From assembly GCA_947034885.2 (NCBI GenBank), contig OX344756.2:20195489-20259488 (forward strand): 64,000 bases of DNA, read 5' to 3'. Shown piece after piece: positions 1 through 64,000 of the stretch. Source of the stretch: Thuidium tamariscinum (Eukaryota > Streptophyta > Bryopsida > Hypnales > Thuidiaceae). Position 1 is the first letter of the stretch, and every line of letters starts with the position of its first letter. The notes under the pieces are model-generated. The model did no database searches. It saw only the letters and a list, made by a program, of their open reading frames with translations, and had not been told where the DNA came from. Both the position numbers and the translations under genes were made by a program.

Positions 1-144
1 TCTGAGTCGCAGGTCTCCATCACTGTTGATGGTCCACCACTGCAAGAGACATGTACTTGTGCTTGCAGTGGTCCTATAGGTCCACAGGTTCCAGTCTTCA
101 TTCACCTCAGCTTAGATTCTGAGGAAGATGTAGAGATTGACTAG
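1..144 (+). CDS. possible 3' terminal exon of an unidentified gene (partial)
   Basis: Frame 1 is open from the window edge to a TAG at 142-144, giving about 47 codons. It contains a short Cys cluster (T-C-T-C-A-C) and an acidic end (SEEDVEID). An AT-rich stretch that reads like a 3' UTR or intron follows. I do not recognise the product. It could be the last exon of an upstream gene, or an early part of the gene that starts at 336. The call rests only on an open frame and a change in composition. Confidence 0.25.
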   Translation, partial: SESQVSITVDGPPLQETCTCACSGPIGPQVPVFIHLSLDSEEDVEID

Positions 145-335
145 GTTCTGTTTTTCCAAAAAGTTTTATATTCAAATGGCACTATAAAGCCTTACATATT
201 TCAAAATTAATGTTTTACTTATGTACTCTATCTTTTGAAAGTTTATCTCTTAATTCAACTTGAATTCTTCTTTGTATTTTTGTGTTATAAGGGTAGGCTT
301 GTGGTCATACATTTATGGGTGTTTTATTATTGCAG

Positions 336-3300
336 ATGGAAGTGTCTCCAGTAGTTCTTTCCCAAGAAGAAATTATCATGGAAACCCAAAATATGGATGT
401 TACAAGTCAACCCCCCATTGGTGTTGAAGCGAGGAGAGGAGTCATAAGTGAAGACGTGGTGGAGGAATTCATGGATGAAGATGACAAGGACCTGTTGGAG
501 GATGACCTCCGCCAATATCACAAGGTAGACTCTATGAATACCATTGCAGGCTTGAGGATGAAGCCAGATCATCTGTTTCGGCTTCAAATTCCCTTGTGCC
601 GGATGGTAGCGATGCCCATGGTAAGACCTACTTTGTCTTGCGATCTTGAATTGCTTGAACACGAATTTGCAAAGGGCTACCTCGACGAGGCAGCAGTTTT
701 CTACGTCACAACCACAAATGAAGCCGGAGAAAGCTCCAAATTCACAGAGGAGGAGATAGAGAAATGGGGGCCTTTATGGAGAGAGAAGAATGAGATCTTT
801 GAAGCCCACCTCCAATCTGTTCCCGAATTGAGTTTCTTGAAGAACTTGAAGTTCTTTGTGTGTGACGGGAATCACCGCCTGCTGTCATGGATGAATCATA
901 TTTCCCGGCTGCACTCCAAGGACATAACTTGGCACTATGCAGTGGACTCAATTGTGTTGGAGACGAAGGGCAAAATCGAGGTAGCTATGCATGTCATGCA
1001 TGACATTAACAAATAAGTTGTTTACTTGAATTTTGTCTTTGAAGTTTTGTTTTATGTTTTTAGAAAGTTTTGAAACTATTTCATCTTCGCTTATATAATA
1101 TGTAATGCATATACTTATAAATCCTTATTGAATTTCAGGTCTACAAAGGGCTCACACGTGAAGACCAATTTGGTTCATACCCTTTATAGGGTTCAGAAGT
1201 ATGGGCTTTTACCCATAGAGCGCTTCAATGAAATGTTGAGGCCATCTAAGCTCAAACGCTGTTCTGCACAGAAATTGAGGAAGACGTGGTATTCTATGCC
1301 ACTTGAGGTCTTCACATCCTTTGTTTTTCGGGTATGAAATTATTGTGATTATTCTTCCTTTCAATACAATGTGTTTCAGTATGTTCATTTTTGTTCTTAA
1401 AGCTTTTGTTCACATTGATTGGCCTTGGAAATATGCAGCAAGAGATTTCTCAAGCCGCAGATGCTGCAGTATGAAAGTACAACGAGATCACGCCAGAGGA
1501 AAAGAAAACTGCGGAGGGACTTGCTCACGCTATGAGATCTACAACACATGAGAGGACTGGAAAACTCAATGTGAAGATGTCAAAATTGGCCGCCGTTGCT
1601 AATCCGGCTAATGAGCCCGACTTTTTAAAAGAGGTAACTACTTTGCATACTTCAAAAAATTAAGCAAATGGTCTATACCTTGAAAATTAGAAGTGTGAAT
1701 CTCACATCATTTTTTTCAGGTTGAGAAACACTGGACTACAAACGAGGTTCCCGAGATGACTCTCGAGAAACTCCAAATGGTTGCAACATGCAATACAACG
1801 GCAGCTCACAAGATCAAATTCTTGCAGTGGTGGAACTTTTCTATTCCCTCACGTGATGCAAGGCGTTTCCCACCTAGGCCAGTGTCTGAGCTACTACTTG
1901 GACCATTTCTAAACCGTTGTGTTTGGTATGCTGGGGTAAGTAACTTACTTTGAAGTTTGTTTTCAAGTTTAACAATTTCTGTATTTGATGTTTATAATAA
2001 TTTGAATTTTGTAATCATGAGGCATAGTACTTTGAATCATGTGAATTGTAATTCTTGTTTTCTTTGATCCAGATTGAGGATGCAGTGGTGGATATTTTTG
2101 AGGGTGTTGTGAGGCATGACAACATACCTATAGATATGAACGTTCCACAGAAACCAGAGACTCTCCTTGACTATTTGGAAGGTTGGAGAACTAAGATCTG
2201 GGATCAAGGATTCCTAGCTCATCTTCGTGGAGCTAACTACTTCAAGAAAAGCGATAACTTCAACACCTTTGAGGGATCAAAGCAGACAGTAAGAAGGGTT
2301 CTTTTCCGGTGAGTCTCTAAAATCATAGCTCATGTTTGACATTATAGTTATTGAATGTCCTATAAGTCAATCTTTGCATTGGGGCACAAAAAAAAAAATT
2401 CAAAAAAATCTTGATTTGAAGTAGGAAATGAAAAAGTAGGGGGATACTTGAGCATCCTCCTCGACATAGCTCGGATCCGAGCTATGTTGAGGAGAATGAT
2501 GAGGGACCCCCCTAGTTCTTGCCCCTTGCAGAACTTGAAGTCTCAAAGTTTAATTTTTTTTCATGTGAAACTGCGATTTTAGAGTGAATTATGAAGAATG
2601 AAAAGTCCATTGTTGCATGTGATCATCCAAATTTTTTTTTGTGAAAATCAAAAAATCATGTAGGATATCAAAAACTGAGGGGGTCCTTCACCTACCTTCC
2701 AGATTTAGCTCGGATCCGAGCTACCTCAAGGACGTTGCTCAAGGACCCCCCTAGTTCTTGTCCCTTGCAGACTTTGAAACTAAAAATTCTCATCTCAAAT
2801 TGAGAATTTTGAAAAAATACTTTGTAGTTGGTATCCTTTTAAAGAGGTTGTCAAATCATTTGGTAGTTGAGATTGAATTTTATCATTTGTATTTATTGAA
2901 TCCTCTTGAAACTGCAGGTACTTCAAATATGAGCTCAAAGGTAAAGAAGCAATCAAGACTGAGGACCTACCTACCTTCTTGAAGAATTTTCTCGACCGCA
3001 ACTCCAAAGACTGCATGTATACTCCGACTCAACTCAAGACCTTCACTACCTCACATCTCAGTGGTGGTGGATGGTACATTGACTGCCCCATCTCCTACAC
3101 GCATCCGTCAGAGGTAGAGTTGCGGGCTTCTTTGGAAGGACAAGGCACCATCAACATGGACGTTGACGAGTTTCCAGGACTTAGTGAGAATGAGAGGAAG
3201 AGGGCTATTGCAAAGAGGGAGACCATGGACAGGAGGAAGGCAGCACGGATTCAACTGGCTTTGGAGCACAAGGAGAAGAAGGAGGCGGAGCGTTTGGCCA

Positions 3301-5131
3301 AATTGGCGGAGAAGGAGAAGGAGAAGGAGGAGAAGGACAAGGAGAAGGAGAAAGGTAAAGGAAAGAAGAAGGAAGAAGGAAGTGGCATTCCAACGTCGTC
3401 TGCAGTGGATGAGGGCTCCCAGATGCAGGGTGCATCACAAGGTGGATTGAAGAGGAAGGCCGTACTTCCAGACTTCTCGGAGGAGGTTATAACACAAGGT
3501 ACACAAGTCATTGCTCTTGGAGATGACGATGATGTCACCTAAGAGGAATTGCTTCTTGATGTCTCAATTTCAGAGGTGGTGGACAACGAAGGAGTCCGGG
3601 GACCAAACCCTTATACAGAGGTCATGGATTTTCTACAAAAGGTAATATTCTTCTTCCTCTTAGCAATGGAGATTGTTATTTGATTAACAAGCGTTTATTT
3701 TCTAAACTTGTTCTTGGAAATACTCATGTATTGAAGAGATGTTCTTGCAGATGGTCGTAGGTAAGGCCAGGGTGTATGACGGGGTCGTCAATTGACAGCC
3801 AGGATTTGATCTCATGATCTTTGACTGCTAGGAGAACTTGCCAGTGCCAAAGATAGGGGGGTCGAAGCACATTCCTTATTGGAACGCAGATAAGGACTAC
3901 TTTACAATTTTCCAGGCTTTCAACTTTGCACACAAACATTTGCAGGACGATGGGTGCATTGTAGTGTTTCATTCTTGGGGCCAGGACTCCTTGGAAACCA
4001 TTGTAGGACTTCTTCAGGAGTATCCAAACATCAAGAAGAAGAAGGACTGGATGGGCATGAATCGGATGCACCTTACATCGGCAGTTCACCCCGACCAAAC
4101 AGTAAGACTCTATCATTTCATTATAATAATTTAATATATTTGAATTTGTTGCTTTTTATTGTTTTCAAATCTCATGTGAGTTTTGATTATGCCTGCAGAC
4201 ATTGAAGTTTGGCATCACCCTTTTTGTCAAACATCTGGGAGCCAAGGGGAAATCGAACTTTGAATTCAGGCGCTCTCAGACCATGCTGAAGGCAAAGGTA
4301 TGCCTTCGGCGTGATGACTTGCTCATGAACTACACCACGGAGGACACGATGTTGGTGAATGACATGGATCGAATGGCGTGGCGAGGAGCTCGAGAGAAGG
4401 ACCCGCGCTTCATTCAATTCATCATTGAAGGCACCATGGATGAAGGGGACATTGTGGTAGACTGCACGGCCTCTACAGGTGAATTCTTGTTCTACAACTT
4501 CTGCACAATGAAATTATTTTTATAGAAAATCATTATGCAGATGATGTAAATTATGGTTTTTGGCAGGTGCATCCATTACTGCTTGCTGTGCTATCGGGAG
4601 GCATATTGTAGCGTTGGAGGAAGATAAGAGGATTTTCCAGCATGTCCTCTTGCCAATGACGAAGTCTGCTTCTACAGTGACCGCAGATCCAAGTGTGGAG
4701 GAGCCCACAGTTGTGTTATCACAAGACCAAGAGGCCATGGTGATAGTACCTCGAAAATTTGTTCGACGCCCTAAACCTAGTAAGTAAGTTTTTCCTAAAT
4801 TCAATTTTCTCAAATTCTTGATTTAATTTATGTTTCATACATCTAACAATGTTTCCATTGAATTTACAGCAGTGAGGGAGTGATCGCGCAGGACCAAGTC
4901 AACAAGAGACGAAGACTCATTTTGAGCCCAGAGAAGCCATTCGATCTTCCAGTCTATGCAGAGCAGGTAGCATCAGCGTTTGCGGAGTTTGGCACTTCCA
5001 AACCCAAATCCCGTAAACCTTCGTACGCTCTAAATGTCTTAGAATTCATAGATGGATCAGCATCGGAAGGTAGAGAGACTTCAGACTCTTCTAGTGATAG
5101 GGACTTTGCAGCGGAGTCTATTGCATATTAG
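336..5131 (+). pseudogene. decayed ParB-like / DNA methyltransferase-like multi-exon gene
   Basis: Ten exons can be placed at GT/AG sites: about 336-1015, 1138-1331, 1439-1633, 1720-1935, 2073-2308, 2918-3641, 3751-4101, 4199-4478, 4567-4783 and 4870-5131. The first junction is uncertain in frame. Exon 1 carries a ParB/sulfiredoxin-like motif (FVCDGNHRLLSW), as in nucleotide-binding DNA-clamp or nuclease domains. Exon 6 ends in a long Lys/Glu helix (EKEKEKEEKDKEKEK). Exons 7-9 look like a class-I methyltransferase fold. The SAM-binding motif I (DIVVDCTASTG) is split by an intron before G-A-S-I-T-A, and the acidic ribose-binding segment follows (GRHIVALEEDKR). The expected DPPY-type motif IV would lie near FDLMIFDC, where the sequence is broken. 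In-frame stops lie at 1472-1474 (TGA), 3541-3543 (TAA), 3793-3795 (TGA) and 3829-3831 (TAG), each with the frame continuing beyond. It is a distant paralogue of the gene at 36.3-44.4 kb. Confidence 0.7.
2400..2770. repeat. duplicated intron segment, each copy with an AGCTCGGATCCGAGCT palindrome
   Basis: Within the intron 2309-2917, two related segments (about 2400-2530 and 2640-2770) each carry an even-centred palindrome followed by GACCCCCCTAGTTCTTG and CCCTTGCAG. The first palindrome spans 2457-2494, with 18 of 19 base pairs matching. The second (2706-2723) is perfect over 18 bp. Each copy ends in an acceptor-like TTGCAG. Confidence 0.85.
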
Positions 5132-5229
5132 ACTCATGAAATTGACGTATCTCATAAGTCAAATCAGTATGTTTGGATTTATATTATGATTGGATTTGTG
5201 TGCTTTATGGCTATATGTTGAGTGATTTT

Positions 5230-5820
5230 CATATCCTTCAAAGTTAGCATCAAAAAAATAATATTCATATCCTTCAAAGTTAGCATCCAACAAAATGGGG
5301 ATTTAAATAAATATTGACCTTCTTTAAAGTCTCTATGCAATTAATGGGGAGTGAAATAGCTAATCACCTTGTACATTGTCTTCATTAAAAAAAATGGGGA
5401 GTCAAATCCCTAGAACCTCGTCCTGCATCTACATCCAAAAAAGGTGAACTCCAAGAAATATTCACCTCTTGGAATATCTTTTTAAAAAATGGGGAGTGAA
5501 ATAAATATAAACCTCCTACATTGTCTTCATGGCAAAAAAATTGGGAGTGAAATATATATTTACCTCCTTCCATGCTTCCATCCCAAAAAATGGGCATTGA
5601 AATAGACATTCACCTTGTAGAAAATCTTCGTCAAAAAAAATGGGGAAAGAAAAAAATATTCACCTTCTAGAATGTCTCTACCAAATGAGATGGGGACTGA
5701 AATCAATATTGACTTCCTACAATGTCTCTGACCAAAAAAAATGGGGAATGAAATAAATATTCACTTCTTATAAGGTCTCCGTCTTCAATAATGGGTGAGT
5801 GAATACAATATTTCATGTTT
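5230..5820. repeat. degenerate minisatellite, ~60-bp unit
   Basis: About nine imperfect units of roughly 60 bp, each with an A-run, AATGGGGAGTGAAAT, an ATTCACCT-type block and a TGTCTTC-type block. The array follows the methyltransferase-like gene directly. No credible ORF is present. Confidence 0.8.
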
Positions 5821-6780
5821 CTCGAAATACAATATACTTCCAAGAAATAAATGGTGAAGAATGGAAACAAACGTATGATCCTCAGGCTACTCAATTTTTT
5901 TCATCCAAAATTTGGAAATACAAGCTATTTTGATGAACCCCAAATTTTTAGATAAGAATTTCTAACCCTAAACCCTAACAATCCAAAAACAGTATAGATT
6001 TTTCAAAACCACGGTCATAGGTAAATCCACAGTTATAGATCCTCATCCACTTTTTTGGAAAAAAAATCCACTTTTTTGGCAAAAAAAAATTCCTGCTCAC
6101 AGGCTCACGCTCCTTGGCTCACATGCTAGCAACCCTGAACCTTAATGAATGGGGAAGTCATTGACTTCCCCATTTTTTTTATTCCTTCCACCACTTGATT
6201 GAATCACCCAAGTGTCACCTCACAAGACCCTAACTAGGGTTTAGGGTTTGCGGTGGAGACCCTAAACCCTTTCACCCTTCCCCATTCACTGAGCCATGTC
6301 ATTAGTACTTAATTGCACCAAATTTGTCCTTCTCCAAATAAAATAATCCCTCAGTGTACTTAAAATTTGAATGACAAGAAGTACCTAATGTCCTATTCTC
6401 CAATAAAAAAACATGTACCTTTATAAACATCGTGATGTCAAAATGGGTGGAAATAGGGGAAAAAAGTTGTCCTTTATTTGACAAGTACGCATTTAAATCC
6501 AATTGAGGACCCCAATTGAAGCCATTCTAGAAGCCCTTTGGAGAGTTCATAATTTCTCTAATGACTATGGAAAGTCAAGATTGAAATGGATACCCTTGAA
6601 CTAATTTTTAAATAGAAAAATCATAATCATTCATTTTCAAAATTGGATTATTGATGGTAAAACTAGACTTTGAAAAAAGCCTTCCAAAAATATAAACCAC
6701 TGAAAATGAACTTTTGGTAAGGTTTTCATGAACTTCAAAGTGTCTTTGACACCACATTTGGGTGCCTTGGGCATTTAGGG
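5821..6780. other. AT-rich intergenic DNA with CCCTAA traces and one hairpin
   Basis: No gene is seen. Short CCCTAAACCCTAA-like tracts occur at about 5963-5980 and 6225-6270. The only strong structure is the palindrome at 6148-6174, listed separately. Confidence 0.6.
6148..6174. repeat. perfect 27-bp odd-centred palindrome (hairpin) followed by a T-run
   Basis: The arm AATGGGGAAGTCA, a single central T and the exact reverse complement of the arm form a 13-bp stem. A T-run follows at once. A second inverted copy of CTTCCCCATTCA lies at 6279-6290, so a longer fold-back is possible. Confidence 0.85.
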
Positions 6781-6799
6781 GTATGATAAAAGTAAGAAA

Positions 6800-7095
6800 G
6801 CCACGAAGGCCAGAGCCGCGGTCGCCAGTCTTTTGGGACCTGCAGTTGCCCTCCCTTGTGTGGGCGCTTCATTCCCACCCTTGGAATTAAGCGATCACAA
6901 CCAGGTTCTAATCAATTCTACTACCTACGGGTGTCTAAGCGTCAATCCATTGTGCCTTCCAGGCAATGGATCTTTTTTACTATCCTAATTGAGGTTTGTT
7001 TCGTTCTCTTGTCCTGCTTCTAATTGCTGCTACTCTATGTGTTTCGTTCTCTTGTCCTACTTTTATGTTTGGTTCTTGTTTTATCTCTCTTCTAA
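6800..7095. other. remnant of the GTCGCC-repeat promoter type, otherwise featureless
   Basis: The segment at about 6812-6850 contains GCCGCGGTCGCCAGTC, then GGACCTGCAGTTGCCC. These match the repeats upstream of the genes at 10.9 and 19.3 kb, so this is probably a fragment of the same element family. The rest shows nothing I can identify. Confidence 0.5.
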
Positions 7096-7099
7096 TTGG

Positions 7100-7560
7100 T
7101 TGGATTCGTTTTAGCTCACTTTACTCATGGTATCTCCTACCCCATCTCTACGTCTCTGTACTTGTCTAGTCTACCTCTACGTGTTGGTATTCTTTTAGTC
7201 TATACTACGTCTTTGTATTCGTTTGGGGCCTACTCTACGTTCTTATATTTTTATCCTATTCTACATATTCATGTCTATCTGAGCCTACCTCTACGTATTT
7301 GTCTTTGTCCTCGGCTACTCTACGTATTGGTCTTGGTTTTAATCTACTCTACGTATTTGTCTTTGTCCTCAGCTACTCTACGTATTGGTCTTGGTTTTAA
7401 TCTACTCTACGTTTATGTATTTGCCTTGGTTCCTTCTACTCTACTTCTCCATATTTTATCCTATGTTTGCGTATTCATTCTTCTTATTTCTATTTTGGTT
7501 GTGGTTATCTCCCTATTTGTATTTGCTAATTACCGGACCTTAACCCTACTTGGGATGTAG
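7100..7560 (+). repeat. CTACTCTACGT-type degenerate minisatellite with a 57-bp tandem duplication
   Basis: TACTCTACGT-like words recur throughout. A 57-bp unit starting near 7291 is repeated at 7348 almost exactly. The 154-codon open frame across it is a product of the repeat (Leu/Ser/Tyr-rich) and is not annotated as a gene. Confidence 0.7.
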
Positions 7561-7787
7561 ACTTTTCCACTAACCAATCTCCTATTGCATTAATTAATTC
7601 AAATCAAAGGTAGGGTTAGATGCCCACCTCCGTTCCGTGGATCCGGTACTCTTCGCTCCACGCCACGTCCATCATTGCCATGTCTCGGTCCCGGCTCATT
7701 TTATTATCCCTTCCCGGGTGCTCTTACAATTAGGTCTTTTTTTGCAATGGCTTCCTATCTCAACTAGTTTCTATTTTATCCCCTCAA

Positions 7788-7880
7788 CTACCTAATTTCT
7801 CTATTTTCCCCTAGCTACCTAATTTCTCTATTTTCCCCTAACTACCTAATTTCTCTATTTTCCCCTAACTACCTAATTTC
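7788..7880. repeat. 27-bp tandem repeat, four copies
   Basis: CTACCTAATTTCTCTATTTT followed by CCCCTAA repeats with starts at about 7788, 7815, 7842 and 7869. Confidence 0.9.
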
Positions 7881-8189
7881 TATCTTTTTTTTGTAAGGGC
7901 CCTGGACCCTGGCCCCCGAACCCTAGCTCCCCCCTCCCCGACCTGCGGACCCGGCTGCGGACCCGACTGGCGGCCCGGCTGGGGCTCCCGGCTGCGGACC
8001 TAGCTGGGGCTCCTCGGCTGGCTGGCTGGGGGCTCTGGCTGGCTGGCTGGGGCTGGTCCAGCGCTGGAGCTGAGGCCTAACTCGTGAATTTTGGCTTTTT
8101 AGTGGAATTGGGGACCCCCTAACAAAAGAACAATTAATGTTGGATGCTAAACGTTGACTTAGTGCCAACCGTGTTGGACACTAAACGTT

Positions 8190-10150
8190 GAGTCTAACTC
8201 AAGAGGGAGGTTATTTGACACCCCGCTAAGACTTTAGGGGGTTCAAGGCTCCGCCGTAAGAGTGAGGTGTTTTGACACGTGGCTAAGACTTTAGTTTCTT
8301 AGGTGGTGTGGGGATTCATAGCTCCGCCGTCCCCTACGGGACTAAATTAACCCCGTGACTAAGAGAAGGGGGAGAAGAGAGTGGTTACACAAGTTGCCTA
8401 TCCTATAGTTCAAAGCTTCGCCGTCCCCTATGGGACTAAATTAACCCCGTGACTAAGAGAAGAGGGAGAAGAGAGTGGTTACACAAGTTGCCTATTCTAT
8501 AGTTCAAAGCTTCGCCGTCCCCTATGGGACTAAATTAACCCTGTGACTAAGAGAAGAGGGAGAAGAGAGTGGTTATACAAGTTGCCTATCCTATAGGTCA
8601 AAGCTTCGCCGTCCCCAATGGGACTAAATTAACCCCGTGACTAAGAGAAGAGGGAGAAGAGAAGGTTTACAAAGTGCAAGCATACGTTCGAAGTCACCTC
8701 CTAAATTACCCCTCGGTTCCTCACAATACTCTCCCACAACAACCCTCAATGATACGCAACACAATGAATAATCAAGTTTAGATTGCAACAAGTTCCACCA
8801 CTTGGGGGGGGGTCTCAAGTCCCCAAGTAAAGAAATCACACTTACCAAAGGGTGTAAAAACCCCAAAAGACCATCAAAGGCTCCCTTGGCATCAAAGGCC
8901 AAAGGAAATCCGGCATAACCCGGGCCCAATAGTCCTCCTCCCTTAAATGGGTAGGAGTGAGAAAAAGAGAGAATGAGAGGAGAATGCCGCCCCTTTTATA
9001 CCCAAAAGGGAGCAACACCCCCCCCTTAATCTACTAAGAATAACTAGATGAGGGAAATTAGGAGGTCCGTACATGTTTACCCCTCCCAAATCTAATTATC
9101 CACCTAAAATCTACACAATTTGAATTGGGAAATTCAAATCTTACCTAACCTCACAAAAACTTGCAAAACCGTCAAATTTACCTTCCCCAAAATCTACAAG
9201 TTCTCACATGGGAGAAGTTCCCATGTGTTCCCACCTACTTAATTTGAAATTACTTACACCAAAGCACATGAGCCACCTCCACTAACTTTTTGAGGTGGTA
9301 CTTGCTCCCACATGTGCTTGAAGTTCCCCACACGTTCCCTACGCGTTCCCCACGGCTAATGGGGCCCAAATTCCCCAAAAATGCATTGGGGGGCCTAAAA
9401 CCCCCATTTTTTCTCCATGTGCTGTCCCCAAAAGGCTAACTTTTGGAGTTTAGCTCCAAATGGCAAACGGATTGCGCCATTGGCTCCGGAAGGCCATAAT
9501 TAGCACAAAGAGACCCCCGTACCCCTTAAACTATGTCCAAATTCTCGAGGAATCTTAGCGTAAGCTGGGATCCAAGTTGGGCTAAATTCCCAACTTTTGG
9601 AGTTTAGCAATTTTGGACCCCAAACCTTCGCCAATCTTCCAAGTAGGTAGAAGGGGGTAGGAATAGACCCAAGATAGGCTCCGTTCCGATGTCGTATGGC
9701 CCCGGTACGCCGGTCAACCGCTGCTTTCGCCATTTAATTCGTCAGTTGGGGAGGAATGTCGCCGATTCGGGATCTTCTTACTATCGTTTCGTCTTGAAAC
9801 TTGGGGAAGCGCTCCGTTGGTGTGAGACCGCCTCGCCGGATTTTTAGTGGGATTTTACCGCACTTTGGGATATTCTTTCGAATTCCCACCCAAAGTCCAC
9901 CGCGGTTGACCGTCTGGGAAAATATCCAAACCATGTCGGAAAATTCCCAAACTTTAGAGGGGACCACCTATGGGATCCCCCCACTTGGATGCAAATCTGC
10001 ATCCTCATTGCGTGCTCCTAGAATTAGGAAATTGCCGGTACCTGCATTTCAAGGTTAGTATTTTATCCGTATTCTCTTCGATGCTATGGGGAGTGGGGGA
10101 TTCCTCCTAGATCCCCCTATGAGGACTTCCTAGCCTAGACAGGGCCTTCT
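8190..10150 (-). mobile_element. decayed LTR-like copy of family L (minus orientation)
   Basis: Landmarks shared with the 58.1-60.3 kb L copy occur in the same order and orientation: CAAAGCTTCGCCGT (8412 here, about 58287 there) and GATTTTTAGTG-GATTTTACCGC (about 9836 here, about 59500 there). TACGCCGGTCAACC is also shared. Boundaries are approximate. No coding capacity was seen. Confidence 0.6.
8327..8675. repeat. 94-bp tandem repeat, nearly four copies
   Basis: The word CCGTCCCC followed by GGGACTAAATTAACCC starts at 8327, 8421, 8515 and 8609, an exact 94-bp period with few substitutions. It includes the AGCTTCGCCGT landmark of the L-type LTR, so the array probably expanded inside the LTR. 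Confidence 0.92.
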
Positions 10151-10363
10151 TAGGCTTCTTACCCTAATTCTGCACATCTTCATCAAATTGGCGTCTATTT
10201 AACTAAGACCGGGCCCGTTTTGGATGCAAACTATCCTAAATCCCCCCTAATGACCAAATGGCACATTGGTATGTGTAATGCCAATATTGGTTTAATGCCC
10301 TTTTGTGGGTGTTATGAGCCTAAATACGCCTTAGTTTATGTATCAACTCGAAAAAAAGAACTC

Positions 10364-10394
10364 GTGAGTCCCCGGTGACGAATCGGGGACTCAC
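10364..10394. repeat. 11-bp perfect stem hairpin
   Basis: GTGAGTCCCCG (10364-10374), a 9-base loop, then CGGGGACTCAC (10384-10394). It lies just upstream of the GTCGCC repeats and the gene at 10.9 kb. Confidence 0.85.
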
Positions 10395-10560
10395 ACCTTG
10401 CAGGACCTGCGGTCGCCACTGCCGAGCTTCCAGGACCCGCGGTCGCCAGTCCCGCGGTTGCCCTTCGTGGTTGTACCCGCGGTGGCCTCGCAGGTAGACC
10501 CGCACTCGCCCCTACCCACACGCGCCCCTAGGCGACTGCGGCTATATACCGCAGTCGCCA
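10395..10560 (+). promoter_or_regulatory. GC-rich GTCGCC repeat block upstream of the 10.9-kb gene
   Basis: Degenerate units of GACCCGCGGTCGCC/AG type occur upstream of the + strand gene. The same unit, in the same orientation relative to the gene, precedes its paralogue at 19.3 kb. That conservation suggests promoter or UTR sequence carried with the family. Function is inferred. Confidence 0.5.
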
Positions 10561-10893
10561 CTCCTTCTCAGCGTATTGAGAATCACCCACCTAGACGTGG
10601 CTGATTGCGTGCCCATGAGTTAGGAGTTCTGGTTCGTTTTGAACTTTTGGTCTTCCGTATTGCTCCGGTCGCCCACACTACATCACGAGCACTATTGAAG
10701 ATTGATTTTTTGTAAATGTAAACATTTTTGTAAATGTGAATAGTTTAAGGTACATCTTTTGTAATGGAAAGACTTCTGTAAATGTGAAGTACAACGATTC
10801 TAGGATTTTACACTTTTATAGTACTACCTTAGTCTTACACTCTTAGAAGTTTAGAGAAAGTACATAGTTCAGCATTCTACGTACAGATTGATC

Positions 10894-12290
10894 ATGATGG
10901 ATGCCAAGCCTCCACCTGCCCCATGTAAACTAGTACTTGGATTGAAGAATAAGGCGGTTCGTGACAAGAGTCATAAGAGGGGTGGAAAAAGTCGCAAGAA
11001 GCGTGTGCCTTTGCTTTTGCATCCAAAGATAAAGGCCTTTTTAGGCTGGAGAGCAGAACCTGAGCCTTGGAGTTACGAAACGGTAAACAAATACGTGGAT
11101 TGGTGCCACATTGATAAGTTGTTTCCGCTATGGCGTCACAAGATACACTTGGCACAGCGAACAAGGCAAATCTTGGATATTGCACCAACGAGGCTTTCAA
11201 GCAAAGATGTCTAGCTGTATGGACGAGGTTGTACGATGAGCCTAAGCCTTATCGAAATGACAATTTCTCTTTATGTCTTGTCCAAATGGTATATGCTGAA
11301 TGCATACTCAAGAAGAACGTGGACTGGAGTACCTTGAAGGGGCACCCCATCGGAGATCGTCTTGAAGAAACATCGATTGTGAATGAAGTTGCATTAGCAG
11401 ATGTCAGGAACACACTAATGCCTGTGAAATTGGGAAGGCTGGCCGTTTCTAATGCTGAAATTGTGTGGTCGCCAAATTCTAGCTCAGATGAGCATACCCA
11501 CGAATATGATGGATATGATTTCCAAAGCGACACTGAAGATGATGTTATGGAAGAAAGAAAGGTAGCCTTGGAAGTGGAAATTGCCAACAAGGGAAAAGAG
11601 AAGGTTGAAGAATTTGTAGTTGGTGAAAATATCCACAATGAAGGCACACAACGTACACATGCAATACAACCTATGGAAGTAGACCACAATGGTTTGGTGG
11701 GTCACTGCGGTGGAAGTGGAAGCGACTTGGAAGACGATGCAGATGTATTGTACGCTAAAATACAGAGTGCAATTTTGGGTTTGCAAGAAACAAAGGAGGA
11801 AATTGAAGCTCTCCAAAAAATACGAAACTATCGTTTATCAACTTCATCAGATGCAGCTGGGGTACATGGGTTGAGAGAAGAGTTGAAGATATTACAAAAC
11901 GGCATCTCGGAAAACGACTCGCGCTTTGCTACTTTGAAGAGAAGTAGAGATAATTACTGGAAAAAGAAAGCAGAGGGTCGTTTGTTTCCAATGGATGAGT
12001 GTACTGTTCTTCAACAAAAAATGAAGATTTTGGAACATGAACGTGGGCGGGTGCAGAATGAAAGGAGAGGGGTCAATTTGCAAGTAGATGCAAAAGAAAG
12101 AGAGTATTACAATGCTGCAATACAATGTGCCTCGACACTAGATGTCTCAGCTATAGCTCCTGAATATGGCAACACACCAGAAGAGTTATCAACACTTCTA
12201 AAGTTTGTTAAACTGCACGAACAGAAAATTCTTGTCTTACAACAAGAGTCGTCAAAATTGCAGTCAAAAATCCGTTTTGAGAGTGCATGA
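10894..12290 (+). pseudogene. unknown-domain + coiled-coil protein, frameshifted paralogue of the 16.8-19.3 kb gene
   Basis: The first ATG is at 10894 or 10897. The N-terminal ~90 codons (WCHIDKLFPLWRH) and the continuing frame from about 11155 (ANKANLGYCTNEAFKQRCLAVW, LKKNVDWSTLK) align in order with the RING paralogue (WCHIDKLFPPWRH, TNKANLKYC, QRCIELW, LKKEVDWSTIK). The reading frame shifts between about 11130 and 11155, so one indel breaks the gene. The rest is acidic, then coiled-coil (residues about 230-390). The frame stops at TGA 12288-12290, with about 30 further open codons. No RING finger is found here, unlike in the paralogue. Function is unknown. Confidence 0.65.
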
Positions 12291-12299
12291 CGGCATTGG

Positions 12300-13679
12300 A
12301 GCCTACGTACTACAGCTAAAGGCGCTAAACGTGTAGATATACAGAAGAGGGGGCCAGAACCCAAAGAGAGTGATTTTTTTGAGCAATAGAGGAAGCACCT
12401 ATTAAACTACTAAAAAACCCCTTCTTGGCCGTTTTTGGTTGTAGCCTTGTAGGCCTACTTTTTGAGATGTCACTTCCTTCAAATGAATAGAAAATATTAA
12501 GTTTTGTTATTTCAATGTGCATGAGTCTTTTGTAAAGATGTGGAAAAATTGTTGAATACCAAGGTTGTGCGCTATTTCCAACTTCAAAGAATGGATGATT
12601 TCAATTTCCTATAATAGTTTGAAATTTGAAACAAAATGTTTATAATAAAATGAAGATATATTTTAAATTATAAATATTGTGTAACACACTAAAGCTCCCA
12701 TAAGCAAACTTGAATGTTTATAATAATTATTGTTTGACCAATGGACATCATGAATTGGAATTAAAAATTTCTACAAGAATGTTGTACCATCATATGACAC
12801 TATGACAACGAAAGTGCTACTCCTTATTATTCACAATTTCACATGTAAATTCTATTTCTATGGTACTTCACTATAAATTGCAGAAGTTAAAAGTTTGAAA
12901 TTCATTTTCAAAGTGAGAGAACAAAACAAGAGTTCTAATGGGCTCATAGAGTATAGTATTTTAAAATATGAGTAACCACTCACAATTTAATATCATCGAC
13001 TAATTTTGGTATGAGAATGGAAATAGATGTGGGCAAATACCTTAAACCTTTGAACCATTTGTTGCATTTGGTTTCTTTTTTGGGGAGTAGTGGAGTACTT
13101 TAAAATTATTAAAATAATTTTGAATTAAAAAAAATATGACTATTGTAAACACCTTGAAGATGAAGAAAAACATGAAAGGATATTTGTTAAGGAAATCTCT
13201 AAGTAGGAGAATTTGAGAAGTACCAAACCTCATGAAAATATATGTCTCAATGTTCTAATTAGTAAAATATAGAAAATTAAATTTATAAAAAAACAACTTT
13301 TTTATAATTTTCAAAAACTTTTTGGAGGTGGTTATTCATTAATATAATCACCAAAATCATTTTTCACGTGTTTCCCAAAAGACATAGAAGGAGGTTCGCT
13401 TTATGGACTTGTACACCACTACATCACATAAAAATAATTTATCCTAAATTCCTTCTCTATATAGCCACAAGTCTACTAGAAGACCATTTAATCCAAATTT
13501 CAGCTCAAAATCATTAAAAAAAGGGACTCAATAGTACTGAGAACCTCCAAAATGGCATTTCGGACTTTTAGTTCGGGTCTATTTTGAAATAGTGGAATAT
13601 TTTTAAAATTAATATAAAAATTATACAAATTGTATAATAATGATGAGCACATTCTCTAAAATTTTTGCATCATTTAAAA
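12300..13679. other. AT-rich non-coding DNA
   Basis: No ORF with coding character and no clear repeats were seen. A poly-A/T-rich stretch follows the 10.9-kb gene. Confidence 0.5.
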
Positions 13680-14238
13680 TTAACCCTTTAGGGCCTGAAG
13701 AGCCCCAAGCAACCTCTTGAATTCTTCTAGAATCAAATTTTCATATTAAAATTTTATAATTTAATTTAAATTATTATTTTTCTACAAATAATAATTCATA
13801 TCTTCTATCTAATGTGATTTTTAATTTATTTTTGGAAAAAAAATGAAATTTATATGATTTTTTAAAGTTTATACCTTTGAAAAATCATAGTAATTACAAA
13901 AAAGCTCAATTTCCCATGAAATTTTTATTGAAAATAGAATTCATTATATTGAACATTGTAGTAAAGTTGGCATGCTCTCTTTAGTTATATACAAATAAAT
14001 TCAATAGAGAAATATGTTCCATAGTGCATTTTGAAACTCTAAAATTCCCAACTTCAGGTTGCAATAGACAAATCATCATTGCTCCAAATTTGATGGCCAA
14101 TGGCTCATTGGAAGCGGAATACCCGTGCCCTCACATCTTATTCATACCTCACGAGGAACTAAGGCCAATAGAGTGTTCGAATTCCCAAAATTCAATTTAA
14201 AAGAACCAAAATTGGCATGCTAGGCCCTAAAGGGTTAA
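13680..14238. mobile_element. 559-bp piggyBac-like miniature element (non-autonomous)
   Basis: TTAA followed by CCCTTTAGGGCCT at 13680-13696 is repeated exactly, as its reverse complement, at 14222-14238. A TTAA target plus termini starting CCC is the piggyBac superfamily signature. The interior is AT-rich and non-coding. A TA-target reading (mariner-like) is possible, because TTAA contains TA. Confidence 0.6.
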
Positions 14239-16800
14239 AACACAAAAGTAATCGCCAAGGGATAGATCATCACATGCCAAATGAGACAAAATAGCAAATG
14301 AATTTATTGCATCCACCTTTGTTTAATTTTCTTAATCTTGTCAAATGTAGTGTTCATAAAATTCAAAATAGTTCTTATTATTTATTGAAAGTCATTCAAT
14401 TTTAATATTACAAGAAATTTAAATTCATTTTACATGTTATTTTTTTAAACTAGTATTGGAAGTTGAAATTTTTGTTGGAAAATCCTATTTCGGTAATTCC
14501 TAAACTCTTCCCTTATAAGGTTCTATCATTATCTAATAAGACCTTGAGCACCCTTCCTTTCAATTATTACATTAAAACATTTTATGTCCCTCTTCCAAAA
14601 AATTTAAATATTTAAGATATGGTTTTCAATTATCTTCAAAAGGTTAAATGTGCAAAACCTTTGTTGGCCGCTTGACTAGGTGTATTGCAAAATGCAAATG
14701 ACTTAATGTCAAATTACCAATCTATTTTTATACTCAAGATACTCCCAATTTTTTTGTAGTTGACCATTTGTCCATTAATTTAAAAAAATGTTAAAACTCT
14801 AAAGAGAATTTATTAGCAATAAATATTTTTTTCTAAAAAATACAAAATCAAAAAGTTTTCTCATGAACCATGAATGCCTGAAATTTTGTGATTGATAGAA
14901 GATGCAACTTGGTCCTTTAGGGATTAAAATTGATAAAATTTTCTTATGTAGATTATACTTGAACCCTAACCGTAAATTGAAAAATGAGAATCCATTATCA
15001 AGTGACTGAAGTGAGCACATTTTGTTAATATTTTAATATGATGATTTTATAACAAATTTAGAATAATTGTTACATTTTTTTGGTTTCTAAAATCAATAAA
15101 TTGTTGCATAATTATATCCAAATTCTTATGACTCAATAATTAGAATATATTAATATTTATGTAATTATATTTGTAAAATTCTCATGGTTAAAGATTTCTT
15201 TATAATAATTTATTCTTCACTTCATATGTCTTAAATTTTTTTTTTATGTACAACAATCTTTGAACAACAATTTCAGAAAATTATACGATTCTATAAGCAG
15301 TGTATACTAATGTTCCTACTTGTTGCCAGTCTAAATCTAGACATTTCCATCTCCGGAACAATTAGGAAGTGGAAGTAAATAAGTAACCTTTGTTTATTAG
15401 ACTTCTATTTATGTCGAAAGCTTGGAATCATTCCATTTCAAACCCGCAGAAGTTATGATGAATTGCAGTTAGGGGTAGTTTGCGGGTAGATATCGAATTT
15501 GTATACTATATATTATAAAAAAAGGCTGAAATGATTTACTTAATTCAATTTTTAATATTTTTGAAGAAAAAAATCAATTATTGGGTGAAGATTGTTTACA
15601 GTTTATAACTATATTTGAAGGTGTATTGGTGTAGCCATGTACGATTAGCATTTTTCATTTTTAAAAAGAAATCATTCACACTATAGTATATTCAAGCATT
15701 TTCTACTTCTCTCTACTAACTACTAAGTACTAACTATTTTTTTCTCTATGTTTTACTATCCCAATTCCCAAATGATTTCAAATGTTTTGAATATATAGTC
15801 AATTTGCATTGGAAAATGAATTCAAAGATTTACCGTCATCTTCAGTATTTTTTCATACAAATGTGACCTTACCAAGAACATTAGCTCAAATTTTAAGAGG
15901 AATAAAAAAAGATTTTTGGTAGTTCAAATATTCAAATCTTGTAATGTACACTGTGAAAATTTCGGATTTTTTGTCCACATATTTTCAAGCCACCTAAGTA
16001 GAATATCCTACAGTGAAGTATTTGAAAAAATGTTGGACCTACTTTTACTTTATAATTTTTCAATCTTGGACCTATTTTTATTTTATATTTTTGTAAAGAA
16101 TGAAAAACAAGCATTCTTTTTTGGGAATTCTTTTATTAGACTTTCTACTCAATTCTTAAATACATACAAATTTAAATTTAAAGTCCATAGTAGAATAAAA
16201 TTTAGCAAATGGCAGTCAAAGTCATTTGGAATTGTAGGAATGCAGGATAGTGTTTAAGAAGACTATGTTTTCCAACTTTCAATGCTTAAATCTTCTAATG
16301 TATACGGTCAAACTTCATGAAATTTTGACCACATGATCTCAGACAAACAAAATACAAGATCGTACGGTTAAATTTTATAAAAATACATTTTTTGGGTCTT
16401 TTGGATAAATGCAACCAAAATGGCAGTTCTTAGTGGTTCTGGATGGGAAAATGGCCATGGGCCTTTCAGAATAAACAAAATCCATGACAATGATATCTTT
16501 TATGGAAACAAGGAAACAATACAGTTTTCTTGTAGAAAGGCAAAGGTGGTTTATATTAAAAATATAAGCAATATGAAATTGCTTTATAGTTTATATTAAC
16601 AAAAAACAAAGTTGTAGAATCAAATTCTCCAAAGCAAATTGAAGGAAATTCTATTGATCCACAATGCAAGTGAGGAGTATTCACTATGGATATCATATAA
16701 GTGCGTACTATGGGCCTTTTGCTATTTATACCATTACAAAAATGAAGTTGATGTCACAAAATAGTGTTAATATTTAGGTGACAACATGTGCATTATCTTG
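14239..16800. other. AT-rich non-coding DNA
   Basis: No gene is supported. The open frames here are short, AT-driven and lack recognisable motifs. The last part (about 16700-16800) is probably the 3' flank of the minus-strand RING gene. Confidence 0.5.
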
Positions 16801-16827
16801 GGCACCACTTGCCTCACCATGCTCATA

Positions 16828-19260
16828 TTAATTGGATGATTCTTCAACGTCAAGCTTACGCTTCGCACGAGTACGAGAAGTTGGACCATTTGCACTCAAA
16901 ATGGACTCTAAAACATTGGAATCCTTCAAAGCTTCAAGAGTCCTTGCAATTTGTGGAGAGTGTTGTTCCAATAGAAAGTCGAGGGCTTGACTTGTGTAGT
17001 ATGGCCCATATGTAGAGTCAAGGTACGCCATACTAGTTAAGTCTTCAAGAGAGGCATTTGAGTCCTGGTTGGCCACTCTATTCCCTTCTAAATCCCAACG
17101 ATGTTTCAGTGGATGAGGGCCCCACTTGAAGGTTGCAGAGGTCTTATCAAAATATCCACCGAGACATCGAAAAAAAAATGCCCTCCTCCCCTCGTTACGT
17201 GGGCCTGCTCCCATGAGCCGAGGTACAACTCGAAGAATTTCATGAGGATCAGTTTCCCAATTCAACTGAGAGCTAGCAGGTCCTTTTTCTTGATCATGTT
17301 GGCCTTCACGCCAGCTCCACAGCAAATCTCGCCCCCAAAATCTTGTATCCATAGTTGTTTCACCATTGTGTTCCCATGAAGGTGGCATGTATGTCATTAG
17401 GTTGAACATGGCATACAAACGATCATGAAATGGTGCCGAACAAATCACGCAACGTCGCCTTATTAGGCATTGCACAATGAGACATTGAGGATGGTAAATG
17501 TGCGTGCATGATCCCAATGCCCAGCCTCCTTCAGGGCCAAAGGATTCCAGACAGATAGGACATTTTGTATAGTCCAAAACAAAGCTTGCTGGCTTTGGCC
17601 ACAGAAGTTGTCGTTCTTTCTCATCCAAGTGGTACGACATCTGTTTTTCGTAGTCCCAACCAAGTTGTGCCCAATTGATTCCTCCATTTTCTGCGTTCAC
17701 CATGGGTAGGTTCTCAGGAAACATGTCCTCCAACAATGGCCACGATGTCATTCCATTCTCACGTTTTGGGGCCTTTGCAACGAAGTTCTTCGCAACTTTG
17801 TCCAATTCTTGAGCTATTTGTTGTGATCTATCCACGGTGAGAATACAAGAAACTTTCCAATGATAGTATGTGGCTGCCAATTGAGCCAACTGTGCTCGCA
17901 GTATGTTTTTTTCTTCTCAAAGATCCAATTTCTTTGTTGAAGATAAGAGATGCGTAGGCGCAGGAAATGAAAGAGAATCTTGGGTTTCCTCGACATCGTT
18001 GGGGTCGACGGTATGTTTTTCCATGATGGTAGGAAGAAACGTGGTTGGAATAATTGGAGAACGCTTTGTACGCTTAGCAACAGGTGGAGAACAATGGAGG
18101 AGACCGCTAGTGACATCTGCCACAACCTTGTCCAAATGATGTGGATCCTGTTCAACAAAGCCATCATCCATACCCGACAAAGTGATCGTCTCACGTTCTT
18201 TTTGTCGAAGGCGTTGAAGATCTTTGGACTGTTGTGAAAGAAGAGCGTTTTTATGGTCCAAATCAGACTGCAATTTCTTCAGGTCCAATTGCATTGAAGC
18301 GATTGTGGCGTCTTTGGTCTTCAAGAGGTCCAGAGCCTCAGATAGAGCCATAGTTGAATTTTCTTGAGATGGAGGAATGTGAATAGAAACATTCGCGGAA
18401 ACTTCCACGGGGGGATCATCAGCCGCACCAAACTCGAAGACATCGATTGTGTTACCAGTTGGCAACGGGCGCGTGGGAAGTGTTGTTGAGTTTGATGAAG
18501 GTCCGATTTGAATGGTCGAACGTCGAACCTTGGTAGGACGTTTTGGTCACGATCCTCGTGATGCAGAAGCCCCCTCAACATTCGGAACTTGCACTTGAGT
18601 GGGAGTGACAATTTGTTGCTTGACTTGCTCTTTTCTTGGAGGTCGTGTGCCATCAGAGTCATTGTCCTCTTCAGATTCTTCAGTTTCAGGCTCTGTTACC
18701 TTGTTCTAAGGATCACTTTGAATTGGTCCAAGTCCACCTTCTGGAAATTTCAATACCCCTCTTGGTATTAATCCAGTCTCTGGACGTTCCACGTAGGCAG
18801 TTTCTTTGATAGTGGACCAATCCACTTCTTTCTTCAAAACAAGCTCAACATATGCTCCTCGGGCAATGAAAAGAGTCACCTCATTCCTCTCTACAAAAGG
18901 GTTTTTGTAGAGGACTTGCCACAATTCGATGCACCTTTGAACGTAAGGTGCATTTTCACAATACTTCAAGTTCGCTTTGTTGGTGTGTCGATTGAAATGA
19001 TGACGCCATGGTGGAAATAACTTATCAATGTGACACCATTCAATGTATTCTTCACAAGTCTGCAACGTCCATGGTTCTTCTTCCTCATCCCACCCTTTAA
19101 AAGTAGGGTGGTTTGGATTTCTCAGCACATGCCATCGCTTTCTATGAGTGTTGCCTCTACGCTTACGACCCTTGTCGATGACAGCCTTCCTGACCGCACG
19201 AGGGGCGCGTGTGTTGGTCGAAACCGGGAGTGGCACAAGATTGTTGCCTTCGGAAGCCAT
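16828..19260 (-). pseudogene. RING-finger / coiled-coil protein with three in-frame stops
   Basis: One uninterrupted frame of 811 codons runs from ATG 19260 to the stop at 16828. It is broken only by stops at 18708-18706 (TAG), 18549-18547 (TGA) and 17919-17917 (TGA); all segments stay in frame. Domains: basic N-terminus; unknown domain (residues about 60-190, WCHIDKLFPPWRHHF, VDWSTIKETAYVERPE) shared with the 10.9-kb gene; acidic linker; coiled coil (about 306-358); RING-type zinc site (about 567-610: CPIC, GSCTHIYHPQC, RRRCVICSAPFH); then a Trp-rich tail ending in a basic segment (RTRAKRKLD). A RING finger suggests E3 ubiquitin ligase activity, but that is inference. Absence of introns and presence of a second inverted copy suggest a transposable-element gene. 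Confidence 0.7.
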
Positions 19261-19439
19261 GGGATTTGTTGCAATCGATAACAAGGAATCACGAAAACGT
19301 AGCCGAATAGAGAAAATAGTCAATATTCATCCAAAGGTTAATGCATGCAGCCAATGAAGGTTGCAAGACGAGAAGCCTCGACGGAGAATGAAGGTAACAT
19401 GAGGGGGCGACTGCATTTATAGGTGGTGCGACCACGGGT

Positions 19440-19850
19440 ACAGGGCGAATGCCGAGGTCGGAGGCAGGCGACCGCGGGTCTGGTAGGTCGACCGCGGGTT
19501 GCGGTGGGGCGACCTCGAGTCGCGGTGAGGCGACTGCGGGTCGCGGAGGGCGACTTCGGGTCACGATAGGGCGACTGCGGGTCTCAGTAGGGCGACTGCG
19601 TATATGTTGGAGGCGACCACGGGTAGGAAGAGGCGACTTCGGGTCGTCCCTGTGCAAAGCGCGGTCGCCCTCTACGCGCGGTTGCCTTACGCGGTCGCCC
19701 TCCACGCGCGGTCGCCCTCTACGCGCGGTCGCCTTACGCGGTTGCCCTCCACGCGTAGTCGCCCTCTCCCGCGGTCGCCCTCCACGCGCGGTCGCCTTCT
19801 TACGAGGTCGCCTCCGCTGGACCCGCGTGCGCCTCCGAATTTGGCACGTG
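19440..19850 (-). promoter_or_regulatory. GC-rich GTCGCC minisatellite upstream of the RING gene
   Basis: Dozens of short units are present. Nearest the gene (about 19440-19640) they read GGCGACTGCGGGTC on the + strand, the same orientation relative to transcription as the block at 10.4 kb. The distal part (about 19650-19830) has the unit inverted (GCGCGGTCGCCCTC). CpG density is far above the surroundings. Confidence 0.55.
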
Positions 19851-19989
19851 GACGCCACATGGCATCCAGGTGGCCTTGGTAAAAGGGGGGTAAACTTTTT
19901 AAAAGTCAAAGGTAACTTTGACTCTATTGGACGTCGCGGGGGTATCCACTGGACGTTGCGTGACGTCTGGTTGTCGCGATGTCGCGTTG

Positions 19990-20975
19990 TCGCCAGAGAA
20001 AATCCTGAGTCAGTCGTTAGCGGTACGTTGGATTCTCCCAGTGATCGATCTTCGGTCTGGGGGTCTCGTGCCTTCAAGTCTGTTGAATCTTCCGGTCTCT
20101 CAATTACCTGGACTGGATTTGGGAATTCATAGTCGACCTCTGTCATCCCTTCGAATTCCTCTACGAGATAGGCGGCGGTTGCAGAAGAATCCTCGGCTTC
20201 CGTCCAGTCCGTGGTGTACCCTTCTGATTCGTTGGTTTCGCCCATATGTTCCTCTAAACTTCATGGAATCCGGATTCCGGGTTTTCCAACCACAAACTCC
20301 CTATGACCCAAGTCTACAATGACTTTGGCCGCGTACAACCAAGGCCTCCCTAGTAGCATTGGAAATGGTCTCCCAATGTCCACACGAATAATGACAAAGT
20401 TCAGCAGGTACGTTGAGTTGCCAATCCGGGTCAGAACTTGTGACAGTCGCCCGACCGGAAGCACCCGAGACTGGTCTACCATTCTTAGTACTTGAGTGGT
20501 GGTTTCAAACGTCGTGAAGCCTAAGTCAAAAGTTGTGTCTTCTAGCATCAGATTTACTCCTGACCCTCCATCCACTAAAACTTTGGGGATGGTGTAGCCT
20601 TCTACTTCTACTGTGACTTTGGGTGGACCGAAATCTTCTACATTGGCGAAGTTGACGGCTACGGCCGGAAGCTTGAATCTCTTCTTTTTTCTTTTGGTCC
20701 AGGCTTCCCGGATGAGCTTCTGATAATTGGCATTATCATGGAGCAGTTGGCCAATGGTGACATTAGCTTTCTGGTCCTTAATATCCTGCAAAATGTTGTA
20801 CTCGTCCTCCCTTCTTTCTGGCGTGATGAAGACTGGTACATCATTGAACCTTACATGCCTTGGAGATGTTATCAGACCGGAAGTTGGAGTCGGGGCAGTC
20901 CCGGCTTTAGGAACTAACCTGTCTAACTCCTTCCTCACTTGCTCGCTGATATCCTCCGGTATTCCCTTAGGTCCC
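19990..20975 (-). pseudogene. Ty3/gypsy gag-pol fragment with retropepsin domain
   Basis: The minus-strand frame contains an aspartic-protease domain: VEVEGYTIPKVLVDGGSGVNLM (active-site D-G-G/S-G type), then FVIIRVDIGRPFPMLLGRPWL (flap and the LLGRPWL signature). Upstream is VRFNDVPVF. The frame is stopped by TGA at 20263-20261 but continues in phase (SLEEHMGETNESEGYTTDW) for about 85 codons before it merges into GC-rich DNA. The fragment begins exactly where the L block ends (20975/20976), so it was cut by that insertion or rearrangement. No reverse transcriptase is seen. Confidence 0.7.
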
Positions 20976-23114
20976 TGTGAGCCCTCGAGATGGCACTTAA
21001 GACTCTGGGTCCATTTTTCGCGATTAAATAGCGAGAATTAGTTAAAATATTCAAGAAAAAGACATAAAAAGAGTGTTGAGGGAGTTTTGGTGTCAGTCTA
21101 TGCCAAAATGGTGGAAAACCAACTTAGAAGGTGGAAAATTCCTAATGCTAGAAATTGGAATCATTCTAAGTCTCCAAAGCAAGTATATGTGAAGAATTAG
21201 TAATTCCGAGAGAAATAAGGAATAGAGAGTTATTCAGTCCTAGCGAATGTCTGTGCAAAGTCAACCTTTTAAGGATGCATAAGACATACTGACTAAGCTA
21301 GAAGAGTCTACTACGAGCGTGGGAAATTACCAGGGCTTAAGTTCAATTTTGGAAATAAATTGGATTTAAAGGTAAAACCACTACAATGGATTTGGAGAAT
21401 TCGAATTTCACGAGACAAAAGATGGAGGATTGGAGATTGAAGACTACAGAGAGGTGTTCCAAGGGTAGGAGCATGCCAGGAGCGAACGAGAATCAAACAA
21501 TTGTTCAAGATTCCCGGGCATCGGGAATTAAATTGTCCAATTGAACAAAGTAATTCCAAATTGCTAAAATTAGAAAGGTGCAAGGTTGCGTGGGACTTAC
21601 ACCTAAAATCTAGGAGTGCCCTAGATGTTACCCAATTTATTTCGGATTTTTCCGAAATTCCACGTTGACTCCATGGGAAGTCAACCGCACATAGAAATGT
21701 TCGTAAAATCATAGAAATTACATATGATGCGGTAAAATCTCACTAAAAATCAGGATAGGTTTTTGTATGCTTAATAAGCGCCCGGTCAAGTTTGAAGACA
21801 TTCCGACATTCCCAACTACCAAAACCGGCATCGACATCGAAATTCACTGGAAGTTACAAGTTGGCGGCGGGTTGACCGGCGTATCAGGAGCGAATGATGT
21901 CCGATTGTCGCAAATAAGGAGTCATTCCTTACTCTCACGGACATTCCTAACGACCCTGGCCTGATAGATTCATCAAATTGCGCAAATCCTAAAAGTTAGA
22001 TTTTTGACTTTTAATTGGAGTTACCGTAATTCCAATTTGGGCGCGCAAATGGCCTAGGAGTGAGGGGTAAGGGGTCCTTTAGGCTAATTGGGGTCTTCTG
22101 AAGACAATGGCGCAAACGGTTTTCCGTTTCAAGTTGTTCCCTAAAAGATAGAGAGGGTCAGCTCTTAGTTTGACTTTTTAATCGTTAATTGCGGTTAATT
22201 AGAAGTGATTTTGGAAATATCTCTTGGAAAATCAAAGATTGGATTTGGTCAAGATCTCTTTCTTGTGTACAAATCCATCTTTGGGCTAAAGAAAGACAAT
22301 TTCCGAAATGACTTTGGATTAATTTGCAAAATATCTACGTAGATTAGGATTAATTCCAAAATATTTTGGGTTAAGATCTTGGATTTGATTTGGCCAAGAT
22401 TTCTTTGACAAAATGGGGATGTTTTTAGAAATTTTCACCATTAAACAACTAATATTTTGGAATTACATTAGGGTAGTTTAGGATAGAAAGTAATAAAGTG
22501 TTTTCACCGGCAATTACCGAGAGGGGCCCGGCCACGGGTATATAAGGGCCCCCCTCGAGGTTGCCAGTACCCTCATTCTTCTCATACCGACACTTTGTTC
22601 TTCTCACGTGCTACCGACGTGGTTGGAGCACCACTTGGACCAAAAGAATTTTGGCCAAGTTTTGTTGTAATTTTTCTTTTGGGATTCTTGAAGGCCTAGG
22701 GCCCCTTCAACCAATTCTATCATCCTTCTTGGCATAATAGCTAAGGTGCAATATTGTGGACCACTTTTCCTTGGAAATTTCATGTATCAAGCGCCAAAGT
22801 TCGGTTTAAGCATTGTCATGTGCACCTCCTTTGGTTGCAAAATCTTGAAATACTAAGAAATTTTGAGAATACAACGTGAAAGTCCGGTTAAACACTGTCA
22901 TGTGTACCTCCTTTTGCGAACAAAATTCTCGAAATAACTACTGGATTTAGCCTCACGGCGAAGCTTTGAACCTACCTCCAAAATTTGGATTAAACTAAGC
23001 CATTAAAATACTTAAGGCAAGCACAACCCAAATTACGTGGATAAGCCTTGGTCATTTAGGGGCGATTCAAGGACAAATTAAGGAAGTTAAATAGCCTCAG
23101 GTGCTTCTCCCTTT
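20976..23114 (+). mobile_element. L-family LTR-like block, copy 1 (plus orientation)
   Basis: This 2,139-bp block is matched by an inverted block of the same length at 58139-60277. The outer end reads TGTGAGCCC. The inner end of the shared homology is CTTCTCCCTTT; on the other side this is where an E-family element begins, so the real LTR end may lie further right. A TATA box (TATATAA, 22539-22545) followed by a long leader gives + orientation. No 5-bp target duplication was found. The short frames inside are not coding. Confidence 0.75.
22521..22556 (+). promoter_or_regulatory. core promoter of the L block: TATA box in a G/C hairpin
   Basis: TATATAA at 22539-22545 lies between GAGGGGCCC (22521-22529) and GGGCCCCCCTC (22546-22556), which can pair imperfectly. 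The inverted copy has the same arrangement around 58708-58714. Confidence 0.6.
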
Positions 23115-25160
23115 AATCATTCCATTATCTCATCTTGCCTCACTTTTCTTCAAAAACTCGTGATCATTCGAGAGTCATAAGTGAATTTCTAAGTGCTTAC
23201 ATCATGGAAGTGCACCATGGGTGACCCATTAGCTGAAAATTAGACTAGTTAGGATCCAATTTCCGGAGAAAATACCAAAAAACCAGACCCCGAAGGACTG
23301 GTTTTGCCTTCAGCCAAGCGGGAGCCAATTAGGGGACTGAACCCATTCGGGCGAACTGAACCCCCTCCCCGCCGACCAGTGGCACCACGCCACGTGGCAG
23401 GCCCCGGTTGGGGGGCGGGCGGAGCAGCCAGGGAGCGGAGCGGAGCAGCCAGGCTAGGGGGCGAGAGGCCAAAAAACACACACTAAACACATATACACAA
23501 GTAAGTGCACCAAAATTGAGTCTGAAATTCTTTGTCATTGCAAAAGTTGGGTTTTAATAAAAAATCAAAGGAAAGGAAATTAACCATCCTACTTCCAATT
23601 GATTTTACATCAAAAATCCAACATTTCCAACTTGAGGTTTTCCACACAAAACTTCCACTCTCTTAACCGCCATAGCCAAAACTCTCATCAAACTTTGCAA
23701 CAAACTAATTGCAAGAGTGAGGCACACAAAAGGGATTAAGGGGAGAAGGATTATGGGAAGACAACCACGTGAGGGAATTTGACATTAAAAAACTAATTTC
23801 CAATAGAATCTCACTATTGAATAAGGTGCTATATTCTTTAAGGTTGACCTTTGACAATTAAAAAACTAATTGTTTTGGAATATTACTATTGAATTGGCTT
23901 TGATTCTCGGGGTATGTCCTACATTTTTTGGTAGTTAGTCATTAATTAGATTCTTAGAAGGTTTGGATTTTATGGTTTTGTTTTATTAGGCCTAATAAGC
24001 CAAAAAGGAAACAAACAAATTGACAACTAATTTCTTTATAACCTAACGCAAATTCAAAATTAATTAGATTTGAAAAGATTTGATGATAGTTTTTCGATTA
24101 AAATATTCTAATAAGCCAAAAAGGAAACAAACAAATTGACAACCAATTTTGTTGGAATTAAAACAATTTTAAAAATCAATTGGATTTTAAAAGATTTGAA
24201 GGGAATTTCCACCCAAATCATTTTAATTCAATTGAGATTTTCATCACATTAATTTTAAGAATTAAAGAAAAAACTAAAAAAACAACGAATAGTGAATTAT
24301 TAGATTTCCATTGATTTCTTTAGAACCTTAACAATTTAGGTAGACTAGTTAAATTGCCGTAATTCCTAATTACCGGGGATTTAGGAATTAAAAGAATTAT
24401 GCAATTAAATTAATGCTACATAACTTTAGTTTCTTTTAAAAACAGGACCAGATTAATTGACCAACAACGTGCGAATTATTATGGATTAGATGGAGGGCCG
24501 GGATGAGTTCGATGGCGAGGTTGTAGGGGAATATTTGCATATGATGATGTTTGACGACAGGACCATGGAGATTTACGCAGAGGAGGTAAACCGCTCACAT
24601 TTGATTTTCATTCTCGTTGTTTTACTGTTGAGTTTCTTATTACCAAATGCTTGGAATTAGATTTAGGCACAATTAATAGACTAGAATAGAGTAGGATCGA
24701 TTAGGTGAATTTTAAAATAGAGTAAGATAGAATCATAGCCACAAAATTAGATTAGAAACACTTAAAAGACGTGACTAAAAGAGTTCATTGCTTGGAAGGC
24801 TTTCTTTCTTACCCAATTAGAAAGAAAACTCAATTAGACACAGGACCCGTGTGAAAAACTCTTAACTCGAGGGTGGAGTTAGGAGCACTCACATTTTTGG
24901 TGCGTTTGCCGGGAGTGACTAATTTCCGAATTAGCTCACTATCTAGATTAAAAATTTTACTAGAAAGAGGATTAGGATTGCTTGAAAAGAATTTATCTTC
25001 TTAAAAGCTCACTAGCCTCTCACTTTAAATTACAGGAGGGGTTCCAGGGCTTCATCCTGTCGCAGTCCGGAAATATCAGGTAAGCAAAAAAGGAAGATAG
25101 TATATAGAGTAAGCTCAATTTTTCAAAATTTTAGGGTTAGATATGGCGAAAAGAAGATAA
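23115..25160. other. non-coding retroelement-derived DNA
   Basis: No gene was seen. A GC-rich patch lies at about 23340-23470. TTTTGGTGCGTTTGCCGGGA near 24894-24913 resembles the conserved sequence found just inside the 5' LTR of plant gypsy elements (GGCGCCGTTGCCGGGG type), so part of this may be the leader of a decayed element. Confidence 0.35.
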
Positions 25161-25293
25161 TTAGTGTCTTCTTCCCTTGGGGTCCGTTTGAACCGGATTG
25201 ACCAAGGTGAATTTCCGGTCTATGGGCATAAGTTTCCGGATCCGGATTCCTCCATATCCGGAACGGAACTTCCCGGAAGACGGAACTTGGAGA

Positions 25294-25493
25294 GACGGAT
25301 CCGATATTGTCAAAGACGGATCCGATGTTGTCAAGAACGGATCCGGTATACCTAAAGACGGATCCGAGGTAGTTCCGGATGGTCGGCACCTACGGGTCTA
25401 TGCCGCCGACCTACGGAAACTAGCGTAACGGCCGGGGAACGTCGCGCCGTTCCGAGGGGAACTGGGAACGCAGGGTACCGACTGGTATATAAA
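25294..25493 (+). promoter_or_regulatory. E1 promoter: four ~21-bp CGGATCCG repeats and a TATA box
   Basis: Tandem units beginning GACGGATCCG or GAACGGATCC start at 25294, 25315, 25335 and 25357. Each holds the palindromic core CGGATCCG. A TATATAAA box follows at 25486-25493, and the ORF ATG is 175 bp downstream. The layout resembles an LTR enhancer plus core promoter. Confidence 0.6.
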
Positions 25494-25667
25494 CCCTTCC
25501 TCTCCACTTCATTTTTCCTTTTCGATTTGGCAAATCGAGGTACGGCTTGTGTGCAGGTTTTTGAGTGCGTATAGAGAGAGAAAGAGTGGTGAGCAGTAGA
25601 GATCGGTTCCGGGTTTAGTTCAGGGTCGGTGCCGACCGCACCGACAAGTTCCGACTCGGGCGGAGAG

Positions 25668-27665
25668 ATGGCGAGTTCCTCCAATCCGAAGCGAGCGGTA
25701 GTGACGGCCAAGGCAATTTCGCCAGTCATCCCTTCCGATCCGCAGCATCGGAAGGAGTTAGAAGATGATCTAGTCTTCCTAGGGTGTCATGGGTTGATCC
25801 GGCGCCCTTAGAGTGTGAAGAGTGACGAGATAGTACAGGAAATCCTCTCGGGAGTTCCGAATCAGTACGAACTCACAGTGAGGGGTAGACCGAGTGCCTG
25901 GACGCCGGATATCTGGGCGAATGTATACGGTTTTGATAAAACCGGATTAGGTCTAGCTCCCCGGACGGACAAGTTTGGTGTTAACAAGTTCCGGAATCCG
26001 CCCCACCTTAAGGACGGATATTCAGTTCCGGATTGCACCAACGACCGGCATAGACGGATGTTGGAATTCTTGATTCCCATCCTCTATCCGAAAAAGCCTA
26101 CCCATGTCACCGTAACGGTAGCGAACACCATCTTCGGGTGTTTTGAGAAGCGGATAGTCAACTGGGGTATAGTCCTCCAATGGGTAGTTAACCGGCTAGC
26201 CGAGCATGTGGGACGGGAGAAGACCAGCACTATCGGTGGCTATCTCTTCCACCTGTACCACCACCATGATGTACTGAGTGGCCCGGAACTCCTCCGCTAT
26301 GAGATGGGAGTTCAGATCCTCAAGTATGGCTTGACGGATGAGTTGGAGAAGGAGCCGGAGGACCCGGAAGACGAGCCGATGGACGAGGACCCGGAAGAGC
26401 AGAAGCCGGTCAGCCAGCCGGAACGAAAGCCAGAACGGAAGAAGTCCACAACGCCGGATAAGAGAGGACACCCAGACCCGGATCCACCCGGATCAACCCT
26501 AGGGAAGAAGAAGCGGAACCACTTCGACACCATCATCCGTCACGCCATGATGGCGCACGCAGACAACAACCAATATGAGGCGATACTCGAGCAGATTGTC
26601 ACGAAGCTGGGCGCGGTGAAGATCGAAGACATTCCGGAAATCCTCGACCGTCTTCCGACTCAAGAGGTGTTGCGGAAGAAAGACGAAGAGATCCGGAAAT
26701 GGGAGGACGTGGCCCGGAATCAGACGGATCAAATCCGACAGTCGGAAGATCTGGCCCGAATAGCTGAAGAGGGACGACGGAAGGCGGAAGAGGAGCGGAA
26801 TGGACTCCAGAGCACGGTGACGTACCTGGAGAGTGATCTCAGTGTCGCCAACGGGAAGATCGTGGAGGCCACCTCCTTGGTTCGGAACCTGCAAGAGTTG
26901 GTGGCCCAGCCGGCGGATACGGTGATCAGAGCGAAACTGTTTTCCGCCCGGCTGATGACGGAAGGGCACGTCACCGGATCGAAAGTCATCACCATCTTGG
27001 TGGATTATCAGGCCAAGATGGAAGGGGTGCTGAAGGAGATGAGGGCCTTAATAGGGGCTCTCAATCCGGAGTTGGGGGAAGGACTGTCGAGCTTGCTCAA
27101 CCAGCAGGTGTTTACGGACTTCAGCCCCGGTGCGCAAGGACGGATGTCGATGGATCGAAAACTACTCGGAAACTCGCCGGTCGTGAAGAACCTCGGCGAG
27201 CTCGGATCGGATCCGAATGCGGCCGGACCGTCCAACACACCTACGGATCCGCAAGAGAAGAGGGCATCACCACGGCTCGACCTGGAGATCCGGATGAAGG
27301 CCCTGGCGAATCCGGCCAGGGAGAATCCGGAGAAGTTCGCCCACATGAACGAGCCAGACAGGGTTCCGGGTAAGGATCCGCGCAGCAAGATAGTCATCTT
27401 GGATGACTCGGACAGGGAAGATAATCCGCCCCTCACCATCCGTGATGAAGTTAGGGGGCAGGGCGGATTTCAGGGAGTAGAGCATTCAGAAAGCTCCGAG
27501 GCGGATTCGGAGGAGACTTCGACGGAAGACAGCGGAACGCCACCGGTTCCGATTCAGAAGAGGCAGACCCGATCCGCCACCAAGAAGGCCCCCCCTCCCA
27601 AGGCAGCAACGCAAAGAAGTTTAGTTCTACCCGTGGGCGCGACATCGAAGCGGGCGCGTAAGTAG
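25668..27665 (+). pseudogene. E-family LTR ORF, copy E1 (unknown function)
   Basis: ATG 25668 opens a 666-codon frame broken only by TAG at 25809-25811. Homologues E2 and E4 have Trp there (H-P-W-N, R-P-W-G against R-P-stop-S), so TGG became TAG. The N-terminal ~220 residues are conserved with E2 and E4: DDLVFLGCHGL, the TDKF...KFR...KDGYSVPDC core, VTVTVANTIFG, and FHLYHHHD before an acidic stretch. A coiled coil (about residues 310-400), a low-complexity region and a basic C-terminus (TSKRARK) follow. I do not recognise a named domain. Conservation of the protein across strongly diverged copies argues that it was once functional. Confidence 0.65.
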
Positions 27666-28810
27666 GATAAGGTTTGAGTAGTTAGGTAGGCTTTTGAGAT
27701 TTTGGGACGGAAGTTTCCTGGACGGATTTCCCGGATGTGGGCCCCGATCCGGAACTTTAGGGACAACTGACCGAACCTTTCCGGATAATCCGGTTGGGCT
27801 CCGATTGGTTGTTTCGGATTTTCTTTTACCTTGTTGGCATTCCGTTTCTGTTTTTAGGCTTTGACTTTCATTGTTATTTTGGCTTTTAAGGGGCAGGCAA
27901 GTTAGTTGGCCTGTCATTCCCTTCTAGTGCATATTCTACTGTATTTTCATTCCCTTCTTTAATTTGAGCCGGCGGATGGACATTTTAGCTCTGACTTGCG
28001 TTTGAGTCTCTTCTTGGTGTGTTCATTGAAGTGTTGAGAGGCAAGAGGGAAGGGTGAGGAGGAATCCGGATTCTGAGGCACTTGAAATCCGAACTGAGTG
28101 ACCAACTTCCGAGGGTTAGGATCTTGAATCGTGAGTTTGAGCGTGGAACCTTTAATTCACCGGAGCGGTGATCCGGTGTGAGTCCAGGAGTGACGAGGAG
28201 GAGGTTCCGGAACCGCAGGGGCGGATTCGTACGGAGTTAAATAGCCGCCATAGGAAAGTTCTGTCCATCGGAAGGTCTGCCAACCACTGAGTCGATCCGA
28301 AGAACTAGGAAAATACGTCCTTTCGGGTCTAGGGGTTTTCGAATCTGTTGTTGTAGTAAGGGCAAGTGAATTAGTCCTGAGTGACCTGCTAACCGGATTG
28401 GCCTAGAGCTATCCGGAAAGTTGTGAGGATCCGAATCCGGCCCTAATACAACATCGGATATATTTTGGTATTTTCATGTATTTTTGTTTGAGAGAAGAGA
28501 GCGTGAGGTGTACGAGTGGTAAGTCCCTACCCCTCTAAAGATCAAGAGAGGACTCCCTGAGGGTAAAACAGGGGTATCAAAAACCAATTATTGAGTGACG
28601 GAACCGGATTCCGGATTGGGACGGATCCGGGTGAAGGAGAAATCCGGATCCGAGAAAGGAATCCGGTCATAGTGGAGAGACGGATTCGGAAAGAAAAGAC
28701 GGATCCTGAAAAACAGTCTGGAAGATAAGTTGGTATTCCGGATTAAGAGTAGTAACTTGGGGTGTTTTGATCCGAGAAACCTAGAAACCGGAAAACGCAA
28801 CTATTAGTAA

Positions 28811-29896
28811 CGTCTGGAATCTCCTGGGACGATATTCCGTGTCATATTATCACGTTTGGGTGTGATAAAGGTGCTTTCTGCTAGACTGCGCGTACGACAC
28901 ATCCCACCAGAGCCCATACCGATCTTGAGTCCGTTCGATATTTGGTTGCTGACGAGGCGAGACCGACCTCGCAAGACCTATCCGAAGCCGCCCGAGACTC
29001 GTACCGATCCGGTACCGGACCAGTCTCTGTCCGTAGAGACATTGTTGCTGGGACCGACTTTGCTTGGGATTTCGTACGAGTTTTGGAGTCAGCTGACTCA
29101 CAGGTACTTATACGACCCCAACGCCTATACACCATCCATTGTTCAGGCACAGGCCGCAGGACACTTTGGAGTGGACGAGGAGGAGATTCAGCGTTGCCTC
29201 CTACTCTATTGGAAGCTTGTATTAGCTTCGTGGAGATTTGAGAGGGCCTTCATCCACAAGTGTCAGGAGGCCGGCTATCCGGCCTACACCACTCTTGGTC
29301 CATTACTAGCAGCTCCTTACGTGGAGATCCGCTATCCAGGACCCTTCGAAGTTGAGGTGGAGGGGCAGTTTCAGTTTGATACTCCAATCTTTGACTCGAC
29401 CAGGTTTCACGACAACCCTTACATTGATCGTCGTGAGTTCCGGGCATTTCACGGGGAGCATAGTGGGAGTGAGAGGTTGACCCTAGATTGTTGTAAGGGC
29501 ATCTCTACTCGACTGGTTCCGACGGAGCTTGGGCCAGAGTCTCAGCTACTATACATTGCAGAGTATAGTACAGCTTGTGAGGCGTGTCAGGACGTAGAGG
29601 ACTATCGAGTCTCTGTGTACACCGCGCCAGGGGGTGAGTATGTCCACCGACCGGCGTTCCATCCACTTTTCTACTCATATCCGAGCCGGAGCTTGAGGAC
29701 CCGCACCGACCGCATCGAAAACGCCACCTTCTTCAACAGCCAAGAGACTTGGGAGGAGCATCGGGTGGACATCGAGTGCGTGGAGAGCGAGCAGGTGCCG
29801 TACTTCTTCGAGGTCCAACCTTCGACAACGGAGATAGTCATTACCTTGGTCTGTGCAGACAAGGTTATTCTAGCACCAATAGGGCTTAGCAGCTAG
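28811..29896 (+). CDS. unknown ORF without any methionine, between E1 LTR and gag
   Basis: An open frame runs from just after a TAA at 28808-28810 to the stop at 29894-29896, about 361 codons. No ATG occurs in frame, so translation would need a spliced, fused or non-AUG start; it may also be a decayed ORF that lost its start. Predicted protein: Arg/Pro-rich start, PTLLGISYEFWSQLTHRYLYDP, a Tyr/Pro-rich middle and a C-terminal part with several Cys (TACEACQD). It lies 119 bp before gag on the same strand, where some plant gypsy elements carry an extra ORF. Function unknown. Confidence 0.45.
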   Translation, partial: RLESPGTIFRVILSRLGVIKVLSARLRVRHIPPEPIPILSPFDIWLLTRRDRPRKTYPKPPETRTDPVPDQSLSVETLLLGPTLLGISYEFWSQLTHRYLYDPNAYTPSIVQAQAAGHFGVDEEEIQRCLLLYWKLVLASWRFERAFIHKCQEAGYPAYTTLGPLLAAPYVEIRYPGPFEVEVEGQFQFDTPIFDSTRFHDNPYIDRREFRAFHGEHSGSERLTLDCCKGISTRLVPTELGPESQLLYIAEYSTACEACQDVEDYRVSVYTAPGGEYVHRPAFHPLFYSYPSRSLRTRTDRIENATFFNSQETWEEHRVDIECVESEQVPYFFEVQPSTTEIVITLVCADKVILAPIGLSS

Positions 29897-30015
29897 CTCT
29901 ATCAGTTACTATACTATCGTATTTGGCGTGGATTGGCGAGGATTTGCGTGTATGTTCATATTATGCTATATGATTGGATTGGATTTGTGTGAACCAAGAC
30001 TCACATATGTCTTAA

Positions 30016-31732
30016 ATGCCACCAAAACCCACTACACCTAAATCTACTCGCGTATTACGATCACAAACAACATCAACAAACACTACATTACAAGACCAAG
30101 CTACAACATCAGCAGGAGAGGAAAGAAGACCATCTCCAACAACACCAACTATGGATACTAATCCAATGCAACCACCGAGGCCGCCTGCACCTGAAGGGGA
30201 CAGGGCAGAGGACCCCGCAGTGCCAATTATCGACCCAATGATGCTTCCAAGAGGACTTCCCATTGTGGTCCCACGAGGATTAAGGGAAATACCCATTCCT
30301 CATCATTTACCTCAATTCTCGGGCTCACGAGATGATGACCCAGCCGCCCACGTGGAAAGATTTGAGGAGATCCTTATTTCTAGCTTGGTTTTTGACCATG
30401 GCTACTATTTGATCTGGTTTCCCAACACTTTGGTGGGAACTGCTTATTCGTGGTATCGATCACATGATGTTGGATTCTTTACCACATGGCTCCAATTGCA
30501 GGCAGCCTTTCTACGTTATTTCAGGCCTGAAACTGGCCAGCAACAAGCCCTTACGGCATTAAACAGTTTGCGACGAGGAGCGACAGAGGACATTACGGCA
30601 TATGTACGGCGATTCCAAATGGTGCGTACCCGTTTTGTGGGGAATCTCCTCAATGATGGAACCATCAGACATTACTTTATCCAAGGGATTGACTCTGCTT
30701 CAACTATTCGAGACATATTGTCTCGACGACCAGTGACTTTGGAGAACGCAATTGAAGCAGCATTGGAGGTGGAAAAGATTGATAAAGAAAACGAACAAAT
30801 GGTACGAAAAGCAGAAGAACCTATACCTGCATTCATACCGGTCCATCATCAACAAGTTGCTAATCTAATGACATATCAAAACGGTTCAATGGGAGTAGTT
30901 CACAACCCTGCTCCGTTAGCCGTCAGAGACCCCATAGGGCCTCCCTTACTTTTACCAGCACCAACTGATGGGCTGGAACTATTACGTAACGAAATGCGAC
31001 AAGTCACCAACGAGATGACTAAATTAGTGCGGGAATTGACAGAACAAATGTCATGCTTAGTTCGAGGACAAGGAAAGCAAGCGCCACCACTACACCATGA
31101 GTCAGGGTCGTATACAACGGGGGTATGGTGTAATCATTGTGGCCAACCAAATCACACACCACCATTCTGTCCTCTACTCAAAGAATCTCAACCGCAACAG
31201 CAAAGGCAACAACGACCAAAGGGCCCGCAACAATCGGAGCCTTATCGACATCCCAACGCACTTGGAAGACAAAATCAAGGATATCCTGTATGCAATACTT
31301 GCAAAAAGAATCATGAACCAGGACATTGTTGGGTAGAAAACAACGTCATATGCGAGAGGTGCGGAGACCATCATCCTACAACTCGTTGCATGGCACGGGA
31401 CAAGATAATTCCGTTAGAATTTCCACAAGCTGACTACAACAGACAGGCTCAAAATAATCAGCAAGGGGCTAGATACACGGAACCAATACCGGAGGCAGGA
31501 CCCCTACATTTATTTTTCGACCGCACTACTCAACGACAGACTCATGCGGCCTCAAATGCATTACAAACCGCTCAGGGGATTATTCCGCTCCACAACACGC
31601 AAAGTGTGCAAGACGTGAGGTTCCTAGACTTTCAAAATTCACAACCGTCTAAAAACAATCAAACCTCACTTCTCGTGGAGCTGATAGAACACGGGACCCC
31701 GACCACACTTCCAACCTTAGTGGTTACCAGGG
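30016..31732 (+). pseudogene. Ty3/gypsy gag with zinc knuckles, truncated at its 3' end
   Basis: ATG 30016 starts a protein with a disordered Thr/Pro-rich N-terminus and then a retrotransposon gag domain (about residues 95-260: PQFSGSRDDDPAAHVERFEE, GTAYSWYRSHD, FTTWLQLQAAFLRYF, ITAYVRRFQMVRTRF). It ends with a Cys/His cluster of three knuckles (CNHCGQPNHTPPFC, CNTCKKNHEPGHC, CERCGDHHPTTRC). The capsid/nucleocapsid role is standard for the family. At 31733 the sequence switches to an E-family LTR end (TGTGGCAACCTAG), so the last ~48 codons of the open frame are LTR sequence. Protease, reverse transcriptase and integrase are missing. Confidence 0.8.
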
Positions 31733-34700
31733 TGTGGCAACCTAGAATTCACCTAAGCAGGTTCTTAAGCAAAATACGGGAAGAGGGATCTATTCAATCC
31801 CCATTTTTTTTTGTTGTTTTCTTAGTTTTTACACATAATTGGGACCAAGACCGGAAACCGGAAAACCCTAGACCGTAAACCAGAAACTACGTTAAGGGAC
31901 AGCGTATGAAATCCCGGATTCCGCCCACCTAGCGACCGAGACCGGATAGGTAATGAGTGGCTACCGAGTCTAGAGATCGTCGGGATCTCTCCCACGTGAC
32001 CAGACTGGTTTAAACCTAACGGTCAGTAATTAATGCCGGGGGAAAAAGTATAAGACCAGGGAAGCAGGGCCAGGTCCTGCCACTTTCTTGCACGCAGTTC
32101 GAGAAAGGGTTTCCGGCCAGAGATAGAGTATTCGGTCTACAGACAGAGAGAAGGGATAGATAAACTGTCAATCCGGTCTGGTACATAGTTGAGCGAATAG
32201 CACTACGCTAGCTGACAAGTTCTTGAGCGCGAGAGGTTTAGTTAAGTTGGACCGCGCCTAGATTGTGTAGGCGTCAAGTGAGAGATGGCAGAAGAGGTGC
32301 AGGAAGGAAGGATTCTAGCCTTCCGGAATGTGAATCCGGTCGTGCCAACTGACGCACAAGACAAGAGGGAGCTGGAGGAAGACCTCAGGCAGATGGGCTG
32401 CGAGGGGTTCATGGCTCACCCCTGGAACCTGAAGGATGAGGCGATGGTGGAGGAGCTACTGGCCGGCCAGACCAACGAGTGGAAAGGGACGGTCCGGGCG
32501 CTGCCAAAGGAGTGGAGTGCAGCGATGTGGCGCAAGGTGTACGCCTTCGAGCAAGGAGGAGATGCGACGGGCACCCGGACGGACAAATTCCACCAAGGGA
32601 AGTTCCGCAGGCCCACCAACCCGAAGGACGGCTTTACAGTAGCAGAATGTGTGTCTGCTAGACACAAGAGGCTACTGCGGTTCATGATGGCGATCTTGAA
32701 CCCGGATAGACCTAGTAGGATTACGGTCACCGTGGCCAACACCGTCTTTGGTGCACTGTCGGGGGACAGGAAGATAGATTGGGGGTTAGTTATGAGGGAC
32801 CGGATGGACCGAATGGTGAAAGGAATTGGGAAATCTAAACCCTCTCCCATTTCACCATTCCTGTTTCATCTGTATCATTCGTTAGACCTCTTGAGAGAGA
32901 AGGAGATGGAAGCTTACGAGGTAGGGGCTGCATTGATAGAGTATGAGATTGCAGACCCGGAAGCTGAAAATGACCAGGATGAGGAGGACTCCGAGGATGA
33001 GAGTCAGGAGGGGCATCAAGGAGGCACACAGGAAGTAGAGGAGGTTCCAGAGGTAGGAAGAGAGGATCCACCTCTAGAAACCCCTGTAGTAGCCGGGGAA
33101 GCCTAGAGGTTAGATCCGGTCTGGGAACAGGATCCCTTGCTAAGGATCCTGCGAGACCTGGAAGATTTCAAAAAGCACCACCTAGAGGAGAGAGGGTTAT
33201 TGCGGGCCATAAGCCAAGCCTTAGGCTCTATTCCCCCCTCCAAGATCATGGAGGTGTTGGGAGAATTGATTCAGGAGGCTCATGATAGTCGGGACAGAGA
33301 GGAGGTACTCCGGCTAACAAATCAGGTCTCAGCCCTGAGGAGGGAGCTCCATCACACTCAGGAGGAGCTGGATGAAGAGAGACGCCTCACCACGCAGGCC
33401 CGGAACACACTCGGAGAAATCTGAGAGTTCATCACGCATCCGGGTGAAGTCGTCAACAAAGCCATGCTTTTCGACAGGAAGGTCTTGGAAGCAGGCAAGA
33501 TGGTGGGTCCTCAGATGCTTACAGCTCTGGTGGCCTACAACAAGAAAATGGAGGCAGCGTTGGAGAAGTGGCGGTCAGTAGTCACGGAGGTCCAAGCTAG
33601 TTCTGCTCCGGTCTCAGGACCGGAAGAGCCAAAGATGGAGAAGGAGCAACCGAAGGATCAGCCACCACCAGCAGCTGTCGAGGTAGAAGCCGGCATATCT
33701 GAACCGGCGAAGGAAGAGGGAACCAGGACCGACGCAGTGGAGGAGGAATCTGTTCCACCGGCCTGGATTGAAGAGCCCAGGGTTTCTCAACCCGAGAAGA
33801 CCAAGGAGCCGGAACCCGAGCCGATTGTGTTGAGGGAGATAATCTGGGGAACTACACCACCAAGGGAGAAGACTAAGTTCATCACCTTGTTGGATGATTC
33901 TCCAAGCAAGTCATCACCCACGGTCATCACACAACCAAAGACCGGAGGGGAAGCGAAGGCAACGGTGCAGGTCCGCTCTATACTGAAGACCGGATCTGGA
34001 TCCGGGTCACCAAGCCAGGGACCAGCCCGGACTGCCGAGAGAGTGGGGGAGCAGACCCCGCAAAGCAAGATAGTGCACCACCCGCCCATCACCGGATTCA
34101 AGAAGAAGACCGCGGAGACATCCAAGGTGAAGCGGAAGGCCCGGGATGAAGAGGAAGAGGAGTCAGATGAGGAAGATGAGGACTCGGAGGAAGAGACCGA
34201 CTCCGGTGATGAGTCGGAACAGTACTCAGATGCGGACCAGGCATTGGCAGAGACCACGAAGACCAGGGCCAGGGCGCGGGGTAAGACCAAACCGAAACCC
34301 AAGCCCATCAAGATGTACCGGTCTCCGAAGAAGCAGCCAGCCCGGAAAGGTGCGTCGCCTCTCAAGAAGGCGAGGAAATAGGGGGCATTAATTGCAGGTA
34401 GATAGGAAGGCGGCTAAACCAAGTTATATTTAGGTTAGGAACTTTTGAACTTAGACCGGATCCAGATATGTAGGATCTGTGATCCTATTTTGTTGGTATT
34501 TTTGTAGTTTTGTGGAAGTCAACCTACCCAAGTTGTAGAGGAATGTGAGGTGGCATTCTTGGCGGCTGGTGTTGATTCCATTTACACTTTTAGGTTTTTC
34601 TTGCAGTTTAGTATTTAAACCCGGTTCGTAATTGAATCCGGGCGCGCATTATGTTATCTTACTTTCACAAGTTTTTGTGTTGCAAATACAAGTCAGAACC

Positions 34701-34780
34701 TTTCTGATTCACTCTGAAGTGGACTGTGTGCATGGGACCTTGTCAAAGTCTTATGGTGATGGTTAGGATTGCAACCTTGT
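31733..34780 (+). mobile_element. E-family LTR, copy E2, cut at its right end
   Basis: It starts TGTGGCAACCTAGAATTC, matching the solo LTR E3 read on the minus strand (TGTCGCAACCTAGAATAC). A TATA-like GTATAAGA lies at 32048-32055, about 235 bp before the ORF ATG. The tract after the ORF (34440-34780) is homologous to E3 (about 42400-42760, inverted). It stops abruptly at GCAACCTTG, where the 20-kb TIR element begins. Confidence 0.75.
32285..34381 (+). pseudogene. E-family LTR ORF, copy E2 (unknown function), two in-frame stops
   Basis: ATG 32285 opens a 699-codon frame interrupted by TAG at 33104-33106 and TGA at 33422-33424, both followed in phase by sequence homologous to copy E4 (LDPVWEQDPL against DLVWNSDPL; EFITHPGEVVNKAMLFDRKVLE against EFISVPAEVLNKAKLFDEKVLE). 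It has the same architecture as E1 and E4: conserved N-terminal domain (TDKFHQGKFRRPTNPKDGFTVAEC, VTVANTVFGALSGDRKIDWG, PISPFLFHLYHS), coiled coil, acidic/Pro-rich linker and basic tail (KKQPARKGA, also in E4). Possibly nucleic-acid binding through the tail; otherwise unknown. Confidence 0.7.
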
Positions 34781-34811
34781 AAGGCCTTATTCATTATATT
34801 GAGACAAAATG
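34781..34811 (+). repeat. left terminal inverted repeat
   Basis: Begins AAGGCCTTATTCATTA and continues through TTGAGACAAAATG. A second TGAGAC follows within 20 bp. Confidence 0.75.
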
Positions 34812-35218
34812 ACCATTATGAGACTTTTGAAATAGGGCGCAAAAGCTCCATTGATGGAAGAGTTGTTGAATTCTACGATAATAATCAAGCATTCAAGATT
34901 AATTGGAGTGTTGGAGGATTTAGGGTGAACAAGTGAAAGTTTACATGAAGAAGGCACAACAGAACAGCCAATAACTTAGTAGGAAACAAGGGCCATCTTT
35001 TTACAATATAGAGAATGAGATGAAGCCTCAATACACAAGGTACGGTCTGCATTTTATCTATCTTCAAAAATGAACAAACGAAGAGCCTCACTGTACATGT
35101 GACTCTTTACTACTTTGAGTGTATTAGGAGTTCTATATATGGCCTTTCTATTTATAGTAATGAGAATTCAAAAGCTTCAAGGGCTTCGAAAAATGTACTA
35201 CGTCCCTATCCTCATTTG
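34812..35218. other. left subterminal non-coding region
   Basis: No gene was seen. AT-rich sequence between the left terminus and the first minus-strand open frames, probably 3' flank. Confidence 0.5.
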
Positions 35219-36112
35219 TTATTTTCCATGACTTGAGCTTTTCGCGAGTGCTCTCAAGATATCCTCGCGTCGAGAAGGATACGGAGGCCCACTCTTACCG
35301 TCCTGGTTATCCCAGGACTTCACGTTGCTCGAAATATTATGCTTCCGCTTTTGTGTGCTCTTGCTTGTGGCATGATCCGAAGCAGAAAGTGATTTTGATC
35401 CTCCAATGGGCGGTTTCAATTTTGATGTAATTACATTGTCTTTGTACATGTCAAGGTGTCCAACAGATTTGGAGCTCATCGAGCGCTGATGATCTCTGAG
35501 AACCCTCTGACGAAAGAGGCTGTCCGACGAGGGCAGCCGGCGAGCCCCCGCGGACATGGTACGTCGCGGTCGATTATCTTCGAGTCGAGGTAAAGGGCGA
35601 GGAGTAAGAGTTTGGATCATAGGGGATTTGACGGTGGTCCGCAGTGGAGGTCGAAAAGGTCGGAGCATCGACCTGGAGACGTAGCGCATCCGACGCGCCT
35701 GCCACGACATCGTCGACCCGAGGATGAGTGCCTTCATTCCCGTCGAGTAGCTCCAGCTTCCTACTGGTCCCACCTTGCGCGCGCGAAGTGGGAGAGATGG
35801 ACCCCCCTCGAGTCGACGATGTCAGCTTCAGTGGAGACGGAGAGCAAGTGCGCGACTTGGACCATCCGCGGCTTGGCGGGCTGTTGACGACGCCGTCCTC
35901 GACATCTCCCTTGGAGAAGTCTATGGCCGCGGAGGCCGCGTCCGCGGCGGACCGCAGCAAATACGGTTTGGATGAGGGAGCCGACCATCCACTCCCTCCA
36001 CAAGAGTCCCCCCCATCGGAACGGGGTTTCTCGAACCCCGAAAGCAGACTCCTCGTGAGTCGCTGCTTTTTTGTCGGCTTGCGAGAGGGATCCTGTAAGT
36101 CTACCTGGTGCA
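35219..36112 (-). CDS. uncertain Ser/Arg-rich minus-strand coding region
   Basis: After an acceptor-like TTGCACCAG, a minus-strand frame from about 36112 to 35574 (DLQDPSRKPTKKQRLTRSLL, then a Ser/Gly-rich region) and an overlapping frame 35773-35219 (RMSSKSVGH-like, Ser/Arg/Lys-rich, ending SRREDILRALAKSS) are open. A frameshift or an unseen intron may join them. No domain is recognised. The region has four of the dispersed palindromes, which bias it toward Arg/Leu/Asp words. It could be a separate gene downstream of the ParB gene or non-coding. Confidence 0.3.
35259..35823. repeat. dispersed palindrome cluster 1 (four copies)
   Basis: Copies lie at about 35259-35282 (ATCCTCGCGTCGAGAAGGAT core), 35574-35593 (TTATCTTCGA-G-TCGAGGTAA), 35707-35727 (ATCGTCGA-C-CCGAGGAT core) and 35805-35823 (CCTCGA-G-TCGACGATG core). 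They are more degenerate than those upstream of the ParB gene, but share the TCGA-N-TCGA centre. Confidence 0.65.
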
Positions 36113-37446
36113 AGAACAAGACATTTTCACGCAGAGAAATGCACACGCGGACTGTAGAAGCAGACATACATCGAATACAATTTCGGAAGTGCAAGGCAGA
36201 CAACAAGAATCCTTGCTCTAAGAAAACAAACAAAGATTTAGAGACGTTATGAGCCGAAGTGGAAAATAATATTTACAAAATAATGTATGGTACACAAGTT
36301 TCATACAACACGTAGTCCTACAATTTGTCACTGGAGCCTTATGCCACGCCTACTTTTTACGATTTCGTAGACAAATGATTTTCCTAGTGCAAACGGCGTA
36401 GCGCGCCCCCATGACCTTCGCGGACTCTTTCATGCCCTTGACCACTTCTTTGAAGTACGGGTTATCGTGATTGAGCGACTCTAAGCCGATCCGGTTGTCC
36501 TCCACGTACTCCATGAGTTCGCCTTCAGGGCAATGCTCGTGCAGACGCCGCAACCATGGGAGGAGCTCTCCCATGAGCACGTCGTCCCTGCGCTTGGCGT
36601 GACTCCAAGACTCTAGGAAAATGGAGTTGCCATTCGCATTGCAGATACCCTTCGCGGGAGTATCGTCAATGAGGATGGTTTCGTGCATGTAGAACGGCCT
36701 GTTCCCATCGTTGATGGGGAAGAGGTTGTCCTCCAAAACTTTCATGAAGAGTTTTTTCCCCCCATGGTGAAAGAATTTTCCCAGAGCCGTTTCTATCTTA
36801 GTGCACTGCTCCTGGCTTAGTATATCGTAGGGGGCCTTACAGCCATGGAACAAGTGCGCCGCGATGGGTTCGGCATTCTTCTTGAGCATGGTGGTCCACA
36901 CGACTACCCTGTCCGCGATCTCCCACAGCTGCCGCAAGAACTCTCCGACATTCTACCGGGCGAACACAAACTTGGACCCGATGCTGGTTGGGTTCCTATG
37001 GCACAGAACATTGTCTTCGACGTTGTGGGACTTCAGTTTGTCCCCGTAGCACTTCTGCATGCTTTGGCAGAGCACCCCGTTCAAGTCCAAGACAATGTTC
37101 AGCCATTTTCCTCGCGGTGGAGGGACTAACGGTGGCACGTTCCTCGGCACGACCTCTCTCCGCTCCTCCGTCTCTACCTGACGAAAGCAAAACAACAATG
37201 AGATGGAGTTACCTTTTGAAATGCAGAATCGGGAGAGCCAGGAAGTGGAGACTTGCATTGAAATCCACTTATCGACTAGTGTCCCCCGTTAGGAAAAGCT
37301 TTCATTGGGATCGGGCGGTGCACGCTAACATTTTTTGGGAGCTGGGCATCAAGAAAATGTACAATTAGACTAGTCCACACTTGATTTTTTAAGAACATCC
37401 GAATACTTTATTTGCACATGTTATAAAGTACATACTACAAAATTTT

Positions 37447-38089
37447 CTTTTCGTCGAGTCGACAAAACTGTACACTCAGTCGCCACTAAGCTACACTGTA
37501 CTACAAAGACTTCGGCCACAGATGGATTCTCTGTCAGCGCCACGGATTCAAGATGAGGCGACACCACCCTGTCATGAATCATGAACAGAAGTGAGAGTCC
37601 AACACAATTACAATTTTCCATTTCCCTTTGATTAGATAGAAAGGACCTCAAGTTGTTCAGACTCAATCAAACTTGTAGGGATTCGAATCGAATACCTGAG
37701 TCGCGTCGTCGGCCACTTCATCTCCAGTACCCACAATCTCGTCATCCTCATAATCCACGAGATCTTCTTGTCTCTGGGATTCTGTCTCGTGCTGCACCGC
37801 ATCCTGTTCCGACATCACACATGGTGGCACTTCAATACTGTCATTTCTTGGTGCCACCACACGCGACGGACCCGCCTCTGCCTCAGATCTGTCGTCGAGT
37901 CGACGATACTCCTCCGCAGTAGGGACTTCGGAGTCCAGAGATGCGAGATCCTGCGTCTCTGGGATGACGACCTCAAACGCTGCAAGATCCGGAGAGATGT
38001 GCTTGGGTGGGTTAGAGAGCGGAATGGAGGACGCTGCTTGCACCTCCGCAATGGCCACGGTGTCCACGTTATCATCGAGTCGACGATAA
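37447..38089. repeat. dispersed palindrome cluster 2 (one intronic, two inside coding sequence)
   Basis: 37447-37467 is in the last intron (core TCGTCGA-G-TCGAC). 37889-37910 and 38069-38089 lie within exon 3. The latter is TTATCATCGA-G-TCGACGATAA, one mismatched pair. Read on the minus strand, the two exonic copies encode YRRLDDR and YRRLDDN. Confidence 0.85.
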
Positions 38090-39383
38090 GGGATCTGGCT
38101 CTCCTCCTACGCGACCTGACTGGGGGCCGGGACGACAGATGGACCCACTGGCGCCTCCTGACTTGCACCAGACTGTTGAGAGAACGGAGCCAGTTGGGAG
38201 AACATATTCTGGGACTCCAGAATGGCCGTAATTTGGGACAGCCTTGCCTCCAACTTCTCCATCTTCTACTGCGAAGCAGCGCTCTGGGCCTTCGCTTTTG
38301 CCAGGGCTTTCTTCGTCTGGGCCGCCTCGTCCCTCCTCGCCTTCCGCCTCGCCCTGAGGTCCTCCTGTTCCTTCCAGTACCCCTTCTCGATCTTGATGAC
38401 TTTGCCATCACGCGCTTTGACGACTGTGCCATCTGGTGCAAGAAGGGGCTTCATCTCCTTCACCTTGGGAGGAGCATCCATGTCTTCGTCGTCGTCGTCC
38501 GACTCGTGGGGCCTGTTGAGGTCTTCTTCATCGGAGGAATCACTGCTCAACTCGTGGATCACGGGCGGGGGCCTCGCCACTTCTTCTGTGGTCTCCTCCT
38601 CCGCGTTCAGAATGGGGTCCTCCATTTGAACCGTGTTTTCTCCCCCACCTTGTTCTGCCTCCACCGTTAGAGGCCTGGTGTTAACCACATTCTCCACCTC
38701 CATCGGTGGAGCTGCCTCTGGCTCCAAAGGCTGCATCTCCACGTCCTCGTCGAGAACACTTCGCGAGCCTCTCCTTCGACGCTGAACTCTATCTTAACGA
38801 AGGAATTGGTCGAATTCCGTGTTGTCGTCGAACTCGTCGTCCAAGTTCACCGGTTGAAACGGAGGCAGTACGGTCTAAGACTCCTGAGGCTGATTCCGAG
38901 GCTCCGAAGGATGCCTAGATTCGCTTGGGCCGCCCTGTGTGTCCATGGGGTCGCCTTGAGTACCCTCAGTCCGAACTGGTACATCAGGTAAGAAAGCCGG
39001 AGTGGCCATCCATGAATGTACTTGGAACGTATTTGTTCCATACTCATCGATGCCCTCCACCCCTGCATCATGGCTAACTTGTTGGCCGTTGGACTGCCCC
39101 TTGTCCTGCCTTTGTTCCGGCACGTCAACTGGAGACACGAAGCTGAAGTCTGCAGGTGCAGGGGAGTTTACTTCCGCTGCATCTTCAGAAATGGGGTGAA
39201 CGTATGTCACGGTGTAGGGCAAGTTGGAGAACATGTAATCGTTCTTGTCCATTTTCTTCGCCAAGTATGAGATCTTGAGTAAGGACTTCGCGTCGTCATG
39301 ATCACTGAATCCGTAAAAATGCGCCCCAAACATCTGCAAGAGTTTGGATGAGGAGTTAATTACACACACATAAACAGTCCCTG

Positions 39384-39484
39384 ATATCGTCGACTCGACA
39401 ATATGAAAAAGAGAAATAAGCCCAGAAAACTCGTATGATAAGAACAAGACATAACACACCTAGTTATCATCGACTCGATGATAA
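39384..39484. repeat. dispersed palindrome cluster 3 (two copies in one 174-bp intron)
   Basis: 39384-39404 (ATATCGTCGA-C-TCGACAATAT) and 39464-39484 (TTATCATCGA-C-TCGATGATAA, perfect over 21 bp). Both fall in the intron 39334-39507. Confidence 0.9.
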
Positions 39485-40985
39485 GTGCTCAGAAGTAAGA
39501 TACATACCTTTGATGCCAACATGAATTTAGGGCCTGTGTAAAGGCCGAGGACATTTTCGTCAGGTACTGCAAAATTTTGGAGGATCTCCAGGTAGAACTC
39601 CATTCTAAGTTCTGATGGTTGTATCCTCCACTTCGCCTCCGTATTCCTTGAGGCATCCGTATAGTAAATGCATGAAGCTGGTGTGTCGTACTCAGCCTTC
39701 ATGTATCCCTGGACCTTCTTCGCAAACGCGCTCGCTCTCTTGAAGAGGAAAAATAGTGGTACGTTGGGAGCTATCGTTCGACTGGTGCTGGTCCCCATCA
39801 TCTCCCCCTTGCTTGGGACGTAAAGCGCCTTCAGGTAATCGTACTCTTTAAATCTGTACGTCACAAACTTCATCGCCACCTTCACATCATCTCTTCCCCG
39901 CAAAATGAAGAGCCACACGTTGGGCTCTGTCATTTTTGGGTCAAGCTTTTCCTGAAGGAAAGTCAAGAAGGGATCCAATTCCGCCACCTTTTCCAAGGGA
40001 TCCATGCTTGGAATCTCTCTTGCGTCCAGCACAACAAGATTCACATTCTGGGAAACGTACCGGTACTGCGCGCTCTTCACAAGGGCCCTCGCCGCGACAT
40101 CAATGCCGCGCGTTTGAACTCCACCCAACGGATCCGGTAGTTGGTACTTCAATTTCATGAAGCGGCAGAACATGTAGAAGATCTCTGGATACGCCTTCTC
40201 CAGGTCCTTAGCCCGCTTCAACCATGCTTCATTCTTCAGACGAAGAGCAAAATACCCTACCTTCGGGTACGACAACAGGAAGTCCCACGTCCCGGAAGAG
40301 AAGCGATGTCTAGCCTTCCAAGCTTTCCACGTTCTATTGGAAACCTCTCCTCCGACTTCAAAAAAATTCAAATCTGGATTTATGGCCATTAAGTCTTGAA
40401 GGACGATTTTCTTCCGCTTCCGTCGCTCTACCCATTCTCCATGGGAGAGACTGTCAGGCACCATGATTCTGTTCTTCGGTACCGTTACTTTCGGGTACAC
40501 AGCTTTCTGCCCTGGTGTTTCTGCCAACAAATGCTGTGCAAGGACTTTGTAGTCCACGTCTGTGAATCGCCCACAGTGCCTGAAGAACTCCCTATTGAGG
40601 GAGGCGGTCTTCGCTTTGTATCCCTTTATAACCTTGTAACGGTTTAAGGTCACAGGATCAATGAGATCGCCATCTGCATGCTTCGTGAGAAAGCGCTCCC
40701 AGAAATCCCATGCGTCATCCGCCAGAGTTATTATCTGAATTTCATTTTTCAGATCAGTGGGCCCTTTGATTGAGGCACCGTCTCTCACAGGATTGATGTC
40801 TTGAAACCGCTGGATAACGGCATCCGCAAATTTCTGCGCACATCAAATAAGGTCAGATCAATTTAACAAGCACACTTCAGTATATATTCGCAATACTGGA
40901 CGACGACTTTCTCTTCACTACAAGGAAGAGAGAATACACAAAACAAGGTAAAGCTATCAAACTCTACTTCCACAACATACAACAG

Positions 40986-41006
40986 TTATCGTCGACCCGA
41001 CGATAA
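40986..41006. repeat. dispersed palindrome in the first intron
   Basis: TTATCGTCGA-C-CCGACGATAA, one mismatched pair, in the intron 40834-41027. Confidence 0.88.
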
Positions 41007-41507
41007 ACCTCACACAATAAGACGTACCATAAATTTTGTACAATCGAAAATGGCACCGTTCTGCCGCGTGGCACCCTCGGATTCGATGTCCATCAGCCGA
41101 TCGCAAGCAAGCCAAATCTTGCGGCAGCTGATTACCTGGTTCCCCCAAGTGGGCCGCACAAGATTCAGATGGTTCGTGCAGTTGTAGAACCGTGAAATAT
41201 TCCTCAGCTTCGCGGCATCCAAACTCCACACAATAAATGCATCCCACTCTTGCAGCTTAGCTCTGCGCTTCTCTCCGTGAGGGAGGACGTCTTGAAGTTG
41301 CTCGGAGGCCGTAATACTGTGTTGCCCGTTGATGATCATAAACTTGCCCCGCTTGATTTCGTCCCATCCCTGAGGTTTGCTCTCAAGGAGATTGTTGTGT
41401 TCGTCGACGGGAGTGAGGCAAACCTTTTGCCGTTGCTTGATGTCGCCGAGCTGTATAAGCTGATTCTTTACAGCTTCCACAATGTCTTTTTGCAATGTAC
41501 GAATGAT

Positions 41508-41512
41508 ATATC
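41508..41512. repeat. target-site duplication ATATC (left)
   Basis: Identical to 43410-43414 on the other side of the solo LTR. Confidence 0.85.
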
Positions 41513-43409
41513 TGTCGTAGCACAGGAAAGCACAATTCCTTCTCTAAGGCGTTAGAATGCACTAAATTAGCCTTAAAGTGACTCGTGTATCGTTTCCAAA
41601 GGATTTGGTCGAAAGTTGACGAAAGACCGGAATACTATAATGGTAGTCACAACAAAACCCAAGCAAAGACTAATCCGGTCCCGGTCTGAACACTTCCTGA
41701 TTTTTACTTCTGGACCGGAACAGGATCACACTTCTGACTGCAGAGAGTTTCCTCTCCACTTATACCTACATGTTTAGATTTTTCTTACTACTCTTTCTGA
41801 ATATGGGACCGGAGACCGGAAACTAAGATCTGGTCTGGTCCCTAAATAAGTGACCAAGTGTAGGTTTAACCTCTGTAATGAGAGGGATCTGCTTGTTTGG
41901 GCATTCAGGAAGGAAGCTTACTCCTACCCTTCAAGTTTTAAAGTGTCAGAAGTTCCACTATAAAAATAAAAAGAAGAAAGATAACAAAATAAATCCTACC
42001 AGACCGGAATACTTCACAACTGGACCGGAACGGATCTGGTCCAGCAGGTCACGCAAGCACTCCTGTCTGCTCCTAACAATTACTACAACGACAGATTACT
42101 GAGTTAGTCCTGCATCTTAGTAGAATAAGGGCGGTAGCTTGCATGAGAGAGCTATATCCTTCACTAGTCCTTCTTTCATCTACAGAGACCGGATCACCTT
42201 TCAATTGGCATTTGGTCGGACGCTCCCGATCTCAAACCCAGATTCTACAAGTGTCTATCTCCAATGATTACTCCCCAGACCTGCTCCAAATTATACTGAG
42301 AGATCCCACACAAATTCCCTATCAAAACCGAATTCACTTCAGGTCCAGAGACCGGATAAACTCAGAATCCGGGCACACCTCCTCTCCACCCAAGGTTGCA
42401 ATCCTAACCGTCCCAACAAGACTTTGACAGGGTCAAGTGTACACAGTCGACTTCAGAGTGAATCAGAAAAGGTCTGATTTGTATTTGCAACACAAAAACT
42501 TGGGAAAACAAGATATGGAACTACACACCGGATTCAACTACAACCCGGATTTAAATACTACACAACTCCAAGAATAACCTAAAAGTACAAGGGGAATCAA
42601 CATCAGCCCAGAGAATGCCACGTTACATTCCCTTACAACTTGGGCTCGTTGACTTCTAAAAATCCCACAAAAAGTGGATCTCAGATCCTATAAATCTGGA
42701 TCTGGTCCGGTCTAGGTGAATCCAGCTCAAAAGTAACTTGCTAACTATTTTCTACCTACTACCACTTTCAAATTCATCTTCTCCTAAAATTATTCTACCT
42801 ACTCTAGTTGCTAATTACAACTACCTTTTTATCTATTTTGGGGGGAAAACCCACATGCTTGGTGGACCCTTCTATAGCTGGTTGCTTCCTACTGATTGAT
42901 ACCTGGATTGCAGCTGCAGCCTTTTCCTTGGAATCTTTCCTTTCTCCTTAAATCGCTGAGGAGAAGTAACATCCGATCTTGAGTCATGATCCGGGTTCCG
43001 GTCTCTTGTTCCGGTCCCGCTTGGTTCTAATCCGGATCTTGACTAGACTGTGCTTTCTCCCAAGGTTGGATGAGCTGATGTATCACATCAACTTATAGAC
43101 TTTCCTCCCATTCTATTTCTATCCCCGGACATACTCTTGAAGTCCCACCAAATCCTTAGTAATTTTTCTATAGGATCCTCCTTCAGTTTCCGGTCTCTGG
43201 TTCCGGTCTTCGGTTTCCGGTCCGATTGGGAAATACAAATTCCTAGCTTAACCAATTTATCTCTATAAGACTATTCTACTTTCCACTCATCATTAATCTT
43301 AGTCATTCATCTAATTCTCTCTCAAAGAATCAGAAAAATTTGCTAAGATTGGATCTTTTGTTCCTAATTCTGTCCTAAATAATAAAAACTTGTATTCTAG
43401 GTTGCGACA
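41513..43409 (-). mobile_element. solo LTR of family E (E3), 1,897 bp, ORF-less
   Basis: Bounded by TGTCG...CGACA and flanked by perfect ATATC duplications. Removing the LTR and one duplication joins ...CMIADDRY to IIRTLQKDIV in frame, restoring the host exon. It is homologous to the post-ORF tract of E2 and E4 (AGCAGGTCACGCAAG; GGTTGCAATCCTAACC; AGTGGATCTCAGATCC) and to the E2 start (CAACCTAGAAT). It lacks the ~2-kb ORF carried by the others. Orientation is minus, judged by E2. Confidence 0.88.
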
Positions 43410-43414
43410 ATATC
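43410..43414. repeat. target-site duplication ATATC (right)
   Basis: Partner of 41508-41512. Confidence 0.85.
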
Positions 43415-44400
43415 GATCATCAGCAATCATACATTGCGAAATCGGGACAGAAACTATCTCCATGTCGAGCAGGAAACAGTCCTTATGCTGTGCCCAAAAG
43501 TCACACCGGATTAAGGCGAACTTTTCGTGATCTTTCACCACAGTTTCCTCTTTCTCTGTAGATGCAGAGACATTGGTCAGTCCTGAGGCTGATCCAGACG
43601 CAGCCGCTGAAGCCAAAGCCTGCGCAGTGGACTTCCGCCTCTTCCTGCTAGATTCCCCTGGCTCCGATGTTGTTGCGGTTCGTTTCTGTGGTTGCGACCT
43701 TGGTTGCGAATGCGTTGGTTGACTTCTCGCTAAGGACGCAGGTGTAGGTGCTCGAGCTTGGGGAACTTCGGTACCCCTATACCCACCTGCAGTTGTTCCT
43801 CCAACAATAGGCCTCGTCTCTTTGTTTTTGTAGGCATACCTATCCAAAGACTGCCAAATCAGTCGGAGCCTCTGAGCAATGGACCTCGCCGACCCGTCTT
43901 TCCATGGCACGTATCCCATTCTTCGAAAATCATCATTTAGGGACTCCATGGGCGACCCGTCCATTGAGTCCATTAAAGTCTCGAGGTCGAACTTTCCGCA
44001 CCGGGCGTGCACGTTTAAGACGAGTGAATGGCAGTGACCTCTTTCCCTGCCTGTGTCGTTGACGTCTCGGAGGACGATGACAACGTAACTATGTTGGTGA
44101 TCTTCAACCACTGACACTTTTTTATGTATGTTCCACGGCAGGTAATTCTCGGTACCGCGAATACGGTAGCGGAGGTACACATAATCCTTCCACCTGCTGA
44201 CACCGAACGTCCATGAAGCTACGTGGTCTTTAAACTCCCAGAGCTGCCCGTAGCTTTCTTCCATTTCAGATATGAAAGGCCCATCATTTATGGGATTTAT
44301 GAATTCCTTAAGGTGAGCGGAGTTCTTCGAGTAATCATAGTTGTCTTCACTCGCCATCGTATCGAGCTGCAATATATAGGCCAACGACTGTTAGTGATTG

Positions 44401-44985
44401 TATCGTCGACTCGACTATACCATAATGTCAAAATAGTTATCTTCGGATCGATGATAACGATCCTATTTTAACACCCCTAAACTTCTAATAATCATCTCAT
44501 GTTCTCTCAGCGGTGTGTATCAAGGACGGGGGGGTCAGGGTCGTTATCATCGACCCGATGATAACAGGTTGTGAGTGTGAGTAAGTACTTGGTTAAAACA
44601 GATACCATTGTTAGTATTTTGGTTTAGGGTTGGAAACAGATATATATTTCTTAAAGATCCCATTTTTCAACTACCGAGTAAGTGTATTCTGCACATTATC
44701 ATCGATCTGAAGATAATTGTATGGAATCTAAGGATGAATATCGCCTGATGAATGCTGTTATGGACTAATTGATGTGTGCAAATAATTCTTTCACTACTTC
44801 GTGGTTATCCTCGAATCGAGGATAACCTTCATTTTCTGATTGTGTGGACTAAATCTTTAAGTTGTACTAAAAGTTCGTTCTAGGAGGGTATTTTAATTTT
44901 TAGAACAGAGATTAACCCGAATTTGGGTCTTTGCAGAACAGTTTCTGAAAGACTTCTCTGTGGTTATCCTCGATTCGATGATAAC
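44401..44985. repeat. dispersed palindrome cluster 4 (six copies upstream of the ParB gene)
   Basis: 44401-44419, 44437-44457, 44543-44565, 44696-44716, 44803-44827 and 44963-44985. The copy at 44803-44827 is a perfect 25-bp palindrome (arm GGTTATCCTCGA, central A). Others have one to three mismatched pairs. All start just 5' of the ATG at 44357 (minus strand), a promoter-proximal position. Confidence 0.92.
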
Positions 44986-46915
44986 ATCCAATACTAGTTG
45001 TCGGAAATTCATAAAAACTCTGCTTGAAATTATTCTTTTAGGGTGGGTTTGGGCATTTTGAAAAACCAAAACCCTAATTATGGCCATCAGCAGGGAATTG
45101 ACCTGGTTTGAAACCTAAACCCTAATTGTTTCAGGGGATTCACGGTTCTATTTCCTGTCAATTGGAACCTAAACCCTAAACCCTAATGTGCCTCACAGGT
45201 CTTCAATGCTAAAAACTCCGTCCTAAAACCCTGATGGTAATGGAGAACTTCCACACCGCACTTCTAAGTCTTCTTTGAGAAAGTAGGGAACACATAACAC
45301 AAATTCACGAAGGAACACTTACATGAATAGAAGTGCTTCTGTAGTGTCGTGACGGACCTCACGGAAATTGAAAAAATACAAAGAAGTGGTTCCTGTATAG
45401 CAAGAACAACTTCGCACATGAGTATGGCAAAAATGCTATTACAATGTGCGTACATTCACAAAACACTTACGAGTGAACAATCAAGCCACAGCCCACAGCA
45501 CCCCGACCACAGCATGCACAACTTCCAAACCCGAATTGGCACCCCAAACCGGCAAAATCAACGAAGAAGTGAAATTGAAACCACTTACCAGAGGAGAGAA
45601 GTGCACAGCTGAAGTAGCCCAAGACTTGCGGATGTACACCACCTCTCGAGCACAGAAGCAGGGTTTCGGTAAGACGAAATGATCTTGAAATTCAAGCCTC
45701 CAAGTCACGGAAGCTCCGCCCTCACGATCGTAGCTCCCTCCACACCAGCGCCCAGAATGCACCCTAAAGCCTGACGTTTGCACATCCTCACCACCAGCGC
45801 ACTGAACAAAATCTCCGCACCTCCCTCAATAGCAGTGGACACGTGCCACACTCCCAAGAGCAAACCCTGACGCTCGCACGTCCCTCACAACCAGCGCACA
45901 CAAGAGAATCACCACACTCACGGCAAAACCCTCCCTCAACATCAGTGCTCAAAACACGGAAGAAAGAGAACACAAACTCACACTACAAGAAGCAACGAAG
46001 AGCACAGAGGACGACGAAGAACACTCGAGGTGAGGAGAACACAGGAAATGACGAAGCGACAACAACAACCTATACTAAATACACGCAAATCAACCTCCCA
46101 ACGAGCGTGCAATGAACCTCCGACCGAGCGCGCGAATGGAGTCTCCTCGGATGTTGGGGAGAGATGACCCCCAACCTTAACTGCCCAGGTTCGGTAGCAG
46201 GTTCGGTGGCAGGTTCGGAGATGCCGAACCCACGGCTTCGGATACTGAGCTCATGGTCGGTTGGTAGGCCCGGAGATCTAAAACCGCCCATTAAGCTCGG
46301 AATATCCGAGCCTGTAGGTTCGGGAGACATAATTGAAGACATGGAACGTACTTCGAACATGTAGGAGGTAAAGTAGGTACACCCAAAAGCGCCACTTATT
46401 CATACAAAGACCAGTTCCTGCTACTAATTAGTTCAAATTTTTATGTAGTCTTGTTGGCAAGTGAAAGCATGTTCCAACGCACCAAACAACGCAGGATCTG
46501 GATACCGTATACAGAAGTTCCTAACACTCAAAGTCAGTTTCTGAAAGCGCCCTATACAGTCTGCGTATATGATTGATTTCGAAAATGTATGTGTACTGTA
46601 CACGGCGCTTCTAGGAACAGTGCGATTTTAGATGTATCCACCTTATGGGGAACGACCTTGAAGGATTAAGCGTTCTAGAATGTTCACATACTTAAAGGAA
46701 GTTTTCTCTTCGAAGAACTCATATTCAATACTAACAATAAGAATTGAAAATCATGAATCTTAAAAAAAAATTAAAATTTGTAGAGAAACTATAAAATTCC
46801 TATGAATTTTTAGGTTAAAACTGTAGAAGGCACTTGAAAGCATACTAACAATTATGGATAGTAGTACCATCCTCAGTAACTCTGGAATTAAAGAAATTAG
46901 TACTGGAAGAACTAT
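44986..46915. other. non-coding spacer between the two element genes
   Basis: No gene is supported. It contains CCTAAACCCTAA tracts at about 45112-45125 and 45168-45187, and a segment at 46180-46340 rich in GGTTCGG words with the hairpin GCTCGGA-ATA-TCCGAGC near 46293. It probably includes the 5' leader of the minus-strand gene. Confidence 0.5.
45168..45187 (-). repeat. interstitial telomere-type repeat (CCCTAAA orientation)
   Basis: About three units of CCCTAAA, with a shorter tract at 45112-45125. Confidence 0.8.
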
Positions 46916-49230
46916 GTCATTCCAAAATGAACCTAGAAAATGTCAGGGTAGCCTTTATGGGAAAAATTGAACAAGAAACATACAATTTCAAGTTTGTAAG
47001 GGAATTTGTCATGGAACATGAATGGTCTATGACATTCCAACTTCTCCAAACTATTTTTGGTCCCCCTTTTACGTTCATTTTCAATTGTATAGGTCATTCC
47101 AAATTCAACGCAAAAAATGACAGGGCATCCTATTTTTCCAAATTAAACAAAATATAGGCAATTTCAAGTTTGTAATCAGTATTTGTCATAGAACACTCAT
47201 GTTCTATGACATTGCAACTTCTCCATTTTTTCTTTATTATCCATGCACGTTGTTTTTGTATTGTATAGGTCATTCCAAAATGAACCCAAGAAATGGCAGG
47301 GTAGCCTTTTTTGGGGAAGTTGAATAAAAAATATACAATTTCAAGTTTGTAAGGGAATTTGTCATGAAACATGAATGGTCTATGACATTCCAACTTCTCC
47401 AAACTGTTTTTGGTCCCCCTTTTACGTTCATTTTCAATTGTATAGGTCATTCCAAATTCAACGCAAAAAATGACAGGGCATCCTATTTTTCTAAATTAAA
47501 CAAAATATAGGCAATTTCAAGTTTGTAATCAGTATTTGTCATAGAACACTCATGTTCTATGACATTGCAACTTCTCCATTTTTTCTTTATTATCCAAGCA
47601 CGTTGTTTTTGTATTGTACGGGTACATCCAAAATGAACCCAAGAAATGGCAGGGTAGCTTTTTTATAGGAAACTAAACCAAAATTAGGCAATTTCAAGTT
47701 TGCAATGAGGATTTGTCATACAACATGAATATTTGATGACATTCAACTTCTTTATCTTTCTTTTGGTCCGTCTTTTATCTCTATTTTAAATTTTATGCGC
47801 AATTTGGAAATTAACCGACAAAATGAGAGGGTCCACTATATTTTTTGACATTTTTGGAACAAATGTACAGGAGTCTCTAATTTGACCTTACAATTGAATT
47901 TTAGAGATATATTCGAAGTTGTACAATGTCTGAGTTCGCCATATTTGATGTGAATTTTCAAACATGCATAAATTCAAACTTGGCAATGCCTACATTAGGT
48001 CTTTCAGGGAATTCAATGAAAATTTTTGAACAGAAGAATATGATTGAGAAATTTGACCATACATTATAGTTCTGGAGATATATTCCAACTATTAGATTTT
48101 TTTTGGCCATTTTCCAACGTGAATTTGGTTGAACCCTTAAAAATGGAATTTTACATTCAATGTGTGTACTTTATGTTTATGGAAATCAATGACAAGTCTT
48201 TCTGGTAAAATTAAATAATTTTACCAAATTGAGCATACAATATAATTTTATAGATATATTCCAAAGTCTACTAAGTTTTGGTTCACCATGTTTGACGTGA
48301 ATTTAGAAACATGCATGAATTTGAACTCGACAATGCCAGTACTGGCTGTCTTAAAGAATTCAATGACATTTTTCGAAGAAAGCATTATGGTTGAGTAAAT
48401 GGACTACAAAACATAATTTAGGAGGTATATTCCAATTTGTACATGTTCTTTTTCCTGTTTTCAACGTCAGTTTCAAAACATCCATGGAAATGGAAGTTCA
48501 ATTACAATGTGTGGACTTCATTTTTTATGGAATTCAATGACATTTCGGAACAAATGTATATGATTTTTTAGCTTACATAATAATTGTAGAGGTACATTGC
48601 AACTTCTACAATTTCTTGGATCGTTGTGTTTGACGGTAATTTTAAAACATCCATGAATTTGAACTTCACAATGCCTGGACAGGGTCTTCTAAGGAATTCC
48701 ATGCTACTTGTTGAAGAGAACAATATGATGTACCAAATTGACCGTACTAGAGAATAATTGTGGATGTATAATATTATTGGTACAATGTTTTGGGCTATTC
48801 TCGATGTCAATTCTGAAGCATCCATGAAATCGAAGTTCACATTGTCTCCACTAATTGGATGTTCATTAGAATTCAATGACATTTTTGGAAGACACTAAAA
48901 TGACTTTGCAAATTCACTGTGGAAAATGAATTTGGAGGTGTATTCATACTTTTACATTTTACTCGGGCTACCCTCAATATGAATTTTAAAACATTTGTAG
49001 AATAAAACTTATAAAAACATTGATTGGCAAGGCTACGCCTTCTTTTGAATGGAATGCAGTTTTTGCACGGAACTAAAATGATTTAGCAAATTGATCGTAC
49101 AATATAATTGTGAAGGTTTATTGTAACTTCTAAAATAATTTTTTTTCATTTGGCTATTGTTCATGTTCATTTAGAAACATCAATTCAATGGGTGAATATT
49201 CGATGTATTACCTTTTTTTAATTGGTACTT
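46916..49230. repeat. ~176-bp satellite array with a 353-bp dimeric higher-order unit
   Basis: The word GTCATTCCAAA (or close variants) starts monomers at 46916, 47093, 47269, 47446 and 47622, spaced 177, 176, 177 and 176 bp. Monomers alternate in type (AAATGAACCC-AGAAATGGCAGGGTAGCC and AAATTCAACGC-AAAAAATGACAGGGCATCC), giving an exact 353-bp dimer. From about 47800 more degenerate monomers continue (GAATTCAATGACATTTTT-like word about every 174 bp, to near 49050). Roughly 13 monomers in total. Short ORFs across it are repeat artefacts. Confidence 0.85.
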
Positions 49231-50669
49231 ATTGACAGCTTAACTCTGCACATGTGTCCATGAATTTCTTTTTTTAAGAAAGAGCACTTAGCAGGACTTG
49301 AATTCCTACATGATTTCTTCAACAATTCAACATGTTAGTGTAATTTAGAAGTTCTGAAAAATTTGGGTTGTTGACAGTTTACCTTCATTAGGGTGTACAA
49401 AAAAGATTAAGGATTCAAGGCTTATATGTAAATTTTTCAGCCTTACGGTTTCTGTGTTTTTCTTCTATGATTTATGGCCATTCGTTACTCCTTATTACTT
49501 CTAAAGTTACGATTAATCTTCATGCTCCAAAGTTTAGCATTCTTAGGCTTCAAAGTTCAGATTTAGGGTTCCAAGATGCACCATGACACGTCATGGTTTG
49601 GTGGGTAGGGTTTAGGGTTTAGGGTTTAGGGTCTAGTAGGATCATGGGAAAGAACTTGGAAGCATCAATACTTTCAAAATATTCATTTTCAATTTCATCT
49701 TTGTTCAGCTTCTAATTTTTGTTACACATCCAAACTTTAAATCCATTTGAACCCAGAGATGTTTTAAATCCCTTAACCCGTAGGAAGATGGACCCTCAAT
49801 CGTCAAAACCCTGAACCCAGGACATTGCAGGTTTTGGATTTCTAAACTTGGACCTAGAATTTTTACGTGATTGGAATGGGGGGGGGGAAATATTGCGGGA
49901 GAAGCCACTCGGTAAAGGCAGTGGAAAGTGCTAGGATTCTCCTAAATGTGGGGCAGAAGTGCTGGAATGGCAGAGGTAGTACTGTAGCTGTCCATGTAGG
50001 GAAGCATCTTCTTTGGACCGTTAAGCAGAATTAGTAAAGTTGACAGCAGAAAGCTGCGAAAGACGCCTTGAATTTGCTTACGAGACACATGTCACTACAG
50101 TGTTGGGACGTGGAGGGATTTTTGAACTTCGGGATTTCGCGCTCTCAATTTCCCGCCTACAATGTATTTTGGCTTGCATGCGTCTTCCCTATCGGGTCCG
50201 TGGACATTGTTTTTCTTCTACATGATTTCGCAGGGGCTCAGTGTCGTCGCTTTGTTCTTGACGTGGTCCCTTTCTGGAGTGAATGCTTGATGCTTTTGTA
50301 GCAGTCCTACACTTTTAGAGCACACAGTGCGCGGTTACTCACAACACATTGTTTCCTTTCAAATCTGCAGGTAATGAGGGGGCTTAGTTGTGATACAGTG
50401 CATAGAGTGTAGGGTTTGTAATGCTTCGTCGCCGACAGAGATTTTACTAGGCAGTATGCATGGCAGTCCTAATCGTAGTCTGTGACATTCTTTGTATTAC
50501 ATATCGTGTCTTTGTTTGGGTCGTTAGGTTCTTATTTGCTCATGGAATGATTGAAGCATGCGATATCAAGTGCACTCTTTTGTGTAGTAGTGAGTTGTGG
50601 AAAGTGGAAACTGAATTCGAAACGTTTAGGAATTCCGGAAAACATGCTGGAAAAGACGGAGGTGGAGGC
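49231..50669. other. spacer upstream of the DUF7869 gene
   Basis: Holds the TTTAGGG tract at 49604-49632. Small open frames at 50.0-50.7 kb could be upstream exons, but none can be linked to the gene by a clear splice frame, so none is called. Confidence 0.45.
49604..49632 (+). repeat. interstitial telomere-type repeat (TTTAGGG orientation)
   Basis: About four units of TTTAGGG on the + strand, opposite in orientation to the CCCTAAA tract at 45.17 kb across the satellite array. Confidence 0.88.
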
Positions 50670-51335
50670 TTATTGTCGATTCGAAGATAATGAATATTGT
50701 AATGTTATATAATATTCTGAGACTTAAGCTTCTATCTTGTGTTTATGAACAAACACAATTATACGTATTTGAGACAAATACTTATTATCGTTGACTCGAC
50801 AATAGCATGTAATGAATGCATCAATTGTTTTGTTCATGCGAAGGTCCTAGTGGATGTGATTGAACTGTGCACATAATTTCTAAATTTTATCTTGAGAGAG
50901 AATAATATTTCGTCTTGGAGGATATCCTCGACTCGACGATATCAGGGACAGGTCATATGTGGAGGACCGTGTTCGTTGGGACTATCTTATAATTGGGTCT
51001 TAAACCGCTAAGTACTTTCTGCCTGACACTATATTAAAACTTCAATTTCACCGAAGATATGAAGAAATGTTCTGACTTTTACATATTTGTGTGCACATCA
51101 TTTTCCTGGTTACCCTCGAGTCGACAATAAGTACTTGACTGCCACTGTATACATGTGATGAAGTGGTTCCCCTCGTGACCTACCTTGCTCTTGTAGTTTC
51201 TTAAGACTAACATTTTCATATTCCATACAATGTTTCTTTATCCAGTATCATCAGGCATGGAAGTGTGTTGCAATCATAGAATTATCTATCACAAAGAGGG
51301 TTTAGTTAAAATCTTTATCATCGAGTCGATGATAT
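50670..51335. repeat. dispersed palindrome cluster 5 (five copies upstream of the DUF7869 gene)
   Basis: 50670-50690, 50785-50804, 50921-50943 (GATATCCTCGA-C-TCGACGATATC), 51110-51130 and 51315-51335 (TTATCATCGA-G-TCGATGATA). The last ends 32 bp before the ATG at 51367. Confidence 0.9.
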
Positions 51336-51366
51336 GTTTTTTCATTTGGAGGTTGTTGTCTGCAGA

Positions 51367-54222
51367 ATGGATTACCATGGCCCTGAGGATTTTGCAAATC
51401 CAGTGGCAACACTACCGCTTGATGTTCGCTTATGCGAGGGACTTCCTCGTTCGAAGTGGGTCATGCAGCCGGTCACACTTCAAGATGAAGACGGAGTGGA
51501 CATTGCGAGGGGAGTCATTCAGAACATTGACCCTGACATGATCTTTGATCAGAATGGAAAATCTCTAAGCGATGACCGTGTTGCTGTTCACATTGCGGAG
51601 TCTTTGAATGAAGAGCTCTTTTCTTCGTCGAATATGTGGTCTATATGCTCTTGGCACATTCGGAATGTGTTTTTATATGACGGTGCTTCTTTGTATGACC
51701 ACGATGAAACACATAAATACAACATGGCTTTGAATCCCAAAAGAGCTCGAAAGGGGTTACGATCGTACGAGACAACTCGTGTGAGAATTGATCCAGAGGT
51801 CCCTCCCAAGAAGCAACTTCTCTTGACTATGGAATCGATCACATCAGTTTCCACAAAAACTTGTTGCAGAGAGATTTGTGTGCAGACTTTTCCTCGTGCA
51901 CAAGTTCAAGCAATACGGACTGAGCTGTATGGTGGTGGTGACTTCAAAGCTCGCAACAAGACTTTGTTGGAGGTGCATAGGCAAATTCACAAAGATGTTA
52001 ATGGCAAAGAGTGGATCACCTTAAAAGAGAGGGAAGTTTGTCCTACGGCGTGGTGGATCATTCATGGAATTGCAAAGTGTACATTCTATAGGTACAAAGA
52101 GAAAGCCAAAACTGGGAAAGAAGCTGATGTGCATGGGAATTTGGGATCCAAAAAGCCACGCATGGAAACTATTCAAGCAACCGCCACACTTCGAAAGTTA
52201 ATAGAGATGGATGCTGATAAGATGCCACACAAAACAAGGACGCTGGAGTCCGGGGAGAAGGTTACTGCCATGGTTCTCCCGTCGTCGTTTCGATGGAGTG
52301 ATCAATTGAAAACAATCAATGAATCCAATGTAAGCTTCAATTTGCCACCCATCTCCTCTAGTGGTTTGAGCAATATTCATCGTAATTAATTTCTCGAATT
52401 CGCTGCAAAGGCGCGTGGAGATACATTTGCTAGATGTGGGTTGTGTGACAAGTACAATCAATTGAGGAGTGCTTGTGTAGGTGAGGAGGCAAAATCTAAG
52501 TGGACAGAATTGAAGAAAACCCATAATCAGGGGCAATTGGCTCATAGGCATTTGTACTACGGACATCGAGACGAATCAGTGAAATTGCCTGATAAAGTGT
52601 TGTGCATTATTCATAACAAGATGGATCATTCGAAGACTGCATCTCCGCACTTCTCTCACAAAACCAAGGTCACTGAATCATTCATGAAAATGCCTGTAGC
52701 GGTAACAGGTATGATTGCTCATGGGCATGGTGATGTGCGATATGCGCACTATGGTTTGGACATTTATCCAACTGATTCAAATCATACTATTGGATCGATT
52801 GCGAGGTTGTTGCGTAATTTGGAAGGAGCACCAAAGAATTCATCGCGCATGTTATTTTCAGTGGAAGATAACCAATCCACCCTTACAAAGGCAGTTCTAG
52901 ATGGAGCAGTAGCTTGCTTGGACTCGCTTCTTCCACCTCCGGATGAGCCACTTCCACCTAAACCTCTTCCCCCTGTTTTAATGTTACAACTGGACAATTG
53001 TTCAGGGGACAACAAGAATCGTTATGTTTTTGGTTTTTGCTCCATGCTTGTACACAAAGGCATTTTTCGGGAGGTGTACATCAACTTCCTCATTGTGGGG
53101 CACACTCATGAAGACATTGATGCTCTTTTTGGTCGATGGAGCTCGAGATTGAAGACAAATAACTATCCAACAATTCCTAGGCTTATGAAGTCTTTTATGG
53201 ATACTGAAGAGCACCCTGTGATTCCTCATCTCATTGAAGAAGTTCCTGACTTCAAGGCGTTTGTGCATGGATACCTCGGCACAGGTGGCGATTTCTTGGA
53301 GGGTCATTCTAGATCCCAACAATTTAAGTTTTTCAAGGATTCTAATGGATGGCCTTTGATGGAGTACAAGAATTTGTGTACAGATGATAAGTGGTTGCCT
53401 GAGGGTGGCAAGGGAATTAGATTGTGGTCCGAGACTGCACACGGCCTTCCCAAAGTGCCAACAGGTAACCCTCGACCTCTAGTTCCTGAACCGATGAAAG
53501 CACTTCAAGACATAAAGAAGGGTTTGAACGGTTTTGTTGCATACTGGAAGAAGATGGCAGATGACGATTATACAGGGGAGTTCAGGCAAAAAAATGGCAC
53601 CTTGGAAGATTATTGGAAAGGCGTTCGAACGGCTCTAGATGCACCTCTTCAGCTTCGTGAGTCATTACTCGATGGATTTTGGCCAGCTTCTAGGATTACC
53701 CCTGATGAGACTGATCGCATGCAAAGAGATGGTACATTGCATGAGGAAGACGCAGAAGATGTGCCATTTGTTGGACGTAGACGTGATCGACTGCGTCCTT
53801 CATTCCGTGTGAACGTTGATACGCACGAAGGTTCTTTTATTGCAGTGCGCCCTGCAGATGGTGATCCTAAACCATTTTGGTTAGCTCGGGCTATTACGGC
53901 TCCAAGTCCAGATCCAGGACATATGCATATGATCAGAATTCAGTATTGGACGCCTGCTTCAAATCGACACATTAATATGGATACGTATGAGGGATGGGAC
54001 ACGAAACAAGGGAATGTGTGGCGTGAAGACACTGTGATCAAGCCAACATGGTCAAATACGGGTTGTATCTTAACGGCTTGGAAGCCTCGTTTCCGAGAAA
54101 ATACTAAGAAACCAAAAGTGTCGATTCCAAATTTACAAATTGGCATCATTAAGGCATCAGTAACAGCCTTTACAATCGAAGAACGCAACGACGAGGCAAA
54201 TGAGTCTATGGAGAAAGAATGA
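51367..54222 (+). pseudogene. DUF7869-type putative transposon protein, one in-frame stop
   Basis: ATG 51367 follows an acceptor-like TGTCTGCAG, so an upstream 5' exon is likely. The frame is 952 codons long and broken only by TAA at 52387-52389 (residue 341); coding character continues in phase (FLEFAAKARGDTFARCGLCDKYN). Features: a C-x2-C pair near residue 357 and H-R-H-L-Y-Y-G-H; then the family core LQLDNCSGDNKNRYVFGF (about 540-557) and FLIVGHTHEDIDALFGRW (about 575-592), whose Asp/Glu/His pattern suggests a metal-dependent RNase H-like site (inference). A C-terminal region rich in W/P follows. It is the likely mobilisation gene of the 20-kb element. The single stop may be decay or recoding. 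Confidence 0.78.
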
Positions 54223-54757
54223 GTATTTTGTAGTTGTAATACTTAGTTATGTAGGTTTTTGTTGTTGAATTTGAAGTAATAGATTACTTTTTGTATTGTA
54301 GTTCCATGTTATGAAAATGATATTTGAGTATATATAATGTACTGCATATAGATATGCCTTTCATTACAAAGATTGTGACTAAAAATAGAGATTGAATTCT
54401 ATTAATAGAAATTATGTTTTGTCATTCGCAAGAGAAAGTTGTGCAAAAAAAATTTCTTGCATACAGTAGTAGTCCATAAATTTGTGAAGGTAAATACCAT
54501 ATTGGAATCTTCAAATGTGTGTTGTAAGATGTAGAAGTTTTCATTTAAAAGAACATGTAAGATTAAAATATTTTGAGGTATTTAATTTAATAATAAAATA
54601 ATTCAGAGAATAAATTTGAATGTTTATGAAGAATTAAGCCACTTATAAAACTAAGAAAAAAATTATAAAATAATTTTTGGGGCATTTTTTAGTCTCAATT
54701 TAATGAAAGTCTCAATTTAATGAAATTTGTTTTTGCCTTAAAATAGAAATGAGACTG
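54223..54757. other. 3' flank of the DUF7869 gene, AT-rich
   Basis: No gene was seen. GTCTCAATTTAATGAAA is repeated twice near 54690-54730, and further TGAGAC/GTCTCA words precede the right terminus. These are probable subterminal repeats. Confidence 0.6.
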
Positions 54758-54788
54758 CAATTTGTCTCATTTTAATGAATAAGGCCTT
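54758..54788 (-). repeat. right terminal inverted repeat
   Basis: The reverse complement begins AAGGCCTTATTCATTA and continues AAATGAGACAAATTG; 28 of 31 bases match the left end. Confidence 0.75.
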
Positions 54789-57700
54789 CTAATTTCCCTT
54801 ACAACTAAACCGGATAGCTATCTGGCCTAGCAGGTCACGCAAGGAAACTTCAGTCAAAATCTAACATAAACTACAACGACGGCCTACTAGATTAGCTTAA
54901 ACTCTGGGCAGAATCCGGGACGGGTGGAATGAGAAGTCGTCACCTTCCCCTCACAATTCCGGTTACCAAAGAACCTGTCAACCGCTTGAACTGGAGTGGT
55001 CTGGAATTATCCAAGACTATGACTCCAAGTGACTGGGACTGTCTTCAGGCACCGGAAATCAGGAACTGATCGCACTGAGGGATCAAGAATCCACCATCAC
55101 ACACAGATTACACTTACATTCCCAAGAATCCGGATAAACCCGGTATCCGGGTACACTCTCGCCCTACCTATTTCTGCAATGCTACAGAATATACCCCAAC
55201 AAGATCATCCATTGGAATACACGCCGCCACCTCAATGTGAATCAGAAGAGCTAATTTGAATTGCACAATGCTAGGAAAACAAGGTATGAAAATGCACCCC
55301 AAAAGAACTAAAAACAAACACCTAAATACTTTACAATCCAAGGGAAACTACAGCCCAAGGAAATCAAAGCTAACTACCAGGGAATGACACCTGTCATTCA
55401 CCTTATCCTTCTCTTCGGTTGACTTCCACTGAAAGCCAAAAACTGCCGAAAAAGGTGGATCTCAGATCCGAAAAAACCAGATTCAATTGAGTCCAAACTA
55501 CCTACTCACCTAAAAGCCACTAGGAAAACGCTTCTTACCCAAAACTTAGGTTTTCAGCCTCTTAACTACTGCTATACCTAATCCTAAATCTACTTTCTTG
55601 ACCACTTCCCTGGAGTCTCTCCTGACTTGGCGGCGCCCTTTCGTGCTGGCTGTTTCCGGGCAGAACCGGAAGTGTTCTTGCGCTTCTTCGCCTGGTTGGA
55701 CTTGGCCTTCAGTTGGGCCTTGATCTTGCGTGTCATAGCCAACTTGGCATCCGGATCAGAATTCGGTTTTGACTCCTCTCCTCTTGATCCAGAGGATTCG
55801 TCATCTTCTTCCTCGGATTCGTCTTCCTTTTCTTCTTCCTCTTCCTTAATCTTGACCGGAACTGCCTTCTTCTTCTGGCTGTCGGTTAACTTGCTCTTGG
55901 ATGGGGAAGGTTTGGGGGATACTATAGGTTTCTTGCTCTGTGGAGTTCCCACACTCCCTTCCCGATGCTGTGATTGGCTCTTGGTCAAGGAAACCGGTGT
56001 CTCCTCCGTTCCGGATTCCAGTATGATGGCTGATTTGGGAGGTGTAGTCATAACCACGTCCTCAGAGGGCTCTCTGGTTTTGTCCTTCGTCACCGGAGTT
56101 GCTGGCTTCCCTTTGGGCAAGGGTGGCTTAGAGGGTGTCACCTCTGTTCCTTTTTCCTTCTCCGGTTTAGTTTTCGGTCGGACGGGCGAACTGACCTCTC
56201 CCATGACTTCCCTCATCTGCCCCAACAACCTCTCCATCTTTACGTTGAAGGAAACTAGGACATTGATCACCTTGTCTCCTAGTTTCCCTGTCCCCTCTAA
56301 GACCTTCTCATCAAAGAGTTTTGCCTTGTTCAAAACCTCTGCCGGAACGCTAATGAATTCTTTAATCCGGTCAAGGGTCTCTACAGACTCCGCTGAGAAC
56401 TTCCGTTTCCGCTCAATTTCCTGCTTTTGCTCACTCAGCTTTGCCTTAAGGGAGAGCAGTTCCTCCATCATCTCCTGATGCTTAGCCTTTCCGGATTTCC
56501 CCTCAGCATCGTCTATCAGGTTCCGGAGCTGCTCTATACATTCACTCTTCGGAATGTCTCCCAACATCTCGCATACCCTTTTCAAGGTTTCTCTTTCTCG
56601 CTCATAACTCTCATGAACTTTCGTGAGCTCCCTTATGATAGACCCTAACGGGTCACTGTTCCAAACAAGGTCCTTCTCCTTTCCCTGTTCTACCTTGACC
56701 CCTGCCTCGCTCTCCTTTTCCGGTTCCGGTTTCCCGAGTAACCCGGAAGGTTCGCCCTCTCTCTCATCTTCCTCTTTCTCATCATCTGAATCCGACTTCA
56801 TCCCATGGGCTAACTTCACCTCTCTCACCGTATACTCCTGTCTTTTAGTTTCCCTCATGCAATCCTGTGAATGATAGAGGTGATAGAGAAAGGGAGAAAT
56901 ACTAGAGGGCTTAGTCTTGCCGATCCCCTTGCACAGCTTTACTACATAATCTCTCAAGGCTATACCCCAGTCTATCTTCCTGTCCCCGCTTAGTGCTCCA
57001 AAGAGGGTATTCCCCAAGGTGAGAGTCATCCGGTTCTCCCTATCCGGACTGAGAATTGGTACCATAAATTCTAACACCCTCCTTTCTCTTGCGTTCTTAC
57101 AATCACTTACAGTGTATCCATCCTTGTTGTGAGGTGCTGCCCGGAACTTACCCACCATGAACTTGTCGGTCCGTGTGGCTCCTCCTTCCCCTTCCTTGGC
57201 GAAACCATACACTTCCCTCCAGATTCCCGCCGTCCATTTGTCCGGAAGTGCCTTAATCGTCTTCTTCCACTCGTTCGACTGTGGATGCAGCAACTCCCGC
57301 ACCATTACTTTGTCCTTGAAGCCCCACGGCCGATCGACCAAGCCAGTGCAGCCCATCTGGCTAAGGTCCTCCAACAGGTCCGCTCGCTCCTCAGCATCCT
57401 CCGGAATCACCGGAACTACACTTCTCAACGAAACCTTGGTGGTGACCTCCTCCTCTGCCTCGCTCCCAGACATGGTTCCCACTCGTGAAACTCCCACAAC
57501 TCTCGGAAAATCCCCAGAAGCCTTACACACCCAACTAACTTACTCGGGTACTCTCGCTATAACCAGAAATCAGGAAACTAGCCTAAGTAGCAGCAGAGCG
57601 CGCGTACAACTCCCAAAACTCAGAGCTCCACAAGCAAACATATGAATGAGGTCTGGAACTCCAAATAACGACCTAAAAAGACTTCACTCGGGTTTACCCC

Positions 57701-58138
57701 CCCCCCCCCCCACTCTCGGCCACTGGGAATGGAATTCCCGACATTCTGACCGTTAAAATCCTGTGGTCTTGGGCTCCTCACGAGACTGACCATTGGGTGG
57801 TACTTTCCCTAACTCCCGGTACGACGCCTATCGGATAAAAACATGGTCTAGTCTGTTCTCGATAGATTTAATATAATTTTAAGTACCCCTCGTGTCAGGA
57901 TCCCACTTAGTTTCTAATTTTCTTAATCCGGATGGACTTTCCGGTTTCAGTTCCGGTAAGAGGACAATCCTTTTCTTAACACTATTATCCCCTTACCATT
58001 TCCCGACATTCCGGTTTTCCTCACTTACACTATGACTTGGGATATGGACTAGAAAATCAAAAATAAATATGACAAATCGAAAAAATTAAAAGGTATTTTA
58101 TACTACTTAACCTAAAGAAGGATTTTAGGGTTGTGACA
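54789..58138 (-). mobile_element. E-family LTR, copy E4 (minus orientation), cut at its 3' end
   Basis: The right boundary is ...GGTTGTGACA at 58138, matching the E3 end GGTTGCGACA. Immediately beyond lies the L block. The left side starts abruptly at 54789 inside the tract equivalent to E3 position ~41990 (AGCAGGTCACGCAAG), so about 470 bp of the LTR is missing there. It contains the ORF 57473-55590. Confidence 0.75.
55590..57473 (-). CDS. E-family LTR ORF, copy E4, intact (unknown function)
   Basis: ATG 57473 (MSGSEAEEEV) to the stop at 55590: 627 uninterrupted codons, the only intact copy of three here. Conserved N-terminal domain: ADLLEDLSQMGCTGLVDRPWGFKDKVMVRELL, TDKFMVGKFR...KDGYTVSDC, MTLTLGNTLFGALSGDRKIDWG, SISPFLYHLYHS. 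An acidic linker, a coiled coil (about residues 330-400), Pro/Ser/Lys-rich sequence and a basic tail (ARKQPARKGA) follow. There is no protease, reverse transcriptase or integrase motif. Its place inside an LTR, downstream of the promoter region, implies expression from each LTR. The role is unknown; nucleic-acid binding through the tail is a guess. Confidence 0.72.
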   Translation of the reverse strand: MSGSEAEEEVTTKVSLRSVVPVIPEDAEERADLLEDLSQMGCTGLVDRPWGFKDKVMVRELLHPQSNEWKKTIKALPDKWTAGIWREVYGFAKEGEGGATRTDKFMVGKFRAAPHNKDGYTVSDCKNARERRVLEFMVPILSPDRENRMTLTLGNTLFGALSGDRKIDWGIALRDYVVKLCKGIGKTKPSSISPFLYHLYHSQDCMRETKRQEYTVREVKLAHGMKSDSDDEKEEDEREGEPSGLLGKPEPEKESEAGVKVEQGKEKDLVWNSDPLGSIIRELTKVHESYERERETLKRVCEMLGDIPKSECIEQLRNLIDDAEGKSGKAKHQEMMEELLSLKAKLSEQKQEIERKRKFSAESVETLDRIKEFISVPAEVLNKAKLFDEKVLEGTGKLGDKVINVLVSFNVKMERLLGQMREVMGEVSSPVRPKTKPEKEKGTEVTPSKPPLPKGKPATPVTKDKTREPSEDVVMTTPPKSAIILESGTEETPVSLTKSQSQHREGSVGTPQSKKPIVSPKPSPSKSKLTDSQKKKAVPVKIKEEEEEKEDESEEEDDESSGSRGEESKPNSDPDAKLAMTRKIKAQLKAKSNQAKKRKNTSGSARKQPARKGAAKSGETPGKWSRK

Positions 58139-60277
58139 AAAGGGAGAAGTGCCTGAGGCTATTTAACTCCCTTAATTTGTCCTTGAATCGCCCCTAAATG
58201 ACCAAGGCTTATCCACGTAATTTGGGTTGTGCTTGCCTTAAGTATTTTAATGGCTTAGTTTAATCCAAATTTTGGAGGTAGGTTCAAAGCTTCGCCGTGA
58301 GGCTAAATCCAGTAGTTATTTCGAGAATTTTGTTCGCAAAAGGAGGTACACATGACAGTGTTTAACCGGACTTTCACGTTGTATTCTCAAAATTTCTTAG
58401 TATTTCAAGATTTTGCAACCAAAGGAGGTGCACATGACAATGCTTAAACCGAACTTTGGCGCTTGATACATGAAATTTCCAAGGAAAAGTGGTCCACAAT
58501 ATTGCACCTTAGCTATTATGCCAAGAAGGATGATAGAATTGGTTGAAGGGGCCCTAGGCCTTCAAGAATCCCAAAAGAAAAATTACAACAAAACTTGGCC
58601 AAAATTCTTTTGGTCCAAGTGGTGCTCCAACCACGTCGGTAGCACGTGAGAAGAACAAAGTGTCGGTATGAGAAGAATGAGGGTACTGGCAACCTCGAGG
58701 GGGGCCCTTATATACCCGTGGCCGGGCCCCTCTCGGTAATTGCCGGTGAAAACACTTTATTACTTTCTATCCTAAACTACCCTAATGTAATTCCAAAATA
58801 TTAGTTGTTTAATGGTGAAAATTTCTAAAAACATCCCCATTTTGTCAAAGAAATCTTGGCCAAATCAAATCCAAGATCTTAACCCAAAATATTTTGGAAT
58901 TAATCCTAATCTACGTAGATATTTTGCAAATTAATCCAAAGTCATTTCGGAAATTGTCTTTCTTTAGCCCAAAGATGGATTTGTACACAAGAAAGAGATC
59001 TTGACCAAATCCAATCTTTGATTTTCCAAGAGATATTTCCAAAATCACTTCTAATTAACCGCAATTAACGATTAAAAAGTCAAACTAAGAGCTGACCCTC
59101 TCTATCTTTTAGGGAACAACTTGAAACGGAAAACCGTTTGCGCCATTGTCTTCAGAAGACCCCAATTAGCCTAAAGGACCCCTTACCCCTCACTCCTAGG
59201 CCATTTGCGCGCCCAAATTGGAATTACGGTAACTCCAATTAAAAGTCAAAAATTTAACTTTTAGGATTTGTGCAATTTGATGAATCTATCAGGCCAGGGT
59301 CGTTAGGAATGTCCGTGAGAGTAAGGAATGACTCCTTATTTGCGACAATCGGACATCATTCGCTCCTGATACGCCGGTCAACCCGCCGCCAACTTGTAAC
59401 TTCCAGTGAATTTCGATGTCGATGCCGGTTTTGGTAGTTGGGAATGTCGGAATGTCTTCAAACTTGACCGGGCGCTTATTAAGCACACAAAAACCTATCC
59501 TGATTTTTAGTGAGATTTTACCGCATCATATGTAATTTCTATGATTTTACGAACATTTCTATGTGCGGTTGACTTCCCATGGAGTCAACGTGGAATTTCG
59601 GAAAAATCCGAAATAAATTGGGTAACATCTAGGGCACTCCTAGATTTTAGGTGTAAGTCCCACACAACCTTGCACCTTTCTAATTTTAGCAATTTGGAAT
59701 TACTTTGTTCAATTGGACAATTTAATTCCCGATGCCCGGGAATCTTGGACAATTGTTTGATTCTCGTTCGCTCCTGGCATGCTTCTACCCTTGGAACACC
59801 TCTCTGTAGTCTTCAATCTCCAATCCTCCATCTTTTGTCTCGTGAAATTCGAATTCTCCAAATCCATTGTAGTGGTTTTACCTTTAAATCCAATTTATTC
59901 CAAAATTGAACTTAAGCACTGGTAACTCTCCCATGCTCGTAGTAGACTCTTCTAGCTTAGTCAGTATGTCTTATGCATCCTTAAAAGGTTGACTTTGCAC
60001 AGACATTCGCTAGGACTGACTAACTCTCTATTCCTTATTTCTCTCGGAATTACTAATTCTTCACATATACTTGCTTTGGAGACTTAGAATGATTCCAATT
60101 TCTAGCATTAGGAATTTTCCACCTTCTAAGTTGGTTTTCCACCATTTTGGCATAGACTGACACCAAAACTCCCTCAACACTCTTTTTATGTCTTTTTCTT
60201 GAATATTTTAACTAATTCTCGCTATTTAATCGCGAAAAATGGACCCAGAGTCTTGAGTGCCATCTCGAGGGCTCACA
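58139..60277 (-). mobile_element. L-family LTR-like block, copy 2 (inverted)
   Basis: Inverted copy of 20976-23114, the same 2,139-bp length, differing at only a small number of positions. TATA box in reverse at 58708-58714. The outer end at 60277 reads GGGCTCACA. The inner end abuts the E4 terminus at 58138, so E4 probably inserted at or near this point. Confidence 0.78.
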
Positions 60278-62110
60278 TATGGCGGCCATCTGCGATATGA
60301 TTGGAAATCATGAGAACCCAGACCTTGCTAATGCTTTATCCTGAGCAAACACGGTCAATCCACCCATGGTCTTGATTGAATCGAGATTCAATCGAGTGGC
60401 TTTTCAAAAGTGAATGTACGTAACCTCCAAGTGGTACTCAAAAAACCGGACCTCATAAAGTATGATTTGGGGTGAGTCAAGTAAGATGGAAATGTCACCT
60501 GTACATTTTTCAGGCATCATTACTCAGAAGGCCAAGATAACTTTTATTAAAGTCACAATTGCAGGCCCATATGGGTTTAAGAGAATTTAAGGACCCAAAT
60601 TCCTGTAAAGATTTCTAGTGTAGACCTGAAAGATCTAAACCTAATCTTTGGTTGTCAGCGGGTTCAACATCATATTCATTAATTTGGTAGATTGAGGACC
60701 TCCCAAAATAATATTATCCATTTGCAAGGCCAATAAACCATCTATAGTTGTATTTAATTTAGTTCGAATGGATCTCATTTCATTAGTTAGAAATTGTAAT
60801 TTCCATTAAAATGATAGGTTAAAGTCGTGGAAATATAGCATCTCTAATCTTAATTTCGTGTTTCTACTTAAAGTTACAATATTTCATACAAACTGGTACC
60901 TAGTGAATGTTGCACTTTACCTATTAATATGTGAATCTTTCCTTTTGGTAGTCACCCTATTCAGTTAAGGTATATTGCGGGAAGTGATGCAAAAGACTGA
61001 CTGTTGTATGATTGGAGGTCCGGGTTCGAATCATGTTAACCTCCATCTAATTAAGTTGTAGGCGCTATCCTGATACTGAGCTAGAGTAAGGTTGTATTTA
61101 GAACTCAAACACAATTTTTTGTAATTTTTTTATGTCCTAATTGAACATATGTAGACCCGACAATTGAATTCTACAAATTACAATTGACACTAATACAGTA
61201 ACACTTTATAAAATAAGGCTTAAGGTTTTACAAATAGAAAGTGGAAATTTCATTATTATATAGAGTGAAAATAGTGTGTTCTTCTATTATTCAATAACTG
61301 TACTCTAAAACCTCTGCTAATAGCACCAAAAGCACCTATCACCAATATTTAAGAATAAGTAAAATAATTATCTCAAAAATTCAAAAATGTTTAATCAATA
61401 TTAAAAAGGGATATGCCCATAACTAAAAGCTTATTCAAGATCCTAACTTGATATTTCTGAAATATTCTGATATTAATGGAATTGTGTAATACCAAAAACT
61501 ATTCTAATTAGTTGTCAAATCCAATTACAACTAAATGAATTAGAGCCTAGGACTCTATTCACCGAAACATCATTTACTGAATATCATATACCATTTTCTG
61601 TTCCTCACTAAAAAATTTCCATTAAAATTGCTTTACTAGAACTCAATCCATTTCAGATACAAATTTTTTGTTATAATGGAATTCAGTAGTTCTTACACTT
61701 CAGTCAATTTTTCAAAGAAGTAGTTATATGAACAGTAATGCAAACCTAAATTATTTGACAATGAACACAGTGAAATTGTCATCATCTTCTTCAAATTCGA
61801 AAACGGAATTTCTAAGAATGGATAGAGCCAAACTAAATTCTTTTGATTAAAAATGAAACCCCCAAAGTGTAAAGCGAGCACATTGTGCTGCAATAGGGGT
61901 TTTAAATCTTCTTTTAAACAAAGGAAGTCTTATATATTCAGGACGCCTAAACCTAAAATTGCAGAGATGAAGATACATATTCCAGTCAAGCGGAATGTAC
62001 TGAAAAGAACAAAAATAAAATATATTCTAAGAACGAACTCCCATTAATCAATTAGCATAGGTAAAATGATGGCGGCTTCATGAAACGAAAACTAGCATTG
62101 AAATAACCCT
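60278..62110. other. AT-rich non-coding DNA with a possible tRNA-derived SINE trace
   Basis: No gene was seen. GGTTCGAATCA at 61023-61033 matches a Pol III B box inside the tRNA-like segment GGAGGTCCGGGTTCGAATC. I cannot place a convincing A box or a tRNA fold. Confidence 0.35.
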
Positions 62111-62112
62111 TC

Positions 62113-62253
62113 AGGTCGACTCAACCTAAATTGCATCTTCTTCTAGAATATAACAATCAAGTGCACTATTTTTATGCCGAATCAACCTAACTTGATTCCA
62201 CCTCTAAGAAACAAGTGCACAGAAGTTGCAATTTAGGTCGACTCAACCTAAAT
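62113..62253. repeat. palindromes near the second DUF7869 gene (TCGACTCAACC type)
   Basis: 62113-62127 (AGGTCGA-C-TCAACCT), a diverged copy near 62178-62197 (GAATCAA...TTGATTC) and 62231-62253 (ATTTAGGTCGA-C-TCAACCTAAAT, one mismatched pair). The odd centre and TCGA-C-TCRA core match the TTATC-type palindromes of the 20-kb element, but the arms differ. Confidence 0.75.
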
Positions 62254-62628
62254 CGTAATTCTTCACTAAATAAAAATTAATCCATTAATTTGTGGATTCA
62301 TTCCAAAACAACATCTCCATCAAACACTCATACATCAAATGCAAGAATTCGTTGAAAATACCAAGCAGTCAATAAAAACCTGCAATAAAGATTGCATTCA
62401 CTATAACAATAATTTTTATTAAAAGTATTTAGGAAAACCAAAGCAAACAAACTAACACCTTCTGCAATGGTTTGGTAGAAACCAATATGCAACGAAAGAC
62501 AATTTCCAGCAGAGCCAAATCAACACCAAATCCAATCCAAACCAATTGCTGTAATAATAACATTTGACGACATATATGATGTAACTTAGACACTACCACA
62601 GGAAGTACGTCTTCAGAACTATAACACC

Positions 62629-64000
62629 TTAAGTGAACATTTCAAGGCTCCGGTTTATCACTTCAATTTGAGTAGCTGGAATCTTCAACAAGCATTGTCG
62701 AGTATCTTTCTTGATTTGAGACTTCCATGCTGTCATCAAAGCATTAGTATGCTCCCAAATTGGAGGATCATTTATATCCACCTTCCAACGCAGACCTTGT
62801 GCACTATCCCAACCAGTATAGTAGTCTTGCACATCCTGGTCTCTTGATGTCGGACGGAAGTACTGGATGAGCACACAATTTGGGTGCTCCGGGTTGCAAT
62901 CCGGATTCGACAATGCCCTTGCAATCCAAACTGGCCGTGTATCACCATCTGTAGGACAAACTGCTACAAAATAACCTTCAAAGAGATCACGACCAACCCT
63001 AAAAGATGGTTGTGGACGACCACGCAAAGGCCCAACATAAGCATCGTCCTCTCCAAACTCCTCAAGTTTATCACCATCTTCTCCTAATTGATCGGCTTCA
63101 ATGGCTTCAACTCTAGTACTTGGCCAGAAATCGTCCTTCAAAACCGTGGATGGAAGTAGTGGTTCTTGCAAAGCATTCTTCACATCACGCCAGTAGTGTA
63201 CCACATGCTCATAACGCCTCCGACACTCTCCTGTGACATCTGCATTGCATAAGTTCTCCCAATACTTCACGAAGCCTCCAATGCCTTTTTCAATGTCCTC
63301 CAATCCTCTCATTGGTTTGGGGGAAACAGGCAATGGCATGCCACGAGGCCACAGACTACGTCCCTCAGAATCTTCCTTCCACAATTTGATACCTCTACCA
63401 TCCTCCCCTAACCATTCAAGATCAGTGCAAAGCAATTTGTACTTCATAACTAGAACTCCATTTGAATCCAAGTAGAACTTTACTTGTTGTGGCTTTGTAT
63501 GTCCAACAAGCATCTCATCACCATCAACAAATGAACCCGCTATAAACCCCTTGAAGTCTGGCACCTCTTCAATGAGGTGGGGAATAGTTGGAATGGATTC
63601 CACGTCCATGAACGACTTCATGAGTGCTGGAACTGTTGGGAAGTTCTCCTTCTTCAATAGCATACTCCATCTCCCAAACAATGCATCGATGTCGTCGTGT
63701 GTGTGCCCAACTATCATGAAGTTCACGTAGACCTCTCGAAAAATCTTGTTGGCCACCAAAAGAGACCAGAAACAAAAAACATATCGATTCTTGTTATCAC
63801 CAGTGGCATTGTCCATCTGCACATTAAGAATCGGAGGCAATGGTGTTCCAAAAACAAAGGTTTGTGGTGGCGGCGGTAGTGCCGCTTCACACAATTCCGC
63901 ACCCTTCAAAACCTTTTGAAATAAGTTGGTGGACCCTGACCCCACAAACAACATTCTTGAAGAAGACTTTGGTGGTTCTTCTAAGTCTCGTAACAACCTT
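62629..64000 (-). CDS. DUF7869-type putative transposon protein, 5' part outside the window
   Basis: The minus-strand frame is open from the window edge to the stop at 62629-62631, about 456 codons, with no internal stop. It aligns with the C-terminal half of the 51.4-54.2 kb gene: RDLEEPPKSSSRMLF, LNVQMDNATGDNKNRYVFCF, FMIVGHTHDDIDALFGRW, MKSFMDVESIPTIPHLIEE, and the PSFRVGRD...YFVAVCPTDGD tail. All family-core residues are present. The proteins are clearly diverged, so this is a separate element rather than a recent duplicate. It may still be intact; its 5' half must be checked outside the window. Confidence 0.8.
   Translation of the reverse strand, partial: RLLRDLEEPPKSSSRMLFVGSGSTNLFQKVLKGAELCEAALPPPPQTFVFGTPLPPILNVQMDNATGDNKNRYVFCFWSLLVANKIFREVYVNFMIVGHTHDDIDALFGRWSMLLKKENFPTVPALMKSFMDVESIPTIPHLIEEVPDFKGFIAGSFVDGDEMLVGHTKPQQVKFYLDSNGVLVMKYKLLCTDLEWLGEDGRGIKLWKEDSEGRSLWPRGMPLPVSPKPMRGLEDIEKGIGGFVKYWENLCNADVTGECRRRYEHVVHYWRDVKNALQEPLLPSTVLKDDFWPSTRVEAIEADQLGEDGDKLEEFGEDDAYVGPLRGRPQPSFRVGRDLFEGYFVAVCPTDGDTRPVWIARALSNPDCNPEHPNCVLIQYFRPTSRDQDVQDYYTGWDSAQGLRWKVDINDPPIWEHTNALMTAWKSQIKKDTRQCLLKIPATQIEVINRSLEMFT

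Follow-up and report, generated by a model that had tools for sequence, protein, structure and literature searches.

Dispersed palindromes as candidate protein recognition sites in a family of 20-kb moss DNA transposons and their MITEs

A 64,000-nucleotide stretch of the Thuidium tamariscinum genome (hereafter the window) holds an element of 20,008 bp in which the same odd-centred palindrome recurs many times, and the question is what reads these palindromes and to what end. The earlier note on this DNA, made from the sequence alone, had read them as binding or modification sites for a dimeric protein of the element's own. Comparison between copies supported this idea in part. Our best explanation, to which we give a probability of roughly two in three, is that the palindromes would be double-stranded DNA recognition sites for a dimeric protein encoded by a family of ~20-kb DNA transposons. 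Judged from sequence comparison, they would most likely be required in cis when an element moves, and both genes that they precede are probably under their control as well.

Palindromes and genes in the window

We scanned the window with a symmetric 25-bp weight matrix and found 21 sites of GTTATCnTCGAsTCGAnGATAAC, with GANTC as the centre; every one is inside the element of 20,008 bp, and the remaining 43,992 bases have none. All sites lie within 35259-51335 and score 17.3 to 34.1, the next best place in the window scoring 5.9, which bears out the ~21 copies that had been described between 35.26 and 51.34 kb. Places scoring above 5 numbered 22, compared to a mean of 3.1 in 60 third-order Markov sequences, which still hold pieces of the motif and gave a top single score of 20. 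With TTATCRTCGANTCGAYGATAA as a query, 16 places were found in the window at up to 3 mismatches, all between 37.9 and 51.3 kb, and 19 at up to 5 mismatches, starting from 35.6 kb. The window has no Rfam match, and the motif has 0 exact matches in viral contigs. A variant reported at 62.1 kb turned out not to be a family member, since neither the matrix scan nor a palindrome check found one near that position. The odd palindrome nearest to it is centred on 62242 and has only part of the core.

Two genes of the element are divergently transcribed. The ParB-like gene lies on the minus strand, opposite the DUF7869 gene. Its exon 1 (41028..44357; start and splice site inferred) is split in the window by an insertion (41513..43409, no strand; limits to within a few bases) that is absent from copies L005 and L019. 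Exon 2 (39508..40833) codes for a predicted DNA-methyltransferase-like fold without DPPY, and exon 3 (38212..39333; provisional limits) is acidic. The DUF7869 (PF25273) gene (51367..54222, plus strand), whose product is presumed to be the transposase, has an in-frame stop at 52387 in the window copy and none in L013, L014, and L025. The DUF7869 profile gave nothing meaningful against solved structures (best E, 0.47), and we found no literature on DUF7869. The minus strand also harbors a NIF/FCP1-like phosphatase domain (PF03031; 36353..37171), with one in-frame stop in the window copy, and a basic open frame with no assigned function (35222..36104), with a frame break near 35.62 kb in the window copy.

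The palindromes, to which no strand is assigned, are placed mostly around these genes. Six form a cluster directly upstream of the ParB-like gene (44400..44984; starts at 44400, 44437, 44544, 44696, 44805, and 44964) and five another directly upstream of the DUF7869 gene (50670..51335; starts at 50670, 50785, 50922, 51110, and 51315), as the earlier note had stated. It was also right about two perfect copies, one over 25 bp in the first cluster (44803-44827) and one over 21 bp at 39464-39484. The latter (site 9; score, 32.1) shares intron 2 of the ParB-like gene with site 8 (39384..39404; 28.8), and intron 1 holds site 10 (40986..41006; 31.0), so that both introns do contain palindromes; site 5 (37448..37468; 21.6) lies between the ParB-like and NIF genes. 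The description of the palindromes as intronic or upstream does not cover six others, namely, sites 1 to 4 (35259..35279, 35574..35594, 35707..35727, and 35802..35822; scores, 17.6, 22.1, 25.1, and 17.3), site 6 (37889..37909; 22.5), and site 7 (38069..38089; 34.1). The stretches holding these six may be coding, and in copy C4 the counterparts of sites 6 and 7 are found in open stretches reading YRRLDD and YRRVDDN, respectively.

The transposon family and its MITEs

By comparison of terminal inverted repeats (TIRs), the element extends from a left TIR on the plus strand (34781..34811; AAGGCCTTATTCATT...) to a right TIR on the minus strand (54758..54788). The TIR pattern occurs at 376 + 371 places genome-wide (control, 0), the left 200 bp of the element has at least 40 genome matches, and the TIRs are common to long and short copies. 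In the 363-Mb genome, the motif occurs at 2,702 places with up to 3 mismatches, against 45 for the reversed control; the claim that it is confined to one element therefore holds inside the window but not genome-wide. From the matches listed, 27 loci around perfect sites were examined, and all belong to the transposon family, 18 of them being long elements and 9 being MITEs of ~254 bp with the same ends. An unrelated genomic signal is rejected on the strength of these 27 loci. Element limits were drawn for 20 loci, those showing a single end being treated as element as far as their edge. The element parts contain 115 sites over 94,951 bases, and the flanks contain 0 over 58,553 bases; as the loci were picked because they hold a site, only the zero in the flanks is unbiased. 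The genome scan and the other copies, named beforehand as checks, spoke in favor of a motif proper to this family.

Eight of the nine perfect-site MITEs are flanked by a 4-bp target-site duplication (L012 and L036, atat; L022, accc; L024, ttag; L026, attt; L027, aagt; L029, attg; L030, gtag), L023 being unclear, and the long elements C4 (tatt) and C3 (atca) have 4-bp duplications as well. No target duplication was found for the window copy (ttgt/ctaa at its two ends). Shared TIRs and fixed 4-bp target duplications show that the ~20-kb elements are a DNA transposon family with MITEs. Duplications of 4 bp are also made by Sola elements.

We sampled 20 consecutive single TIRs by their ends alone, and 13 were MITEs. 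All 13 carry a palindrome at offset 69-70 (scores of 12.8 to 24.4, above 14 in 12 of them) and 11 carry a second one at offset 190-193, so that the palindromes sit 69 bp and ~43 bp from the two ends. The right end is present in 12 of the 13, that of L051 being weak, and 11 of these 12 show a 4-bp duplication (exception, L043). L040, L044, and L053, which have common flanking letters, may be one duplicated insertion. No palindrome turned up over ~400 bp in the seven other single TIRs (L037, L039, L041, L042, L047, L048, and L050), some of which resemble the right-hand termini of long elements, where sites are equally lacking. Non-CpG motif cells were changed in 3/384 cases in 12 MITEs, compared to 87/1,919 elsewhere in the MITE (L040, in which unrelated sequence takes the place of the right end, was excluded from this count). 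The MITE alignment comprised eight of the nine perfect-site MITEs and excluded L029, which has an internal insertion. MITEs have little in common with the long element apart from its ends and the palindrome, which makes them a natural control, and their carrying the site points to mobility and not to gene control alone. The arrangement nevertheless differs: the three complete long copies have no palindrome within ~470 bp of one end and ~3.4 kb of the other, whereas in MITEs palindromes are found near both ends.

A candidate binder and its relation to known systems

The name ParB-like, which goes back to the earlier note, found no Pfam support, as L019 exon 1, P0121, and P0122 have no ParB match at E ≤ 10. 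The sole PHROG ParB-like match (P0121, 157-214; E, 0.019) falls outside the suspected region, and exon 1 was modelled without confidence (pLDDT, 46; best Foldseek E, 0.46). A PDB sequence search returned nothing for exon 1 or exon 2. The structure model of exon 2 reached a pLDDT of 86, and its top Foldseek matches were M1.HpyAVI, CcrM, M.BceJIV, and MboIIA, with an E of 1e-4 to M1.HpyAVI and CcrM and with modest TM-scores by target (0.31-0.53) over the 13 chains with E ≤ 0.001. Exon 2 is predicted from this model to have an N6-adenine-methyltransferase-like fold, with CcrM among its relatives. The catalytic [DNS]PP[YFW] was present in 0 of 90 homologues (88 exon 2 relatives, many partial), and the residues aligned to DPPY are mostly D-x-R-x-x-P; given this absence, the protein is likelier to be a sequence-specific reader, or the partner of an active enzyme, than a methylase. 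Because of stops or frame breaks, the protein alignments excluded L008, L015, L017, L033, and parts of L007, L011, and L021 (exon 1), L011, L015, L016, and L021 (exon 2), and L010 (DUF7869).

We infer that the product of the divergent ParB-like/methyltransferase-like gene would be the binder. Bound to the clusters before both genes and to the intron sites, it would set expression or chromatin state, and site copies near both MITE ends would qualify a DNA molecule for mobilisation. The palindrome could, in addition, be an adenine-modification target at its GANTC centre; the A of GANTC (position -1/+1) is 87% conserved, below its neighbours, which argues against methylation of that A as the essential function. 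As a more specific and tentative hypothesis, a CcrM-like, catalytically altered methyltransferase-fold/ParB-like fusion protein could serve the family as a self-address system: it would recognise the palindrome around GANTC, tag all family members, whether long or MITE, as its own, and be required both for their mobilisation and for keeping their genes expressed.

Bacterial ParB-parS systems have dispersed palindromic sites. The moss element shares with them the dispersed palindromes and a protein called ParB-like, but this protein has no Pfam ParB match. In En/Spm, a second element protein, TnpA, acts on subterminal 12-bp motifs in mobility and in methylation/expression. The moss sites are likewise inside the element, but in long copies they are gene-proximal and only in MITEs are they near the ends. 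The CcrM site is GANTC. CcrM and other beta-class N6-adenine methyltransferases (PDB 6pbd, 5hfj) resemble the moss system in the predicted exon 2 fold and in the palindrome centre, but here DPPY is replaced by D-x-R-like residues and the recognition word is about four times longer.

Passages of PMC12477816 describe Sola1-1_Ec32 of Ectocarpus as a 21.5-kb DNA transposon in which a gene combining ParB-like and N4C/N6A-methyltransferase domains runs on the other strand from the transposase, with similar elements in green and red algae; the ParB-methyltransferase proteins of giant algal transposons are proposed there to bind and mark their own element. The same passages name no binding site or MITEs for Sola1-1_Ec32. 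The moss element is similar in its 20 kb, its divergent genes, its (unverified) ParB-like part, and its predicted methyltransferase-like fold, but its methyltransferase part lacks DPPY. It gives a precise 21-bp candidate site for the self-marking proposal, in a land-plant genome, and this proposal for ParB-methyltransferase transposon proteins is now testable. In Arabidopsis VANDAL elements, according to excerpts of PMC5735166, an element-encoded VANC protein binds an element-specific motif in introns, intergenic DNA, and terminal non-coding DNA, the motif being the 9-bp YAGTATTAY in same-orientation arrays that are often fast-evolving tandem repeats. Compared with these excerpts, the moss sites are similar in lying in introns and intergenic DNA of their own element family, but they are stable, dispersed 21-bp palindromes that also occur in MITEs.

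Site conservation and alternative readings

All 11 of the 11 copies aligned, which fall into five groups of close relatives, retain palindromes at matching spots in the first two introns of the ParB-like gene, while the introns have diverged; in these alignments, as in the window, the palindromes are dispersed and stable in position. The first intron site is ~20 nt (19-25 nt) from the intron 5' end in nearly all copies. In intron 1 of L007, it is only 7 nt away. When proteins from other contigs were read through intron 2, the motif peptide was present in 17/20 relatives at ≥40% identity (shuffled mean for this group, 0.15; exon-coded control stretches, 8/1,500), in 2/3 at 30-40%, and in 0/7 below 30%; overall, 17/30 tails had it, and 19/30 once the pattern was widened after two near misses (P0128 and P0165). 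At the intron 1 end of exon 2, the motif was present in just 2/15 heads, a number that shuffles also reached as their maximum. P0121 and P0122 (2/2) read past exon 1 into the motif. These two also came up, along with P0002 and P0097, in a loose-pattern scan of 122 proteins; the P0002 match is upstream of the likely start of the protein, and that of P0097, within the protein, is surely chance. Conservation of the site in relatives at ~50% protein identity adds comparative support to the reading as binding sites.

Binding could also serve a narrower, VANC-like purpose, with the element protein occupying intron and intergenic sites for the sole purpose of stripping host DNA methylation so that the genes stay active, and the MITE site being a relic of the master copy. 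Sites in introns and upstream of both genes agree with the VANC21 sites of VANDAL21, as outlined in parts of PMC5735166. Furthermore, CpGs of the first site in the 13 MITEs were changed in 28/78 cells, as in methylated DNA, against 2/182 at other non-centre positions, and over 237 matrix-chosen long-element sites, core CpGs were changed in 45/948 cells against 372/3,318 at other fixed positions. However, CpGs elsewhere in the MITE decay equally (10/24), so that no protection of the motif is seen there, and the MITEs have no genes to protect, yet 13/13 of those sampled have the site. In addition, VANC21 sites, as these parts of the source present them, are short, same-orientation, tandem, and variable between elements, in contrast to the stable 21-25-bp palindromes found here. 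We consider this explanation unlikely. It is quite unlikely, too, that the DUF7869 protein binds the palindromes solely as subterminal sites, the other genes being passengers; the MITE positions 69 bp and ~43 bp from the ends would suit such a role, but the site-free ends of the three complete long copies and the concentration of sites in introns and upstream of genes speak against it.

An RNA-level signal, in which pre-mRNA hairpins regulate splicing or bind a protein, would fit the nearly constant distance of the first intron site from the intron 5' end. It would also fit the symmetric pairs at positions +-5 (51/96 versus 30 expected, an unexplained excess) and, to a lesser extent, +-9 (84 versus 78 expected, reached by 1/500 shuffles); sites lying 30 bp or less from the end of a locus were excluded from the symmetry and departure groups. 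However, compensated pairs are no commoner than by chance at positions +-1, 3, 4, 6, and 7, and palindromes are also found in front of genes and within MITEs, which are non-coding. Moreover, among the rows shown, departures of the G.U type have about the same frequency as those of the A.C type, pointing to a DNA-level rather than an RNA-level role, and we regard the RNA signal as very improbable. Hardly credible is an origin of the palindromes as insertions or template-switch products without function. The symmetric excess at +-5 could be expected from such a process, but position and sequence are the same across diverged copies with unrelated flanks, and the site is also kept, at the protein level, in other contigs.

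A palindrome family confined, within the window, to the element

We scored the window with a symmetric weight matrix of the palindrome and recovered 21 sites, all within the 20,008-bp transposon copy (34781-54788; TIRs AAGGCCTTATTCATT...) and with scores of 17.3 to 34.1. The family proposed in the earlier note is thus real, and the matrix found no further site in the rest of the window, where the best other place scores 5.9. Constraint is highest at T(-4)C(-3)G(-2)A(-1), flanked outward by TATC, whereas -5/+5 and 0 are almost unconstrained. The clusters described in front of both genes were recovered as well, with 6 of the 21 sites upstream of the ParB-like gene (minus strand) and 5 upstream of the DUF7869 gene (plus strand). 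The others lie in intron 1 (n = 1), intron 2 (n = 2), intergenic DNA (n = 1), and possibly coding stretches (n = 6), where in the window or the C4 copy they would translate to, e.g., PYRRVDDN, HPRVDDV, or PLPRLEDN. Since the two genes are divergent, both clusters face a middle region of ~5.7 kb, which contains none of the 21 matrix sites. This spacer harbors diverged repeats (46913-49138; spacings near 350 and 175 bp), of which locus L005 has more matching copies. An odd palindrome centered on 62242 (TTTAGGTCGACTCAACCTAAA) still matches the TCGANTC core in part but differs in its outer letters; it may be a diverged member of some other family.

The window copy has no matching target duplication at its two ends and is damaged: exon 1 of the ParB-like gene carries an insertion (~41513-43409) that L005 and L019 lack, the NIF and DUF7869 frames contain stops, and a frame break lies near 35.62 kb. 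Complete copies were found on C4 (32477220-32497205; 19,986 bp, 20 sites, target duplication tatt) and C3 (L014:758 to L015:9724; 18,967 bp, 24 sites, duplication atca), and 4-bp duplications also occur at MITEs. Of 323 DUF7869 relatives, 120 were listed, and those with an organism name come from mosses (e.g., Ceratodon P0024, 52%; Physcomitrium P0044, 48%), which points to a moss or close relative as the likely host. Elsewhere in the window we noted a second DUF7869 gene piece (62632-63999, minus strand, 50% identity) and, on either side of the element region, inverted repeat arms 35 kb apart (21348-23119 and 58134-59905; 1,772 nt, 99% complementary). One 125-nt repeat fragment (87%, inverted) is present in the left flank of the element (34655-34779) and in the exon 1 insertion (42391-42515).

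The motif in other copies, introns, and MITEs

In the host genome, the motif matched 2,702 forward places at up to 3 mismatches, versus 45 for the control. The 27 loci fetched at perfect sites among the matches listed were 18 long elements, 9 MITEs, and nothing else; a locus counted as a long element if its DNA aligned with that of the window copy (63 to 97% identity in aligned parts), if its encoded proteins identified it, or, in the case of L028, L031, L034, and L035, if it aligned with some other long element. In the 20 loci with limits set, 115 sites fell in 94,951 element bases versus 0 in 58,553 outside bases, loci with a single end in view being counted as element up to the locus edge. 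Contig C11, 17.5 of 363 Mb (4.8% of the genome), holds 27 of the 40 listed left-end matches (binomial 2e-26, with 40 of 97 candidates scored and copies non-independent), as though the element were building up on a chromosome of a special kind (sex or B?).

Other copies carry the motif too, and at matching places. Introns 1 and 2, compared in 11 copies each (five close-copy groups; exon 1 protein identity as low as ~50%), were alignable mostly at the splice sites and palindromes. The first site begins 19 to 25 nt into the intron, except in intron 1 of L007 (7 nt), and the second lies at 127 to 145 in intron 1 (8/11 copies) and at 100 to 120 in intron 2 (11/11); among the 22 sites in intron 2, two have low scores (13.7 and 15.7). 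In gene calls of other contigs that read through into intron 2, the motif was encoded in 17 of 20 tails at ≥40% identity (shuffled mean, 0.15), 2 of 3 at 30 to 40%, and 0 of 7 below 30%, the motif DNA being deduced from peptides; an earlier, stricter pattern gave 17/30 tails overall. P0121 and P0122, the sole matches of an exon 1-2 search, have the motif beyond exon 1. Where exon 2 borders intron 1, the motif occurred in just 2 of 15 heads, a level also reached by chance. Below 30% identity, P0191, P0194, P0196, and P0198 read through to LARIEL, FSSxRAK, or FSSSR, which could, as a guess, encode a variant palindrome around TCGANTCGA.

The TIR pattern matched 376 + 371 genome places versus 0 in the control. 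We sampled 20 consecutive TIRs among 100 listed, without a listed partner at 17 to 23 kb. Thirteen were MITEs, 12 with a right end (250 to 256 bp) and L040 without its own; L040, L044, and L053, which share flanking letters, may descend from a single insertion. All 13 have a first palindrome at offset 69-70 (scores, 12.8 to 24.4), and 11 a second at 190-193 (score, >10); the remaining 7 TIRs had no palindrome within ~400 bp. The majority row of 21 aligned MITEs, 8 of them picked for a perfect site, reads TTATCATCGAGTCGACGATAA and TTATCTTCGACTCTAAGATAA. Changes in the first site concentrate at CpGs (28/78 CpG cells versus 2/182 other cells; 13 MITEs), and non-CpG cells were changed in 3/384 cases in both sites versus 87/1,919 in the remaining MITE (12 MITEs). 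CpGs outside the motif also decayed (10/24), which suggests host methylation of the MITEs rather than protection.

Our preferred reading, to which we give a probability of roughly two in three, is that the palindromes are sites of an element-encoded dimer and serve in cis for both mobility and expression. Because MITEs keep the sites, these are probably required for mobilization, and their presence in introns and before both genes suggests that they control expression as well. One protein can in principle serve both roles, as Spm TnpA does. VANC-type anti-silencing is a close analogue (PMC5735166), but the VANC motif behaves differently from the palindromes here.

DNA or RNA signal and the candidate binder

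Pairing was examined in 239 sites from 96 flank groups. Paired changes at ±1, 3, 4, 6, and 7 were not above chance frequency in these groups, and G.U-type departures were about as frequent as A.C-type ones in the rows displayed. Position ±5 was symmetric in 51 of 96 groups versus 30 expected, and ±9 showed a slight excess (84 versus 78); common ancestry of sites may contribute.

The predicted structure of exon 2 of the ParB-like gene (pLDDT, 86) resembles beta-class N6-adenine methyltransferases (M1.HpyAVI, E = 1e-4; CcrM, 1.1e-4; M.BceJIV; MboIIA), with further matches to MTA1 and METTL3 at E > 0.001. The catalytic [DNS]PP[YFW] was found in none of 90 homologues. The palindrome center is GANTC, the word recognized by CcrM; its A is 87% conserved, below neighboring positions, which leaves methylation there a possibility that we stop short of concluding. 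In exon 1, a suspected ParB region (NGQHS...) was seen by eye and had no profile support; AlphaFold left it unmodeled, with fair confidence for residues ~36 to 180 only, and the model had no structural matches. In Ectocarpus, Sola1-1_Ec32 is described as carrying a ParB-like/N4C-or-N6A methyltransferase gene opposite the transposase, and the authors suggest that proteins of this kind may bind, and also modify, the transposon that encodes them (PMC12477816). The earlier claim of binding sites for a dimeric element-encoded protein stands as the preferred reading, and for the methyltransferase-like protein as the particular binder we see the odds as about even. By eye, GNHRLLSW in the open frame 297-1016, which has no Pfam match, also looks like the ParB-like region.
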